A stretch of 54,921 bases of DNA from Actinomycetota bacterium (lineage in GTDB: Bacteria; Actinomycetota; Geothermincolia; Fen-727; Anoxymicrobiaceae), in contig JAFGMY010000079.1 in assembly GCA_016927325.1 (NCBI GenBank), forward strand, positions 1 through 54,921. Direction: 5' to 3'. The number at the start of each line of letters is the position of its first letter. The first letter of the stretch is position 1. Positions 1 through 54,921 of this stretch are shown here, in pieces. Below the pieces are notes generated by a model, which ran no database searches, was not told the origin of the DNA, and worked only from the letters and a program-made list of their open reading frames with translations. The position numbers were made by a program, and so were the translations under genes.

Positions 1-968
1 AGCTCGTAGTTGCGCCTGGCTTTCAAGGCGCCGTCGGCGTGGATCCCCGATTCGTGGGCAAACGCATTCCGGCCGACTCCTACCTGGTTAACCGCGATCG
101 GCACTCCGAAAGCATAAGCAGCGTATTTGGCCAGACGCCAGGTTTGCGTCAGGTCGATTGAAGGATCCAGCTGGTACTGTCCTTCCATACCGCTTGATTT
201 CAGGATCGCGAGGAGGCAGGAAGTGAGGTCGGCATTGCCCGCCCTCTCGCCTATGCCGTTGACTGTTGTGTTGATATAAGCGTCAACGCCGCCGTCTATA
301 GCCGCCTTCGCCCCGGCGACAGAGCATGCAACAGCCATGCCGAGATCGTTATGGCAGTGCAGTTCGATATCAATGTCTACTTCCTCGGCCAGCATTTTTA
401 TCCTGTCGTAAATTGAGAATGGATCGTCGTAGCCGAGAGTGTCACAGTAGCGTATGCGTGAGGCCCCGGCTTCCTTCGCCGCGGTGGAAAACTTGATCAG
501 GTCTTCCAGGCTGGTTCTGGACGCGTCTTCGGCGTTCACGGCGACTGTCTTGAAGTCCAGGTCTGTAGCCGCGTCCAGCGCCTCCTTCATGATCGCGATT
601 ACATCGTCGAAGGTTCTCTTGCCGCTCCACTTCCCCATTATCATTTGTGGAGAAGTGGAGATCGAGATATTAACGTGTTCCAGCCCCGGGGTCATTTCCT
701 TGGCAAGTTCCACATCGTCTTTTATTGCACGCAACCATCCCGCTATTCTCAGCCTCTTGATCGCTCCGATCCTGGCAAGGTCTATGTTTCCTATCAGGTA
801 ATTGGTCTCATGGTTGGTGGTGGGAAAGCCTGCTTCGCTCTGGAATACTCCCATCTGGTCCAGGTACATGTTCAAGATCGTCTTCTCGATCTTCGCAAGA
901 CCCAACTGTGACGTCTGTACGCCGTCGCGGTTTGTGACATCTATTACGTATATCGTGTTCTTAGACAT
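1..968 (-). CDS. HMG-CoA-lyase-like acyltransferase: homocitrate / isopropylmalate / Re-citrate synthase family (3' end cut by window edge)
   Basis: The reading frame opens at an ATG preceded by AAAAAGGAGACCAGA and runs off the left edge after 322 codons, so only the catalytic barrel and the start of the C-terminal part are visible. The N-terminus has the family motif VTNRDGVQTS (R14, D15 predicted to bind substrate and metal). H204 and H206 in HCHNDLGMA are the expected metal ligands, and NGIGERAGN (238-246) is the second family signature. Enzymes of this family condense acetyl-CoA with a 2-oxo acid. The sequence is NifV/homocitrate-synthase-like rather than a classical LeuA. Close-looking proteins in strict anaerobes include proven Re-citrate synthases, so the substrate (2-oxoglutarate, oxaloacetate or 2-oxoisovalerate) is open. 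It lies 64 bases downstream of an aminotransferase on the same strand and is probably cotranscribed with it. Confidence 0.85.
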   Translation of the reverse strand, partial: MSKNTIYVIDVTNRDGVQTSQLGLAKIEKTILNMYLDQMGVFQSEAGFPTTNHETNYLIGNIDLARIGAIKRLRIAGWLRAIKDDVELAKEMTPGLEHVNISISTSPQMIMGKWSGKRTFDDVIAIMKEALDAATDLDFKTVAVNAEDASRTSLEDLIKFSTAAKEAGASRIRYCDTLGYDDPFSIYDRIKMLAEEVDIDIELHCHNDLGMAVACSVAGAKAAIDGGVDAYINTTVNGIGERAGNADLTSCLLAILKSSGMEGQYQLDPSIDLTQTWRLAKYAAYAFGVPIAVNQVGVGRNAFAHESGIHADGALKARRNYE

Positions 969-1032
969 TCTGGTCTCCTTTTTCAGTGCTTTAAATATGT
1001 AACTTTTTCAAAGGCTTATTGCTTAAAAACGT

Positions 1033-2349
1033 TCAACCGCGGTGTTTCATCTCCAGTGCGCAGGTGAACATTATATCAAAGAGGTCCGGTATATCGTCCA
1101 CGTCGAGACATGAGAACGCGATTCTGAGATCGTTGTTACCCGAGGCGATCACACCTACTCCGAAACGATCGAGCATGCTGCAGCGCAACTCCTCGGCGTT
1201 TATATTTTTTAGCTTCAAGCACATGAAGTATCCGGCGTTGAAAGGATAAGGTTCCCAGACCTCATCATATGCCGGGTTTGCCAGTGCCTCTTTTACCTTT
1301 AATGCCCTTCGTTCCAATACTCGGAACTTTTCGTCGCGCTGATCGGCAAAGCTTTCATTTTCCAGCGCCTTCAGGATTACCGTCTGAGACAGGCGGCTGC
1401 AGTTGGATATCCCGCCCCTTATCGCCCCGCCCGTCTTTTTCTCCAGCGCCTGGTAGAACTCCCCATCAGGGACACCGCCGGAAGCGCTGAAAGTGATAAA
1501 TCCCACCCGAAGCCCCCACGCGAAATGCTCCTTGGTTGCTCCATCCAGCTTTACCGGAATAATGTGTTCGTCCAGTGACGCCAGCCGGGCGAAAATGGAT
1601 TCCTCGTAAGCGTCTTCAGAGTAGAGAAGGCCGAAGTATGCGTCGTCGGATATCACGACGATATCCCTTCCCGGGCCGCTCGCGGATCTTATCGATTCAA
1701 CCACCGGCTCAACCTCGCTTTTTAGAAGAGAATACCCGGTGGGATTATTGGGGAAGTTGAGGACCAGCAGGACTTTTCCCCTGGCGTCGAGGCTTTCATT
1801 TAACCTGGCTGACAATCCTTCCACGTTGAAACCGCCGTTATTATCAAATAGTGGAAATGTGCGGATTTCGGCACCGATAATCGTCTCGTATGACAAGCGG
1901 TAGTTGCCCCAGAACTTGTCCGGTACGATAACGATATCACCGGGGTCGAGGAACAGTTGGCCGGCAAGTGTCAGTCCGTGCGTGATACCGCTGGTAACTA
2001 CGGGAAGGCTGATCGACTTATTTTTCAGGGAGGGATTTTTCCTGTATATCTCTGAGCGCCAAATCCGTCTTAGTGCGGGAACTCCTGTCGCCGGGGCATA
2101 GTCCAGTGCGTCGTCAGGGACGACGCCGGGGATATTGTCCATCAAAACGTCCAGATTCATCGCCTGGCCGTTTTCCCTGGCGATGCCGATCGTGGCGTTA
2201 TGTCTGTCCGCTTTTTCCTTTGCCTCGGCGGTCTGGGTAAGTATCCCGCGTGGAAAGAAGAGCCTCTTTCCAAGGCTGGAAAGCATGCCGTGCACGCAGG
2301 GTTCAGCTTTTTCGATAGCCTTATTCAGTTCAACTGCCAGTGGGTTCAT
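1033..2349 (-). CDS. class I/II PLP-dependent aminotransferase
   Basis: A 438-residue fold-type I aminotransferase. It has the substrate/cofactor motif NFPNNPTGY (198-206), the PLP-ring-binding DDAYFG (235-240) and a predicted Schiff-base lysine K273 in GATKEHFAWGLR, with R281 and a C-terminal DLRIAFS arginine that would bind the substrate carboxylate. It transfers an amino group between an amino acid and a 2-oxo acid in the cytoplasm. The substrate cannot be read from the sequence. The start is an ATG behind ATACGGAGAATACCC. The downstream neighbour is a homocitrate/Re-citrate-synthase-like enzyme, which hints at amino-acid or 2-oxoglutarate metabolism, possibly supplying or using glutamate; this is inference. 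The length is slightly longer than typical AspC-like enzymes because of an N-terminal extension of about 40 residues. Confidence 0.85.
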   Translation of the reverse strand: MNPLAVELNKAIEKAEPCVHGMLSSLGKRLFFPRGILTQTAEAKEKADRHNATIGIARENGQAMNLDVLMDNIPGVVPDDALDYAPATGVPALRRIWRSEIYRKNPSLKNKSISLPVVTSGITHGLTLAGQLFLDPGDIVIVPDKFWGNYRLSYETIIGAEIRTFPLFDNNGGFNVEGLSARLNESLDARGKVLLVLNFPNNPTGYSLLKSEVEPVVESIRSASGPGRDIVVISDDAYFGLLYSEDAYEESIFARLASLDEHIIPVKLDGATKEHFAWGLRVGFITFSASGGVPDGEFYQALEKKTGGAIRGGISNCSRLSQTVILKALENESFADQRDEKFRVLERRALKVKEALANPAYDEVWEPYPFNAGYFMCLKLKNINAEELRCSMLDRFGVGVIASGNNDLRIAFSCLDVDDIPDLFDIMFTCALEMKHRG

Positions 2350-2396
2350 GGGTATTCTCCGTATAGTGAAAGCGGTGTCCCGATTAAGGAAAGATA

Positions 2397-2428
2397 ATTT
2401 TACAGGATTTTTCCGGTGATTTCATCAC
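2397..2428 (-). promoter_or_regulatory. putative promoter with an overlapping dyad, upstream of the aminotransferase gene
   Basis: Read on the minus strand, a TAAAAT -10 (2397-2402) lies 17 bases from ATGAAA (2420-2425, a weak -35). The -35 is inside a perfect 5-3-5 dyad, GTGAT-GAA-ATCAC (2416-2428). This arrangement suggests a repressor site controlling the aminotransferase/synthase pair. The match is modest and no regulator is identified. Confidence 0.3.
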
Positions 2429-2495
2429 TTCCAATGCTTTTTATTACCAGGCTGCGTGTCGAAAAGTGCTCCAGGGGGAAAGCGGTACCGTCAAT

Positions 2496-2885
2496 TCACT
2501 TTGAGATTCCGCTCATATGGGGGTTGGATTCGAGGTAAGCAACTAGTTTTCGAAGTGTTTCATCACTTATCACGTGCTCTATCTCACAGGCGTCCATATC
2601 GGCGGTCTCTTCGTTCACCCCTAATATTTCCGTGAAAAAACGCTTGATTGTCCCATGCTTCTTGTCCAGTCTCCGTGCTATTTTCGCACCCTTTTCGGTC
2701 AGTGAGACATGCCTGTATTTGCCATGTTCTATTAAGTTATCCCTGGCGAGCTTGCCCAGCATCTCCGATACACTTGGGTAGGTAATGTCAAGAGCGCGGG
2801 CGATATCCTTGACACGCACGACTTCGCTCGAAAGCTCCAGTTCGTAAATCGTCTCGAGGTATCTCTCGATTGCGCCTTTGGCCAT
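2496..2885 (-). CDS. DtxR/MntR-family metal-dependent transcriptional regulator
   Basis: A 129-residue short member of the DtxR family, lacking the SH3-like third domain. Residues 1-65 are a winged helix-turn-helix (recognition region around ITYPSVSEMLGKL). Residues 70-128 are the metal-binding/dimerisation helices. The metal motif is DACEIEHVIS, giving C100, E103 and H104, the pattern of iron-sensing DtxR/IdeR rather than manganese MntR (Glu in place of Cys). Position 8, aligned with DtxR Met10 or MntR Asp8, is Arg, which is unusual. It is the last gene of the feo operon, 14 bases after feoC. It is the obvious candidate to bind the palindrome in the feo promoter when iron is sufficient (inference). 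The ATG start follows GAAGGTGATCTAAT. Confidence 0.88.
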   Translation of the reverse strand: MAKGAIERYLETIYELELSSEVVRVKDIARALDITYPSVSEMLGKLARDNLIEHGKYRHVSLTEKGAKIARRLDKKHGTIKRFFTEILGVNEETADMDACEIEHVISDETLRKLVAYLESNPHMSGISK

Positions 2886-2899
2886 ATTAGATCACCTTC

Positions 2900-3121
2900 C
2901 TACTTCTTCTTTCTAATGGTGCATCCCTGATGACAATCCTTGCAGTAACCAGGGGATACCGCCTCGCAAGTTCCGAAATCAAAAGTCAACCGGCCTTTCC
3001 TGTTTAGAAACTCGAGCATGCCCCTGAGTGCTTGCGCCTCGATATCCATCTCCCGCGACAGTTCTTTCAAGGTCACCGGTCCCCCGGCCGCTTCGAGTTT
3101 TTCGATTATCTTTTCAAGCAT
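2900..3121 (-). CDS. feoC: FeoC-like winged-helix protein
   Basis: A 73-residue protein. Residues 1-50 form a small winged helix and the C-terminus carries four cysteines (C52, C60, C63, C67; spacing C-x7-C-x2-C-x3-C), as expected for FeoC proteins that hold an oxygen-sensitive Fe-S cluster or act as an accessory to FeoB. It starts 6 bases after the feoB stop codon, with its RBS inside the end of feoB. In this family the protein is thought to stabilise or regulate FeoB. The Cys pattern and position make the assignment good despite the small size. Confidence 0.8.
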   Translation of the reverse strand: MLEKIIEKLEAAGGPVTLKELSREMDIEAQALRGMLEFLNRKGRLTFDFGTCEAVSPGYCKDCHQGCTIRKKK

Positions 3122-3127
3122 TCAAAG

Positions 3128-5173
3128 TCACCCGCCGATCCCGAGAATCGATCCCAGCCGGTATATAGTGAAAGCCATCAGCCACGCCAGCGCAAAAGAG
3201 TATGACATGGAAAACGCGGCCCATTTCCATGATCCTGTTTCCTTTCTTATTACGGCGACTGTGGCAAGGCATGGGGTGTATATAAGCGTGAAAGCCATAA
3301 AACCGTATGCCGTGAGGGGGGTGAATATTTCCTGGAGCTTCGAAGAAATTGCCTGGCCTTCGCCCGCCCCGAGGAGGGTGCCGTAAGTGCTTACGACTAT
3401 TTCCTTTGCGATGATGCCGAACAGGAGAGCCACAGCGGCGCGCCAGTCGAAGCCAAGCGGTTTGAAAACCGGTTCGAGGATGCGCCCCAGCATTCCGGCA
3501 AGGCTGCCGGTTCCTCCATACTCGACTCCAGTCGGGAAATAAGAGAGGAACCAGATGACTATTGATCCAGCCAGGATAACGGTACCGGCTTTCCGGAGGA
3601 ACATGGACGCCCGGTCCCACATGTGAATAAACGTTCCTTTCGCGGTGGGCCAGCGGTAAGGGGGGAGTTCCATAACGAACGGCTCGCTTTCACCCGGAAA
3701 CAGGAACTTTCTGAAAAGTTTTGCTGAGACAACCGCCAGGATTATACCCATAAGGTAAATGGAAAAGGTTACCGTCCCCTGGTTGCCGGCAAAAAAAGCG
3801 GCAGTGAAAAGTGCGTATACGGGCAGGCGTGCGGTGCAGGACATGAAGGGGTTGATAAGGATAGTAATTATGCGGTCCTTTTCCGATTCAAGGGTCCTTG
3901 TGGCCATCACCGCCGGCACGTTGCATCCGAAACCCATTACCATCGGAATGAACGATTTACCATGAAGACCCAGCCAGTGCATTATGCGATCCATAATAAA
4001 AGCGGCCCGGGCCATGTAGCCCGTGTCCTCAAGGAGTGAAATACACAAGAACATTATGAATATCTGGGGCATAAAGACAAGTACCGCGCCTACCCCGCCG
4101 ATCACACCGTCCACGATAAATGACTGGAGCCAGGCCGGTGAAGTTATTACGTGTGAGGCGAGGTCGGCTAAGTTCGTCACCACCCAGTCGATCCAGGCCA
4201 TCGGGTACTTGCCCAGGAAGAAAGTAAGAAAGAACATCAACCACATAAAAAGCGCAAAGAACGGAAAACCAAAGATCCGATGAGTCAGTATGTTGTCTAT
4301 CCTGTCTGAGACGGTCTCGTACTCCTCGCGTTCACGGTGGACCGCTTCTCTCACTACACCCGACACGAAGCCGAACCGGTTATCCACGATAATGGTTTCG
4401 ATATCTTCACCGAATATCGTTGACAGGTGGTGACGGCTTGCTTCGACCGCGGATAGTATCGGGGAATCGTCGGCGGCATACGCAATGATGTCTTCCTCGA
4501 TTTTGGGGTCTTCCTCCAGGAGTTTGATCGCGAGCCATCTCGGTGAGTATTTGCCCAGGAACTTTTCAGTGATACCCTTGTCGGATCTTATTACTTTTTC
4601 GAGCTTCTCTATTTCCTCTTCAGGCTCGCGGCCATAGTTGACGTTTACGTCCCTGAATTTAACGTCTCCGGAAACCGCGGACACAATCGTTTCCTTTAAC
4701 TTGTCCGTGCCCTGGTTGCGCAGGCCGACCATCGGCACCACGGGTACGCCAAGGAGTTCAGAAAGGAGTTCAAGGTTGATATCGATGCCTCTTTTGCTGG
4801 CATTGTCCGTCATGTTGAGTCCGAGAATTACCGGTACCCCAAGTTCCATAAGCTGAGTTGTCAGATAGAGATTTCGTTCCAGGTTGCCCGCGTCGGCGAT
4901 GTCGACAACCACATCCGGCTTCTCGGCCGCGATAAAGTCTCTGACTACGACTTCCTCCAGGGAGTACGCGGTGAGGCTGTAGGTGCCGGGCAGATCCACT
5001 ATTGACAACTCGCGTCCGTCCTGCCGGCAGGTTCCTTCCTTCTTTTCCACGGTAACACCCGGCCAGTTTCCTACATGCTGTCTCGCCCCGGTCAAGTTAT
5101 TAAAGATCGTCGTCTTCCCGGCATTAGGGTTTCCGGCAAGTGCTACCGTTATAGGTCGTTTACTGTCGGTCAA
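3128..5173 (-). CDS. feoB: ferrous iron transporter FeoB
   Basis: A 681-residue Fe(II) permease with an N-terminal G-protein domain. G1 is GNPNAGKT (14-21), G3 is DLPGTYSL (60-67) and G4 is NMTD (120-123). A helical GDI-like domain follows to about residue 270, then a polytopic membrane domain with the two Gate-type repeats (one around [14 protein letters not shown], the other near the C-terminus). It imports ferrous iron across the cytoplasmic membrane, with GTP hydrolysis gating transport. It sits between two feoA genes upstream and feoC plus a DtxR-type regulator downstream. The length is on the short side but complete for Gram-positive FeoB. The presence of a ferrous transporter points to anoxic or microoxic growth. 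Confidence 0.96.
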
Positions 5174-5214
5174 TTGAACTTCCTTTGGTTTTCAGACTTT
5201 CCCGTAACCGGTGG

Positions 5215-5550
5215 CTAGGTCCGGCTTACCATTATCTTGCAGGCAAGCGCGCGATCGAGACAGAGCCTGGTGTCCTTTATCGCGACAATCACCGGTCCGG
5301 GGGCTGAGTTCTTGACTATCTGTATACTTTCCCCCGGGACGATTCCCATGCAGACCAGACGGTTTTCGAGCTTTTTGCCCCTGTTGGCATGTTGCGGGTG
5401 CATTCGCAGTTGTCCCCATCTGCTTATCCGGTGAGGGTGTTCGACTTCACATTCCATTGCGGGATGTCGCATTCCCCTTATTTCCTCTATTACACCAGAC
5501 TCGCCGGAGTTCATGAAACCAAGGGGCATTTTGATGTCAGCGCTCATCAT
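5215..5550 (-). CDS. feoA: FeoA-domain protein (second copy)
   Basis: A 111-residue protein with a C-terminal SH3-like FeoA domain (about 35-110, including the signature LENRLVCMGIVPGESIQIVKN, in pieces LENRLVCMGIVPGE and SIQIV). FeoA is a small cytoplasmic partner needed for FeoB activity. Its start overlaps the end of the upstream feoA copy by 14 bases, and feoB starts 41 bases after it. The first 35 residues (HP.. and MHPQHANRGK-type segment) are an extension not seen in minimal FeoA of about 75 residues. The two FeoA copies are divergent rather than recent duplicates. Confidence 0.85.
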   Translation of the reverse strand: MMSADIKMPLGFMNSGESGVIEEIRGMRHPAMECEVEHPHRISRWGQLRMHPQHANRGKKLENRLVCMGIVPGESIQIVKNSAPGPVIVAIKDTRLCLDRALACKIMVSRT

Positions 5551-5860
5551 CCATGACCTCTACCCATATATCGCCCGCTTCTTCTCTTCTGAGAGAGATA
5601 TTGAAGTCTTTAAACTTGAGCTCTATCGGGTCTCCCAGTGGGGCGACCCGAGAAATTTCAAAAGGGGTCCCGCATACAACACCCATGTTCATAAGCCTGC
5701 GTTTCAGGTTTTTCTGGCACGATAAGCAGGCGATTCTTCCGGTACAGCCGGGATCGAGATCTCCAAGCCGGACGGTTTTACTGTATGTTCCGGCATGATG
5801 GTTCGGGCCGCGTCCTGAAGACCTGCGCCTGCCGCGTTTCGGCTTTCCGTAAGGTCTCAC
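5537..5860 (-). CDS. feoA: FeoA-domain protein (first copy, operon leader)
   Basis: A 107-residue FeoA-family protein, the first gene of the ferrous-iron operon. The N-terminal 25 residues are basic (KPKRGRRRSSGRG). The FeoA SH3-like domain runs from about 30 to 100, with NLKRRLMNMGVV as the family's Leu-x-Gly-type signature. It contains extra cysteines in GCTGRIACLSCQK that could bind metal. The start codon is GTG, supported by GGAG seven bases upstream. An overlapping out-of-frame ATG nine codons earlier ends in a TGA that shares bases with this GTG, so a tiny leader peptide coupled to this start is possible. Transcription is expected from the DtxR-box promoter about 90-110 bases upstream. 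Confidence 0.82.
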   Translation of the reverse strand: MRPYGKPKRGRRRSSGRGPNHHAGTYSKTVRLGDLDPGCTGRIACLSCQKNLKRRLMNMGVVCGTPFEISRVAPLGDPIELKFKDFNISLRREEAGDIWVEVMDDER

Positions 5861-5920
5861 TTTTCCGCTCCATTCAACTCCATGAACTAGTCCCGGCGGT
5901 GTCGGGCCGGCAAATATAAA

Positions 5921-5934
5921 TTAGGTTAACCTAA
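5921..5934 (-). promoter_or_regulatory. DtxR/IdeR-type operator (iron box)
   Basis: TTAGGTTAACCTAA is a perfect 14-bp palindrome. It matches the core half-sites of the known DtxR/IdeR box (TTAGGTTAG..CTAACC type). It lies immediately downstream of the predicted -10 of the feo promoter, covering the expected start of transcription, where repressor binding would block RNA polymerase. The operon it controls ends with a DtxR-family gene, so autoregulated iron repression is the natural reading (inference). Confidence 0.8.
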
Positions 5935-5945
5935 CTATTGAATTT

Positions 5946-5974
5946 AATGTAGCACTTCGAATTTCCTTAGTCAA
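5946..5974 (-). promoter_or_regulatory. feo operon promoter
   Basis: On the minus strand: -35 TTGACT (5969-5974), a 17-base spacer (5952-5968) and -10 TACATT (5946-5951). This is a good housekeeping-sigma promoter pointing toward feoA. The operator palindrome begins 12 bases further downstream. Confidence 0.7.
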
Positions 5975-6056
5975 TGATCGATGGCTTATACTTTCTATTG
6001 GCGCCTGATAAGGTATGAATGCCCGGAACGGTCCTGGAAGCGAAAGGTGGATCTTT

Positions 6057-7028
6057 ATGGCTTATGACGAGAGAACCGGCACGTTGTTGAACCTGGCGCT
6101 CGAATTCTCGGAGGAAATCAGAAAAGCGGTGGTTCCTTACCTGGGCAATCCGTCATCGAAAGACTTAAGAGGCCATGGAGCTTCGGGTGACGCCACATTC
6201 TCAATTGACGAAATAGCGGAGACGGTTGCGGCGTCCTTTCTTGAACAAGTCGGAGATGTTGCGTATTACACCGAGGACAGGGGGCTTGTCGTACGGGGGA
6301 AACCGGACTATATCCTGGTTGTCGATCCGATCGACGGGACCCGTCCCGCGGCCGCGGGACTGGAGGCCTGCTGTGTTTCAGTGGCTGTTGCGCCTTATGC
6401 CGCCGGAGCGGAGGAGTCGCTTACCGTCGGTGATGTCTACATCGGCGTGGTGAATGAAATAAAAAACAAGGCCAGATACCTTGCCGTAAAAGATGAAGGT
6501 TCCGTCATCGAGATAAACGATTTGCCCGTCAAGCCCGCCCTGTCCGAAAAGCATTCCCTCGATAACATTTTCTGGACGCTGGGTTTCAGGGGGAGGCCGG
6601 CCGAGCCTTTGGTGACTGTCTTGTCGGAGCTGATCGACATGTCTTCGGTAGGGGGCGGAGTTTTCGACCTCGGCAGCGCGACATTCTGCATAGCCAGGGT
6701 GCTCACCGGGGAGCTTGACCTTTACATCGACGTCGGTCAGAGGATAGCCGATGAAATTGAGGCAATAAGACGGGTATTCATTAGAATCGGACATGGATCG
6801 ATACTCAACAATTACCCCTACGACCTTGCCGCGGCGGCGCTGATCGCCCGGGAAAGCGGCGCAATAGTGACCGACGCCTATGGAAGGGAGCTTGATGAGT
6901 ATCCATTGATACCGCGTCATGGCGGAGGCCAGCTGTCTGCTGTCGTGTCACCGAATCCTGTATTGCACCACAAGGTAATGAGTGAAATTGAGGCGGGAAT
7001 GGACAGGCTCAAGGAGAGATACTGCTAG
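6057..7028 (+). CDS. inositol monophosphatase-family phosphatase
   Basis: A 323-residue member of the Li+-sensitive metal-dependent phosphatase superfamily (IMPase/FBPase/CysQ). Visible metal-site motifs are E73 in YTEDRG, DPIDGT (90-95, D90 and D93), and D256 in YPYDLAAAALIARESGA. The DPIDGT is followed by RPAAAG instead of the usual TNFxxG, so it is not a textbook SuhB. The substrate (inositol phosphate, fructose bisphosphate, PAP or another sugar phosphate) is unresolved. I prefer the ATG with GGTGG six bases upstream over an ATG 14 codons earlier that lacks a spaced RBS. A -10-like TATACT lies at 5987-5992 upstream. The following LysE-type gene starts 19 bases later, so they are probably cotranscribed. 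Confidence 0.82.
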   Translation: MAYDERTGTLLNLALEFSEEIRKAVVPYLGNPSSKDLRGHGASGDATFSIDEIAETVAASFLEQVGDVAYYTEDRGLVVRGKPDYILVVDPIDGTRPAAAGLEACCVSVAVAPYAAGAEESLTVGDVYIGVVNEIKNKARYLAVKDEGSVIEINDLPVKPALSEKHSLDNIFWTLGFRGRPAEPLVTVLSELIDMSSVGGGVFDLGSATFCIARVLTGELDLYIDVGQRIADEIEAIRRVFIRIGHGSILNNYPYDLAAAALIARESGAIVTDAYGRELDEYPLIPRHGGGQLSAVVSPNPVLHHKVMSEIEAGMDRLKERYC

Positions 7029-7047
7029 ACGGGGGAGATCGACCTAT

Positions 7048-7692
7048 TTGGGTGCGCTTTTCGGATTATTCTTTACATCAGCGGTGATTGCGCTTTCCGG
7101 TGCAATGATGCCCGGTCCACTTCTTTCGGTGGCTGTGTCCGAATCATATAAGAGGGGTTTCCGGGCGGGGCCTCTTCTTATAGCCGGACACCTTGTCCCA
7201 GAAATGTTGCTGGCGGTCCTTTTTTCGTTTGGGTTGAACAGGTTCCTGGACAACAAGAACGTAACCGGTGTGGTGGGAGTAGTAGGCGGTGTATTTCTAT
7301 TCTGGCTTTCCATAAAGATATTTCTTGAAGTGAGGCGCGGCATATTCATCGATCTTACCTCCAAAAAGGAAGTAATCTGGGGGCCGGTTGTCGCCGGGCT
7401 GTGGGGAAGCGTTTCCAATCCCGGGTGGGTCATCTGGTGGGCCACCATCGGGGCAAAATACATACTGCTTTCTCTGGAGCAGGGTATTGCCGGACTCATT
7501 TTTTTCTTCGCGGGGCATGCGACAGGGGACCTTGTCTGGTATTCGGTGGTGAGTTTCGTCGTATCCAGGGGGCGTGGACGGATAAACGAAAAGATTTATG
7601 TGGTCGTCCTTTATGTTTGTGCACTTCTTGTAGCCGCCTTCGCCGTATATTTCATTATCAGCGGATCGTTGACACTGTCCGCAGCGAGCTGA
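7048..7692 (+). CDS. LysE/RhtB-family membrane exporter
   Basis: A 214-residue polytopic membrane protein with the LysE-family N-terminal signature (GAMMPGPLLSVAVSES, residues about 14-29) and about six hydrophobic segments. Members export amino acids or related small solutes; the substrate is not predictable here. The chosen start is a TTG ten bases after GGGGGAG. In-frame codons upstream overlap the phosphatase gene and would add 22 residues of non-hydrophobic sequence with no family counterpart. The conserved inner repeat (PGWVIWWATIG) is present. Confidence 0.82.
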   Translation: MGALFGLFFTSAVIALSGAMMPGPLLSVAVSESYKRGFRAGPLLIAGHLVPEMLLAVLFSFGLNRFLDNKNVTGVVGVVGGVFLFWLSIKIFLEVRRGIFIDLTSKKEVIWGPVVAGLWGSVSNPGWVIWWATIGAKYILLSLEQGIAGLIFFFAGHATGDLVWYSVVSFVVSRGRGRINEKIYVVVLYVCALLVAAFAVYFIISGSLTLSAAS

Positions 7693-7800
7693 TATTTGCC
7701 TTCGGTTCCGGCGTGCCGGGACTGAAGGATTTGCCGGTTTCGCGTTTAACTACTGGTATAATGACAGCTGAATGTGTTCGCTGACAGAAGGAGGATTTCA

Positions 7801-8358
7801 ATGTGGATTGGTATCGTAATTGCGGTTCTCGCGGTTCTGGTAATAGGTTTCATCGTCTATCTTTACAATAAGCTGGTGCGTTACCGCAACCGGGTTGACA
7901 ACGCGTGGCACCAGATCGATGTTCAACTGAACAGGCGGGCTGACCTTATACCCAACCTGGTAAATACGGTCAAGGGTTATGCGACGCACGAGCAGGAGAC
8001 TTTCGACAAGGTTACGCAGGCAAGGTCACAGCTAGTCAACGCCAAGACCGTGGGCGAAAACGCTCAGGCGGAAGGTATGCTGGGCCAGGCCCTGAAGTCC
8101 CTTTTCGCGGTAGCCGAAGCTTATCCGGAATTGAAAGCAAACCAGAATTTTCTCGCTCTTCAGGAGGAGCTCTCCGGGACCGAAAACAAGATAGCTTATG
8201 CCCGGCAGTTCTATAACGATTCCGTAATGAGCTATGATATCGCGCGCCAGAAGTTCCCGGCCAACATGATTGCGGGTATGTTCAACTTCAAAGAGGCGAG
8301 AGAGTACTTCGAGCCCGAGACACCGGAAGCAAGGGCCGTTCCGAAAGTTTCTTTCTAA
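7801..8358 (+). CDS. lemA: LemA family protein
   Basis: A 185-residue LemA protein: one N-terminal membrane anchor (residues 2-25) followed by a helical bundle on the outer side, with the family motif [20 protein letters not shown] and [17 protein letters not shown]. The molecular role of LemA is not firmly established; it is frequently paired with HtpX-type membrane proteases and implicated in envelope stress. The ATG is five bases after a GAAGGAGG Shine-Dalgarno. An HtpX-like protease follows after 92 bases, the usual partner. Confidence 0.93.
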
Positions 8359-8450
8359 TCGGAGAGCGGGTTCATCTCTTAAGGAGATTTTAAGAATCTT
8401 GCGGTTTGGTCTGCGGTTTTATTCCAGGATATTTCGGAGGTGTTCAGGAC

Positions 8451-9383
8451 TTGTACGAACAGATTAGCGCCAACAAATGGAAATCAGGATTCATGGTTTT
8501 CTTTTTCGTGGTGTTCGTTCTCGGTGTGGGTTTCGTGATCGGATTGGCGCTTGGCGGGACGGACGGCTGGTTTTACGGTCTTATCATTGCATTTGTGATC
8601 GCGCTGATTATGGGATTTTCCAGTTACTACAAGAGCGATTCCCTTGCTCTCAGGGTAAGTGGCGCGAGGCCGCTGATCGAAGGTGAATACATAAGGTACA
8701 GGACCGCAGTAGAGGGTCTGGCTATTGCCGCGGGTATTCCCACTCCCCGGATTTATGTTATCGACGATGCGTCGATGAACGCTTTTGCGACCGGGAGAAA
8801 TCCCGAGCATTCAGCGATCGCGGCGACGACCGGACTCCTCGACACGATGAACGACATGGAACTGCAGGGAGTTATCGCTCACGAGATGTCTCATATCAAG
8901 AACTATGACATCCTGATTCAAACCATAACGATAGTGCTCGCAGGAACCATCGTGCTTATTGCCGATATATTCCTCAGGTCTTTGTGGTTCAGTGACAGCG
9001 ACTCCGACAACGGAGGGTGGATACTGCTGGTAATCGGCATCGTCCTGGCGATACTGGCACCCATTATCGCTCAGGTCATAAAGCTTGCGATAAGCAGAAA
9101 AAGAGAGTTCCTGGCGGACGCGAACGGCGCGCTTCTTACGAGGTACCCCCCGGGGCTGGCGAGCGCGCTTGGTAAGCTTCGTGAAGATCCCCGGCCGCTC
9201 AGGCGTGGAAACGACGCCATGAACCATCTTTATATTTCGCAGCCTCTGAAGAAGGGGAGAAAAGGTTCGGCGGGGAGGCGGAGCCGATTGTTTGATACCC
9301 ATCCCCCGATTGAAGAGAGGATAAGAAGGTTGGAGCAGATGGCCTCCGGCTTCGTTCCGACAGACACGTCGCAGACAACCTGA
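8451..9383 (+). CDS. htpX: HtpX-like M48 zinc metalloprotease
   Basis: A 310-residue membrane metalloprotease. It has two N-terminal membrane segments (about 13-36 and 40-58), the zinc motif HEMSH (H144, E145, H148), two further membrane segments (about 155-178 and 187-208), and the third ligand region KREFLADANGA. M48B proteases degrade damaged membrane proteins. The TTG start gives MYEQISANKWKS, the typical HtpX N-terminus, and follows CGGAGG by ten bases. The C-terminal HPPIEERIRRLEQM is the usual family ending. It forms a pair with lemA. Confidence 0.93.
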   Translation: MYEQISANKWKSGFMVFFFVVFVLGVGFVIGLALGGTDGWFYGLIIAFVIALIMGFSSYYKSDSLALRVSGARPLIEGEYIRYRTAVEGLAIAAGIPTPRIYVIDDASMNAFATGRNPEHSAIAATTGLLDTMNDMELQGVIAHEMSHIKNYDILIQTITIVLAGTIVLIADIFLRSLWFSDSDSDNGGWILLVIGIVLAILAPIIAQVIKLAISRKREFLADANGALLTRYPPGLASALGKLREDPRPLRRGNDAMNHLYISQPLKKGRKGSAGRRSRLFDTHPPIEERIRRLEQMASGFVPTDTSQTT

Positions 9384-9663
9384 TCGCCAGGTATTTACCT
9401 CTTCAAACCGGACTGTCATTATTTTCCTCTGTTTGGGGTGCGTTCGGGCCAAAGGCGCCGGTCCGGCATCCGGGCCGGAACCTATCGGTCAATCCATGCG
9501 TCCATTGTTTCAGTGTTCTTTTCCAGGGCGATTTTGAGGACTGCTTTGCTTGAAGGACGTTGCAACAATACATACGCAACAGGATTAAATCCTGATGACC
9601 CGAAATACTCTTCAGATAACGGGTTACGTATTGACGAACAGGTGTTTGGACGGAGTCTTGATA

Positions 9664-10791
9664 ATGGGTTTATACGAGAGGCGTTACAGAAAAGGACTGA
9701 TTGCCGGCATAAGCGTACTTCTCTTTCTGATGACGGCGGCAGTTTCCGGCTGCTCATGGTTTGGAAGTTCAGAAAGTAAGAATAAAGGGACCGCAAAACA
9801 GCCGAAGGCCATTACATGCCCTCTCTGCGGCATGAAGGTTGCCGACGGTTCCCTTATTAACCGGAGACCGCTCGCGGTAAAGGTGGAAAACGATCCGGCG
9901 GCCAGGCCGCAGTCGGGCCTGGATAAGGCCTGTGTAATATATGAAGAGATAACCGAGGGTGGTATAACGAGGTTCATGGCGATCTATTTGTGTCACGATG
10001 CCGAAGTCGCAGGGCCCGTGCGCAGTGCCCGCCCGGTCGATATCGATCTTGCTTCCCCTTTTCAGGCTCTCCTTTGCCACTGTGGCGGGGCCCCGCCGAC
10101 AATAAGCGCGATAAAGAGTTCCGGTATCGCCGATCTGGACGAGCAGGCGGGAACCGGCGCTTACTGGAGATCCAGAGACCGCAGGGCGCCTCATAATCTC
10201 TATGCCGGCACCGAGAGACTGCGCTCCGACGGAAACGTGAAATATCCTTTTGAAGGCGAAGTCGGTGAAGCTTTCCGTTTCCTGGACGATGCCGGCATTG
10301 AAGAGCTGGCCCGTATTCGTGCCGAAGAAGCTGAACGGCTGGCACAGCATCAGGCGGACCCGCAGGGAGAGTATCAGCCGAAGGTAAACCTCGCAAACGG
10401 AATTGAAATACCTTACACGAAAGTCTGCGCGGTCAGTTACAATTATGATACTGCAACCGGCAGGTATCTCCGCTTTGTCAGGGGCGTTCCTCACACTGAT
10501 TTGACGACCGGCGGGCAGTTGACAGCCGATACCGTTATTGTTCAGTACGTTGTTGAGTCCGTTTCAGGCATAAAGGATGTGATGGGCGCCGATACCCCCG
10601 ACCTCGGTGTGGTTGGATCCGGAAGGGCGCAGATATTCATAATGGGCCAGTGCATCGATGCGGAATGGAACAAGTCGTCCAGACAGGAGTATACCCGGTA
10701 TTACGACTACGACGGAAATGAGATTCAAATGAAGCCCGGCCTTGTATGGGTCCAGCTTGTGCCGCTCGGCAAAGAAGTAACTTACCAATGA
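9664..10791 (+). CDS. DUF3048 domain lipoprotein (YerB-like)
   Basis: A 375-residue exported protein. The ATG (GGAG eight bases upstream) gives a signal peptide with a hydrophobic core and a lipobox ending VSGC at about residue 33, so it should be a lipid-anchored surface protein. A short CPLCGMKV motif follows, then the DUF3048 N-terminal domain (PLAVKVENDPAARPQSGLD onward; GPVRSARPVDI; HNLYAG) and the C-terminal domain ending in GLVWVQLVP. The function of DUF3048/YerB is unknown; it occurs widely in Firmicutes and Actinomycetota. The 280 bases upstream hold no convincing gene. Confidence 0.85.
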   Translation: MGLYERRYRKGLIAGISVLLFLMTAAVSGCSWFGSSESKNKGTAKQPKAITCPLCGMKVADGSLINRRPLAVKVENDPAARPQSGLDKACVIYEEITEGGITRFMAIYLCHDAEVAGPVRSARPVDIDLASPFQALLCHCGGAPPTISAIKSSGIADLDEQAGTGAYWRSRDRRAPHNLYAGTERLRSDGNVKYPFEGEVGEAFRFLDDAGIEELARIRAEEAERLAQHQADPQGEYQPKVNLANGIEIPYTKVCAVSYNYDTATGRYLRFVRGVPHTDLTTGGQLTADTVIVQYVVESVSGIKDVMGADTPDLGVVGSGRAQIFIMGQCIDAEWNKSSRQEYTRYYDYDGNEIQMKPGLVWVQLVPLGKEVTYQ

Positions 10792-10909
10792 TGAATGATG
10801 AATGACGAGATGTGAGAATTTCCGGTTGCGGCATTGATGAGTGCTTTAATTATGTCGGATTGTTGTTTTTCCTACCGCCATTCCGCGTTCATCTTTCATT
10901 CATTCCCGG

Positions 10910-12907
10910 TTACCGGCTTCTTAGCAGCATGTAAATTCTGGGCAGTCCGGAAGGAAGGTCCTGTATGCTCTTTACCACCATGTAATTTCGAGGTGGGGTA
11001 ATGCTTCGCATATAGTCGTGGGCGGTGTCGACCGAGATGCAGAACGGCAGTATTCCATGTGTTTCAGCCTCGAGAAGGGCTTTGGCCGTGTCCCTCAGAC
11101 CGTACTCCCTGTCAAAACGGTTCTCTCCGTAATCGATATCCTGTGGAAACCCGTCACTTAAGATAATCAGGAGCTTTAATGAGGTGGGTTCCGCCGCCAA
11201 TATGTGGTAGGCGTGGCGCACCGCGGCTCCCATCCTGGTGCTTCTCTGCGGCTGAATTGTACCCATACTCTCAAGGGTCCTGTTGTCGAGAGGCTTGTCG
11301 AAATGTTTGATTTCCAGGAACTCGACTTTTTCCCTTCCGAAACCGGAAAAGCCGTATACCGAGTAGCGGTCCCCCAACTGCTCCAGCGCTTTTCCCATAA
11401 TGGCCGAACCTGAAAGCAGAATCTGGAGAACAGTGTCACCCTTATGTTTTCCTTCTTCGATCTCATAGGAGGTCGAGGCACTCATATCCAGAAGCAGCAG
11501 CGCGCTGACCTCCCGCCCGCTGATGCGTTTTTCCATATAGATCTTCTCGGAGGGGCTGCCGCCGCTTCTTCGGTCGACCCTGTTTCTAATAACCTGGTCC
11601 AGGTCTATTTCCTGTCCGTCTTTAAGCCTTTTACGCCAGGCGAACTCTTCATGCCGGAGCATGCGGAACTGCTTCGATACTTCCTTGACGACCTCTTCCC
11701 ATCCGTCTAAAGGGTTTCCGGGAGCGCCCTTTTTACCAGGGAGACGGCTCATTGTGTAAACGGTTACCCAGTTGCGCCGGTATCCGTTTCCCAGGTAGTC
11801 CCATTCAGGGTAGAGAATGGGTCTTCCGATCAGATCTTCATCTTCAACGTGCTGTCCCCGCATCCTTACCGGTTTTCTGTTGTCGAGGTCGGGGTCGTAC
11901 CTTGCGTCACGGCTCTCAATTTTTCCCGGCACTACGTTGGATTTGTCGCTGTCCGCATTTTCATCGAGTTTCAGTTCGCGGAAGTTGAGTTGCTTCATCG
12001 ATTCGGCCAGCTTGTCATCTCTGCGCCCACTGCCGGCCTCCAGGTTGCTCAGGAAAAAATCCCGTGCTCTTCTAGGCCTCGCCGAGTCCAGGTCGTCGTC
12101 GCCCCTGGATCTTGTTCGATACATTGAGTCATCCGGATCGCAGTTTCCGATGAGCATGGGTTCAAGCACCGGGTAGATACTCGCGGTAATGTGGAGGATG
12201 TCCTGAAAACTGGTATCGGGTTCGGTACACGGTCCGGCCATTTCAATAATAGACACCAGGAACTCGTCGAGCATTATGTTCGAGGGCAGATCGAGGAGTT
12301 CCATCACCGCGTCCCAGAGTACACCGCTCGGCTCGTCAGGTTGCACCGACATTAAGGCTATTTGCGGCAGGAACCAGGACAGCTCTTCTTTAAGGCCCCT
12401 GTAATTCCGTGTGACATTTGCGGTAATCCTGGTTGTTTCAAGCGCTGTTAATATGTCACAGGCAAGTCCCGGTATGGGAAACTGCTTGACAAAGAAACGG
12501 ATCCAGGTCATCGGATCGTTCTCACTTTTACTCCAGGTCCTGCCAAGCAGGGATTTGACCTGCCCGGGGTCCGGACGGTCGAAAGTGCCGTACTCCCACT
12601 GGGCGGCTTGAATAGCCGCGTACAGGCGGGCTATCCGCCAGTTTCCCTCATAAGTCGGCAGAACGTTCAGGGTTCTCGGCAGGAAAACCTCTCTTCCGCT
12701 GCTGAACGGAAATATCCTGAACATGCTTGCCAGAACCGGTGGAGCTTCATCCAGCGGTACAGGCTCGAGGTATTTTCCGGAGATTTCCTTTGAGAACAGG
12801 GAGAGAACCGGCCCCGCGTCCTCGAGGTATACCGCGTTATCGAGAGGCTCTTCCCCGTCTTCGGACGCCGCGGGCTGGTAAATAATAATATTCAAGGGAG
12901 AAGTCAT
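10910..12907 (-). CDS. VWA-domain protein, NorD/CbbO-like partner of a MoxR AAA ATPase
   Basis: A 665-residue soluble protein with a C-terminal von Willebrand A domain (about 465-660). The MIDAS metal motif is DMSAS (D474-S478), with LSDGFPQD further on supplying the last MIDAS aspartate. The N-terminal two thirds is helical and poorly conserved, as in NorD/CbbO. In characterised systems the VWA subunit recruits a client metalloenzyme (NO reductase, RuBisCO) to the hexameric ATPase, which remodels it or inserts a metal. The ATPase gene lies 15 bases upstream, so the two form an operon. No nor, rubisco or CO dehydrogenase gene is in the window, so the client is unknown. Confidence 0.82.
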   Translation of the reverse strand: MTSPLNIIIYQPAASEDGEEPLDNAVYLEDAGPVLSLFSKEISGKYLEPVPLDEAPPVLASMFRIFPFSSGREVFLPRTLNVLPTYEGNWRIARLYAAIQAAQWEYGTFDRPDPGQVKSLLGRTWSKSENDPMTWIRFFVKQFPIPGLACDILTALETTRITANVTRNYRGLKEELSWFLPQIALMSVQPDEPSGVLWDAVMELLDLPSNIMLDEFLVSIIEMAGPCTEPDTSFQDILHITASIYPVLEPMLIGNCDPDDSMYRTRSRGDDDLDSARPRRARDFFLSNLEAGSGRRDDKLAESMKQLNFRELKLDENADSDKSNVVPGKIESRDARYDPDLDNRKPVRMRGQHVEDEDLIGRPILYPEWDYLGNGYRRNWVTVYTMSRLPGKKGAPGNPLDGWEEVVKEVSKQFRMLRHEEFAWRKRLKDGQEIDLDQVIRNRVDRRSGGSPSEKIYMEKRISGREVSALLLLDMSASTSYEIEEGKHKGDTVLQILLSGSAIMGKALEQLGDRYSVYGFSGFGREKVEFLEIKHFDKPLDNRTLESMGTIQPQRSTRMGAAVRHAYHILAAEPTSLKLLIILSDGFPQDIDYGENRFDREYGLRDTAKALLEAETHGILPFCISVDTAHDYMRSITPPRNYMVVKSIQDLPSGLPRIYMLLRSR

Positions 12908-12922
12908 TTTTGCGCTCCGGGC

Positions 12923-13804
12923 TTATGCGGGGAATACCGCTGAAACGAGGTCGCGGATTGCCTGGCGGGCGACAGGGTCGTCACTGACCGACGATACGAG
13001 AGCGGTCTCGCAGGCCCGCCTTGGTTTAACTCCTTCACCGATCAACCTTCCGGTATAGATCAGCAGCCTTGTTGAGGGTCCTTCATCCATTCCGCTCGAG
13101 TCAAGCAGCCTTGACCTCTTTCCGATCTGGGCAAGTTCCAGCGCCGTGTTATCGTCTATCTCAGCTTCAGCAGCGATTATCCTGGCTTCGGTCGCGAGTT
13201 CGGGATACTGGAAATCTATTGCCGCGAACCTGTGCCGGGTGCTGACCTTCAGATCTTTCAGCAGGCTCTGGTAACCAGGATTATAAGAAACCACCAGGAG
13301 GAAGTCGGGATGGGCCTGGATTACGGTGCCCTTCTTTTCCACCGGCAGCAACCTCCGGTGGTCGGCAAGGGGATGAATAAGGACCAGGGTGTCTTTCCTT
13401 GCTTCCACCACCTCGTCCAGGTAACAAATGGCGCCTGACTTGACCGCGGCGGTCAGAGGTCCGTCCACCCACACGGTTTCGTCGGCCTTCAGGATATAGC
13501 GTCCTACCAGGTCGCCGGCGGTCAGGTCCTCATGACAGGCGACAGTTATCAGTGGGAGGGGCGCTCCTTCTTTTTTACTGAGTTTCCACGCCATGAACTC
13601 CAGAAACCGCGTTTTTCCGCAGCCGGTCGGGCCTTTCAGGATAATCGGTATTCGTGCGTTATATGCCGAGGTGAATATCTCAATCTCGTCCCGGACGGGC
13701 TCGTAGAACGGCTCTTCCTCGAGAATGCTTTCACCGTAAGCGATTTCTACAGCTTGGTTTGTTATCTCTTTCGCACTCAATTTTTCACGTCCTTCTGTGT
13801 TCAA
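12923..13804 (-). CDS. MoxR-family AAA+ ATPase, NorQ/CbbQ type
   Basis: A 293-residue AAA+ ATPase. Walker A is GPTGCGKT (58-65), Walker B is ICYLDE (D130, E131), the sensor-1-like region is VVSYNPGYQ, and an arginine-rich RHRFAAIDF segment follows. The C-terminal domain is CbbQ_C-like. These proteins act as ring-shaped chaperones that activate metalloenzymes together with a VWA protein, which is the next gene. The gene is divergent from pdxS and separated from it by about 220 bases. The start is an ATG; an upstream RBS (AAGGACGTG) is plausible. Confidence 0.88.
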   Translation of the reverse strand: MNTEGREKLSAKEITNQAVEIAYGESILEEEPFYEPVRDEIEIFTSAYNARIPIILKGPTGCGKTRFLEFMAWKLSKKEGAPLPLITVACHEDLTAGDLVGRYILKADETVWVDGPLTAAVKSGAICYLDEVVEARKDTLVLIHPLADHRRLLPVEKKGTVIQAHPDFLLVVSYNPGYQSLLKDLKVSTRHRFAAIDFQYPELATEARIIAAEAEIDDNTALELAQIGKRSRLLDSSGMDEGPSTRLLIYTGRLIGEGVKPRRACETALVSSVSDDPVARQAIRDLVSAVFPA

Positions 13805-14025
13805 TATTTAGATTGATTATATCCGATTGCGGGCATCGTTTTACTAAAAGCCGGACATTCGGCAGACTGGAGTCGACCCGCATGCCCGAAAAAGGCGACT
13901 GAAATTCTGATTGTTCTGAATGTCGTCGGGGAAACTGCTAGCGATATTCGGAAACTGGTGCCCGCCGCGTTGCAGCGTGGTCCCTCAAGCGGTATTATGA
14001 GAGTCATCAGACGGGATGGTGAAAA

Positions 14026-14919
14026 TTGGAAGAAAAAACAAAAAAAGGAACTGATTCTGTAAAAAGAGGCCTCGCTGAGATGCTCAAAGGCGGGGTGATA
14101 ATGGATGTCACGACCGCGGATCAGGCCAGGATCGCCGAGGATGCGGGCGCGGTCGCGGTTATGGCACTGGAAAGGGTTCCGGCGGACATTAGGGCCGAGG
14201 GTGGAGTGGCGCGGATGGCGGACCCCGCTGTCATTGAAGAGATAATGAAGGTGGTAACGATTCCGGTAATGGCGAAATGCCGGATCGGCCATTTCGCGGA
14301 GGCCCGCTCACTTGAAGCTATCGGCGTGGATTACATCGACGAGAGCGAAGTTCTTACGCCGGCCGACGAGAGTAATCATGTCGACAAGCACCAGTTCAAA
14401 GTGCCGTTTGTCTGTGGAGCCATCAACCTCGGGGAAGCGTTGCGCCGCATCAGTGAAGGTGCCGCAATGATTAGAACCAAAGGCGAAGCGGGGACAGGAA
14501 ATGTTGTTGAAGCGGTGCGCCACATGAGGGCGATTACATCTGAAATCAGGCGCCTCGGCACGCTGCGCGATGATGAACTGATGGCAGCCGCCAAGGAGTT
14601 GCGCTCGCCTTATGAGCTTGTTGTGGAAGTGTCCCGCAACAGTGAGCTGCCGGTTGTGAATTTCTCGGCCGGTGGGATCGCTACACCGGCGGACGCAGCG
14701 CTGATGATGCATCTTGGGGCGGACGGTGTTTTTGTGGGGTCGGGCATATTCAAGTCCGGGGAGCCGGGCAGGATGGCGGATGCGATCGTTCAAGCTACAA
14801 CCCATTACGAGGACGCCGGACTTATCGCCCGGGTTTCAAAGGGGCTGGGTGAACCGATGAAGGGTCTCGAGATAGGGGAGATCGATAAGGAGAACTTGAT
14901 TCAATTCCGTGGCTGGTAG
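14026..14919 (+). CDS. pdxS: pyridoxal 5'-phosphate synthase subunit PdxS
   Basis: A 297-residue PLP synthase (beta/alpha)8 barrel. It makes PLP from ribose 5-phosphate, glyceraldehyde 3-phosphate and ammonia delivered by PdxT. Visible features are [13 protein letters not shown] with the early catalytic Asp, MAKCRIGHF with the first catalytic Lys, and [13 protein letters not shown] with the second Lys. The length is typical. The start is TTG, with GGATGG just upstream. The pdxT gene overlaps or follows at once. This is the DXP-independent route to vitamin B6. Confidence 0.97.
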
Positions 14920-14923
14920 AGAA

Positions 14924-15517
14924 ATGAGAATCGGTGTTCTGGCTCTTCAGGGAGCGGTCCGGGAACACCTTGAAATGATAGAAAACTGTGGAGCCCGGGG
15001 GGAAGCGGTAAAACTCCCATCCGGGCTTAACGGCATTAACGGCCTAGTTATTCCCGGAGGAGAAAGCACTACAATCGGAAAACTTATTGAAAAGTACGGT
15101 TTTTCTGATTCCCTGATAAAATTGGGTACAAGCGGGGTTCCTGTGTTCGGTACCTGTGCGGGCCTGATACTGCTGGCCGGAAGAGTGCTGGAGCGTCGAG
15201 CCCCGACACTGGAGCTTGCTGACGTAACGGTCAAGCGGAACGCTTTCGGGCGGCAGGTGGACTCTTTCGAGCAGGATATCAGGGTCTCCGGTATTGAGGA
15301 TGAGGACAGGCCTTTCCGGGCCGTTTTTATAAGGGCGCCGGTAATAACTGAAGTGGGTCCCGGGGTGGAGGTCATGGCCGGTCTGGAGCATGGGATTGTT
15401 ATGGCGCGCGACAGGCATTACCTGATGGGGGCCTTTCACCCCGAATTGACTGGCGACAAGAGGATTCACCAGTATTTCATCAATATGGTTTCAAGGGCGT
15501 GTCCGGGAGCTGCTTAG
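14924..15517 (+). CDS. pdxT: pyridoxal 5'-phosphate synthase glutaminase subunit PdxT
   Basis: A class I glutamine amidotransferase of 197 residues that supplies ammonia to PdxS. It has GGESTT (oxyanion/substrate loop), the nucleophile Cys in FGTCAGLILLA, and the His/Glu of FHPELTGD. The ATG gives MRIGVLALQGAVREH, the standard family N-terminus. An in-frame GTG at 14909 would add five residues and overlap pdxS by 11 bases, so the exact start is uncertain, but coupled translation with pdxS is clear. Confidence 0.95.
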   Translation: MRIGVLALQGAVREHLEMIENCGARGEAVKLPSGLNGINGLVIPGGESTTIGKLIEKYGFSDSLIKLGTSGVPVFGTCAGLILLAGRVLERRAPTLELADVTVKRNAFGRQVDSFEQDIRVSGIEDEDRPFRAVFIRAPVITEVGPGVEVMAGLEHGIVMARDRHYLMGAFHPELTGDKRIHQYFINMVSRACPGAA

Positions 15518-15668
15518 CGCTTGAACTGAAGGTGTTTCTGGTCTGAAAGCCTATTTGCGATGATTGAGGGTCCAGGTGGATGCAAACCGGGCGCCAAGGG
15601 CCGGAGTGAAGAGAACGGCGTGGGTTTCAAAGTCGGAAGCGGAACAAAATTTCAGATGGAGGTTAAAG

Positions 15669-16433
15669 ATGTCAGGGCATTCCAAGTGGCATTCCATAAA
15701 GCATAAAAAGTCCAAGGAAGATGCCAGGAGGGGAAAGCTTTTCGGCAAGCTTGCGCATAAGATAATGATCGCAGCCCGGGAGGGAGGCGGCAACCCGGAC
15801 ATGAATGCGTCTCTGGCGCTTGCCATAGAAACGGCGAAGAGCAACAGCATGCCCATGGAGAATATTAAAAGAGCTATCGCCAGAGGGACGGGTGAGGCTG
15901 GAGCGGGCCAGCAGCTTGAAGAGATGAGTTTTGAAGGGTACGGTGACGCCGGAGTGGCCATCATTGCGGAGGTGCTGACCGACAACAGAAACCGGGCCGC
16001 CGCTGACGTGCGAAAGGTTTTCAACCGGGCGGGGGCAAAGCTTGGTGAAACCGGGTCGGTTGCCTGGATGTTTGAGAAGAAGGGCGTCTTTCTCATCGAA
16101 AAGGAGTGCGGGTGTGATGAGGATGACCTGCTTGCCGTTGCGCTTGAAGCGGGGGCGGACGATCTAAGAAGCGAGGGTGACCTCTGGGAGATAGTGACCG
16201 ACGTAGAGCATTTTCACAGTGTCAGGAAATCACTGGATGAATCCGGGATAAGACCGGAAACCTCCGAGTTGACGCTGATTCCGAAGAATACGATAAAAAT
16301 CGAGAAAGATTCGGCGAAAAAGGTCCTGAGGCTCATAGAGTCGTTAGAGGATCTTGACGACGTTCACGATGTATACGCCAATTTCGATATCCCCGATGAA
16401 TGGATGGAAGAAGAAGCGGCCTCAATGGATTAG
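15669..16433 (+). CDS. yebC: YebC/PmpR family protein
   Basis: A 254-residue YebC-family protein, beginning MSGHSKWHSIKHKK as in nearly all members. It is preceded by GGAGGTTAAAG. YebC proteins were described as DNA-binding regulators, and recent work on family members implicates them in relieving ribosome stalling at proline stretches. It heads the ruvCAB cluster, its usual location. The 150 bases before it hold no gene that I can support. Confidence 0.95.
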   Translation: MSGHSKWHSIKHKKSKEDARRGKLFGKLAHKIMIAAREGGGNPDMNASLALAIETAKSNSMPMENIKRAIARGTGEAGAGQQLEEMSFEGYGDAGVAIIAEVLTDNRNRAAADVRKVFNRAGAKLGETGSVAWMFEKKGVFLIEKECGCDEDDLLAVALEAGADDLRSEGDLWEIVTDVEHFHSVRKSLDESGIRPETSELTLIPKNTIKIEKDSAKKVLRLIESLEDLDDVHDVYANFDIPDEWMEEEAASMD

Positions 16434-16456
16434 GGATTCAAGGATGGAGGACACTG

Positions 16457-16948
16457 TTGAGGGTCCTGGGAATCGATCCGGGAATAACCAATACCGGTTA
16501 TGGACTGGTGGTTGAAGAGGCCGGCCGAATGAGTGCGGTGCACCACGGGTCGATAAAAACACGCTCCAGCGATAATATGTCACGCCGCCTTGATATTCTC
16601 TACAGGCGGCTGATTGAGGTCATCGGGGACCTCGCCCCCGACACGGTGGTGATTGAAGACTTGTTTTTCAACACCAACCTGAAAACGGCTGTCGCGGTAG
16701 GGCAGGCCAGGGGTGTAATACTGCTGGCTTGCGAACACTCGAATGTCGTTTGGGCGCAGTATACTCCCCTGCAGGTGAAACAGGCGGTGGCGGGCAATGG
16801 GAACGCCACTAAAGACCAGGTCCAGTTTATGGTGGAAGCACTTCTTTGCATGAAGGATGCGACAATGAGTTCTCACGCGGCTGATGCTCTGGCGATGGCG
16901 ATTTGCCACCTCCAGTCCAGGAGGTTTCGCGAGATGACGGGAAGTTGA
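16457..16948 (+). CDS. ruvC: Holliday junction resolvase RuvC
   Basis: A 163-residue endonuclease that cuts Holliday junctions. Acidic catalytic residues are visible in GIDPG (N-terminus), VIEDLFF and SHAADALAMAI. The TTG start, six bases after GGAGG, gives MRVLGIDPG as expected; longer in-frame versions would overlap yebC without homology. It is 7 bases ahead of ruvA. Confidence 0.95.
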   Translation: MRVLGIDPGITNTGYGLVVEEAGRMSAVHHGSIKTRSSDNMSRRLDILYRRLIEVIGDLAPDTVVIEDLFFNTNLKTAVAVGQARGVILLACEHSNVVWAQYTPLQVKQAVAGNGNATKDQVQFMVEALLCMKDATMSSHAADALAMAICHLQSRRFREMTGS

Positions 16949-16955
16949 TCGAGCG

Positions 16956-17549
16956 GTGATATCGTACCTGGAAGGGAAAATAATTGAGAAGGGTCCGGAC
17001 CATCTGGTCGTATTGACGGGTGGCATCGGCTATGAGGTCCGCGTGCCGGCATGCACGGTTGAAAAAGCCCCGCCGGTTGGAGATAAAGCCGTTCTCCACA
17101 CTTACCTGCAGGTGAGACAGGATGCGATACAGTTATATGGGTTCGACTCCGCGCGATCGAGGGATCTGTTTGTGAAACTGACTTCGGTGTCGGGGTTCGG
17201 ATCGGCAAAAGCGCTCTCGGTCCTTTCCATATTCTCGCCCGAAGGTTTTGAAAAAGTCGTAAGCAGTGGTGACGCGGAGGCGCTTACGGTAATACCCGGC
17301 GTCGGCAAGAAAAGCGCCCAGCGCCTGGTTCTGGAGATGAAGGACAAGGTCGAGTCGGTTTACGATGATATACCCGGCCTCGATGAGCCTGAACGCGTGG
17401 TGTTCGTGGAAGCCCTTGAAGCCCTGGTCCAACTCGGGTATTCCCGACCCGAAGCCCGGACCGCGATCGGCAAATACCCGTTCAACGAGAGGGAAGCGTG
17501 TGTTGAAGAGATCCTGCACTTTGTATTAAGGCGGATGGACCAAACCTGA
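16956..17549 (+). CDS. ruvA: Holliday junction branch migration protein RuvA
   Basis: A 197-residue RuvA that binds four-way junctions and loads RuvB. It has an N-terminal OB fold (MISYLEGKI), a central helix-hairpin-helix region (TVIPGVGKKSAQRLVLEM) and a C-terminal UBA-like domain that contacts RuvB (ALVQLGYSRPEA). The GTG start is placed just after the ruvC stop. It is part of the ruvCAB operon. Confidence 0.96.
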   Translation: MISYLEGKIIEKGPDHLVVLTGGIGYEVRVPACTVEKAPPVGDKAVLHTYLQVRQDAIQLYGFDSARSRDLFVKLTSVSGFGSAKALSVLSIFSPEGFEKVVSSGDAEALTVIPGVGKKSAQRLVLEMKDKVESVYDDIPGLDEPERVVFVEALEALVQLGYSRPEARTAIGKYPFNEREACVEEILHFVLRRMDQT

Positions 17550-17562
17550 AAGGTGATAAACG

Positions 17563-18588
17563 GTGGATGAAAGGGAAAGCGGTGTGACGGCGGGATTGCT
17601 GTCCGAAGAGGAAAGGGCTCTGGATCTAACCCTGAGGCCCCGTTCCCTGGGTGAGTTCATCGGGCAGAACGCCAATAAGGAACAGCTTCAGATTTTCATC
17701 AAGGCCGCTCTGCAGCGCAGGGACGTTCTGGACCATGTTCTTCTTTCCGGTCCGCCCGGCCTGGGAAAGACAACCCTCGCGTATATTATTGCCAGTGAAA
17801 TGGGAGTAAGCCTGAGGGTGACCAGCGGCCCCGCGATCGAAAGGCAGGGAGACCTTGCCGCGATACTTACTAATCTCCAGCCGGGTGATGTCCTTTTCAT
17901 AGACGAGATACACCGCCTTCCGAGAACCGTAGAGGAAATTCTCTACCCCGCAATGGAAGATTTCCAGATTGACATTGTGATAGGGAAAGGTCCTGGAGCG
18001 CGCTCGGTAAGGCTTGAGCTCCCAAGGTTCACGTTGATCGGGGCAACTACCCGGGCAGGCCTGATTACCGGCCCACTCCTTACCCGGTTCGGGGTGTCAT
18101 GCCGACTCAACTACTACCCTGTGGAGGAGATGGAGTCGATAATAGTCCGGGCCGCCGGCATCCTGAATGTCGAGGTGGACGAGGAGGGTTCACATGAGGT
18201 TGCGAGGAGATCGAGGGGAACGCCGAGGGTGGGCAACCGGCTGCTGAGAAGAGTGAGAGATTTTGCGGAGGTGGAAGCGGACCGGGTTATCACCGGTAGC
18301 GTAGCAAAACAAGCTATGTCGCTCCTGCGGATCGATGATATGGGTCTCGATGTCCTGGACAAGGCAATCCTCGAGACCGTTATCGATAAGTTTTCCGGTG
18401 GGCCGGTGGGCTTGAAGACGCTGGCCGCGTCGGTGGGTGAGGAGCCCGACACCCTGGAGGATGTGTATGAGCCATACCTGATGCAGATCGGCTTCCTCAA
18501 GAGAACTCCCAGGGGAAGGGTGGTAACCCCGAGGGCTTCCGAGCACATGGGAAGAGATATTACCGGCGAGGGGGAAAGCCTCTTCTAG
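17563..18588 (+). CDS. ruvB: Holliday junction branch migration ATPase RuvB
   Basis: A 341-residue AAA+ motor: [12 protein letters not shown] at the N-terminus, Walker [10 protein letters not shown], Walker B FIDEIHRL, sensor GATTRAGL and arginine finger region LLTRFG, then a C-terminal winged helix. It drives branch migration together with RuvA. The GTG start lies 13 bases after ruvA and follows AAAGGTGATAAACG. Confidence 0.97.
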
Positions 18589-18612
18589 GCCGTTATTCAT
18601 GAGGCGAATACC

Positions 18613-19200
18613 ATGAAGATACTACTGCATACATGCTGCGCGCCATGTTTGATACATCCCCTGAGGGTGTTGTCGGAACGAGGCTATGAAGTTGTTCCGT
18701 ATTTTTATAACCCTAATATACAGCCGTTCAGAGAGTACCGCCAAAGGTATTTTACGGTTCTGGATTACTGCCGTGCGAAAGGGCTCGAGCTTCGTACCGG
18801 CCCTTACGAAATGGAAAGGTTCCTTTTGGAGTTGTCCGGCGCAGCGGCAAGGGTTGCGCTGAACGGCACCGTTGCCGGCCCGGGCGGGGCCACGGACCGG
18901 TGCGCCGGGTGCTACCGTATCAGACTGGGACGTACCGCGGCGGTCGCGCGCACTCTCGGCATCGGGGATTTCACGTCAACCCTTCTGGTGAGCCCATACC
19001 AGGACCAGTCAACAATAAGAAAAGTCGGGGAGGATGTTTCAATAGAGAACGGCGTAATGTTTCTTTTTGAAGATATGAGCGATGGCTTCAGGGAAGCTTC
19101 CCGTCAGTCCCGGGACATGGGGATGTACCGGCAATCATACTGCGGATGCGTTTACAGCGAAAAAGAAAGATACCAGAAAAACGACCCACCTTTGAAATGA
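18613..19200 (+). CDS. queH: epoxyqueuosine reductase QueH
   Basis: A 195-residue DUF208 protein. The cysteine motifs of QueH are intact: HTCCAPC near the N-terminus, RCAGCYRIRL in the middle and YCGCVYS at the C-terminus, which hold the Fe-S cluster and a second metal. It catalyses the last step of queuosine synthesis (epoxyqueuosine to queuosine in tRNA), replacing the B12-dependent QueG. Its TGA overlaps the ATG of queA, and tgt follows, so three queuosine genes are consecutive. Confidence 0.93.
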   Translation: MKILLHTCCAPCLIHPLRVLSERGYEVVPYFYNPNIQPFREYRQRYFTVLDYCRAKGLELRTGPYEMERFLLELSGAAARVALNGTVAGPGGATDRCAGCYRIRLGRTAAVARTLGIGDFTSTLLVSPYQDQSTIRKVGEDVSIENGVMFLFEDMSDGFREASRQSRDMGMYRQSYCGCVYSEKERYQKNDPPLK

Positions 19201-20219
19201 AGACCGATCTTTTTGACTACCCTTTTTCCAGGGATCTCATAGCACAGGAGCCCCTCCAATACCGTGACGACAGCAGGCTTATGCTGGTTGAGCGGGATAC
19301 CGGCGGGATAAGCCATCATGGGTTCAAAGACCTTCCCGGACTTCTAAAAAAAGGCGATTGCCTTGTTTTTAACAACTCCAGGGTCATGCCCTCACGGCTT
19401 GACGCCGTAAAGGAACCGACAGGGGGTTCGGTGGAACTCCTGCTTCTTATGGAACTTTCTCAAGGCAGATGGAGCGTCCTTTCCAGGGGTGCCTCGATCA
19501 GGCGGGGGGTGGCGTTGTCTTTTCCGGGAAGTGAGGTCACCGCGCTTGTAACAGACGGCCCTGTTGAAGGAAAATCAACTGTACGTTTTAGAATGCCTGG
19601 CGACAGTCAAGCCGACCTGAAGGCGGAGTTGTTCAAGATAGGAAAAGTCCCGCTCCCTCCTTATATTGACAATAATGGGATAAACGGCGAGCGATACCAG
19701 ACGGTCTTCAGCAACAGAGAGATTTCCGCGGCGGCTCCAACAGCGGGCCTTCATTTTACGGACAACCTGATCTCCGAGATCAGGAGAAAGAAAGTAAGCG
19801 TCGCGGATCTTGAGCTCGCTGTCGGAGTTGATACCTTTATACCCATCAGAGAAGAGGACATCGAAGACCACGAGATTCACCGCGAGTGGTTCTCGGTGGG
19901 AGACGATTGCGCACGAGCGATTAACAGTGCGGAACGGGTGGTGGCTGTGGGCACAACTTCGATGAGAGCGCTCGAATCGGCCAGATATGAAAATGGAGAG
20001 CTGTTTTCGACCACCGGGTTTACGGACCTCTATATAACGCCCGGTTACACCTTCCACGTCGTCCGGGCGATGATAACCAATTTTCATTTTCCCCGTTCGA
20101 CGCTGATGGTGCTTGTAAGCGCGTTCGCCGGCAGGGAGCTTGTGCAAAAGGCTTATAATGAGGCAATTCGTGAAGGTTACAGGTTTTTTTCATTCGGAGA
20201 CGCGATGTTGGTGATATAG
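19197..20219 (+). CDS. queA: S-adenosylmethionine:tRNA ribosyltransferase-isomerase QueA
   Basis: A 340-residue enzyme that transfers the ribosyl part of SAM onto preQ1 in tRNA to form epoxyqueuosine. It begins MKTDLFDYPFSRDLIAQEP, the typical QueA start, at an ATG overlapping the queH stop (ATGA). VFNNSRVMPSRL and the C-terminal FHFPRSTLMVLVSAFAG are family signatures. It abuts tgt directly. Confidence 0.97.
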   Translation: MKTDLFDYPFSRDLIAQEPLQYRDDSRLMLVERDTGGISHHGFKDLPGLLKKGDCLVFNNSRVMPSRLDAVKEPTGGSVELLLLMELSQGRWSVLSRGASIRRGVALSFPGSEVTALVTDGPVEGKSTVRFRMPGDSQADLKAELFKIGKVPLPPYIDNNGINGERYQTVFSNREISAAAPTAGLHFTDNLISEIRRKKVSVADLELAVGVDTFIPIREEDIEDHEIHREWFSVGDDCARAINSAERVVAVGTTSMRALESARYENGELFSTTGFTDLYITPGYTFHVVRAMITNFHFPRSTLMVLVSAFAGRELVQKAYNEAIREGYRFFSFGDAMLVI

Positions 20220-21365
<1,146 letters not shown>

Positions 21366-21442
21366 CAAAAGGTGACCGGTTCTATTATGATAGGTGGGTT
21401 AAAAAAGTGGATTCTCGACATCGATCGAAAGGACGATAGGAA

Positions 21443-21889
21443 ATGATCGGATATCTTATGGGTTTACTGGCGTCCAGCCCGGCGGTTCTGGTGGCGCAGA
21501 AAAGTTCGTCAAGCGAACAGACCTCCGCTTTCGGCAGTCAGTGGATGATGCTCGTTATTATTGCTGTAATGGTGGGAGTGTTTTACTTCCTGATTATGAG
21601 GCCCCAGCGGAAAAAAGCTCAGCAGCAGGAGGATATGCTCAAGAAGCTGGAGAAGGGCGACGAGGTCGTTTCGATAGGGGGCATTCACGGTGTAATAAAG
21701 AAAATCAACGACGACACCGCGGTGATTGAAGTCGACAAGGGTGTAACTATGACCCTCAACCGCTCAGCGATATCCAGAAGCCTGACGGTTCGCGAAGAGG
21801 AAGAAGAAGTTGAGGAAGAAGAAGTTGAGGAAGAAGAAGTTGAGGAAGAAGAGATAGAAGAGGATATCGATGAGGAAGAAGAGGAGTAA
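21443..21889 (+). CDS. yajC: preprotein translocase subunit YajC with an acidic tail
   Basis: A 148-residue YajC: one membrane helix (about 32-52), the family sequence LIMRPQRKKAQQQ, a small cytoplasmic domain with GDEVVSIGGIHGVI, and then a tail from about residue 118 composed almost only of Glu, Asp, Val and Ile. The tail is encoded by a 15-base tandem repeat. YajC associates with SecDF and SecYEG during export. Typical YajC proteins are 85-115 residues, so the tail is an addition. It is 136 bases ahead of secD. Confidence 0.93.
   Translation: MIGYLMGLLASSPAVLVAQKSSSSEQTSAFGSQWMMLVIIAVMVGVFYFLIMRPQRKKAQQQEDMLKKLEKGDEVVSIGGIHGVIKKINDDTAVIEVDKGVTMTLNRSAISRSLTVREEEEEVEEEEVEEEEVEEEEIEEDIDEEEEE
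21809..21853 (+). repeat. 15-bp tandem repeat in yajC
   Basis: Three consecutive copies of GTTGAGGAAGAAGAA (the last with a final G), each encoding Val-Glu-Glu-Glu-Glu, build the acidic YajC tail. A degenerate half unit precedes them. Such a repeat can change length by slippage without breaking the frame. Confidence 0.9.
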
Positions 21890-22025
21890 CTATTACTTGC
21901 GGTGTCTTTCAAGCTTGTAGTTGCTGTCGGCCGGATTTGATGGTTTTGAAAACAAAAAGCGCGTAAAGCCGTTTTGAAGGAGGCGGGGCGGCCGGGTTTA
22001 AACCGGTTGCAATAATTGATCAGCT

Positions 22026-23414
22026 ATGAAAAGAAGAACTAAAAACCTGGTGTTCATCGGTATAGTTGTGGCGACGCTTCTTGCCCTTTACATCCCTAAA
22101 TTCGCATTAAATCTGTCCCCGAGGCTGGGACTTGATTTAAGCGGCGGGATAAGTCTTGTCTATGAAGCCCAGGGCAAGACGCTGGACCCCGGCGTGCTCG
22201 AGAAAACTGTTGAGAAGATAAGGGAAAGGGTAGATAAGCTGGGTGTCGCGGAGCCTGAAATTACAATGCAGGGGGAGAGGAATGTTATCGTGCAGATCCC
22301 CGGAATCCAGGACTCGGAGCGGGCCAAGGATATCGTAGGCAAGACCGCCCAGTTGCAGTTCCGGATCGTTGCCGAGAGCAAGCCGTACTCCGAGGTGAAA
22401 GACGACCCCGGCTGGGCGGTTACAGAGGGTGAAGAGAACCTCAGGCCCGACAAAGAGATAATCCTGAGTTATGAGACAGAGACTGAAGGCAAGAAGGAAA
22501 AACTGCTTTACAAGCTGGGCCCGACCCTCATGAGCGGTGATCTCTTGAAGGAGGCGGCGGTGGGCTATGACGAGGGGGGCGTTCCGCTGGTGAACTTCAC
22601 GCTGACCGGTGAAGGAAAGACCAAGTTCGGTGAAATTACCACTGCGAACAGCCAGAAGCAACTGGCCATAGTTCTTGACTACGAGGTGGAGTCCGCACCG
22701 AATATCAACGAGCCTATCACCGAGGGGAAGGGTGAGATAACAGGGACCTTCACGGAAAAAGAGGCCAAGGACCTTTCTATTGTGCTTAACACCGGCGCCC
22801 TTCCGGTCAACTTGAAGCTCATTACCGAGCAAAGCGTCACTGCTACACTGGGACGGGATTCGCTGAGGCAGGGACTAATCGCCGGCGTGATCGGCCTCTT
22901 GATCGTGGCCTTGTATATGATTCTTTTTTATCGCGCTCTGGGTCTGGTGACCTGTTTTGGCCTGCTCGTGTTCGGTGGTTTGATGTATGGATTCATTTGC
23001 GTTCTCGGCGAGTTCTGGAGCCTTACTCTGGCCGGAATCGCCGGCGTGATCGTATCGATAGGTATCGCCGCCGATTCGAGCGTCGTCTACTTCGAGCGGG
23101 TAAAGGAGGAGGTACGGGCGGGAAGGACCCTCAGGTCGTCGGCGGACCGCGCTTATAAGAACGCCTTCAGGACAATTATCGCGGCCGATACCGTGACATT
23201 TTCGGCGGCTGCCATACTCTACATATTCGCGGTAGGCTCGGTCAGGGGTTTTGCTTTCACCCTGGGCATGGCGACCATATTCGATGTTTTCATATCATAT
23301 CTGTTTATTCATCCGCTTACCTCCCTGCTGGCCGGACTGGAGTGGTTCGGCAGGCCCTGGATGGTTGGGGTAAGACATATTGCGGGAAGCAGGAGTGGGG
23401 GTGATGCCAAATGA
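22026..23414 (+). CDS. secD: protein translocase subunit SecD
   Basis: A 462-residue SecD: an N-terminal membrane helix, the D1 motif LGLDLSGGISL, a periplasmic/external P1 region, and a C-terminal block of five membrane helices (SGD/patched-like), with the proton-path segment IAADSSVVYFERVKEE. It uses the proton motive force to complete export of proteins through SecYEG. Its stop overlaps the secF start (ATGA). Confidence 0.96.
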   Translation: MKRRTKNLVFIGIVVATLLALYIPKFALNLSPRLGLDLSGGISLVYEAQGKTLDPGVLEKTVEKIRERVDKLGVAEPEITMQGERNVIVQIPGIQDSERAKDIVGKTAQLQFRIVAESKPYSEVKDDPGWAVTEGEENLRPDKEIILSYETETEGKKEKLLYKLGPTLMSGDLLKEAAVGYDEGGVPLVNFTLTGEGKTKFGEITTANSQKQLAIVLDYEVESAPNINEPITEGKGEITGTFTEKEAKDLSIVLNTGALPVNLKLITEQSVTATLGRDSLRQGLIAGVIGLLIVALYMILFYRALGLVTCFGLLVFGGLMYGFICVLGEFWSLTLAGIAGVIVSIGIAADSSVVYFERVKEEVRAGRTLRSSADRAYKNAFRTIIAADTVTFSAAAILYIFAVGSVRGFAFTLGMATIFDVFISYLFIHPLTSLLAGLEWFGRPWMVGVRHIAGSRSGGDAK

Positions 23415-24583
23415 AAAACATTTTCAGCCGGCACTATTTCCAGGTTATAAAGTACAGGTACATGTGGTTAGGGTTCTCCGCGGTCATAGTCGGATTATCG
23501 ATTCTGGGTCTGCTGCTTTTCGGCCTCAATTTCGGAATCGACTTTACGGGGGGCACATCACTTGATATCCAGTGTAAAAAAGGGACGACGATTTCACAGG
23601 TCCGTGACGCCATGGGTAACGTAGGTTACGGTGACGCCAAGATACAGGCTGCACAGGACAACACTTTCATAATAAAGACTCCCAAGCTCGACGCGGAGCA
23701 GAGAAAAGAAGTGACCGAATCTCTTGAGAAAAACGCAGGGATGGTGGAGCTGCTCGGGCTCGACGATATCGGACCGGGATGGGGCGCCCAGGTAAGCAGG
23801 CAGGCGGCCATCGCCCTTGCGATATTCCTTGTCGCCATACTTATATATATAAGCGTAAGGTTTGAATTCAAGATGGCGGTTTGTGCCATAATCGCCCTTG
23901 TTCATGATGTAATAATTACTGTGGGTGTGTATGCTTTTCTGGGAAGGGAAGTCACCCCGGCTACCGTTATCGCCGTGCTGACTATCCTCGGATATTCTCT
24001 TTACGACACGATCGTTATTTTCGATCGGGTAAAGGAAGATGTGGACCAGCTGACCCGCCAGAGCAAGAAGACCTATTCCTCGAGTGTTAACGATTCAATT
24101 AATGAGACTCTCACGAGATCTCTCAATACCTCCATTACAACCTTGATCCCGATCGTATCGATTCTGTTGTTTGGAGGGGAGACCTTGAAAGCTTTCGCCT
24201 TTGCGCTTTTTGTCGGGGTCATCGCCGGTACTTATTCGAGCATTTTTATCGCGAGCCCGCTCCTGGCCATCTGGAAGGAGAGGGAGCCCAAGTATCAGGC
24301 GTACCGTGAAAGAATGCAGAAGCAGGAAGCGCGCAGGGCCAGGCTTGCCTCGGAGACGGCCGGTGGAAAATCCGAACCGGTAATAACTGAAAAAAAGAAG
24401 TTGGAGAAGACGCCCGCGGTTGTGAAAAAAGCCGTGCCCTCCGCATCGGCGGAGAAGAAGCAGGCGGCTCCCAAACCTTCGGCCGGTGCCGGGCGGAAGA
24501 AGGCGTCCGCCGGCAGGAAGACCACGGCCAAGGCGCGGACCAAGGGACCGGGAAGTGGAAAGAAGAAAAAGAAAAAGCGATGA
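23411..24583 (+). CDS. secF: protein translocase subunit SecF with a basic tail
   Basis: A 390-residue SecF. The conserved part (1-290) contains FGIDFTGGTSLDI, GYSLYDTIVIFDRVKED and SLNTSITTLIPI, with six membrane helices. About 100 extra residues follow, rich in Lys, Ala, Arg and Pro and ending GSGKKKKKKR. SecF cooperates with SecD in late protein export. The tail, predicted cytoplasmic, is strongly basic and has no fold that I recognise. Start and stop overlap secD and rel (both ATGA), so the three genes are translationally coupled. Confidence 0.95.
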   Translation: MKNIFSRHYFQVIKYRYMWLGFSAVIVGLSILGLLLFGLNFGIDFTGGTSLDIQCKKGTTISQVRDAMGNVGYGDAKIQAAQDNTFIIKTPKLDAEQRKEVTESLEKNAGMVELLGLDDIGPGWGAQVSRQAAIALAIFLVAILIYISVRFEFKMAVCAIIALVHDVIITVGVYAFLGREVTPATVIAVLTILGYSLYDTIVIFDRVKEDVDQLTRQSKKTYSSSVNDSINETLTRSLNTSITTLIPIVSILLFGGETLKAFAFALFVGVIAGTYSSIFIASPLLAIWKEREPKYQAYRERMQKQEARRARLASETAGGKSEPVITEKKKLEKTPAVVKKAVPSASAEKKQAAPKPSAGAGRKKASAGRKTTAKARTKGPGSGKKKKKKR

Positions 24584-26772
24584 CATCGAGGCCGGAGAAA
24601 GCTGAAGAGCTCTTTATAAAGACAAGGCGTTTTTTATCAAGGGGCGATCAGAGACTCATTGAGAAGGCCTATGAATTCGCCGCTCTCCATCACGGGAATC
24701 AAATGAGAAAGTCCGGGGAGCCTTATATAGAACACCCGGTATCCGTCGCCCTCGTTCTTGCGGAATTCGAACTCGATTCCGACACTCTTGCCGCCGCCTT
24801 GCTTCATGATGTCGTGGAAGACACCGATTTAACGCTGGCTGATATCCGCACTGAGTTTGGTGAGCAGATTGCCGAGATAATTGACGGCGTCACCAAGCTC
24901 GACCGGTTAAAGTACGCTTCCCGCGAAGAGCAGCAGGCGGAGAACATGCGCAAGATGCTGATTGCGGTTGCGAACGATGTCCGCGTAATCCTGATCAAGT
25001 TAGCCGACCGCCTGCACAACATGCAGACCATCGCCGCTCTGTCACCGGACAGGGCGCACGATATTTCCGAGGAAACGCTTGAGATTTACGCACCTCTGGC
25101 CCACCGTTTCGGGTTGTCGCGAATAAAGTGGCAACTCGAGGATCTCTCCTTTGAAGTGCTGTACCCAAAGCGGTATTTGCAGATAAAGAAGATGGTCGCG
25201 GAGCGAAGGGCCGAGAGGGAAAAGTACATGAACCAGGTCACCGCACTGATATCCGGGCAGTTAAAGAAAGACAAGATCAAGGCCGAGATATCCGGCCGTG
25301 TAAAGCACTTCTACAGCATATACGAAAAAATGGTAAACAGGGGTGTTGAGTTTGACGAGATAATGGACCTCTCCGCAGTGAGGATAATTGTGGACAATGT
25401 ACGCGACTGTTACGCGACGCTGGGCGTGATCCACTCGATGTGGAAGCCGGTGCCCGGCCGGTTCAAGGACTACATCGCGATGCCCAAGATGAACATGTAC
25501 CAGAGTCTCCATACCGTCGTAATCAGTCTCGAGGGAAGACCTCTCGAGATCCAGATCAGGACCCGCGAGATGCATCAGACTGCCGAGTACGGTATCGCGT
25601 CACACTGGTTATACAAGGAAGTGAGCCGCAGGGAAGGCAGCGGAAAAACCTGGCTGAAGCAAATGATGGAATGGCAGAAAGAGATGAAGGACCCCGGCGA
25701 GTTCTTAAAAACCCTGAAGGTCGATCTTTTCCGCGACGAGGTCTTTATATTTACGCCAAAAGGCGACCTGATATCCCTGCCGAGAGGGTCTACACCGATA
25801 GACTTTGCTTACCACATCCATACCGAAGTGGGCCACAGGTGTGTAGGCGCGAAAATAAACACCAAGATGGTTCCCCTTTCATACCAGCTGGAAAACGGCG
25901 ACATCGTTGAAATTATGACATCAAAGACGGCTACGGGGCCGAGCAGGGACTGGATCAATATTGTTGAGACTTCGAGGGCGAAGAACAAGATAAGGCAATG
26001 GTTCAGCAAGGAGAGGCGTGAGGACGAGAAGCAGGAGGGTAAAGAGGCACTCGATCGCGCCATGAGAAAGCAGGGACTGCCGCTCCAGCGAAAAGAGGTG
26101 GGAAGAATTCTCGCGCAGGTAGCTGAAGACTACAACTTTGACAAAGTGGAAGACCTTCACCGGAACATCGGCGCGGGACACTATTCCGCTACCCAGGTCG
26201 CAAACAAGGTCGCCCAGTATCTGGGGAAGCAGAAGCAGGAGATCGTTCCCGAGATTGAAGCTGAAGCCTTTAGAAGGGAACCCGCTCTTCCTGCGGAACA
26301 GATCCGGCAGAGAATAAGGGTCCACGGGATTGAAAACGCCCTGGTGACATTGGCAAGATGCTGCTCTCCGGCTCCGGGCGATCCGATCGTGGGGTTTGTC
26401 ACCCGGGGGCGGGGGGTGTCGGTCCACCGGGAGGGCTGTACGAACGTTAAGGACTTTTCGAGAGAAGTCGACCGGATGATTGATGTTTCATGGGAGGAGC
26501 CCAGGCGGGCTCTGCGTACGGTTGAAATCTGTGTCAAGGCGATTGATCGTCCAAAGCTGGTGCGTGATATAACAACCGTTTTGGGCGATATGCATGTAAA
26601 TATCCTGTCCGCGTCTCTGCGAATTGATGATAAGCATATCGCGACCAGTAATTACGTTTTCGAGATTGGAAGCGATATGCATCTCGAGGAAATCGAAAAG
26701 AATATCAAGAAAGTGGAATTGGTGTACGACGTGGAAGAAGTCGTCACCGGTGCCGACGCGAAATCCAGTTAG
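24580..26772 (+). CDS. rel: bifunctional (p)ppGpp synthetase/hydrolase Rel/SpoT
   Basis: A 730-residue long RSH enzyme controlling the stringent response. The HD hydrolase domain (H..HD with LLHDVVEDTDLT) is intact. The synthetase domain has RFKDYIAMPK (RxKD, the bifunctional type) and YQSLHTVV. A TGS domain (VFIFTPKGDLISLPRGSTP), a Cys-containing zinc-finger segment (ARCCSPAPGDPIVG) and a C-terminal ACT domain follow. It both makes and degrades ppGpp on ribosomes. The start overlaps the secF stop. dtd follows within 14 bases. Confidence 0.97.
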   Translation: MTSRPEKAEELFIKTRRFLSRGDQRLIEKAYEFAALHHGNQMRKSGEPYIEHPVSVALVLAEFELDSDTLAAALLHDVVEDTDLTLADIRTEFGEQIAEIIDGVTKLDRLKYASREEQQAENMRKMLIAVANDVRVILIKLADRLHNMQTIAALSPDRAHDISEETLEIYAPLAHRFGLSRIKWQLEDLSFEVLYPKRYLQIKKMVAERRAEREKYMNQVTALISGQLKKDKIKAEISGRVKHFYSIYEKMVNRGVEFDEIMDLSAVRIIVDNVRDCYATLGVIHSMWKPVPGRFKDYIAMPKMNMYQSLHTVVISLEGRPLEIQIRTREMHQTAEYGIASHWLYKEVSRREGSGKTWLKQMMEWQKEMKDPGEFLKTLKVDLFRDEVFIFTPKGDLISLPRGSTPIDFAYHIHTEVGHRCVGAKINTKMVPLSYQLENGDIVEIMTSKTATGPSRDWINIVETSRAKNKIRQWFSKERREDEKQEGKEALDRAMRKQGLPLQRKEVGRILAQVAEDYNFDKVEDLHRNIGAGHYSATQVANKVAQYLGKQKQEIVPEIEAEAFRREPALPAEQIRQRIRVHGIENALVTLARCCSPAPGDPIVGFVTRGRGVSVHREGCTNVKDFSREVDRMIDVSWEEPRRALRTVEICVKAIDRPKLVRDITTVLGDMHVNILSASLRIDDKHIATSNYVFEIGSDMHLEEIEKNIKKVELVYDVEEVVTGADAKSS

Positions 26773-26778
26773 GGGGAG
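26772..26778 (+). promoter_or_regulatory. ribosome binding site that points to an ATC start codon for dtd
   Basis: GGGGGAG lies seven bases before ATC-CGC-GCT-GTC. No ATG, GTG or TTG occurs in frame between this site and the conserved Dtd N-terminus. It overlaps the rel stop codon region. Confidence 0.55.
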
Positions 26779-26785
26779 CACAAGC

Positions 26786-27223
26786 ATCCGCGCTGTCGTC
26801 CAAAGAGTAAAACGGTGTTCGGTTCTCATAGACGGGTCTGAATACTCCTGCATCACCGAAGGTCTCCTGGTGCTTATTGGTGTCGCAAAAGGGGATACCG
26901 AAAAAGAAGCGGAGTACATCGCCGAAAAAATAGTCAACCTGAGAGTATTCCCTGACGACCGGGACAAGATGAACCTGTCTGTTTGTGAAACGGGCGGGAG
27001 CGTGATGGTTGTCAGCCAGTTTACATTACTGGGGGAGTGCCGCAAGGGCAGGCGCCCTTCTTACGCGTATGCGGAGGAGCCCGGCCGGGCGCGTGAGCTT
27101 TATGAGCGGGTGGTGGAGATGCTCAAGACCGGTGGAGCGAGAGTCGAAACCGGTATTTTCGGTGAAATGATGGACATCATGCTTGTCAACCGGGGACCGG
27201 TTACTCTTGTTATCGATACTTGA
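26786..27223 (+). CDS. dtd: D-aminoacyl-tRNA deacylase Dtd (probable ATC start)
   Basis: A 145-residue Dtd that removes D-amino acids (and glycine from tRNA-Ala) from mischarged tRNAs. The core motifs are VSQFTLLGECRKG (family SQFTL) and MLVNRGPVTLVI (NxGPVT). The conserved N-terminus RAVVQRVKRCSV begins right after an ATC codon; with ATC as start the length is exactly family-typical. The nearest in-frame standard start upstream is a GTG at about 26750, inside rel and without an RBS. I therefore favour ATC initiation. It is cotranscribed with rel, a common arrangement. Confidence 0.9.
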   Translation: MRAVVQRVKRCSVLIDGSEYSCITEGLLVLIGVAKGDTEKEAEYIAEKIVNLRVFPDDRDKMNLSVCETGGSVMVVSQFTLLGECRKGRRPSYAYAEEPGRARELYERVVEMLKTGGARVETGIFGEMMDIMLVNRGPVTLVIDT

Positions 27224-27325
27224 GGTTCAGGTTGCTGGAAGACGGTCAAGGCTGGAAGAGCTTACGATCTCCAGCTTGATCGCGTGCCGTTTCCGGTGAT
27301 CTTGCGTGAACCGGCGGCGCGTTCC

Positions 27326-27354
27326 TTGTCCAATAAAATCCTGTCAAATGTTAT
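27326..27354 (+). promoter_or_regulatory. putative promoter of the MBL-hisS-aspS operon
   Basis: TTGTCC (27326-27331), a 17-base spacer and TGTTAT (27349-27354) match four of six positions in each box. It lies in the 200-base gap after dtd and just upstream of the MBL gene. Confidence 0.4.
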
Positions 27355-27435
27355 TATCTTCTGAATGGAGATTTAGATTGTGTAAGGTTGCCTGAGATCA
27401 GGTCGGGAGCCGAGTACAAAGCGAAAGGTTGGAGT

Positions 27436-28074
27436 TTGGGAAATTTAACAGTCGAACAGATATCTGTTGGCCTGCTCGATACGAACTGCTACATATTGAT
27501 GGATGAAGATGTGACGGAAGGTTATATCATCGATCCGGGCGGCCAGGCGGGAAGAATAGTCCAGCATGCGGAATCTCTAAAACTCAAGTGCCTGGGCATA
27601 CTGTGCACCCACGGGCACTTCGATCACATTGGCGCGGTGGGCAAGGTGGCTGAACTGCTGGAAGCGCCGGTAATGATTTCGAAAAACGATGCCGGGTATC
27701 TGGACGGATCAATGAAAAGGATAGGCATCAAGATGAGCTCTTTCATCGCCCGGAACCCGTCGAGCATTGACAGGGTAGGCGGCGGGGATGAAGTCGCGTT
27801 CGGGGATTACAGGGCTAGAGTGTTGGATACACCGGGGCACACACCGGGTTCGATCAGTTTTCTTTGCGAAAACAATCTCTTCTGTGGAGACCTGATATTC
27901 AAGGGGTCTGTGGGCCGCACCGATTTGAAAGGAAGCTCCACCGAAGATCTCCTCGAATCAATCAGGCGGGAAGTGTTGTCCCTGCCGGACGATTATAGAA
28001 TCTGGCCCGGCCACGGGCCGGCCACGACCGTTGGAAAGGAGAGAAGGTCTAATCCCTATCTCGAAAATCTATAA
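27436..28074 (+). CDS. MBL-fold hydrolase, glyoxalase II-like
   Basis: A metallo-beta-lactamase-fold hydrolase of about 212 residues. It has the dinuclear zinc motif THGHFDHIGAV, then DTPGHTPGS, GDLIFKGSVGRTDL and the final His in WPGHGPATTVGKE. This is the pattern of hydroxyacylglutathione-hydrolase-like thioesterases, though the true substrate in this lineage is unknown. The start is unclear: TTG at 27436 (AAAGG upstream, fits family N-terminus TVEQISVGLLDTNCY) is preferred over a TTG at 27388 with no spaced RBS. Such a gene next to hisS and dtd is a common neighbourhood. Confidence 0.85.
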   Translation: MGNLTVEQISVGLLDTNCYILMDEDVTEGYIIDPGGQAGRIVQHAESLKLKCLGILCTHGHFDHIGAVGKVAELLEAPVMISKNDAGYLDGSMKRIGIKMSSFIARNPSSIDRVGGGDEVAFGDYRARVLDTPGHTPGSISFLCENNLFCGDLIFKGSVGRTDLKGSSTEDLLESIRREVLSLPDDYRIWPGHGPATTVGKERRSNPYLENL

Positions 28075-28089
28075 ACATGGAGTTGACAG

Positions 28090-29364
28090 TTGGATCCTAA
28101 ATACAGCGCCCCGAGAGGCACCGCAGATTTAACTTATCCGGAGTCTGAGAAGACCAGGCAGTTGTTATCGTATGCACGGGAAGTTTTTGAGCAATACGGT
28201 TATCAACTGATCAGCACTCCGGTTCTCGAGAGCACCGATCTCTTCGTGAGAAGCATCGGTGAGAACACTGATATTGTCAATAAGGAGATGTACACTTTCG
28301 AGGACCAGGGCGGACAAATGCTTACCTTGCGTCCGGAGGGCACGGCGCCGGTAATCAGGGCGTATCTCGAGCGTGGCCTTCAGTCACGCGGGCTTCCCCA
28401 GAAACTCTATTACTACGGACCCATGTTCAGAAGGGAGAGGCCGCAAGCCGGAAGGTACAGGCAGTTCAGCCAGGCGGGCGCGGAGTTAATCGGCAGCATG
28501 GATCCCATGGCGGACACTGAAATTATCTCCATGTCGGCGGATCTCTTCCGCAAGTTGAAGCTGAAGAACTATGTTTTAAGAATCAACAGTGTGGGGTGCC
28601 GGGAGTGCAGGAAAGAGTATATTGCCGATTTAAAGGCGAAGCTTGACGGGATGGTCCCGGATTTGTGTGAACAGTGCAGAAAAAGGTCAAGCGGCAACCC
28701 CATGCGTGTCTTTGACTGCAAGAACGAGAACTGCGTGACAGTCCTTGAAGACGCGCCGGTGATAAGCGCTTACCTGTGCGAGCATTGCATTGAACATTAC
28801 CATACCGTACTTCTGGGTCTCGAAATACTCGGAATTGATTACTTCAAGGACGACCGGCTTGTAAGGGGGCTTGATTATTACACCAGGACCGCCTTCGAGT
28901 TTCAGTTTGAGGGTCTTGGTGCGCAGAACACCGTTTCCGCAGGCGGCCGCTACGATCACCTGGTGGAAGAACTGGGTGGAACACCGACCGGCGGCGTCGG
29001 CTTCAGCCTGGGGGTGGAAAGAGTGCTGCTTGCGGTCGAAGCCGAGGAAGCAGAGCCGTTTGAGCTGCGAGGGGTGGAAGTTTTTGTGGCCGGTATCGAT
29101 ATCCCGGGAGTTGAGATATTAAAAGCGCTTCAGGTAATCAGGGACGCGGGTATCTCCGCCGATACCGATCTCATGGACAGGAGCCTGAAGGCCCAGATGA
29201 AACACGCGAACCGTGTCGGCGCGAGGTTTGTGGTAATTGCCGGCGGAGAAGAGCACCAGAGAGGCGAGGTTACCCTGAGAGACCTCGAAGAGTCCGAGCA
29301 GTGGACTCTTGAAATCAAAGAAGCCCTGTCGCTTATCAAGGAGAAGAAGGAGCGCGGTCTGTGA
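28090..29364 (+). CDS. hisS: histidyl-tRNA synthetase
   Basis: A 424-residue class II synthetase. It starts MDPKYSAPRGTADL (TTG, eight bases after GGAG). It has motif 2 with YYGPMFRRERPQAGRYRQF, the histidine-specific RGLDYYTRTAFEF, motif 3 GGVGFSLGVERV and an anticodon-binding domain at the C-terminus. The insertion domain holds four Cys-x2-Cys-type pairs, as in Gram-positive HisRS. The gene ends in a GTGA overlap with aspS. Confidence 0.97.
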   Translation: MDPKYSAPRGTADLTYPESEKTRQLLSYAREVFEQYGYQLISTPVLESTDLFVRSIGENTDIVNKEMYTFEDQGGQMLTLRPEGTAPVIRAYLERGLQSRGLPQKLYYYGPMFRRERPQAGRYRQFSQAGAELIGSMDPMADTEIISMSADLFRKLKLKNYVLRINSVGCRECRKEYIADLKAKLDGMVPDLCEQCRKRSSGNPMRVFDCKNENCVTVLEDAPVISAYLCEHCIEHYHTVLLGLEILGIDYFKDDRLVRGLDYYTRTAFEFQFEGLGAQNTVSAGGRYDHLVEELGGTPTGGVGFSLGVERVLLAVEAEEAEPFELRGVEVFVAGIDIPGVEILKALQVIRDAGISADTDLMDRSLKAQMKHANRVGARFVVIAGGEEHQRGEVTLRDLEESEQWTLEIKEALSLIKEKKERGL

Positions 29365-31166
29365 GCAATAACAATAATGGCGAAAAGCCGGTTCTTGGAT
29401 TCAGGTTGAAGAGGTCGGCCGGTTGCGGGAGCCCCGAGGCTTCATTCGACGGTAAAGAGATCACCGTGAACGGGTGGGTCGCGAGGCGGCGCGATCACGG
29501 TGGTTTGATATTTATCGATCTCCGTGACGACTCAGGAACAGTCCAGGCGGTTTTCGATCCCCGGGAGTCCGAACAGTCCCATTCCCTTGCCGAGGGAGTA
29601 AGGCCGGAGTTCGTGCTTGCGGTAAAGGGAAAAGTGAGGATGCGTCCCGACGGGACGGTTAATCCCTCGATGAAGACCGGCGAAGTTGAAATACTGGTAG
29701 TGGAAGCGGAGGTGCTCAACAGCTCTCTTACACCGCCTTTCGAGATCAAGCCGGACATCAATGTTGATGAAAAGCTCAGGCTGCAGTACAGGTATCTCGA
29801 TTTGAGAAGGGACGATTTGCATGAATGCGTCCGGTTGAGGCACAGGATTTCTTCCTCCGCCAGAAGATATCTCGAAGACCGTGGGTTTATTGAAATAGAA
29901 ACACCGCAGTTGACGAAGAGCACTCCGGAGGGCGCGAGGGATTATCTCGTGCCGAGCCGTGTTCAACCGGGTTGCTTTTATGCGCTTCCTCAGTCGCCGC
30001 AGCTTTTCAAGCAGACGCTTATGATCTCGGGGTTTGACCGATACTACCAGATCGCCAGGTGTTTCCGGGACGAGGACTTGAGGGCTGACAGGCAGCCCGA
30101 GTTCACCCAGATCGACCTGGAGATGGCTTTTGTGGACGAGAGCGATGTCATGGCTGTAACGGACGGCATCGTCGCTTCGGCTTTTCAGGCGGCCGGAAAA
30201 GTCATGAAGACACCTGTGCCCCGGATGTCTTACCGTGAGGCAATGGAGCTCTACGGGACAGACAGGCCGGATCTTCGATTCGGACTCAGGATGTCCACCC
30301 TCGATGATGTTTTCAGGGAAACCGGTTTTAAAGTGTTTGCGGGGACACTCAAAAAAGGGGGCAGTATCAGGGGAATGAAAATTGAACAGGGAGCCGGCAT
30401 GTCCCGCTCAGACCTTGATTCGTGGACTAAAAGGGCACAGGAACTTGGTGCTTCCGGCCTCGTCTGGTTTGTGCTTGGCGACGAGGGTTTCCGTTCTCCG
30501 GTGACCAAGTTCCTGTCTGAAGATGAGTTAGCGGACATGAAGTCCGCGCTGGGCCTTGAAAAAGGAGACGCCGCGTTCATTGTGGCCGGCGACCGGGCCG
30601 GGTGCGATGACGTCCTCCATACACTCAGAGGTGAGGTCGCCCGCAAGCTGGGCGCTGTGGATGAGGGTGATTTCCGCTTCGTGTGGATTGTCGGGTTTCC
30701 CCTGTTGGAGTTCGACAGGCTGGAGGGACGTTACAAGTCGCTTCACCACCCGTTCACGAGTCCCACCGAGGAATCGTTTGAGATGCTCGAACACGCACCC
30801 CTTGAAGCTGAAGCGAGGGCTTACGATATCGTTATCAATGGAATTGAGATGGGTGGCGGGTCGATCAGAATACACCGCCGTGAGGTCCAGGAAAGAATGT
30901 TCAAGATGCTGGGCATGTCACCCGATGAGTATGAAGCGAAGTTCGGTTTTCTCCTGGAGGCCCTCGAATACGGCGCACCGCCGCACGGCGGCCTGGCCCT
31001 CGGGCTGGACAGGCTTGTCATGCTGCTGGCTGGCCGTGACTCGATCAGGGACACCATAGCTTTCCCCAAGACACAGTCGGCGAGCTGCCTTCTGACCGGC
31101 GCCCCCGATTCGGTGAGCGGTGCACAGCTGAAGGATCTTGGCCTCAAGACATCGTTTGACAGCTAG
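29361..31166 (+). CDS. aspS: aspartyl-tRNA synthetase
   Basis: A 601-residue bacterial-type AspRS: OB-fold anticodon domain (VNGWVARRRDHGGLIFIDLRD), class II core with RYLDLRR, YALPQSPQLFKQTLM, RCFRDEDLRADRQPEFTQID, an inserted GAD domain, and motif 3 GLALGLDRLVMLLAG. Whether it is Asp-specific or also charges tRNA-Asn cannot be decided here. The GTG start overlaps the hisS stop codon. The N-terminal MSNNNNGEK stretch is an extension of about 25 residues. Confidence 0.97.
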   Translation: MSNNNNGEKPVLGFRLKRSAGCGSPEASFDGKEITVNGWVARRRDHGGLIFIDLRDDSGTVQAVFDPRESEQSHSLAEGVRPEFVLAVKGKVRMRPDGTVNPSMKTGEVEILVVEAEVLNSSLTPPFEIKPDINVDEKLRLQYRYLDLRRDDLHECVRLRHRISSSARRYLEDRGFIEIETPQLTKSTPEGARDYLVPSRVQPGCFYALPQSPQLFKQTLMISGFDRYYQIARCFRDEDLRADRQPEFTQIDLEMAFVDESDVMAVTDGIVASAFQAAGKVMKTPVPRMSYREAMELYGTDRPDLRFGLRMSTLDDVFRETGFKVFAGTLKKGGSIRGMKIEQGAGMSRSDLDSWTKRAQELGASGLVWFVLGDEGFRSPVTKFLSEDELADMKSALGLEKGDAAFIVAGDRAGCDDVLHTLRGEVARKLGAVDEGDFRFVWIVGFPLLEFDRLEGRYKSLHHPFTSPTEESFEMLEHAPLEAEARAYDIVINGIEMGGGSIRIHRREVQERMFKMLGMSPDEYEAKFGFLLEALEYGAPPHGGLALGLDRLVMLLAGRDSIRDTIAFPKTQSASCLLTGAPDSVSGAQLKDLGLKTSFDS

Positions 31167-31308
31167 AAGCAATCCACTATCGCTGTTTTGCCCGGCTCTC
31201 TCAGGGCCGGGATTGCCGAACAACGCGATTCGTCGCAAACCGCGGGGCTTGAAAGATCCCTCCTCAAGATGCTTGGTTCTTCTTCCGGGTCCGGGAATAA
31301 CACGTCAT

Positions 31309-31342
31309 AAAAAAAGAAGGCCCGGTTTGGAACCGGGCCTTC
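31309..31342 (-). terminator. intrinsic terminator of the acs-satP operon
   Basis: A perfect 12-bp stem (GAAGGCCCGGTT, 31316-31327, with 31331-31342) closes a 3-base loop. Read on the minus strand it is followed by seven T residues (31309-31315). It lies 24 bases after the stop codon of the acetate transporter gene. It may also stop transcripts from aspS coming the other way, but without a T run on that side. Confidence 0.88.
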
Positions 31343-31365
31343 GTACAACTCTCAGGTTTGTTTTC

Positions 31366-31983
31366 CTACAGGTCCTCGGGATGCTTGTATTCCACAGCCA
31401 TCGGGCCGATAGGAAGTATGACTTTGCCGTACATTTCATTCAGCAGTTCGGCGATGGCTAGATAGATCGCCGTGAACGCGGTGATAATTCCCACGACACC
31501 GGCTGCCGTCTGCAACGCAGATGAATCGAGCCAGAAATGAAACGCCAGAATGAAAAACAGTATTGTCAAGCACAGGAATACCGCCTGAAGAGCTCTGTTC
31601 ACCTTAAGTGTTCCAATGAACATCAGCCCGGTGAACAAGCCCCAGACAGCCATATACCAACCGAGTCCGGTGGTGCTTGTCGCTATGCCGGGCGCACCTT
31701 CACTGAGATACGGACCGACGACCAGCACGAATACAAGAGTGAGCCAGAACGCTCCGTAAGCGGTGAATGCCGTCGTTCCGAAAGTATTGCCTTTCTTGTA
31801 CTCGAGCACACCCGCGATAATCTGAGCTGACCCACCGAAAAACAGACCCATTGCCAGTATGGTGTTATCCATGCCGAAAAGTCCTACGTTGTGAAGGTTT
31901 AACAGCAGTGTGGTTAGACCAAAAGCCATTAAACCCAGCACAGCCGGGTTTGCCAGCTTGCCGTTTGTACTGTCCTCCGCCAT
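31366..31983 (-). CDS. satP: GPR1/FUN34/YaaH-family acetate transporter
   Basis: A 205-residue membrane protein with six hydrophobic helices and the family motif NPAVLGLMAFGLTT (12-25; consensus NPAPLGLMGF). SatP/YaaH proteins carry acetate and succinate, usually with protons, or act as acetate channels. The ATG follows AGAAAGGAGACAAATTACTA. It sits 66 bases after acs on the same strand, so uptake and activation of acetate are encoded together. Confidence 0.9.
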   Translation of the reverse strand: MAEDSTNGKLANPAVLGLMAFGLTTLLLNLHNVGLFGMDNTILAMGLFFGGSAQIIAGVLEYKKGNTFGTTAFTAYGAFWLTLVFVLVVGPYLSEGAPGIATSTTGLGWYMAVWGLFTGLMFIGTLKVNRALQAVFLCLTILFFILAFHFWLDSSALQTAAGVVGIITAFTAIYLAIAELLNEMYGKVILPIGPMAVEYKHPEDL

Positions 31984-32049
31984 TAGTAATTTGTCTCCTT
32001 TCTATTGGTTAATTAAAATATGACAGAACACTGAATAAAAATGCTTCTA

Positions 32050-34035
32050 TCAGTTTTGTCCCATTATCTTCTTGTTTCCGTCGATCAGTTCATCGACTAC
32101 GTGCGGGTCCGCGAGCGTACTTGTGTCGCCGAGTGAATCCGCGGTGCCTTCTGCGATTTTCCTGAGGATGCGCCTCATGATCTTGCCGCTTCTGGTCTTG
32201 GGCATCGCCGGAGTGAACTGAATTACGTCAGGAGTCGCTATGGGGCCGATCTCTTTTCTGACGTGTACAACAAGCTCTTTTCTGAGCTCATCCGGGTCCC
32301 TGTCTTCGTATTCTTTTTTCAGGGTAACGTAGCTGTAGATTCCCTGCCCCTTGATATCGTGGGGCATTCCTACTACCGCAGCTTCGGATACGAACTCGTG
32401 GCTGACCAGAGCGCTTTCGACCTCGGCGGTTCCGATGCGATGACCGGATACATTGATTACGTCGTCGATACGTCCCTGCAGCCAGTAGAAGCCGTCTTCG
32501 TCTACACGGCAACCGTCACCGGTAAGATAAACACCGGGGAACATGGACCAGTATGTCTTCTCGAACAGATCGTGGTTGCCATAGATGGTCCTCATCATTC
32601 CAGGCCAGGGCTTGGTTATGCAGAGGAATCCACTCTCATTGGTTTCCGCTTCAGTACCGTCCTGCCTCAGCACTACCGGCTTTACACCGAAGAAAGGCAT
32701 GGACGCTGAGCCTGGTTTCATCGGAATCGCGCCGGCCAGCGGAGCGATTAGAATTCCGCCGGTCTCTGTCTGCCACCAGGTGTCCAGCACGGGACAGCGG
32801 CTTCCGCCGATATGCTCGTAGTACCACATCCATACTTCCGGGTTGATGGGTTCTCCGACGCTTCCCAGAATTCTCAGGCTGGAAAGATCGCGGGTCTTGG
32901 TCCATTTCTCACCAAGCCTCATGAGAGAACGGATTACAGTCGGCGCGGTGTAGAACGCGGTTACCTTGTCTTTCTCACAGATTTCCCAGAACCGGTCGGG
33001 CTCGGGATAGGTGGGCACTCCCTCGAACATCACACTTGTCGCCGCGTTTGAAAGCGGGCCGTACACAATATAGCTGTGGCCGGTTATCCAGCCTATATCC
33101 GCCGTGCACCACCAGATATCATCATCGTGAATATCGAAGATGTATTTGTGGGTCAGGGTAGTGTGAAGAAGGTAACCTGCGGTTGTGTGCATTACGCCTT
33201 TCGGCTTGCCGGTGCTGCCGCTGGTGTAGAGAATAAAGAGCGGGTCTTCCGCGTCCATTTCTTCAGCGGGGCAATCCGCCGTTATATCCGAAGCGGCCAT
33301 CTCTTCATGCCACCAGTAATCGCGTCCCTCAACCATCTCGATCTCGTTTGAGGTGCGCTCCACGACAAATACGTCTTTTACCACCGGGCACTCCTCGAGG
33401 GCCCTGTCTGCGTTCTTCTTAAGAGGAACGACCTTGCTGCCCCTGTAGCTTCCATCGGAGGCTATAAGCGCTTTGCAGTCGCTGTCCAGGATTCGGTCCC
33501 TCAGCGCGTCCGAGCTGAAGCCCCCGAACACTATGCTGTGGATAGCTCCTATTCTGGTGCAGGCGAGCATGGCGATCGCCAGTTCGGGGATCATCGGGAG
33601 ATATATACAAACCCTGTCACCCTTCTGGATACCGTGCTTTTTCATTACGTTCGCGAACTTGCAGACCTCGTCAAGCAGTTGTTTGTAAGTGTAGGTCTTG
33701 TTTTGTCCAGGCTCGTCCGGTTCCCAGATTAACGCCACCTTATCACCCTTGTCGCCTTTGACGTGCCTGTCCAGGCAGTTGTAGGAGACATTGAGCTTTC
33801 CACCTTCATACCATTTCAGTTCGTGCTTGTCTTCGTTCCACGAATAGACGTTGTCCCACTTCTTGAACCAGTCCAGGCCCTCTGCCATCTCGCTCCAAAA
33901 AGCGTCCGTGTCATTGATTGACCTGTCGTACATTTTCTTGTACTCATCGAAGCTCTTGATGTGAGCGTTTTTGCTCAGTTCTTCGGGGGGGTAGATTTTC
34001 TCCACCTTTTGACCCGCGGTTTCGTTGTCCGCCAT
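32050..34035 (-). CDS. acsA: acetyl-CoA synthetase (AMP-forming)
   Basis: A 661-residue acyl-adenylate-forming enzyme that converts acetate, ATP and CoA to acetyl-CoA. Visible motifs: [12 protein letters not shown] (P-loop like), [29 protein letters not shown] and the C-terminal [11 protein letters not shown] with the conserved catalytic and acetylatable K618. The ATG behind AGAAAGGAGAAAAA is favoured over one eight codons upstream. It pairs with an acetate transporter, implying growth on or recycling of acetate. The length and N-terminal cap ([12 protein letters not shown]) are typical of Acs rather than propionyl-CoA synthetase. Confidence 0.96.
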
Positions 34036-34059
34036 TTTTTCTCCTTTCTTGCTTACCAT

Positions 34060-34817
34060 TCAAAATGAATCCGGGCAGGCATGACCAATCTTCATGCGGG
34101 CATGCACACTTGACTGATTTTTACTGCTCGGGTTTTGATACTTGAACAGTGTTAGCTCAGGTAAGATCTGCCCTGAGCTTATTCTGGATTAGTATTCATT
34201 GACACTGTTTAGCTATCTTGCAACCACGTTTATTTCGATCAGCTCAATATTATGCTGTCTTTCAGTCAGGCCGGTCATTCTGTTTAAAAAGTACTAAACT
34301 ATTATAAACGATTTATCAGACTATGTGTTCTGGTTACCTGACCTTTAAGATCCATCACCCACCGTTTTCAAATGCCAGAGTATACAGTAATCTCCATTTT
34401 GATGCAATTGGATCAGGCTACCCTTGCCATTTCGCCGTCTCATTTCAGCACAAAATCATATTAAATAACATGAGAGTGCGGTTGAGTCAGGTTTATAAAG
34501 CGTTTTATCCCTTGTCCGTTAACCGGTTACACTGCAGCCACATATTTTATCGGCGGGTTTCCGGTTTTCTAAAGATCGGTGATTACGTTCACGGAACTGA
34601 GGGTGTTTCTGTTGGATGTTGCCGGTTGCTGTGATATATTATCATGCGATATTCGCCGGGCATATGGGCGGATCCGCGCAGGAACACCGTTGTGCCGGGG
34701 GCGGGTCTGCGGCAATTGACGGTAGAGGCGCCGGCGGGTCATGGTTTTTTTGATATGAACTGGACAGGGTGCGGTTCCTTGCCGGGCCGGTTCAATTTTG
34801 GGTGAAAGGAGAAAGCA
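34060..34817. other. 758-base intergenic region between divergent acsA and the DUF948 gene
   Basis: I see no convincing gene. A 103-codon frame at 34323-34634 (plus) has no RBS, no recognisable domain and a composition unlike its neighbours. The region is AT-richer than the coding DNA. It contains a nested inverted repeat (34145-34209), probably promoters for acsA, and the SD site GAAAGGAGAAAGCA of the next gene at its right end. Confidence 0.6.
34145..34209. repeat. nested inverted repeats upstream of acsA
   Basis: An outer 8-bp pair, AACAGTGT (34145-34152) with ACACTGTT (34202-34209), encloses an inner 8-bp pair, AGCTCAGG (34154-34161) with CCTGAGCT (34172-34179). It could be a structured leader or an operator for acsA, whose start is about 110 bases away. 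No T run follows, so it is not a simple terminator. Confidence 0.5.
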
Positions 34818-35171
34818 ATGAGCGTTGGGGAGGTTTCAGGGCTTATAGCCGCAATCTCGTTCGCACTGATGTCGGCTTTTACCGCCTGGATGCTGTTTCA
34901 ATTCGTTAAGACCATTAGCATTTTGAACCAGTTTCTGGATGATGTAAGAGTCGAGTCGGTGCCACTTATGTCGAGGCTTCAGACTACGATGGACCATGTT
35001 AACACCCAACTGGACCGGGTGGATGGTATCATGACCGCCGCCGAATCGATATCCAATAAAGCCAACAACGCCACGAAAGTTGTCCAGGAGGTAATCACTT
35101 CGCCGCTGGTAAAAGCGATGGGGATAACAGCCGGGGCCACCAAGGCGTTTGGAAAATGGAAAAAAGATTAA
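34818..35171 (+). CDS. DUF948-like small membrane-anchored protein
   Basis: A 117-residue protein with one N-terminal membrane helix (about 8-30) followed by a long amphipathic helix with Asn/Asp/Gln-rich heptads (TTMDHVNTQLDRVDGIM), then SPLVKAMGITAGA and a basic end. This is the DUF948/YtxG architecture found in Gram-positive bacteria, function unknown. The ATG follows GAAAGGAGAAAGCA. Its position just ahead of alaS is seen in related lineages (from memory). Confidence 0.75.
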   Translation: MSVGEVSGLIAAISFALMSAFTAWMLFQFVKTISILNQFLDDVRVESVPLMSRLQTTMDHVNTQLDRVDGIMTAAESISNKANNATKVVQEVITSPLVKAMGITAGATKAFGKWKKD

Positions 35172-35214
35172 CCCTGTAAAATACAGATAACACATAGGCC
35201 GAGTTGATTTTCAA

Positions 35215-35258
35215 TTGGTGCCAGGCTCTGAATTCAGCAGTTCAATGCCTGGCACCAA
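35215..35258. repeat. REP-like inverted repeat upstream of alaS
   Basis: TTGGTGCCAGGC (35215-35226) and GCCTGGCACCAA (35247-35258) form a perfect 12-bp stem around a 20-base loop that itself contains the palindrome CTGAATTCAG. The right arm lies in the spacer of the putative alaS promoter. GGTGCCAGGCACC-type hairpins are commonly dispersed REP-like elements; whether others exist in this genome cannot be seen here. Confidence 0.7.
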
Positions 35259-35268
35259 ACTGTATAAT
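35241..35268 (+). promoter_or_regulatory. putative alaS promoter
   Basis: A consensus -10 TATAAT (35263-35268) lies 16 bases after a weak -35, TTCAAT (35241-35246). The alaS start is 55 bases downstream. The -35 and spacer are inside the inverted repeat. Confidence 0.45.
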
Positions 35269-35322
35269 GATAAAGAATCACGTGAGTGAAGTTTATCTAA
35301 AAAGTCATATGGAGGATAGAAC

Positions 35323-37968
35323 TTGAAGGGAAGCGAAATAAGGGACTTGTTTATAGGGTTTTTCGCCGAGCGCGACCATCGCGTTGTGCCGAGTTCTTCT
35401 CTTGTTCCCGAGGACCCGACACTGCTTCTGACCACCGCGGGCATGGTCCAGTTCAAACCTTATTTCCTGGGGGCCGAGGAGCCGCCTTATTCACGTGCCA
35501 CTTCAGTGCAGAAATGCGCGCGCACGACCGACATCGAATCGGTCGGGCTTACCGCGCGTCACATGACCTTTTTTGAGATGCTTGGTGATTTTTCGTTCGG
35601 CGACTATTACAAGAAAGAGATTATACCCTGGGCATGGGAACTGGTAACCGGAGTTTTGTCAATCGACCCTGGATCGCTATGGATATCGATATTCGAGGAA
35701 GACGACGAGGCTGGGGACATATGGAAAAGTGTGCCCGGGGTTATACCGGAGAGGGTAATCAAGCTCGGGGCCGATGACAATTTCTGGGCTATGGGACCCA
35801 CCGGTCCCTGCGGCCCCTGCTCCGAAATTCTATATGACAGGGGGAAAGAGTTCGCCTGCGGTCCTGATTGCGCCGCCGGATGCGATTGCGACCGTTTCCT
35901 CGAGATATGGAACCTGGTATTTATGCAGTATGACAGGGCGCAGGACGGCTCACGCATTCCTCTCCCGAAGAAGAACATAGACACCGGAATGGGCCTCGAG
36001 AGGGTGGCGGCCATAAAGCAGGGAGTGGCCACGGTATTCGAAACCGATCTCATGATGCCTCTTCTCGAAGCGATTAAATCAATCTGTGGAGTGGGGCTCG
36101 GCGATTCGGGCGGGACGGATGTTTCACTCAAGATAATATCCGACCATGTCCGCGCGGCGACGTTTCTAATATCTGACGGATTGATACCGTCGAATGAAGC
36201 CGGTGGCTATATCCTGAGGAGGCTTCTCCGCAGGGCCGTCCGTCATGGCAAGCTGCTGGGGATAGAGGAGCCTTTCCTTTATCGAATTGCTGATGTAGTG
36301 GTAGAGCTTTTCGGGGCTGTCTACCATGGGTTGAAAGACCACCATCCGCTTATCAGGGGAGTAATCAAGGGGGAGGAAGAGAGGTTCGGGCAGACACTTC
36401 AGCAGGGAATAGATTTGCTTGAAAAGGTTCTGGTGGAACATGGGATAAGCGGCAAGAATATTGTTGATGGAGATACCGTGTTCTATCTTCACGATACTCT
36501 CGGGTTTCCTCTGGAGCTTACGCGGGAGATAGCGTTGGACCGGGGTGTGGAGATCGATATCGACGGTTTTGACTGCCTGATGGAAGAGCAGCGCGTAAGG
36601 GCCAGGCTCTCCAGGGAAGAAGAGACGCAGTGTGTCCCGGGGGACCTATACCGGGAGATATCAACCGCAAAGGGAAAGACCGATTTCCATGGCTATGGAT
36701 GTGATTCGATGACTTCAAGAGTCATAGCGCTCGTGTCCGGCCGGGGCAGTGTTCAGGAAGTGAAGGACAGGGAAGAAGTGGAAGTGGTGCTCGAGTCCAC
36801 CCCGTTTTACGCTGAAGCGGGCGGGCAGGTGGGCGACACCGGGACTCTCGAAGGGCCGGACGGCTCGGTTGAAGTTGTGGACACCTGTTCCACCGGGTCT
36901 GGCCTGATCCTGCACAAGGGGGTAGTCTCAGGCAGCATAACCTTAGGTGATGAAATCAAGGCGGTGGTTGACGCGGAGCGGAGAGCGGATATATCCAGGA
37001 ATCACAGCGCAACCCATATCCTCCACTGGGCGCTTCGAAAGGTGCTGGGTGAACATGCCAGGCAGTCCGGCTCGCTGGTAACGCCTGAGAGGCTGCGCTT
37101 CGACTTCACACATTTCCAGCCGGTATCCCATGGAGAACTTGCCGAAATCGAGAGGCTGGCGAACGTAAAGGTGCTGGAAGACGAGCCGGTGAGTTTCTCA
37201 AACGCGACCAGGGAGGAAGCGATGGCCGGCGGTGCGATGGCGCTTTTCGGAGAGAAGTACGGCGACGAGGTGCGTATTGTTGAGATGGGTAATTTCTCAA
37301 GTGAGCTGTGCGGCGGAATCCATGTAGACCGTACGGGACGCGTCGGCCCGATTAGAATAATGTCTGAATCGGGGATAGGCGCGGGCTTGCGGAGAATAGA
37401 AGCGACAACAGGTATGACTACGATAGGTTATTACCGGCACCTGCAGGAAATCCTGGGTGAAGTTTCCAGGATCCTGAGGGCGGAAAATGATGAACTGCCC
37501 GGGAGGGTTTCGGAGATGGTCGCTCAGCAGAAAGCGATACAGAAAGAACAGGCCAGGAAGAAATCGTGCGACATAGCCACGGCGGCGGGAGATATCATAA
37601 GAACAGGGCTGCACGGTGTCTCGGTACGCGATGAAAAAGAGAAAGTCTTTGTTGCCAGGGTGGACGGCGAAAAGCAGAAGACCCTGCGGGACTTGATTGA
37701 TATTATAGCCTCCCGGGGAGGTTTCGGAGTCACCGCTCTGGCGGGCGACGCCGGCGGCAGCGCGCAGATCGTTGTCAAAATAAAGAAGGAACTGGTTGCG
37801 AAAGGTCCCAACGCGAAGGAACTTGCGGGTGAAGCCGGACGTCTTATCGGCGGAGGCGGCGGGGGAAGGGAAGACATGGCCGCCGCCGGAGGCGGTTTGA
37901 TATCAGGAATCGACGAAGCCCTGAAATATATCGCGGATACCGAGATTGTGCCGGAGAGTGGTTCTTGA
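35323..37968 (+). CDS. alaS: alanyl-tRNA synthetase
   Basis: An 881-residue class II synthetase with all parts: catalytic core (RDLFIGFFAERDH, TTAGMVQFKPYFLG), tRNA-recognition region, editing domain with zinc ligands H562 and H566 (NHSATH), C663 and H667 (CGGIH), and the C-terminal DHHA1 domain with a Gly-rich GGGGGGREDMAAAGG stretch. It charges and proofreads tRNA-Ala. The TTG start follows ATGGAGGATAGAAC. Its TGA overlaps the TTG of ruvX. An operon alaS-ruvX-mltG is standard in Gram-positive genomes. Confidence 0.97.
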   Translation: MKGSEIRDLFIGFFAERDHRVVPSSSLVPEDPTLLLTTAGMVQFKPYFLGAEEPPYSRATSVQKCARTTDIESVGLTARHMTFFEMLGDFSFGDYYKKEIIPWAWELVTGVLSIDPGSLWISIFEEDDEAGDIWKSVPGVIPERVIKLGADDNFWAMGPTGPCGPCSEILYDRGKEFACGPDCAAGCDCDRFLEIWNLVFMQYDRAQDGSRIPLPKKNIDTGMGLERVAAIKQGVATVFETDLMMPLLEAIKSICGVGLGDSGGTDVSLKIISDHVRAATFLISDGLIPSNEAGGYILRRLLRRAVRHGKLLGIEEPFLYRIADVVVELFGAVYHGLKDHHPLIRGVIKGEEERFGQTLQQGIDLLEKVLVEHGISGKNIVDGDTVFYLHDTLGFPLELTREIALDRGVEIDIDGFDCLMEEQRVRARLSREEETQCVPGDLYREISTAKGKTDFHGYGCDSMTSRVIALVSGRGSVQEVKDREEVEVVLESTPFYAEAGGQVGDTGTLEGPDGSVEVVDTCSTGSGLILHKGVVSGSITLGDEIKAVVDAERRADISRNHSATHILHWALRKVLGEHARQSGSLVTPERLRFDFTHFQPVSHGELAEIERLANVKVLEDEPVSFSNATREEAMAGGAMALFGEKYGDEVRIVEMGNFSSELCGGIHVDRTGRVGPIRIMSESGIGAGLRRIEATTGMTTIGYYRHLQEILGEVSRILRAENDELPGRVSEMVAQQKAIQKEQARKKSCDIATAAGDIIRTGLHGVSVRDEKEKVFVARVDGEKQKTLRDLIDIIASRGGFGVTALAGDAGGSAQIVVKIKKELVAKGPNAKELAGEAGRLIGGGGGGREDMAAAGGGLISGIDEALKYIADTEIVPESGS

Positions 37969-38387
37969 GGATACTGGGTCTTGATGTTGGAGATGCGCGA
38001 ATTGGAGTCGCGGTAACCGATCCACTGGGGAAGATAGCCCAGCCTCTCGAAACGATCAAAAGAGACGGTGCTGAATTTCAAAGGCTTGCATGGCTCGCAA
38101 GCAGCTACGACTTGAGATTGATCGTTCTTGGTCTGCCGCTCCTTATGAGCGGAAGCGAAGGCGCACAGGCAGCCGCCGTACGCGATTTCGCCGGTGAACT
38201 CCACGACAGGCTTGGCATTGAAATAACGTTTGTCGACGAGAGGCTTACCACTAAGCAGGCTGACGCCGTCATCCGGAGTGCGGAAAAGAAGAGTGGTTCG
38301 AGAGGGGACTCCGACCGCGTCGCCGCCGCTTTGATATTGAGTGCGTACTTGAATCAAAATCCACAGAAAGGTCTCTTGAAGGAATAG
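37965..38387 (+). CDS. ruvX: RuvX/YqgF family RNase H-fold protein
   Basis: A 140-residue protein beginning MRILGLDVGDARIGVAVTD, with FVDERLTTKQAD and the final acidic SDRVAAALIL. The family includes the Holliday-junction-resolvase-like YqgF, implicated in 5' processing of pre-16S rRNA. The TTG start overlaps the alaS TGA (TTGA), indicating coupled translation. Confidence 0.94.
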   Translation: MRILGLDVGDARIGVAVTDPLGKIAQPLETIKRDGAEFQRLAWLASSYDLRLIVLGLPLLMSGSEGAQAAAVRDFAGELHDRLGIEITFVDERLTTKQADAVIRSAEKKSGSRGDSDRVAAALILSAYLNQNPQKGLLKE

Positions 38388-38402
38388 AGCACAGGAGTCG
38401 GT

Positions 38403-39272
38403 TTGCCCGTTTATAAAGATCAACAGAACAGGTCTGGGCGATTGCGTGAACAGAGGATCATGCGCGCAAAAAAAAGAAGGAATGCGACGTTGATCGCGGT
38501 TGCGGTTATAACGGTATTTCTGGTGACCGGGACCGCCGCTTATGTACTTACCAAGAGTGGAAACGGTCCTGAGCCTGCGGTTCCCGAACCGTACAGGGTT
38601 ACCATTCCTGAGGGTTATACAAATAAACAGACGGCCGAAAAGGTTAACAGCGCGACTGAAGGATTGATAACTGCGGGTGAGTTTGAGAGCGCGGTAGACA
38701 ACGGGGTATATGATTTCGGTTTCCTCACAGAGGCCGGCGGAAATCTGGAGGGTTTTCTATTTCCCAAGACTTACGATGTCGCGGAGGATCAATCAGCGAA
38801 TGACCTGGTGCAAATGATGCTCGAACAGTATGAGGAGGAGACGGAGGATCTGGACTGGTCAAGCGCCGCGGTCAACGGTGTATCCGGATACCAGGTACTG
38901 ATTATCGCCTCAATGGTTGAAAAGGAAGCCAAAGCGCCCGAAGAGCGCCCTGTTATCGCGTCGGTAATCTACAACCGTTTGAAAGCGGGCATGAAACTTC
39001 AAATATGCGCAACTGTTCAATACGCGCTTGGTGAATGGAAACCTGAACTCAGCTACTCTGATCTCGAGGTTGATTCGCCTTATAACACTTACAAGATCAA
39101 CGGGCTGCCGCCGGGGCCGATATGCAATCCGGGGTTCGAGTCGATCAGCGCGGCTCTTTCTCCCGCTTCGACTGACTATATTTATTATATACTCACAACA
39201 AATGACGGCCGCCACAGTTTCACGTCAGATTACAATCAGTTTCTCAGGTGGAAGGAACAGCAGGGTAACTGA
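38403..39272 (+). CDS. mltG: endolytic murein transglycosylase MltG
   Basis: A 289-residue YceG-family enzyme. A basic cytoplasmic start and one membrane anchor (about 28-49) are followed by a LysM-like region (YRVTIPEGYTNKQTAEK) and the catalytic domain with IIASMVEKEA (catalytic Glu), VIYNRL, TVQYALG and SPYNTYKINGLPPGPICNPG. It cleaves nascent glycan strands and ends peptidoglycan elongation. The TTG start lies 15 bases after ruvX. One variation is ICATVQY where SDPTVQY is more usual. Confidence 0.93.
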   Translation: MPVYKDQQNRSGRLREQRIMRAKKRRNATLIAVAVITVFLVTGTAAYVLTKSGNGPEPAVPEPYRVTIPEGYTNKQTAEKVNSATEGLITAGEFESAVDNGVYDFGFLTEAGGNLEGFLFPKTYDVAEDQSANDLVQMMLEQYEEETEDLDWSSAAVNGVSGYQVLIIASMVEKEAKAPEERPVIASVIYNRLKAGMKLQICATVQYALGEWKPELSYSDLEVDSPYNTYKINGLPPGPICNPGFESISAALSPASTDYIYYILTTNDGRHSFTSDYNQFLRWKEQQGN

Positions 39273-39326
39273 GCCGCGAATTTCCTTGTGAATTCCTGCC
39301 ATATGGGTAATTTTCCATTATTAACT

Positions 39327-39358
39327 AATAATAATGTCATATTATATACATTATTATT
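39327..39358. repeat. AT-rich 11-bp inverted repeat after mltG
   Basis: AATAATAATGT (39327-39337) and its exact reverse complement ACATTATTATT (39348-39358) flank the ten bases CATATTATAT. An AT-only palindrome like this is exceptional in this GC-rich context. It could be a protein-binding site. Confidence 0.8.
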
Positions 39359-39439
39359 GATAGTAGTGTTTATTGGGGATTAAGGGAAAAGGCCTGATTT
39401 CCGACTCATTAAATATCGGCAAGATACCGATAACAAGTA

Positions 39440-39619
39440 ATGGGAAGAGCAACCTTTCGTGCTTTTGGAGGTAGTATAGCTGATTTCCGTGAAGATAGTA
39501 TGCGAGGCATGTTTAGAGTGCTAAATGATGATAACACGGAGGGGGTTGCGATCGCTGGAAACAACGGTGGCGCGGTTTCATCTTTGGATTTGCAGACCTT
39601 ATTAAGGAGGGGCTGTTAA
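39440..39619 (+). CDS. doubtful 59-codon open reading frame
   Basis: ATG to TAA, 59 codons, beginning MGRATFRAFGGSIADF and ending LLRRGC. No clear Shine-Dalgarno precedes it. Third codon positions are less GC-rich than in the surrounding genes, especially in the first half. I recognise no family. It overlaps the region of predicted RNA stems only at its 3' side. It may be a small peptide, a gene remnant or chance. Confidence 0.2.
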   Translation: MGRATFRAFGGSIADFREDSMRGMFRVLNDDNTEGVAIAGNNGGAVSSLDLQTLLRRGC

Positions 39620-39628
39620 AGGCCGCGG

Positions 39629-39867
39629 TTTCCCCGCACTGTGCCGGGAAAAGGGGCCTCGAAAGAACTTTGTATGGGTGAGACGGCGCGGAGACCGGCT
39701 AATGGAATGGCCGGTTATTCAACAGTAGCCAGTGAAAATGCAGCTTGAATCAGGGCTGCTCCATAGACAAAAAAGCAAGGATGGACAGGGCAATGGTAGA
39801 AGTAAGAAAATGCGCCGGGTAACTTTCGAGGGCGGAACAGAAGGGGGAATTATTGACCCGGCCCTGT
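39629..39867 (+). ncRNA. candidate structured RNA / leader upstream of the Roadblock gene
   Basis: Consecutive stems can be drawn: TTTCCC (39629-39634) with GGGAAA (39646-39651), enclosing GCAC/GTGC; ACCGGC (39694-39699) with GCCGGT (39710-39715); ATTCAA (39717-39722) with TTGAAT (39745-39750); and a two-step helix, ACAGGG (39785-39790) with CCCTGT (39862-39867) outside CCGGGT (39815-39820) with ACCCGG (39856-39861). I could not match it to a known riboswitch or RNA class. Strand is assumed from the downstream gene. Confidence 0.3.
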
Positions 39868-39925
39868 GATAAAATTGAATTGAAGAAGCGTCGCATTACT
39901 TGACGGAAAAGTAAAATAGCAATAT

Positions 39926-39951
39926 TTGACAATTTCCTGATTCAATATAAG
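39926..39951 (+). promoter_or_regulatory. weak promoter candidate for the Roadblock operon
   Basis: A perfect -35, TTGACA (39926-39931), is followed by TATAAG (39946-39951) at a short 14-base spacing. A second -35-like TTGACG starts at 39900. The spacing is not ideal, so this is tentative. Confidence 0.3.
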
Positions 39952-39985
39952 AGAATGGTTGCGGAGGATCACTTAGGAGGCGCAC

Positions 39986-40384
39986 TTGGACGGTGCGAAG
40001 AGGAACGAACTTCAGGAGGCTTTGGAGCAGCTCCTGGAAACATCCAAGGATATTGAAGCTGCGGCCGTGGTAAGCATGGACGGATTTCCAATGGCTTCAA
40101 TAATTCCTGAGGGATATGAAAGTGAAAGGCTGGGCGCAATGTCCGCGGCTCTATTGAGCCTTGGTGAAAGAACGGCGAATGAGTTAAAGCGCGGTGAGTT
40201 GGCCCAGGTCTTCGTTGAAGGTTCCCAGGGGTATGTCTTTGTTCTTGCCGCGGGTGAAGATACGGTATTGACGGCTGTGGTGAAACGCGGCGGAAAGCTG
40301 GGAATGGTCCTCTACGATATTCGCAAAACGGCGAAACGGGTAGCTGGGATTGCAGGGTCTCATCTACAGGCCGAAGTCGAGTAA
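39986..40384 (+). CDS. Roadblock/LC7-domain protein (MglB/CvnB-like)
   Basis: A 132-residue single-domain Roadblock/LC7 protein: a helix (QEALEQLLETSKDIEAA), the core strand AAVVSMDGFPMAS, and the second half with VFVLAAGEDTVLTAVV. Proteins of this type bind small Ras-like GTPases, as MglB does for MglA (as a GTPase-activating protein), or belong to Streptomyces conservons (CvnB). The TTG start follows AGGAGG by five bases. The next two genes encode a DUF4388 protein and a CvnD-like GTPase, so the three probably form one switch. Confidence 0.87.
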   Translation: MDGAKRNELQEALEQLLETSKDIEAAAVVSMDGFPMASIIPEGYESERLGAMSAALLSLGERTANELKRGELAQVFVEGSQGYVFVLAAGEDTVLTAVVKRGGKLGMVLYDIRKTAKRVAGIAGSHLQAEVE

Positions 40385-40399
40385 ATTAACGGGGTACAA

Positions 40400-43300
40400 A
40401 TGCCGCTAAAGGGAAACCTAAAAGATTTCAGCCTTCCCGATTTATTTCAATTGATTCATTTCGGGAAGAAAAGTGGCAAGCTTACCATCTCGAGAGGTGA
40501 CATAGAAGGATATGTGTGCTTCCGGGATGGTGATGTGACTTACGCCACCCATAATACGAATAAAGTATTGATAGGTCAGCTGCTCGTGCGCGCACGGGTT
40601 GTAACCGACAAGCAGGTCGCGGAAGCTCTTGAGCTGCAGAAGACGGTACACAAGGACAAGCTGATAGGCAGCATCCTGGTGGAGCTCAAATACATTACGG
40701 ATGAAACGCTCGAGCTCTTCATCAAGGAGCAGATAAAGGAATCGGTATTTAATCTGCTGATGTGGAATGACGGAGCTTTCGATTTCGATCCCGACGATAA
40801 GCTCGAAGAGGACATCGGCGTTTCAATGGGTGCGGAAGAGCTCATCCGGGAAAGCAGGAAGCGTCTCGGCGAATGGATGGATATCGAAAGCAGGATCCCG
40901 ACGCTTGATGCGATTTTCTCCAAGACTTCCGCTGGAAAGAAAAATCCGGAAAGGCTGAAAATACCGGAAGAGGAGGTATTGACCCTTGAATACATTGACG
41001 GTACGAATACCGTCAGGGATATCGCCAGGCAGAAGGGTGAGCCGGCTCTCGAGACATGCAAATCCATCAGCAACCTCGCTGGCGCAAAACTCATCAAGCT
41101 GGTAGGTGAGAAGGGTGGCGAATCAGGTGGATCGGCGGAAACTCTTCAAGAAGAAATCGATTTTTATGAGGAAGAGTCCGCTACGCTGACTGAGACAAAG
41201 CCGCCTGATGAGGGAACACTTGAGTATTATAAATGGCTCGCGCTCCAGGAAGCCATGAACTGTGAAAGAGTAGGTATTTTCAAGGCGGCGGCCCGCGAAA
41301 AGGTAAGCGAGGAAGGACCCTTAGTCGTAAAAGAAGCACCGGAAGACAACTCGTCAAAGGCTGAAGCTGAAGAAGTTGAAGAGGAAGAAGAAGTTGGGGT
41401 AATAAAGAAACTGGTCATTGACGGGTTGGAGAAACCGGAAGATTTCGCTGTCGACTGGTCCGACGACCTTATCGGGATGCTGGACAAAGAAAAAGCTGAT
41501 GATGAGATAAGTGAAAGCATAAGAGCGAACCATGTCGATCTGGATGAAAAAGATGACTTAATCGGAATTTCGCTGGAAGGCTTCGAAGATATGGTGCCGG
41601 AAAAAGACCTGGCCGATGAGGGACTCAGAGGGCCCCTGACCGGTGAGACTCTTGATGACGGGGGCTCTTCTCTTCTCTCCGAAGAGGACATCGAAAAGCT
41701 TATGGGTTTGAAATCAAAGCCAAGAGAAGAAATGAGCCGTGAGGAGTTGCTCACTTTTGACCAGCCAACTTACCCGATTATTGAACCGATGCCGGGCGAG
41801 CGTGATGAACTCTCAGTTGAGGAAGAAGTTGCGCGCGAAGAAGCTGACTCCATGGAGGAAAGGGCCAGGAAAGTGCTGGCCGAGATAATGGAGGGCAGGG
41901 AAGGAAGGGAAGACTACACTTTCGATTCACAGAAGGAACAGGAAGAGGAAGATAAAGCGGAGACCTATTCTCTGGAGGAACTATCAGACATTTTCGAGGA
42001 TGGATCGGAAGCCGGGGAAGAAGAGGTTGTCAAAACCGAGGTTGAAGAAGTAGTCGTTGAAGCTGCGGAAGAAGAGTATTTGGATTCAGGTCGGGAGGAA
42101 TACGCGGTAGCGGAAACGGCGGCGGAAGTTGCAGAAGAAGAGCCGGTTGAGGTTGAAGAAGAGGTCCCGGTGATAGAGGTTGACAAGGAAGTCACCGGAG
42201 TTGAGCTTGAGGCGGAAACCGAAGAAGATTCTCTTGAATATTACAAGAAGCTTGCTCTGGAGAACGATACGGAGATACTAGACGCGGAGTTCGTGGCTGA
42301 CGGAGAAACCGCTGAAGAGATAATAGCTCCGGAAAAGATCATTAGAGAGGTTGAAGCTGAGGTTGAGGAAGAGGCAGCTGAAGAGGAGACAGTTGAAGAA
42401 GTAGCTGAAGCAGCGGATGAAGAAGTCGCCGAAGGTGAGCCCGAGGAAGAAGTCGCCGAGGTTGAGGAGGAAGTCGCCGAAGCTGAGCCCGGGAAAGAGA
42501 CAGCTGAAGAGGAAGCGGCCGAAGAAATAGCCGAAGCTGAGGAGGAAGTTGTTGAAGCTGAAGCAGCGGAGGAAGTCGCCGAAGCTGAACCCGGGAAGGA
42601 GACAGCTGAAGAGGAAGCGTCCGAAGAAATAGCCGAAGCTGAGGAAGAAGTCGCCGAAGCTGAGCCCGAAGAAGGAGTCGCCGAAGCTGAGCCCGGGAAA
42701 GAGACAGCTGAAGAGGAAGCGGCCGAAGAAATTGCCGGGATTGAGGAAGAAGTTGTTGAAGCTGAAGCAGCGGAGGAAGTCGCCGAAGCGGAAGCCGCCG
42801 GGACTGAGGAAGAAGCTGCTGAAACAGCAGGAGAAGTCGCCGAGGTCGAGGTTGAGGCTGAGGCAGTTGAAGAAATAGCTGAAGCAGCGGAGGAAGTTGC
42901 CGAAGCTGAACCCGGGAAAGAGACAGCTGAAGAGGAAGCAGCTGAAGAAATTGTCGGGACTGAGGAAGAAGTTGTTGAGGCAGCGGAGGAAGTTGTTGAA
43001 GAGGACACCGCCGAGGAAGTTGAAGAAATAGCTGAAGCAGTGGAAGAAGAAGTTGTTAAAGCTGAAGTAGCGGAAGAAGTCGCCGAGGTTGAGGTTGAGG
43101 AAGATGCGGCCGAAGAGGAAGCAGTTGAAGAAATAGCCGAACCCGGGGAAGAAGTCTCCGAGGTGGCGGAGGAAGTTGCCGATATGCTTGATGAGCTGGA
43201 GAGCCTTGAAGCGGAAGAGTCGGCTGAAGAGAATGAAATCCAGGGCCGTGTTATTCAGTTCGATAAAGCATCCACAAAACAAGATCAGGACGAAGATGTG

Positions 43301-44662
43301 CTTATTATCGTCCAGGAGGAAAGCGAACCACGCGTCAGGTTGGATGAGATGCCCGAGGCGGCCGCTCTTGAGCTGGAGATCGATTCAGAGGAGGAGTCGC
43401 CGGAAGAGGCTCTGGATGATATAGGAAGCGCTCTGGAGATGAGCGAAGAGCTCATGGATGAAACGGAAATACCGCTTGTTTTTGATGAGAGTGGTTCGTC
43501 TGTTGAGATGGAAGATGCTGAAGCGGAAAAGGCTGCCTCGGAAGATGAGGAAGAGGAGCTTGTGATAGAGGGATTGGAGGAGTCGCCGGGGGATTTGATT
43601 CCGGAACACAGTGAATCATCACCCGATCTTGCCGAAGTCATAGATATTACGGGTACAGACAAGACAAAAGTCCCGGAGGATGAAGTGGCGGAAGTCCTGA
43701 CCGGGATTTCCCCTGCAGAAACCGAGATCGCCGCCGCCGAAGAGGAAAGCGATACAGCACAAGCCGACGTTGAAGCTTCAACTCATGAGGCCGAAGCACA
43801 GGTTATTCCGGAAGAGGAGACCGCCGAAGAAGTAAGTGAAGTTTTTACTGAGGCGCTCGAGCCCGAAACCGCTTATCCGGAAGAGGAGTTGGCCACAGAA
43901 GCGGTGGAAGAGGAAGAAGGGGCCGGTGCGCGGTATATCAAGACGGAAGAACCGGCAGCGGAAACCGTTGAGCAGCCGGAAGCCGGAGAGCCGGCCGCAG
44001 CTTTGGAGGAAATGGCGGCCGACATGGTTCCGGAGCCGACTGCATATGAAGAAGATGAAATGCCGGCACAGGCGCCGGTTGAGGATATAACTGATGAACT
44101 GCAGGCAGGGGGTGTGGTTGTGGCGGTGGAAGAGCCGGGCATCGGCACCGACGAACTTGCTGAAATCACTGGTGGGTACTCCCTTCCCCAGGGCGAGACA
44201 GGCAGTGCCGAGATGGAAGCCGTCGTGTCGGACGGTGCGGAAACCGGAGAGGATGAAGAAGAGGAGTGGGAAGAGGAGTACGAAGAAGAAGAGTATGAGT
44301 ATGAGGATGAAGAGGAAGAGATCGGGGAAGAGGTCGAGCAAGAGATTGAGGAAGTGGAAGAGGAGTACGAGGAAGAAGCTGAAGAGCCTGGACTATTTGA
44401 TTCAATGCGGGTGAGGGGCAAGAGGGACGCGGGAACGAGTTTACTGGATCTGGAGACCCTTGAACTCGAACAGGAGTTAAAAGACCTGGTAGGTATACCA
44501 CAGACACAGAAGAAGAGAAGGCCTGTTGATGCGGATGAAGCAGGTGATAAAGGTAAGAAAAAGGAAAAGAAGAGCAGAGGATTCATGTCCCGCGGCAGAG
44601 GCCGCAAGGAGGTCAACAAGGGATCAGGTGAGAAGACTGTAAATGACCTGGATGAGTTCTAG
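40400..44662 (+). CDS. giant acidic DUF4388-domain protein
   Basis: A 1420-residue protein. Residues 1-160 are a DUF4388 (PatA-N-like) domain: LKDFSLPDLFQLIHFGKKSGKL, then a helical insert at 58-112 resembling MshEN repeats, then NLLMWNDGAFDFDP. A small helical module (about 192-236, LTLEYIDGTNTVRDIAR) follows. From about 250 to 1345 the protein is dominated by Glu, Ala and Val, contains 34-residue repeats, and is presumably extended or helical. The final 45 residues are basic (KKKEKKSRGFMSRGRGRK) before NDLDEF. The short motif LEYYKxLAL occurs twice (274-282, 612-620). No enzyme domain is visible. I infer a scaffold linking the Roadblock protein and GTPase to the pilus machinery. Confidence 0.85.
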   Translation: MPLKGNLKDFSLPDLFQLIHFGKKSGKLTISRGDIEGYVCFRDGDVTYATHNTNKVLIGQLLVRARVVTDKQVAEALELQKTVHKDKLIGSILVELKYITDETLELFIKEQIKESVFNLLMWNDGAFDFDPDDKLEEDIGVSMGAEELIRESRKRLGEWMDIESRIPTLDAIFSKTSAGKKNPERLKIPEEEVLTLEYIDGTNTVRDIARQKGEPALETCKSISNLAGAKLIKLVGEKGGESGGSAETLQEEIDFYEEESATLTETKPPDEGTLEYYKWLALQEAMNCERVGIFKAAAREKVSEEGPLVVKEAPEDNSSKAEAEEVEEEEEVGVIKKLVIDGLEKPEDFAVDWSDDLIGMLDKEKADDEISESIRANHVDLDEKDDLIGISLEGFEDMVPEKDLADEGLRGPLTGETLDDGGSSLLSEEDIEKLMGLKSKPREEMSREELLTFDQPTYPIIEPMPGERDELSVEEEVAREEADSMEERARKVLAEIMEGREGREDYTFDSQKEQEEEDKAETYSLEELSDIFEDGSEAGEEEVVKTEVEEVVVEAAEEEYLDSGREEYAVAETAAEVAEEEPVEVEEEVPVIEVDKEVTGVELEAETEEDSLEYYKKLALENDTEILDAEFVADGETAEEIIAPEKIIREVEAEVEEEAAEEETVEEVAEAADEEVAEGEPEEEVAEVEEEVAEAEPGKETAEEEAAEEIAEAEEEVVEAEAAEEVAEAEPGKETAEEEASEEIAEAEEEVAEAEPEEGVAEAEPGKETAEEEAAEEIAGIEEEVVEAEAAEEVAEAEAAGTEEEAAETAGEVAEVEVEAEAVEEIAEAAEEVAEAEPGKETAEEEAAEEIVGTEEEVVEAAEEVVEEDTAEEVEEIAEAVEEEVVKAEVAEEVAEVEVEEDAAEEEAVEEIAEPGEEVSEVAEEVADMLDELESLEAEESAEENEIQGRVIQFDKASTKQDQDEDVLIIVQEESEPRVRLDEMPEAAALELEIDSEEESPEEALDDIGSALEMSEELMDETEIPLVFDESGSSVEMEDAEAEKAASEDEEEELVIEGLEESPGDLIPEHSESSPDLAEVIDITGTDKTKVPEDEVAEVLTGISPAETEIAAAEEESDTAQADVEASTHEAEAQVIPEEETAEEVSEVFTEALEPETAYPEEELATEAVEEEEGAGARYIKTEEPAAETVEQPEAGEPAAALEEMAADMVPEPTAYEEDEMPAQAPVEDITDELQAGGVVVAVEEPGIGTDELAEITGGYSLPQGETGSAEMEAVVSDGAETGEDEEEEWEEEYEEEEYEYEDEEEEIGEEVEQEIEEVEEEYEEEAEEPGLFDSMRVRGKRDAGTSLLDLETLELEQELKDLVGIPQTQKKRRPVDADEAGDKGKKKEKKSRGFMSRGRGRKEVNKGSGEKTVNDLDEF
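42485..42960 (+). repeat. 102-bp (34-residue) repeats within the DUF4388 gene
   Basis: The unit EPGKETAEEEAAEEI recurs with near-identical DNA at residues 696, 730, 764 and 837. The first three copies are exactly 34 codons apart; the fourth is offset by 73. Between units, EEVVEAEAAEEVAEAE also recurs. The high DNA identity suggests recent expansion by recombination or slippage. Confidence 0.88.
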
Positions 44663-44677
44663 AAACTTGGAGGTTGT

Positions 44678-45217
44678 TTGGATCGTATCTACAAGATCCT
44701 CGTTGCCGGTCCCTTCAATTCCGGAAAGACGACGTTTATCAGTTCCATAAGCGATATAGATGTCGTGTCCACTGAGCGCGATACCGGGGTTGGTAAGAAA
44801 AAGTGCGGGACGACCGTAGCCATGGATTTCGGCCGTATCGCACTCAAGGGTGGGAATGTCATGCATCTGTACGGCACTCCCGGCCTCAAGCGTTTCGATT
44901 TCATGTGGGAAGTGCTCTCCGGAGGCATTCTGGGGTATGTGCTCCTGATTGATGGAACGAGGCCTTCTACCCATGAGAAAGCCCGGTCGGTTCTGGAGTC
45001 TTTTGAGGGCAAGCTGGAAGTCCCGGTAGTGGTCGGGATTACGAGATCCGACCGCCGGAACTGCATGGGCCCCGCGAAAGCAAGAGAAAAATTGGGCCGG
45101 AGCGACCTCGAGATTATCCCCTGCGATGCACGGAGAGTGCAGGACGTAAAAGCTGTTCTTGTCGCGTTGCTGGACAAAGTAAAGGAACAAGAGGGGACGG
45201 TCCGAAGGGTCGTTTGA
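44678..45217 (+). CDS. small GTPase of the CvnD / MglA-like class
   Basis: A 179-residue P-loop protein. G1 is GPFNSGKT (11-18), a conserved switch-I-like segment is TTVAMDFGRIAL (45-56), and the switch II motif is YGTPGLKRFDFMW (65-77), where Asp of the canonical DxxG is replaced. G4 is TRSD (122-125) instead of NKxD. These features match the Streptomyces conservon GTPases (CvnD) rather than MglA itself. It should cycle with the Roadblock protein as partner. The TTG start follows GGAGGTTGTT. It is followed 18 bases later by aroE, which is unrelated in function but part of the conserved mltG-aroE-pil neighbourhood. Confidence 0.87.
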   Translation: MDRIYKILVAGPFNSGKTTFISSISDIDVVSTERDTGVGKKKCGTTVAMDFGRIALKGGNVMHLYGTPGLKRFDFMWEVLSGGILGYVLLIDGTRPSTHEKARSVLESFEGKLEVPVVVGITRSDRRNCMGPAKAREKLGRSDLEIIPCDARRVQDVKAVLVALLDKVKEQEGTVRRVV

Positions 45218-45235
45218 GTTTGGACGAGGCTTAAA

Positions 45236-46102
45236 ATGCACATAGATGGTGATACACGGCTTGCGGGTATTATTGGGAACCCCCTCCATCACACGATGTC
45301 GCCCGCCTTGCATAACGCCGCATTTGATTATCTTGGCTTGAATTGGTGTTATATTCCATTTCCGGTTGAGAGGTCATCGGTAAAAGAAGCTGTTGAGGGA
45401 ATGAAGGCGCTGGGTTTAGTCGGCTTGAATGTAACGATGCCGTTCAAAACCGAAGTTATACCGCTGCTGGATGAAGTGGCGGTTTTCGCCGAGACGGTAG
45501 GCGCGGTAAATACAATTCTGCTGGATAAGGGAAAGCTGATCGGCTATAACACCGACGGAAGGGGTTTCTACACCGCACTCGCCAAAGACCTCGGATACGA
45601 GGTTAAAGGCCGGAAAGTGCTGGTAATGGGTGCCGGTGGAGCCGCGAGGAGCGTTACCGTTTCACTTGCTCTGGCGGGGTGCGCCTCGATTACAATTCTT
45701 AACAGGTCGCTTGAAAAGAGTGAGCGGCTGGTGGGGATCATATCAAAGAGCGCGCCCGGTGTCCGGGTTGCATGTCTGAGGCCTGACGAGGATTACGATA
45801 TGGTGGTTGCGGAGTCGGACATTATTATTAATGCTACTCCCATTACCAATTTCAACGGTTCCGTTCTGAGGGTGCCGGTGTCAATGTTGAACAGGAATCA
45901 ACTGGTATGTGATCTGAATTATACAGTTTATCAACCACCGTTTCTTCAGGAAGCCTCCGCGAGAGGGGCGCGCGTGATAGACGGCAAGGGCATGCTGCTC
46001 TATCAGGCCGCGGCGGCGTTTGAGATATGGACGGGTCTGGAAGCGCCGGTCGAAGTGATGCGGATGGCACTGCTCAGGGCACTGGAGGAGGCCCGCATTT
46101 GA
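45236..46102 (+). CDS. aroE: shikimate 5-dehydrogenase
   Basis: A 288-residue enzyme reducing 3-dehydroshikimate to shikimate with NADPH. The substrate site is IGNPLHHTMSPALHNAAF and VTMPFKTEV (catalytic Lys), the nucleotide loop is MGAGGAARSV and NRSLEKSERL, and GKGMLLYQAA is the C-terminal signature. The length is normal. It sits between the GTPase gene and pilB, 47 bases before pilB. Confidence 0.96.
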   Translation: MHIDGDTRLAGIIGNPLHHTMSPALHNAAFDYLGLNWCYIPFPVERSSVKEAVEGMKALGLVGLNVTMPFKTEVIPLLDEVAVFAETVGAVNTILLDKGKLIGYNTDGRGFYTALAKDLGYEVKGRKVLVMGAGGAARSVTVSLALAGCASITILNRSLEKSERLVGIISKSAPGVRVACLRPDEDYDMVVAESDIIINATPITNFNGSVLRVPVSMLNRNQLVCDLNYTVYQPPFLQEASARGARVIDGKGMLLYQAAAAFEIWTGLEAPVEVMRMALLRALEEARI

Positions 46103-46149
46103 TGACCCGCAGGCCTTTTCAGTAAAGTAAGGAAAGGGTTTGTTCCAAT

Positions 46150-47850
46150 ATGGAAAAACCGAAACAGGACCGCCTGGGCCAGCTACTTCTGGAAAACAAC
46201 ATATTGACAGTGGAGCAACTGGAAGCCGCCCTTCAGGAACACCAGAAGACAGGCAAGTCACTCGGTCGTGTTCTGGTGGATTTAGGGATGTTATCGGAGG
46301 GAAAGCTTACTGCGGTCCTGGCGGCTCAGATAGGGATCCGTTTTATCGATATCGGCACATACAAAGTAGATCCCGCCGCCGCCACACTGATAGACGATTC
46401 ACTTGCCAGGAGGCATTTCGCATGTCCTATTGATTTTGACAACGGCAGGCTTGTGGTCGCAATGGTAGACCCTACCAACGTTTATGCTCTCGACGACCTG
46501 CGGATAACCACCGGCATGGAGATTCTCCCCGTTATCAGCACCAAGAATGATATAGAGGCGGCCATAGGCAGGTATCTGCACAGTAGCTCCGATATGGACG
46601 AGGCGTTCGATGAAATTCCTTCTCTGGAGGGTGAGGGTGATGAGGGGGAAGAAAATTCAGAGGCGGAACTCCGTGAAGCGGGCGAAGACGCACCCATTGT
46701 AAAGTATGTGAATCTCATAATTACCGAGGCTGCAAATGAAAAAGCCAGCGACATCCACATTGAACCAGGTGAAAAAGACGTCCGGATACGCTATAGAATT
46801 GACGGCGTACTCCACGAAATTCGAAGGTCGCCCAAGAGAATCCACCCGGGGCTGGTGTCCAGGCTGAAGATTATGGCGAGCATGAATATCGCGGAGAGGA
46901 GGGTCCCCCAGGACGGAAGGTGCGCGGTAATGGCGGGAGACAAGGAAATCGACCTTAGAATCGCTTCACTGCCGACCGTGCACGGAGAGAAGGTGGTTTT
47001 GAGACTCCTGGACCGTTCATCGATATTGATATCCCTGAGCGACCTCGGTATCCTTCCGGAACCCCTGAAGCTGTTCAGCGATTCTTTCCATAAACCTTAC
47101 GGAACGGTCGTCGTAACCGGACCTACCGGTTCCGGAAAGACTACCACGATGTATGCCGCCCTTTCCGAGCTCAACAAGCGGGAGGTCAACGTCATCACCG
47201 TTGAAGACCCCGTTGAGTACCAGATGTCCGGGATAAACCAGGTACAGGTGAACACCAGGGTAGGGTTGACGTTCGCCGCGACGTTGAGGTCCATATTGAG
47301 ATGTGACCCCGACATTGTCATGATAGGTGAGATCCGTGATGGCGAAAGCGCGAAGATGGCGATCGAATCCGCCCTTACGGGTCACCTCGTTTTGTGCACC
47401 CTCCACACCAACGACGCTCCGTCGGCGATGACCCGTTTGACTGAAATGGGCGTTGAACCTTTCCTGATCGCGTCCGCTGTTGACAGCATTGTCAGCCAGA
47501 GACTCGCCAGGCGTCTCTGCAGAAGGTGTAAACAGCCGGCTGAATACGAAAAGGAGTACCTTCAGAAAATAGATTTTTATTCCGAAGATGAAGAGGAAAT
47601 TGAAATATTCAGGGCGAATCCTAACGGGTGTCCTTTCTGCAACGGTGCGGGATATCGCGGGCGGGTTGGCGTGTACGAAGTCCTTGTGGTCGATGAAGAA
47701 ATTGAGAAGATGGTAGTCGACATGGCTACGGCGCGCGAGATCGGGCAGGAGGCAAGGAGAAGAGGAATGTCCACTCTGCGGGAGGATGGTTTTCACAAAG
47801 TCAAGCAGGGAATTACATCAATTGAAGAAGTATTAAGAGTGGTAATGTAA
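46150..47850 (+). CDS. pilB: type IV pilus assembly ATPase PilB
   Basis: A 566-residue GspE/PilB-type hexameric ATPase that powers pilus extension. The N-terminus (8-61) is an MshEN domain with two repeats (RLGQLLLENN.. and SLGRVLVDLG..); in other PilB/MshE proteins this domain can bind c-di-GMP. An acidic linker (about 150-180) follows. The ATPase has Walker A GPTGSGKTTT (about 324-333), DPVEYQMSGINQVQV, Walker B PDIVMIGEIRD and the zinc-binding C-x2-C pairs (CRRCKQ, CPFCNGAG). The ATG is at the beginning of the frame. pilT, pilC and pilins follow in order. Confidence 0.96.
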   Translation: MEKPKQDRLGQLLLENNILTVEQLEAALQEHQKTGKSLGRVLVDLGMLSEGKLTAVLAAQIGIRFIDIGTYKVDPAAATLIDDSLARRHFACPIDFDNGRLVVAMVDPTNVYALDDLRITTGMEILPVISTKNDIEAAIGRYLHSSSDMDEAFDEIPSLEGEGDEGEENSEAELREAGEDAPIVKYVNLIITEAANEKASDIHIEPGEKDVRIRYRIDGVLHEIRRSPKRIHPGLVSRLKIMASMNIAERRVPQDGRCAVMAGDKEIDLRIASLPTVHGEKVVLRLLDRSSILISLSDLGILPEPLKLFSDSFHKPYGTVVVTGPTGSGKTTTMYAALSELNKREVNVITVEDPVEYQMSGINQVQVNTRVGLTFAATLRSILRCDPDIVMIGEIRDGESAKMAIESALTGHLVLCTLHTNDAPSAMTRLTEMGVEPFLIASAVDSIVSQRLARRLCRRCKQPAEYEKEYLQKIDFYSEDEEEIEIFRANPNGCPFCNGAGYRGRVGVYEVLVVDEEIEKMVVDMATAREIGQEARRRGMSTLREDGFHKVKQGITSIEEVLRVVM

Positions 47851-47882
47851 AGAATTCAACGGTCAATATTCGGGGGTGCATA

Positions 47883-48959
47883 GTGGAAAGCAAGGCTTTA
47901 AGACTTGATATCAACGAGTTGCTCAAGGAGGTTTTGGAAAGAGGGGCATCCGACCTTCATCTAACCGTTGGCGTTCCACCCGTTCTGCGCATAAACGGTG
48001 TTCTACAGAGAATGGACCTCCCAAAAATGACCAGCAACGATACTCGCGATCTGGTTTACAGTATTCTCACAGCCAGGCAGAGGGAAGCCCTTGAAAGCAA
48101 TCTCGAGTTTGACCTCTCCTACTCGGTTCCCGGCAGCGCAAGGTTCAGGGTAAACGCGTTTTTCCAGCGCAACAGCGTGGGCGCGGCGTTCAGGATAATC
48201 CCGTACCGCATCAAGACGGTGGAGGAGCTCAGGCTGCCTCTTATTATCAAGGAATTCGCGCGCCTTCCCAGAGGTTTTGTGCTGGTTACCGGGCCGACCG
48301 GCCAGGGTAAATCCACCACGCTCGCGACTATAGTGGATCTCGTGAACTCGACAAGGGAAGAGCATATCATTACCGTCGAGGACCCGATAGAGTTTCTTCA
48401 TGTACACAAGAAATGCATTGTGAACCAGAGGGAAGTGGGTTCGGACACCCACTCTTTCGCAAACGCCTTGAAGTTTGTGTTGAGACAGGACCCCGACGTC
48501 ATACTGATCGGCGAAATGCGTGATCTGGAGACGATATCGACCGCTCTTACCGCGGCTGAAACCGGACACCTGGTATTCGCTACACTTCACACACAGGACG
48601 CCCCGCAGTCTATTGATAGAATTATTGACGTATTCCCGACTTACCAGCAGCAGCAGGTGAGGCTGCAGCTCTCCACCACGCTCCAGGCGATCGTGACACA
48701 GCAGTTGGTACCCACCAAAGACCGCAGGAGCAGGGTTGCGGCTTGTGAGATCATGATAGCCACTGCAGCGATTAGAAATATGATACGCGACGGGAAAGTC
48801 CATCAGATCTATTCCGCGATGCAGGCTGGAGGTCAGCTCAGGATGCAGACCATGGATGCGTCGCTCGCCTCGCTGTTCCGTGCCGGGCAGATTACCTTTG
48901 AGACGGGGCTGGCCAGGTCGCACAACAAGGATGACTTCAGAAGGCTTGTCGGCCAGTAA
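47883..48959 (+). CDS. pilT: type IV pilus retraction ATPase PilT
   Basis: A 358-residue PilT that depolymerises pili. It has an N-terminal PAS-like domain (GASDLHLTVGVPPVLRING), Walker A GPTGQGKSTT (about 137-146), Walker B PDVILIGEMRDLET, the GHLVFATLHTQDAPQSIDR segment and the PilT-specific AIRNMIRDGKVHQIYSAMQAG region (in two parts). Its presence means pili are retractile, supporting twitching or DNA uptake. The GTG start is 32 bases after pilB. Confidence 0.96.
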   Translation: MESKALRLDINELLKEVLERGASDLHLTVGVPPVLRINGVLQRMDLPKMTSNDTRDLVYSILTARQREALESNLEFDLSYSVPGSARFRVNAFFQRNSVGAAFRIIPYRIKTVEELRLPLIIKEFARLPRGFVLVTGPTGQGKSTTLATIVDLVNSTREEHIITVEDPIEFLHVHKKCIVNQREVGSDTHSFANALKFVLRQDPDVILIGEMRDLETISTALTAAETGHLVFATLHTQDAPQSIDRIIDVFPTYQQQQVRLQLSTTLQAIVTQQLVPTKDRRSRVAACEIMIATAAIRNMIRDGKVHQIYSAMQAGGQLRMQTMDASLASLFRAGQITFETGLARSHNKDDFRRLVGQ

Positions 48960-49070
48960 GTGGTGATCGATGGAGGAATTTTTCAATATAATTAGAACGT
49001 AGTATTTAAGTGTACCTATTATTAGTTCGATAAGTTTAATGACAGGCAAACTCGCGTCGGGAGGTCAATC

Positions 49071-50291
49071 TTGACTACAGAATTTTCATATACGGTCAGG
49101 GACAAAGCCGGCAAGGAAATAACCGGCACCCTGGAAGCTGACAACGCGGACGTTCTCGCAGGCAAACTGAGCCAGATGGGGTATACGGTTGTCGCCATCG
49201 ATGAAATCAAGCAGTCGCTTGGAAAAAAGGAAATCAGAATCTTCGGGGCAAAGAAGGTGGAGAGCCATGAAATAGTTATTTTCACCCGGCAGTTCGCCAC
49301 CATGATCAACGCCGGCCTTCCTCTGATCAAGTGCCTGAGCATTCTCGCCCAGCAGACGGAGTCCACTTCTCTTTCCGATATAATCGCCGAGTGCCAGAAA
49401 GATGTCGAAGCGGGGCACTCGCTTTCGGATGCCCTGGCGAAGCACCCCAAGGTCTTCCAGAGGTTGTACGTCGCGATGGTACGTGCCGGAGAACTCGGCG
49501 GTATGCTGGATGACGTGCTGCTCAGGATAGCGAACCAGCTGGAGCGCGAGGAGGAGATAAGGCACAAGATCAAGTCCGCGCTTACTTATCCAATCGCCAT
49601 TGGTGCTATAACACTGATGCTGATGGGATTGATGATTTTTTTCGTCGTTCCGAAGTTCGCGGCCATGTTCGCGCAGATGGGGGGCTCACTTCCGGCTTTC
49701 ACCCAGTTTCTTGTCAATATCAGCCATTTCGCGACTGGCATCGGGGGGCTGATTCTGGTGATAGTAATTATAGGCCTGGTCATCGCTTTCAGACGCTTCA
49801 AGGCCACCGATACGGGGCGTTACACGATTGACAGGATTAAGCTGAAGATGCCTATTGTCGGTGTACTCTTTCACAAGAACGCCCTGTCAAAGTTTTCGAG
49901 GACCCTCGGAACACTGCTTTCATCAGGTGTTCCAATACTCGGGGCTCTTGAGATCACCGGTGAAACAACCGGGAATATGGTTGTCACCAAGACCCTGGAG
50001 GACGTCAGAGAGAGCGTCAAAGAGGGTGAGACTATCGCCAAGCCGCTTTCACAGTCGAAGGTGTTTCCACCGATGGTTACCCAGATGATAGCGATAGGTG
50101 AAGAGACCGGAGCGCTTGATGTCATGCTTTCAAAAGTGAGCGATTTCTACGACTCGGAGGTCAACTCGGCGGTTGACAGCTTGACCTCAATGCTGGAGCC
50201 GGTCATGATGGTTGTCCTTGGCGGGGGCGTCGGGACCATCGTGGTCGGTCTGTATCTGCCTATATTCCGTGTCATAACAATGATCAAATAA
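49071..50291 (+). CDS. pilC: type IV pilus inner membrane platform protein PilC
   Basis: A 406-residue GspF/PilC protein with two related cytoplasmic helical domains (FTRQFATMINAGLPLIKCL and FSRTLGTLLSSGVPILGAL) and three membrane segments. It anchors the PilB/PilT motors at the membrane base. The TTG start follows GGGAGGTCAATC. It lies 111 bases after pilT and 113 before the first pilin. Confidence 0.95.
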   Translation: MTTEFSYTVRDKAGKEITGTLEADNADVLAGKLSQMGYTVVAIDEIKQSLGKKEIRIFGAKKVESHEIVIFTRQFATMINAGLPLIKCLSILAQQTESTSLSDIIAECQKDVEAGHSLSDALAKHPKVFQRLYVAMVRAGELGGMLDDVLLRIANQLEREEEIRHKIKSALTYPIAIGAITLMLMGLMIFFVVPKFAAMFAQMGGSLPAFTQFLVNISHFATGIGGLILVIVIIGLVIAFRRFKATDTGRYTIDRIKLKMPIVGVLFHKNALSKFSRTLGTLLSSGVPILGALEITGETTGNMVVTKTLEDVRESVKEGETIAKPLSQSKVFPPMVTQMIAIGEETGALDVMLSKVSDFYDSEVNSAVDSLTSMLEPVMMVVLGGGVGTIVVGLYLPIFRVITMIK

Positions 50292-50388
50292 GAACTCGGA
50301 TTTGGAAAAGTGTCTAAAGAAACCTTACTCGAATGCCGAATAATAAACTTGAAGGGATGTATATCCTGTAAGAATGAGTATTAAAGCG

Positions 50389-50398
50389 AAGGAGGTGA
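50389..50398 (+). promoter_or_regulatory. consensus ribosome binding site of pilin 1
   Basis: AAGGAGGTGA is a full-length complement to the 3' end of 16S rRNA, six bases before the pilin ATG. It is the strongest RBS in the window, consistent with an abundant structural protein. Confidence 0.85.
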
Positions 50399-50404
50399 AG
50401 TATT

Positions 50405-50761
50405 ATGAGAAAACTACTTAGCAGGTCAGAGGGATTCACCCTGATTGAGCTCATGATTGTAATCCTGATTATCGCAATCCTAGTAGCTATCGCGGTTCCT
50501 GTTTTCCTGAACGCAAGGGCAAACGCCCAGAAAAGGACATGTCAGGCGAACCAGAGGACTATCGACAGTTCAATCCAGAGCTATGAGTCGACTCTGACCG
50601 ATCCGGCGTATCCAGCTTCGTTGGCTGATATGACGATGCCTGGAACGAAGACGCTGAAGAATATTCCGAAGTGTCCGGCACACGATACAAACCAGTACAC
50701 ATATGTTAACAGTATTCCGCCTTATGTAGTGTGTCCTAATGATTCTGGACACACAATATAG
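50405..50761 (+). CDS. pilA: type IV pilin (major pilin candidate)
   Basis: A 118-residue prepilin. A short basic leader ends in EG, followed by FTLIELMIVILIIAILVAIA, so prepilin peptidase should cleave after G11 and methylate F12. The E5 equivalent is present. The mature part is short and resembles ComGC-like small pilins: TCQANQRTIDSSIQ, then CPAHD, YVVCPNDSGHTI, with three Cys in the globular part. An excellent RBS and its position directly after pilC suggest the main fibre subunit. Confidence 0.93.
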   Translation: MRKLLSRSEGFTLIELMIVILIIAILVAIAVPVFLNARANAQKRTCQANQRTIDSSIQSYESTLTDPAYPASLADMTMPGTKTLKNIPKCPAHDTNQYTYVNSIPPYVVCPNDSGHTI

Positions 50762-50793
50762 CATCGGAGTAATGTCAGGGTTTTGAAAATTGA

Positions 50794-50822
50794 AGAGCCG
50801 GCGTGAAGTAAGCGCCGGCTCT
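50794..50822 (+). terminator. hairpin between the two pilin genes
   Basis: A perfect 10-bp stem, AGAGCCGGCG (50794-50803) with CGCCGGCTCT (50813-50822), closes a 9-base loop 33 bases after the first pilin stop. There is no T run, so it may be a partial terminator or an mRNA 3'-end stabiliser that lets pilin 1 be made in excess over pilin 2. Confidence 0.6.
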
Positions 50823-50933
50823 ACGATATTGGGAACAGTTTTCTGGCACGCACCGTATCTGGACGAATCCTGCTGACGTGAAAAACAGTTCATGGTGGGT
50901 TCGCTTCACATGCGTCGGGGGTGTGAGTTGATA

Positions 50934-51287
50934 ATGAATAAAATGGCTTTCAGGGTGGAGGGTTTTACATTAATCGAGCTTATGATCGTCATACTGATAA
51001 TAGCAATCCTGGTAGCTATCGCGGTTCCTGTTTTTCTGAGTGCAAGGGCCAACGCCCAGAAAAGGACTTGCCAGGCGAACTTAAGGACGGTCGACGGATG
51101 CGTCCAGAGCTACTCTGCCAGCTTCGGAGCAACTGTGTATCCAGCACGTCTTTCAGATATGATCGAGCCTGGAACCAGGCTGATGAAATCCGATCCCATG
51201 TGTCCGGCAGGGGAGATGGACTACCTGTGGATAAGCTCAGAGCCGCCTCATATCTCGTGTCCAAACGAAACCGAACACACAATTTGA
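50934..51287 (+). CDS. type IV pilin, second tandem copy
   Basis: A 117-residue prepilin closely related to the preceding one, with leader MNKMAFRVEG and the same FTLIELMIVILIIAILVAIA core. DNA identity is high over about 110 bases of the N-terminal region, showing duplication. The globular part keeps the pattern TCQANLRT, CPAGE, SCPNETEHTI but differs elsewhere. The start is not certain: ATG 50934 is chosen, and an upstream in-frame ATG at 50892 would make an unusually long leader. The RBS is much weaker than that of pilin 1. Confidence 0.9.
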   Translation: MNKMAFRVEGFTLIELMIVILIIAILVAIAVPVFLSARANAQKRTCQANLRTVDGCVQSYSASFGATVYPARLSDMIEPGTRLMKSDPMCPAGEMDYLWISSEPPHISCPNETEHTI

Positions 51288-51348
51288 ATAATGTATTAAT
51301 GGACCCAGGCGTGTCGACGGATTAAGTAACAAAGGACCGGGTGTCCGG

Positions 51349-53643
51349 TTATTCGTCAGTTGTTGAAGAACCGTTGTCTTCCAGTTTTTGACGGGCCGAA
51401 GGTCCGTAAGCTCCGGTTTTATCCAGTTCTATAACCTTCACGTATTTTGTTTGTGCTTCTCTTGGCCGTCCCAGACCAGTGAGAGTATCACCATACACGA
51501 GGTAAGCTTTCGCGTTCCCCGGGTCCATTTCGACCGCCTTTTCAATCTCGCGGAGAGCCGCGGGGAAGTTGCCTGCCATATTCAAGACTTCCGCGAGATC
51601 GATGTAATAACTTACCGTGTCCGGCTTAAAAGCTATTAGCTTGTCGAGTTCCGCTATCGCCTGCGGATACCGGCCGGTTGCCGTGTATGCCATGGCAAGG
51701 CTCGGGGAAAGGAAGTCGGGGTCGATCTTACGGGCACCGGGGAGTATCCGGACCGTTTCTTCATAGTTTTCTTCCTTGTTGAGAGACAGGCCGAGAAGCT
51801 CAAAAGCGTTTGAGAATGTGTTGCAGCTGTACAGGGTGGGAACGTAGATGTTTTTCATGAACTTTTCAATGGTGTCTTCATAAACCGAGGTTGCCTCCGG
51901 GAGCATTTTCTTCGACAGAAGAACATTGGCTTTGAACAGCATCGGAAGAAGCACCGATTCGCGGGCGTCGGTGTCCACGTTTTCACTGAAACTGCCTTTA
52001 TTGGAGTATTTCGCGGCTGTGTTGTTGTTCAAATCCGGCTCAACGCCCGGAGGTAAGATGCGGACGAGGTACCCAGACCAGGAAACGTTCCAGTTGAACT
52101 CCACAAAATTGCTTACAGCAGAAAACATATTAAGGAATCCCAGGTTCCTTTGCACGATATTAATGTAATCGAGGGCCGCCGGGTCGGGCTTGTGCCCGGT
52201 ACGCGTTCTTAAAAGGAGATCCGAACCTCGAAAACCCGGGACTGTTGTCGCTTCGGGTATCACAAGCCGGGCCTCCGGATTTACTCCCTCGACCGTCTGC
52301 ATGTACATGCAGGGAAAGAAAATGTTGTCGTCCTCGAAGAATACGATTGATTCGGGGCCCGCAGTATCCAGTATATCCCGGGCCATATCCTCTGCGTAAG
52401 TGTAGCGGCTCTTGTCGATCTTGCCGTAGTGGATCAAACATGAAACCACCGGGCAAAGGGCAAGGATAAAAATGACCGATACGAGTGAGGCCTTTCCCGC
52501 GGCTTTCCATGCCGTGTGCTTGAAAGATCCGGCCATTTTCACGGCCCCGGCTGCGGCGAAGCCGATCCACAGCGAAAATATCATGTAGCTGGGATAGTAG
52601 AAATGGGCCCTCAACACCGGCTCCAGCTGGCTGTAGGTCATTACCGGCAAAAGGGCGAGAATGAACAGAAACAGGAAGAACAACGGGTACTTCCTGCGCT
52701 TGTCGAACACAGAGTAGATAAATCCGGCGCCCCCCAGCCAGGCGAAGTACGGGAACTCGGTGTTGAGTGTTCCGAAGTATCGCCAGAAACGTGATGGCAG
52801 GTAAAGATAGGGGTATTTAAAGAGACCGCTTCTCTGGTGGCGGAATGTGACATGCTCAAACCATCGGGCGGGGGTGGAAGGGTCTCCGTAGTTATAGGCG
52901 GGGCCGCGGAAAGCGGCTGCTGGTTCGTAAATGTAAGGTAGAAGGCCGAGTGCAAGAAACGCCGCCATTCTAAGCAGGTTGCGGGGCGCGAGTGCGTCTT
53001 TCCAGCTTGTGTCAATGAAGAAGAAGACGAACGCGGGCAGCAGAAACAGGGTCGTTATGTGATTGGATATGGCCAGCCCGAAACTGAAAGCGAAGAGACA
53101 GAGAATATTGTCGGCTTTTTTCCTGTTTTCATCCTTGATGGAGCTTTCCCACTTGAGTGCAAGGAGAATGAGAAGTGCCATGAAGAATGTATTCAGGCTG
53201 TAAGTCTCGGGGATCACGGTCTGGTACCAGTAGGAGTAGCTGAATGAGAAGGCCAGCGCTCCAACGATTCCACCCGTGCGGCTCCGGTAAATCCTGAAGA
53301 TTATGAGGTACATCAGGCATGCGGTAAGCGAAGCGAAAAGGCCGGAGTACAAGCTTACCCTGAACGCCAGGGGGCCTACGGGGAAGAGCAGGGTGAAAAG
53401 CCTGGCGGTAATCATATACAACGGAGAGCCGGGGCCGTGGATGTTGCCGGTGGTGGCAATACCGAGAAGGAAGTCTCCCGAATCGGAAAACGTGACGGTC
53501 CGTGCCGCAGGCAGAATATGAAGGATAATGGTTAGAATGAACAAAAAGATTAGTATAAGACGGTTGTCTATGTTCCCGCCGGGGAAAGCAGCCGCCTTGA
53601 TTTTCTTGAAGTCTGAAATGGAGGCACTCTTTATTTTCAGCAT
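51349..53643 (-). CDS. DUF2723-type polytopic membrane protein with C-terminal TPR repeats
   Basis: A 764-residue protein. Residues about 28-430 hold ten or so membrane helices, and the first external loop has FSDSGDFLLG (D54, D57), the acidic pair typical of GT-C-type glycosyltransferases in the DUF2723 family. HFYYPSYMIF and an external domain follow. Residues about 600-755 contain TPR-like repeats (RYPQAIAELDKLIAFKPDT, NFPAALREIEKAVEMDP). It probably transfers sugar from a lipid carrier to protein or glycan. Its location between the pilins and the prepilin peptidase raises the possibility of pilin glycosylation (inference). Transcribed opposite to its neighbours. Confidence 0.75.
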   Translation of the reverse strand: MLKIKSASISDFKKIKAAAFPGGNIDNRLILIFLFILTIILHILPAARTVTFSDSGDFLLGIATTGNIHGPGSPLYMITARLFTLLFPVGPLAFRVSLYSGLFASLTACLMYLIIFRIYRSRTGGIVGALAFSFSYSYWYQTVIPETYSLNTFFMALLILLALKWESSIKDENRKKADNILCLFAFSFGLAISNHITTLFLLPAFVFFFIDTSWKDALAPRNLLRMAAFLALGLLPYIYEPAAAFRGPAYNYGDPSTPARWFEHVTFRHQRSGLFKYPYLYLPSRFWRYFGTLNTEFPYFAWLGGAGFIYSVFDKRRKYPLFFLFLFILALLPVMTYSQLEPVLRAHFYYPSYMIFSLWIGFAAAGAVKMAGSFKHTAWKAAGKASLVSVIFILALCPVVSCLIHYGKIDKSRYTYAEDMARDILDTAGPESIVFFEDDNIFFPCMYMQTVEGVNPEARLVIPEATTVPGFRGSDLLLRTRTGHKPDPAALDYINIVQRNLGFLNMFSAVSNFVEFNWNVSWSGYLVRILPPGVEPDLNNNTAAKYSNKGSFSENVDTDARESVLLPMLFKANVLLSKKMLPEATSVYEDTIEKFMKNIYVPTLYSCNTFSNAFELLGLSLNKEENYEETVRILPGARKIDPDFLSPSLAMAYTATGRYPQAIAELDKLIAFKPDTVSYYIDLAEVLNMAGNFPAALREIEKAVEMDPGNAKAYLVYGDTLTGLGRPREAQTKYVKVIELDKTGAYGPSARQKLEDNGSSTTDE

Positions 53644-53799
53644 GAAAAGATTATAGACCGGGACAATGCGATTTAAAAAGCCCGGTGGTTACTTTCAGGC
53701 AAACGTGAGGTTGTATTTTTTAAACGCAACTCCGGGAACTATGCTTTATCAGACTTGTAACGGCGGGGAAAGATCAGTGGAAACTGAAGGAGACATCAA

Positions 53800-54723
53800 T
53801 TGACCTGGTTTTATTATCTGGTTGCGGCGGGCTTCGGCCTTATACTCGGCAGCTTCTTCAATGTTTGTATCTACAGGATACCGATCGGGATGACCCTGGG
53901 TGACAGGTCTATTTGCCCCCACTGCGGCGCCGGTGTCAAATGGTATGATAACGTGCCGCTTGCAAGTTTTGTCGCCCTCCGGGGCAAATGTCGTAGCTGT
54001 AAAGGCCGGATCTCGTGGCGCTACCCGCTGGTAGAGGCCTTGAGCGGCGCCTTGTTTGCCTCCACTTACTGGTGGAGCATTAATGTCGTCCCGGATTACC
54101 TGGGGGTAGAAGGCGGTCCGTTCGTGCCCGAGCTTCTGATCGGCCTGCTTTTTATCTCAATATTGCTGATAGTCGCGTTTATTGACTATGACCACGGCAT
54201 TATCCCGAATGTGGTGATTATTCCAGGCGCGGCCGCCATGTTTTTTCTTGTGGTCGGAGTATCCATATATAGAGAAGATCCGATCAGGATCGCACAGGCT
54301 GCGGCTACCGGTATACTGTTCGCCGTGTTTCTATTCTTAATCGGCTTGATTGTCGGAACCGCGGTATTGAAGGGTGCCGAGCAAGAAGAGGCAGACAGTA
54401 AAGAAGATGTGGGCCCCTTCAGGTACAGTGAAAAGCATTGTAAAGATGATGACAACGGGGAAGAGGAGGAAGACGAACTGCCGCTGGCACTCGGTTTCGG
54501 CGACCTTAAACTTGCGTTGTTCATGGGTCTTGCCCTCGGGTATTTCAACTGGTTTTTTATCCTTGTCGCTGTCATCACCGGTTGTGTTTTGTCATTAATA
54601 ATTGCCATAATTTACCAGATTCCAGGAAGAAAAAAAATTACTTTTGGACCGTTCCTTGCTGTTGGATCCATTGTGGCCCTTTACTGGGGGCCATACTTCT
54701 ATCAGTTGCTCTTTCACTATTAA
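53800..54723 (+). CDS. pilD: prepilin peptidase / N-methyltransferase
   Basis: A 307-residue A24 aspartic peptidase that cleaves prepilin leaders and methylates the new N-terminus. It has the cytoplasmic zinc motif C39-x2-C42 and C64-x2-C67 of the methyltransferase-containing type, NVCIYRIP, and the two catalytic aspartates D129 (FIDYDHGIIPN) and D235 (GFGDLKLA). A cytoplasmic insertion (about 193-228) rich in Glu and Asp precedes the second active-site motif and is unusual. The TTG start follows GGAGACATCAA. It serves the pilins encoded just upstream. Confidence 0.94.
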   Translation: MTWFYYLVAAGFGLILGSFFNVCIYRIPIGMTLGDRSICPHCGAGVKWYDNVPLASFVALRGKCRSCKGRISWRYPLVEALSGALFASTYWWSINVVPDYLGVEGGPFVPELLIGLLFISILLIVAFIDYDHGIIPNVVIIPGAAAMFFLVVGVSIYREDPIRIAQAAATGILFAVFLFLIGLIVGTAVLKGAEQEEADSKEDVGPFRYSEKHCKDDDNGEEEEDELPLALGFGDLKLALFMGLALGYFNWFFILVAVITGCVLSLIIAIIYQIPGRKKITFGPFLAVGSIVALYWGPYFYQLLFHY

Positions 54724-54840
54724 GTTGAAGATGTAGTGTTATTCACAACCCTAAAGTACAAGGTTTAGTGTTCTTCAATCAGCACCCAAATCCACCGGTT
54801 TTGTAAAGCATGAGTTTTTTTTAAAAAGATGAGCTTATTT

Positions 54841-54906
54841 ACTAAAGTTTGCTACTAAAGTTGACGAAAGAGAAGATTGACAAATAGGGTAGCAGTGATT
54901 GATAAT
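54841..54906 (+). promoter_or_regulatory. promoter for a gene beyond the right edge, with a direct repeat
   Basis: TTGACA (54877-54882), an 18-base spacer and GATAAT (54901-54906) form a strong promoter facing right. Upstream, the nine bases ACTAAAGTT occur twice (54841-54849 and 54854-54862), 13 bases apart, a possible activator site. The remainder of 54724-54921 holds no gene that I can see. Confidence 0.5.
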
Positions 54907-54921
54907 TTTATCCTACAGTTA

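Follow-up and report, generated by a model that had tools for sequence, protein, structure and literature searches.

What does a small GTPase do when it is encoded directly upstream of the genes for a type IV pilus (T4P) motor? To our knowledge, Ras-like GTPases that steer pili have been studied in depth in only a handful of lineages, such as Myxococcus, Thermus and Bdellovibrio. The window, by which we mean the whole 54,921-nucleotide stretch of Actinomycetota DNA analyzed here, carries such an arrangement, with all features described below on the + strand. ROBL2, a Roadblock/LC7 protein of 132 aa with a TTG start (39986–40384; PF03259, E=2.3e-17), is followed by a PATAN/DUF4388 protein of 1420 aa (40400–44662; PF14332, E=3.1e-28) and by a small MglA-family GTPase of 179 aa, also with a TTG start (44678–45217; small-GTPase Pfam models, alignment, tree and AF2). 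The first-pass annotation had these three genes right, in coordinates and strands, and Pfam agrees on their families (PF03259, PF14332 and the Ras/MglA class). The genes are tightly packed, with 15 bp between Roadblock and PATAN, 15 bp between PATAN and GTPase and 18 bp between GTPase and aroE, and Shine-Dalgarno-like sequences precede the Roadblock (39986) and GTPase genes. The triad sits directly before aroE (shikimate dehydrogenase, 45236–46102, in this class a conserved passenger that separates the GTPase gene from pilB), pilB (T4P extension ATPase, which has an MshEN-type N terminus of its own, 46150–47850), pilT (retraction ATPase, 47883–48959) and pilC (platform protein, 49071–50291). 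Two pilin genes (50405–50761 and 50892–51287) and the prepilin peptidase gene pilD (53800–54723) lie further downstream. The window genome, an 82%-complete MAG in which genes counted as lost could lie elsewhere, has a single Roadblock family member and a single DUF4388 family member.

We investigated how stable this neighborhood is across genomes. On contigs where it could be checked, pilB lies downstream of the triad GTPase in 23/23 class loci and in 21/22 loci from the rest of the phylum (16 families), and a PATAN gene lies upstream of the GTPase in 18/19 class loci and 27/29 other pilus-type loci. Because the gene order recurs across 16 families, the triad is far beyond chance. The Actinomycetota block stays before pilB despite local rearrangements, with aroE found up- or downstream and an extra pilB-like gene inserted. 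This upholds the proposal that a distinct GTPase system is physically linked to the T4P genes: of the 45 checkable loci of the phylum, 44 have pilB next to it. A scattered triad in relatives had been named as the observation that would speak against this proposal; no such scatter is seen inside the phylum, while in Chloroflexota and Aquificota the PATAN-GTPase pair is away from pilB in all 24 checkable loci. PATAN-GTPase pairs lacking pilus genes are frequent in Chloroflexota, and both Chloroflexota and Aquificota carry the pair or triad away from pilB, showing that the pair as such is not specific to pili. This GTPase is absent from many Actinomycetota that have T4P, which makes it dispensable for pili.

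The earlier description of the second gene as a giant scaffold is correct in size, and its makeup can now be specified: a PATAN domain that contains a PilB-like MshEN insert is followed by an acidic linker of variable length and a conserved C-terminal helix motif. The PF14332 match reaches 98.7 bits against a curated cut-off of 25, which identifies a PATAN/DUF4388 domain with a helical insertion. AF2 predicts the N-terminal domain (residues 1–257) with a pLDDT of 89.0 and the insert as helices at 57–120. A fold search of the PATAN domain against the PDB returned nothing significant (best E 0.014); matches to GATOR1/KICSTOR (E ∼ 0.02) were weak and judged to be noise. The insert (residues 58–111; 40571–40732) scores 40.9 bits with NF053729 (cut-off 38), and its profile matches Thermus PilF (E=1.8e-10), PilB (E=1e-4) and MshE (E=1.5e-4), which identifies it as a homolog of the N-domain of PilF/PilB. 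MshEN domains bind c-di-GMP through two RLGxx(L/V/I)(L/V/I)xxG...Q repeats (PMC5013675). We rejected the window protein as a c-di-GMP receptor: NF053729 scores above its cut-off, yet both RLG arginines and both turn glycines are replaced (L57, R66, L88 and K97), and relatives keep only repeat II, with its Arg present in 32/41 and that of repeat I absent. After residue 260 comes the acidic linker, which is 31% Glu. Comparison of ∼80 C termini from Actinomycetota, Chloroflexota, Aquificota and Caldisericota gave a terminal motif of roughly [KR]x[LVI][LVI]x[RK][LI]IxG[IV][KR]xL-COOH, amphipathic in character, of which the window copy, KGSGEKTVNDLDEF (44618–44659), is a degenerate version.

The GTPase carries a P-loop (GPFNSGKT), G2 (TTVAMDFG), G3 (GTPGL), a G4-like TRSD and G5 (CDAR), and its AF2 model (pLDDT 86.5) is closest to Asgard Arf (8oum) and M. 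xanthus MglA (6izw). Its switch II, GTPGLKRFDFMW, had been said to match Streptomyces CvnD; the match is only partial, since the Gln of GTPGQ, present in 142 of 146 aligned GTPases including all 19 CvnD, is Leu70 in the window (codon CTC, 44885–44887). A single read error does not account for this, as CTC takes two base changes to become a Gln codon. By alignment, Leu70 corresponds to the Q82L substitution of MglA, which cannot hydrolyse GTP (PMC6876712, PMC2907295). The orthologous group has the features of MglA groups 2–5, a GTPGQ G3 and Thr in place of the Arg finger in G2, with the window protein lacking the Gln, and ROBL2 supplies the coupling to an MglB/Roadblock gene. The other pilus-locus GTPases without the Gln (in genomes G018 and G180) also have no Roadblock at the locus; G018 has none genome-wide, and G180 only at other loci. 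Gln loss thus tracks Roadblock loss at pilus loci, a link weakened by Chloroflexota, most of which retain the Gln without a local Roadblock.

Upstream of the triad, the window departs from its relatives. The locus had been placed between mltG and aroE-pilBTC; the 700-bp gap between mltG and the Roadblock gene contains a decayed second Roadblock gene that was overlooked. This ROBL1 pseudogene (39467–39828), found by frameshift-aware alignment to intact orthologs, is ∼32% identical to them over its full length, with three frameshifts and one or two stops, and ROBL1 is intact in every family member whose contig spans the site. Alignment scores are 79–95 against five of the seven intact orthologs and 70 and 53 against the remaining two, compared with a dinucleotide-shuffle maximum of 44–50 (0/500 per ortholog); the profile score is 10.4 bits against a shuffle maximum of 4.4 (0/1000), and ROBL2 proteins score 32–39 against the remnant, which is background. 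The intergenic stretch 39273–39985 had also been considered as an RNA gene, but no Rfam family matches and the pseudogene is there instead. The [NiFe]-hydrogenase-like/V4R/ferredoxin module of relatives is missing from the window locus: remnants of V4R, HydS, HydL and Fd sought in the same gap did not exceed shuffles, and the hydrogenase-like large subunit, present in 7/8 other family genomes, is absent from the window genome. In a relative-rate test, window-specific changes outnumber sister-specific ones in PATAN (54 versus 17, p=1e-5) and Roadblock (18 versus 4, p=0.003), with no significant difference in pilB (46 versus 41), aroE (13 versus 16), alaS (65 versus 55) or mltG (27 versus 32) and mild acceleration of pilT, pilC and ruvX in some comparisons. 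The window copy is a derived, degenerate member, which the first-pass annotation did not recognize.

Several explanations can be weighed against these data. The locus had been called conservon-like, and it might be a divergent CvnB-CvnD pair that lost its kinase, had its DUF742 protein replaced and regulates transcription or development as in Streptomyces. The Roadblock and GTPase genes do adjoin, the G2 TTVAMDFG and G5 DAR motifs are in common (the G5 DAR being that of Group 2 according to PMC4316618), and within the phylum 13 Streptomyces-type CvnD copies score next best. However, the scores fall into distinct classes (at least 178 bits versus 140–164 bits), and CvnD forms its own clade (support 100/97) with the window protein outside, in a tree that sampled Actinomycetota pilus-type and CvnD GTPases, Chloroflexota, Aquificota, Cyanobacteria, Pseudomonadota and a few others. 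The kinase is missing as noted at first: neither a CvnA histidine kinase nor CvnC (DUF742) lies beside the triad, whose flanks are mltG, the pseudo-Roadblock, aroE and pilB. CvnD loci have no PATAN neighbor (0/19) and no pilB (0/9), and both GTPase types coexist at separate loci of one genome in G131, G140 and G378. A scaffold that occupies the DUF742 slot is not supported. Tree and neighborhoods together refute conservon membership, and we regard this explanation as highly improbable; the pilus-linked GTPases belong to a PATAN-coupled MglA-type system of their own, now set apart from the conservons as which such loci would otherwise be annotated.

Alternatively, the triad could be a general signaling module, as in Chloroflexota, that merely lies within a conserved super-operon of housekeeping and pilus genes without acting on pili. 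The non-pilus genes aroE, mltG, ruvX and alaS are equally syntenic with the triad, and V4R-like and hydrolase genes occur among some Chloroflexota neighbors. Since the Chloroflexota pair exists without nearby pilus genes (0/24), the synteny could reflect an old cluster instead of direct motor control. The block nevertheless stays before pilB in 44/45 checkable Actinomycetota loci despite rearrangements, the PATAN insert is a PilB-type domain, and PilB is a target of PATAN and MglA proteins in other phyla, making a module without pilus action unlikely. We judge equally unlikely that the system is dying under relaxed selection in the window lineage and has no function left. The ROBL1 pseudogene, the missing module, Gln70Leu, the degenerate C-terminal motif and the acceleration of PATAN and Roadblock all fit such decay, which has a parallel in G018, where the GTPase G1 and G3 are broken and the genome lacks Roadblocks. 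Yet all three ORFs are intact, among them a frame of 1420 codons, ROBL2 is still 71% identical to its orthologs (71.5% within the family; closest PDB match 7f8m, E=2.3e-20), the P-loop, G2 and most of G3 are conserved, and the PATAN domain is predicted with a pLDDT of 89.

On balance, we consider it fairly probable that the triad is a PATAN-coupled MglA-type switch of the T4P motor, which in the window appears reduced and is probably locked. We infer the partners, the direction of control, the locked state and the nature of the signal as follows. In intact relatives, Roadblock proteins would act on the GTPase as a GAP or regulatory platform, and the PATAN protein would be a tether whose N-terminal PATAN/MshEN domain contacts the motor on its PilB side, while its conserved C-terminal helix, reaching over the long flexible acidic linker, would hold the GTPase or a Roadblock. 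Together the three may license or place pilus extension, and in this class a redox or ligand signal probably enters through extra Roadblocks and the hydrogenase-like/V4R/ferredoxin module. The window organism has lost these inputs or retains them only in decayed form (the ROBL1 pseudogene, the hydrogenase module gone from the locus, and degenerate MshEN signature residues and C-terminal motif). Because of this decay, and because the Gln-to-Leu change abolishes hydrolysis in MglA, the switch is probably non-cycling, either GTP-locked or only structural, with the pilus machine itself still under normal constraint.

The triad had been put forward as the best candidate for an undescribed system, which does not apply to the triad as such: MglA-type GTPases and Roadblock proteins have been associated bioinformatically with PATAN (DUF4388) proteins (PMC4316618), specifically MglA groups 1 and 5 (Wuichet and Sogaard-Andersen 2014, PMC4316618, citing Makarova et al. 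2006). In common with those gene groups, the locus has an MglA-family GTPase with the GTPG G3 and no intrinsic Arg finger (as in groups 2–5), together with an MglB/Roadblock homolog and PATAN, but their association is described as occasional (PMC4316618), whereas here the genes keep a constant order alongside pilBTC in 16 families, PATAN has a long acidic linker and conserved C-terminal motif, and the window copy lacks the catalytic Gln. It is this fixed coupling to pilBTC that appears new. Literature searches found no paper on Roadblock with DUF4388 and nothing related on DUF4388 alone. Streptomyces conservons CvnA-D (PMC13343842) likewise combine a Roadblock and a small GTPase in the same phylum and share the G2 motif, but here there is no histidine kinase or DUF742, PATAN stands instead, and the GTPase is outside the CvnD clade and beside pilus genes. 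Myxococcus MglA/MglB-SgmX-PilB (PMC11580455, PMC6876712) also has a Roadblock GAP, a Ras-like GTPase and a link to PilB and T4P; there MglA recruits PilB via SgmX, with two PATAN proteins among the candidates beside SopA (PMC11580455). Its Group 1 G3, however, is TVPGQ with an intrinsic Arg finger, compared with GTPG(Q/L) without the finger here, and RomR, SgmX and FrzS were not found at the window locus. Cyanobacterial PixE, LsiR and PixG (PMC7690835) share the PATAN domain and a proposed action on PilB1, with which PixE was reported to interact in Synechocystis (PMC7690835), but they are PATAN-CheY fusions driven by photoreceptors, while the protein here has no receiver and instead a GTPase partner and linker.

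The upstream module of relatives suggests a more tentative extension. The conserved order in the class is mltG-V4R-HydS-HydL-Fd-Roadblock(s)-PATAN-GTPase-pilB, encoding MvhA/MvhG-type subunits, a 2[4Fe-4S] ferredoxin and a V4R-like protein. The large subunit genes stop at CxxCGTH (or CxxCxxH) without a C-terminal maturation peptide, and the NiFe-ligand cysteines are partly lost in sister families. Possibly, this hydrogenase-like complex and two or three Roadblocks form a sensor of redox state or H2 that determines the GTP state of the PATAN-tethered GTPase on the pilus motor, the window lineage having shed the sensor and fixed the switch. If true, type IV pili would respond to hydrogen or redox conditions, with the window as a natural Q82L-type fixation. 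A literature search combining hydrogenase, type IV pilus and Roadblock found no paper. Altogether, the locus adds another GTPase architecture physically locked to pilBTC across a phylum. Its PATAN protein, which pairs a PilB-type domain at one terminus with a conserved docking-like motif at the opposite one, makes GTPase-motor coupling testable with three genes. The window itself is a natural experiment on the control of bacterial pili by GTP switches, in which a Roadblock and the upstream module were lost and a substitution identical to the laboratory MglA lock arose.

The three consecutive, tightly spaced genes lie where the first-pass annotation placed them, on contig 131 of an uncultured, 82%-complete genome of 2.47 Mb, with successive gaps of 15, 15 and 18 bp. 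The genome is assigned to Actinomycetota on the strength of a Streptomyces-like genome, itself carrying 13 CvnD-type hits, that scores as a member of its phylum. Family searches assign them to a Roadblock protein (39986-40384; PF03259, E=2e-17), a 1,420-residue DUF4388 (PATAN) protein (40400-44662; PF14332, E=3e-28) and a Ras/MglA-class GTPase (44678-45217), followed 3' by aroE, pilB, pilT, pilC, two pilins and pilD. AlphaFold2 models of the GTPase (pLDDT 86.5) and the PATAN N terminus (pLDDT 89.0) were confident, and the nearest structures to the former were Asgard Arf and M. xanthus MglA. The PATAN model (40400-41170) showed a weak, non-significant fold likeness (E about 0.02) to GATOR1/KICSTOR subunits, regulators of Rag GTPases. 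On the opposite (minus) strand between the pilins and pilD, a TMEM260-like O-mannosyltransferase/TPR membrane protein (51349-53643), found in the same place at three related loci (L035, L040, L043), is perhaps a pilin glycosylation enzyme.

We searched for homologues in 59 relatives, then in 397 genomes across the phylum, and re-annotated their neighborhoods. Two separate GTPase classes emerged, a pilus-type (at least 178 bits) and a CvnD-type (140-164 bits), the latter named after the GTPase of Streptomyces conservons. Pilus-type GTPases have PATAN directly upstream at 18 of 19 loci of the class and 27 of 29 others, and the expected co-occurrence with pilus genes was borne out: pilB lies downstream at 23/23 class loci and 21/22 other checkable loci, in 16 families, the sole exception being a second, divergent copy adjoining a regular one. 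CvnD-type GTPases have a Roadblock partner, with PATAN at 0/19 and pilB at 0/9 loci. The PATAN-GTPase pair also turns up in Chloroflexota and Aquificota (30/32), with pilB nearby at none of 24 checkable loci. It follows that the pair is ancient and has no inherent tie to pili; its fixed link to pilBTC is a trait of Actinomycetota. The pilus-type GTPase is absent from many members of that phylum that carry pilT, which argues that it is a regulator rather than a machine part.

Some genomes hold further arrangements. A second, divergent PATAN-GTPase-Roadblock set adjoins the regular pilus-linked one at L206:7970-11365 and L205:1878-5671, and one genome with a regular pilus locus has a second PATAN-GTPase pair (L213:1717-6968; G3 CAARQ) near a further ATPase of T2SSE type (E=9e-81). 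At L185:13094-14776, L188:6081-7763, L190:5785-7467 and L194:5395-7071, an additional PilB-like ATPase that has an MshEN domain is encoded between the Roadblock gene and aroE, placing PilB-type motors on both sides of the switch.

The locus had been called conservon-like. As had been noted, the kinase is missing; there is also no DUF742 protein, and in a maximum-likelihood tree of 135 GTPases the window GTPase groups with its own family, outside both the CvnD clade (support 100/97) and the Chloroflexota/Aquificota clade (100/99). We therefore reject conservon identity: the PATAN/Roadblock/GTPase switch is real, conserved, pilus-linked and distinct from conservons. The broad kind to which the module belongs is uncharacterized, though not unnoticed: earlier work (PMC4316618) reported PATAN genes close to MglB genes and to MglA of groups 1 and 5.

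The PATAN protein owes its size to an acidic linker of highly variable length, in which Glu makes up 31% of the residues past position 260; in total, Chloroflexota members run to about 270-310 aa, those of the class mostly to 880-1440 aa and those from the rest of the phylum to 320-720 aa. Its two ends are conserved. Within the N-terminal PATAN domain lies a helical insert that shares homology with the MshEN domain of PilF/PilB/MshE, its profile match to Thermus PilF having E=1.8e-10. The extreme C terminus is a basic-hydrophobic helix motif common to about 80 proteins from four phyla, with Ile at position -7 in 72 of them and Arg or Lys at position -9 in 76. The protein could thus tether the motor side to the GTPase or Roadblock. 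PilB would be the most likely target, since Synechocystis PATAN response regulators are reported to act on PilB1 (PMC7690835) and Myxococcus MglA works on PilB via SgmX (PMC11580455). Our functional claims all draw on synteny, homology and what has been published for relatives.

The window copy has lost partners. Family members have a second Roadblock gene upstream of the main one; in the window, 39467-39828 aligns to it over its full length with three frameshifts and one or two stops, scoring 79-95 against five of seven orthologues and 70 and 53 against the others (shuffle maximum 44-50; 0/500 each). In relatives, the stretch from mltG to the Roadblock genes also encodes a V4R-like protein, hydrogenase subunits resembling MvhG and MvhA, and a ferredoxin of the 2[4Fe-4S] type; the window gap retains no trace of them, and no hydrogenase large subunit was found in the 82%-complete genome. 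This [NiFe]-hydrogenase-like set (L033:12283-15414, minus strand; also L035, L037, L040, L043, L053 and L048) has a large subunit ending in CxxCGTH without a C-terminal maturation peptide, and in those family f5 members that were inspected another residue takes the place of a second-position L1 cysteine. Downstream of the Chloroflexota pair (L062, L064, L072, L075, L076, L078 and others), alpha/beta-hydrolase-like genes recur, as does one gene family whose L075 member (6120-6809) matches V4R weakly (27 bits against a cut-off of 31), a hint that GTPases of this class may commonly be partnered by V4R-type ligand sensing.

The remaining genes have changed as well. Switch II of the window GTPase reads GTPGL, at a position that is Gln in 142 of 146 aligned GTPases; an identical change in MglA, Q82L, stops hydrolysis and leaves MglB stably bound (PMC6876712, PMC2907295). 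In the PATAN protein, degeneration affects the MshEN signature residues as well as the motif at the C terminus. Tajima relative-rate tests of window-specific against sister-specific changes detected acceleration in PATAN (54 v 17, p=1e-5) and in Roadblock (18 v 4, p=0.003). For the GTPase the signal was weak and came from a single comparison out of five (26 v 12, p=0.02). No acceleration was detected in pilB, mltG or alaS; pilT, pilC and ruvX were mildly accelerated in some comparisons, and aroE was if anything slower in one. PATAN identity is 49.6% from window to family against 76.8% within it, and that of pilB 71.9% against 73.2%.

Two other pilus-locus GTPases, in genomes G018 and G180, lack the Gln, and both loci lack a Roadblock gene; it is absent from the whole 91%-complete G018 genome, while G180 has Roadblocks at other loci. 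The G018 GTPase (L049:4426-4890) has decayed independently (P-loop GPRGAGKA, G3 GTQGM), and an MvhA-like gene of that genome lies on a different contig (L178) beside apparent heterodisulfide-reductase-type genes. Gln and Roadblock losses thus coincide in three unrelated families, a pattern spotted post hoc that Chloroflexota do not fit. The window copy is a reduced version of the switch and probably does not cycle.
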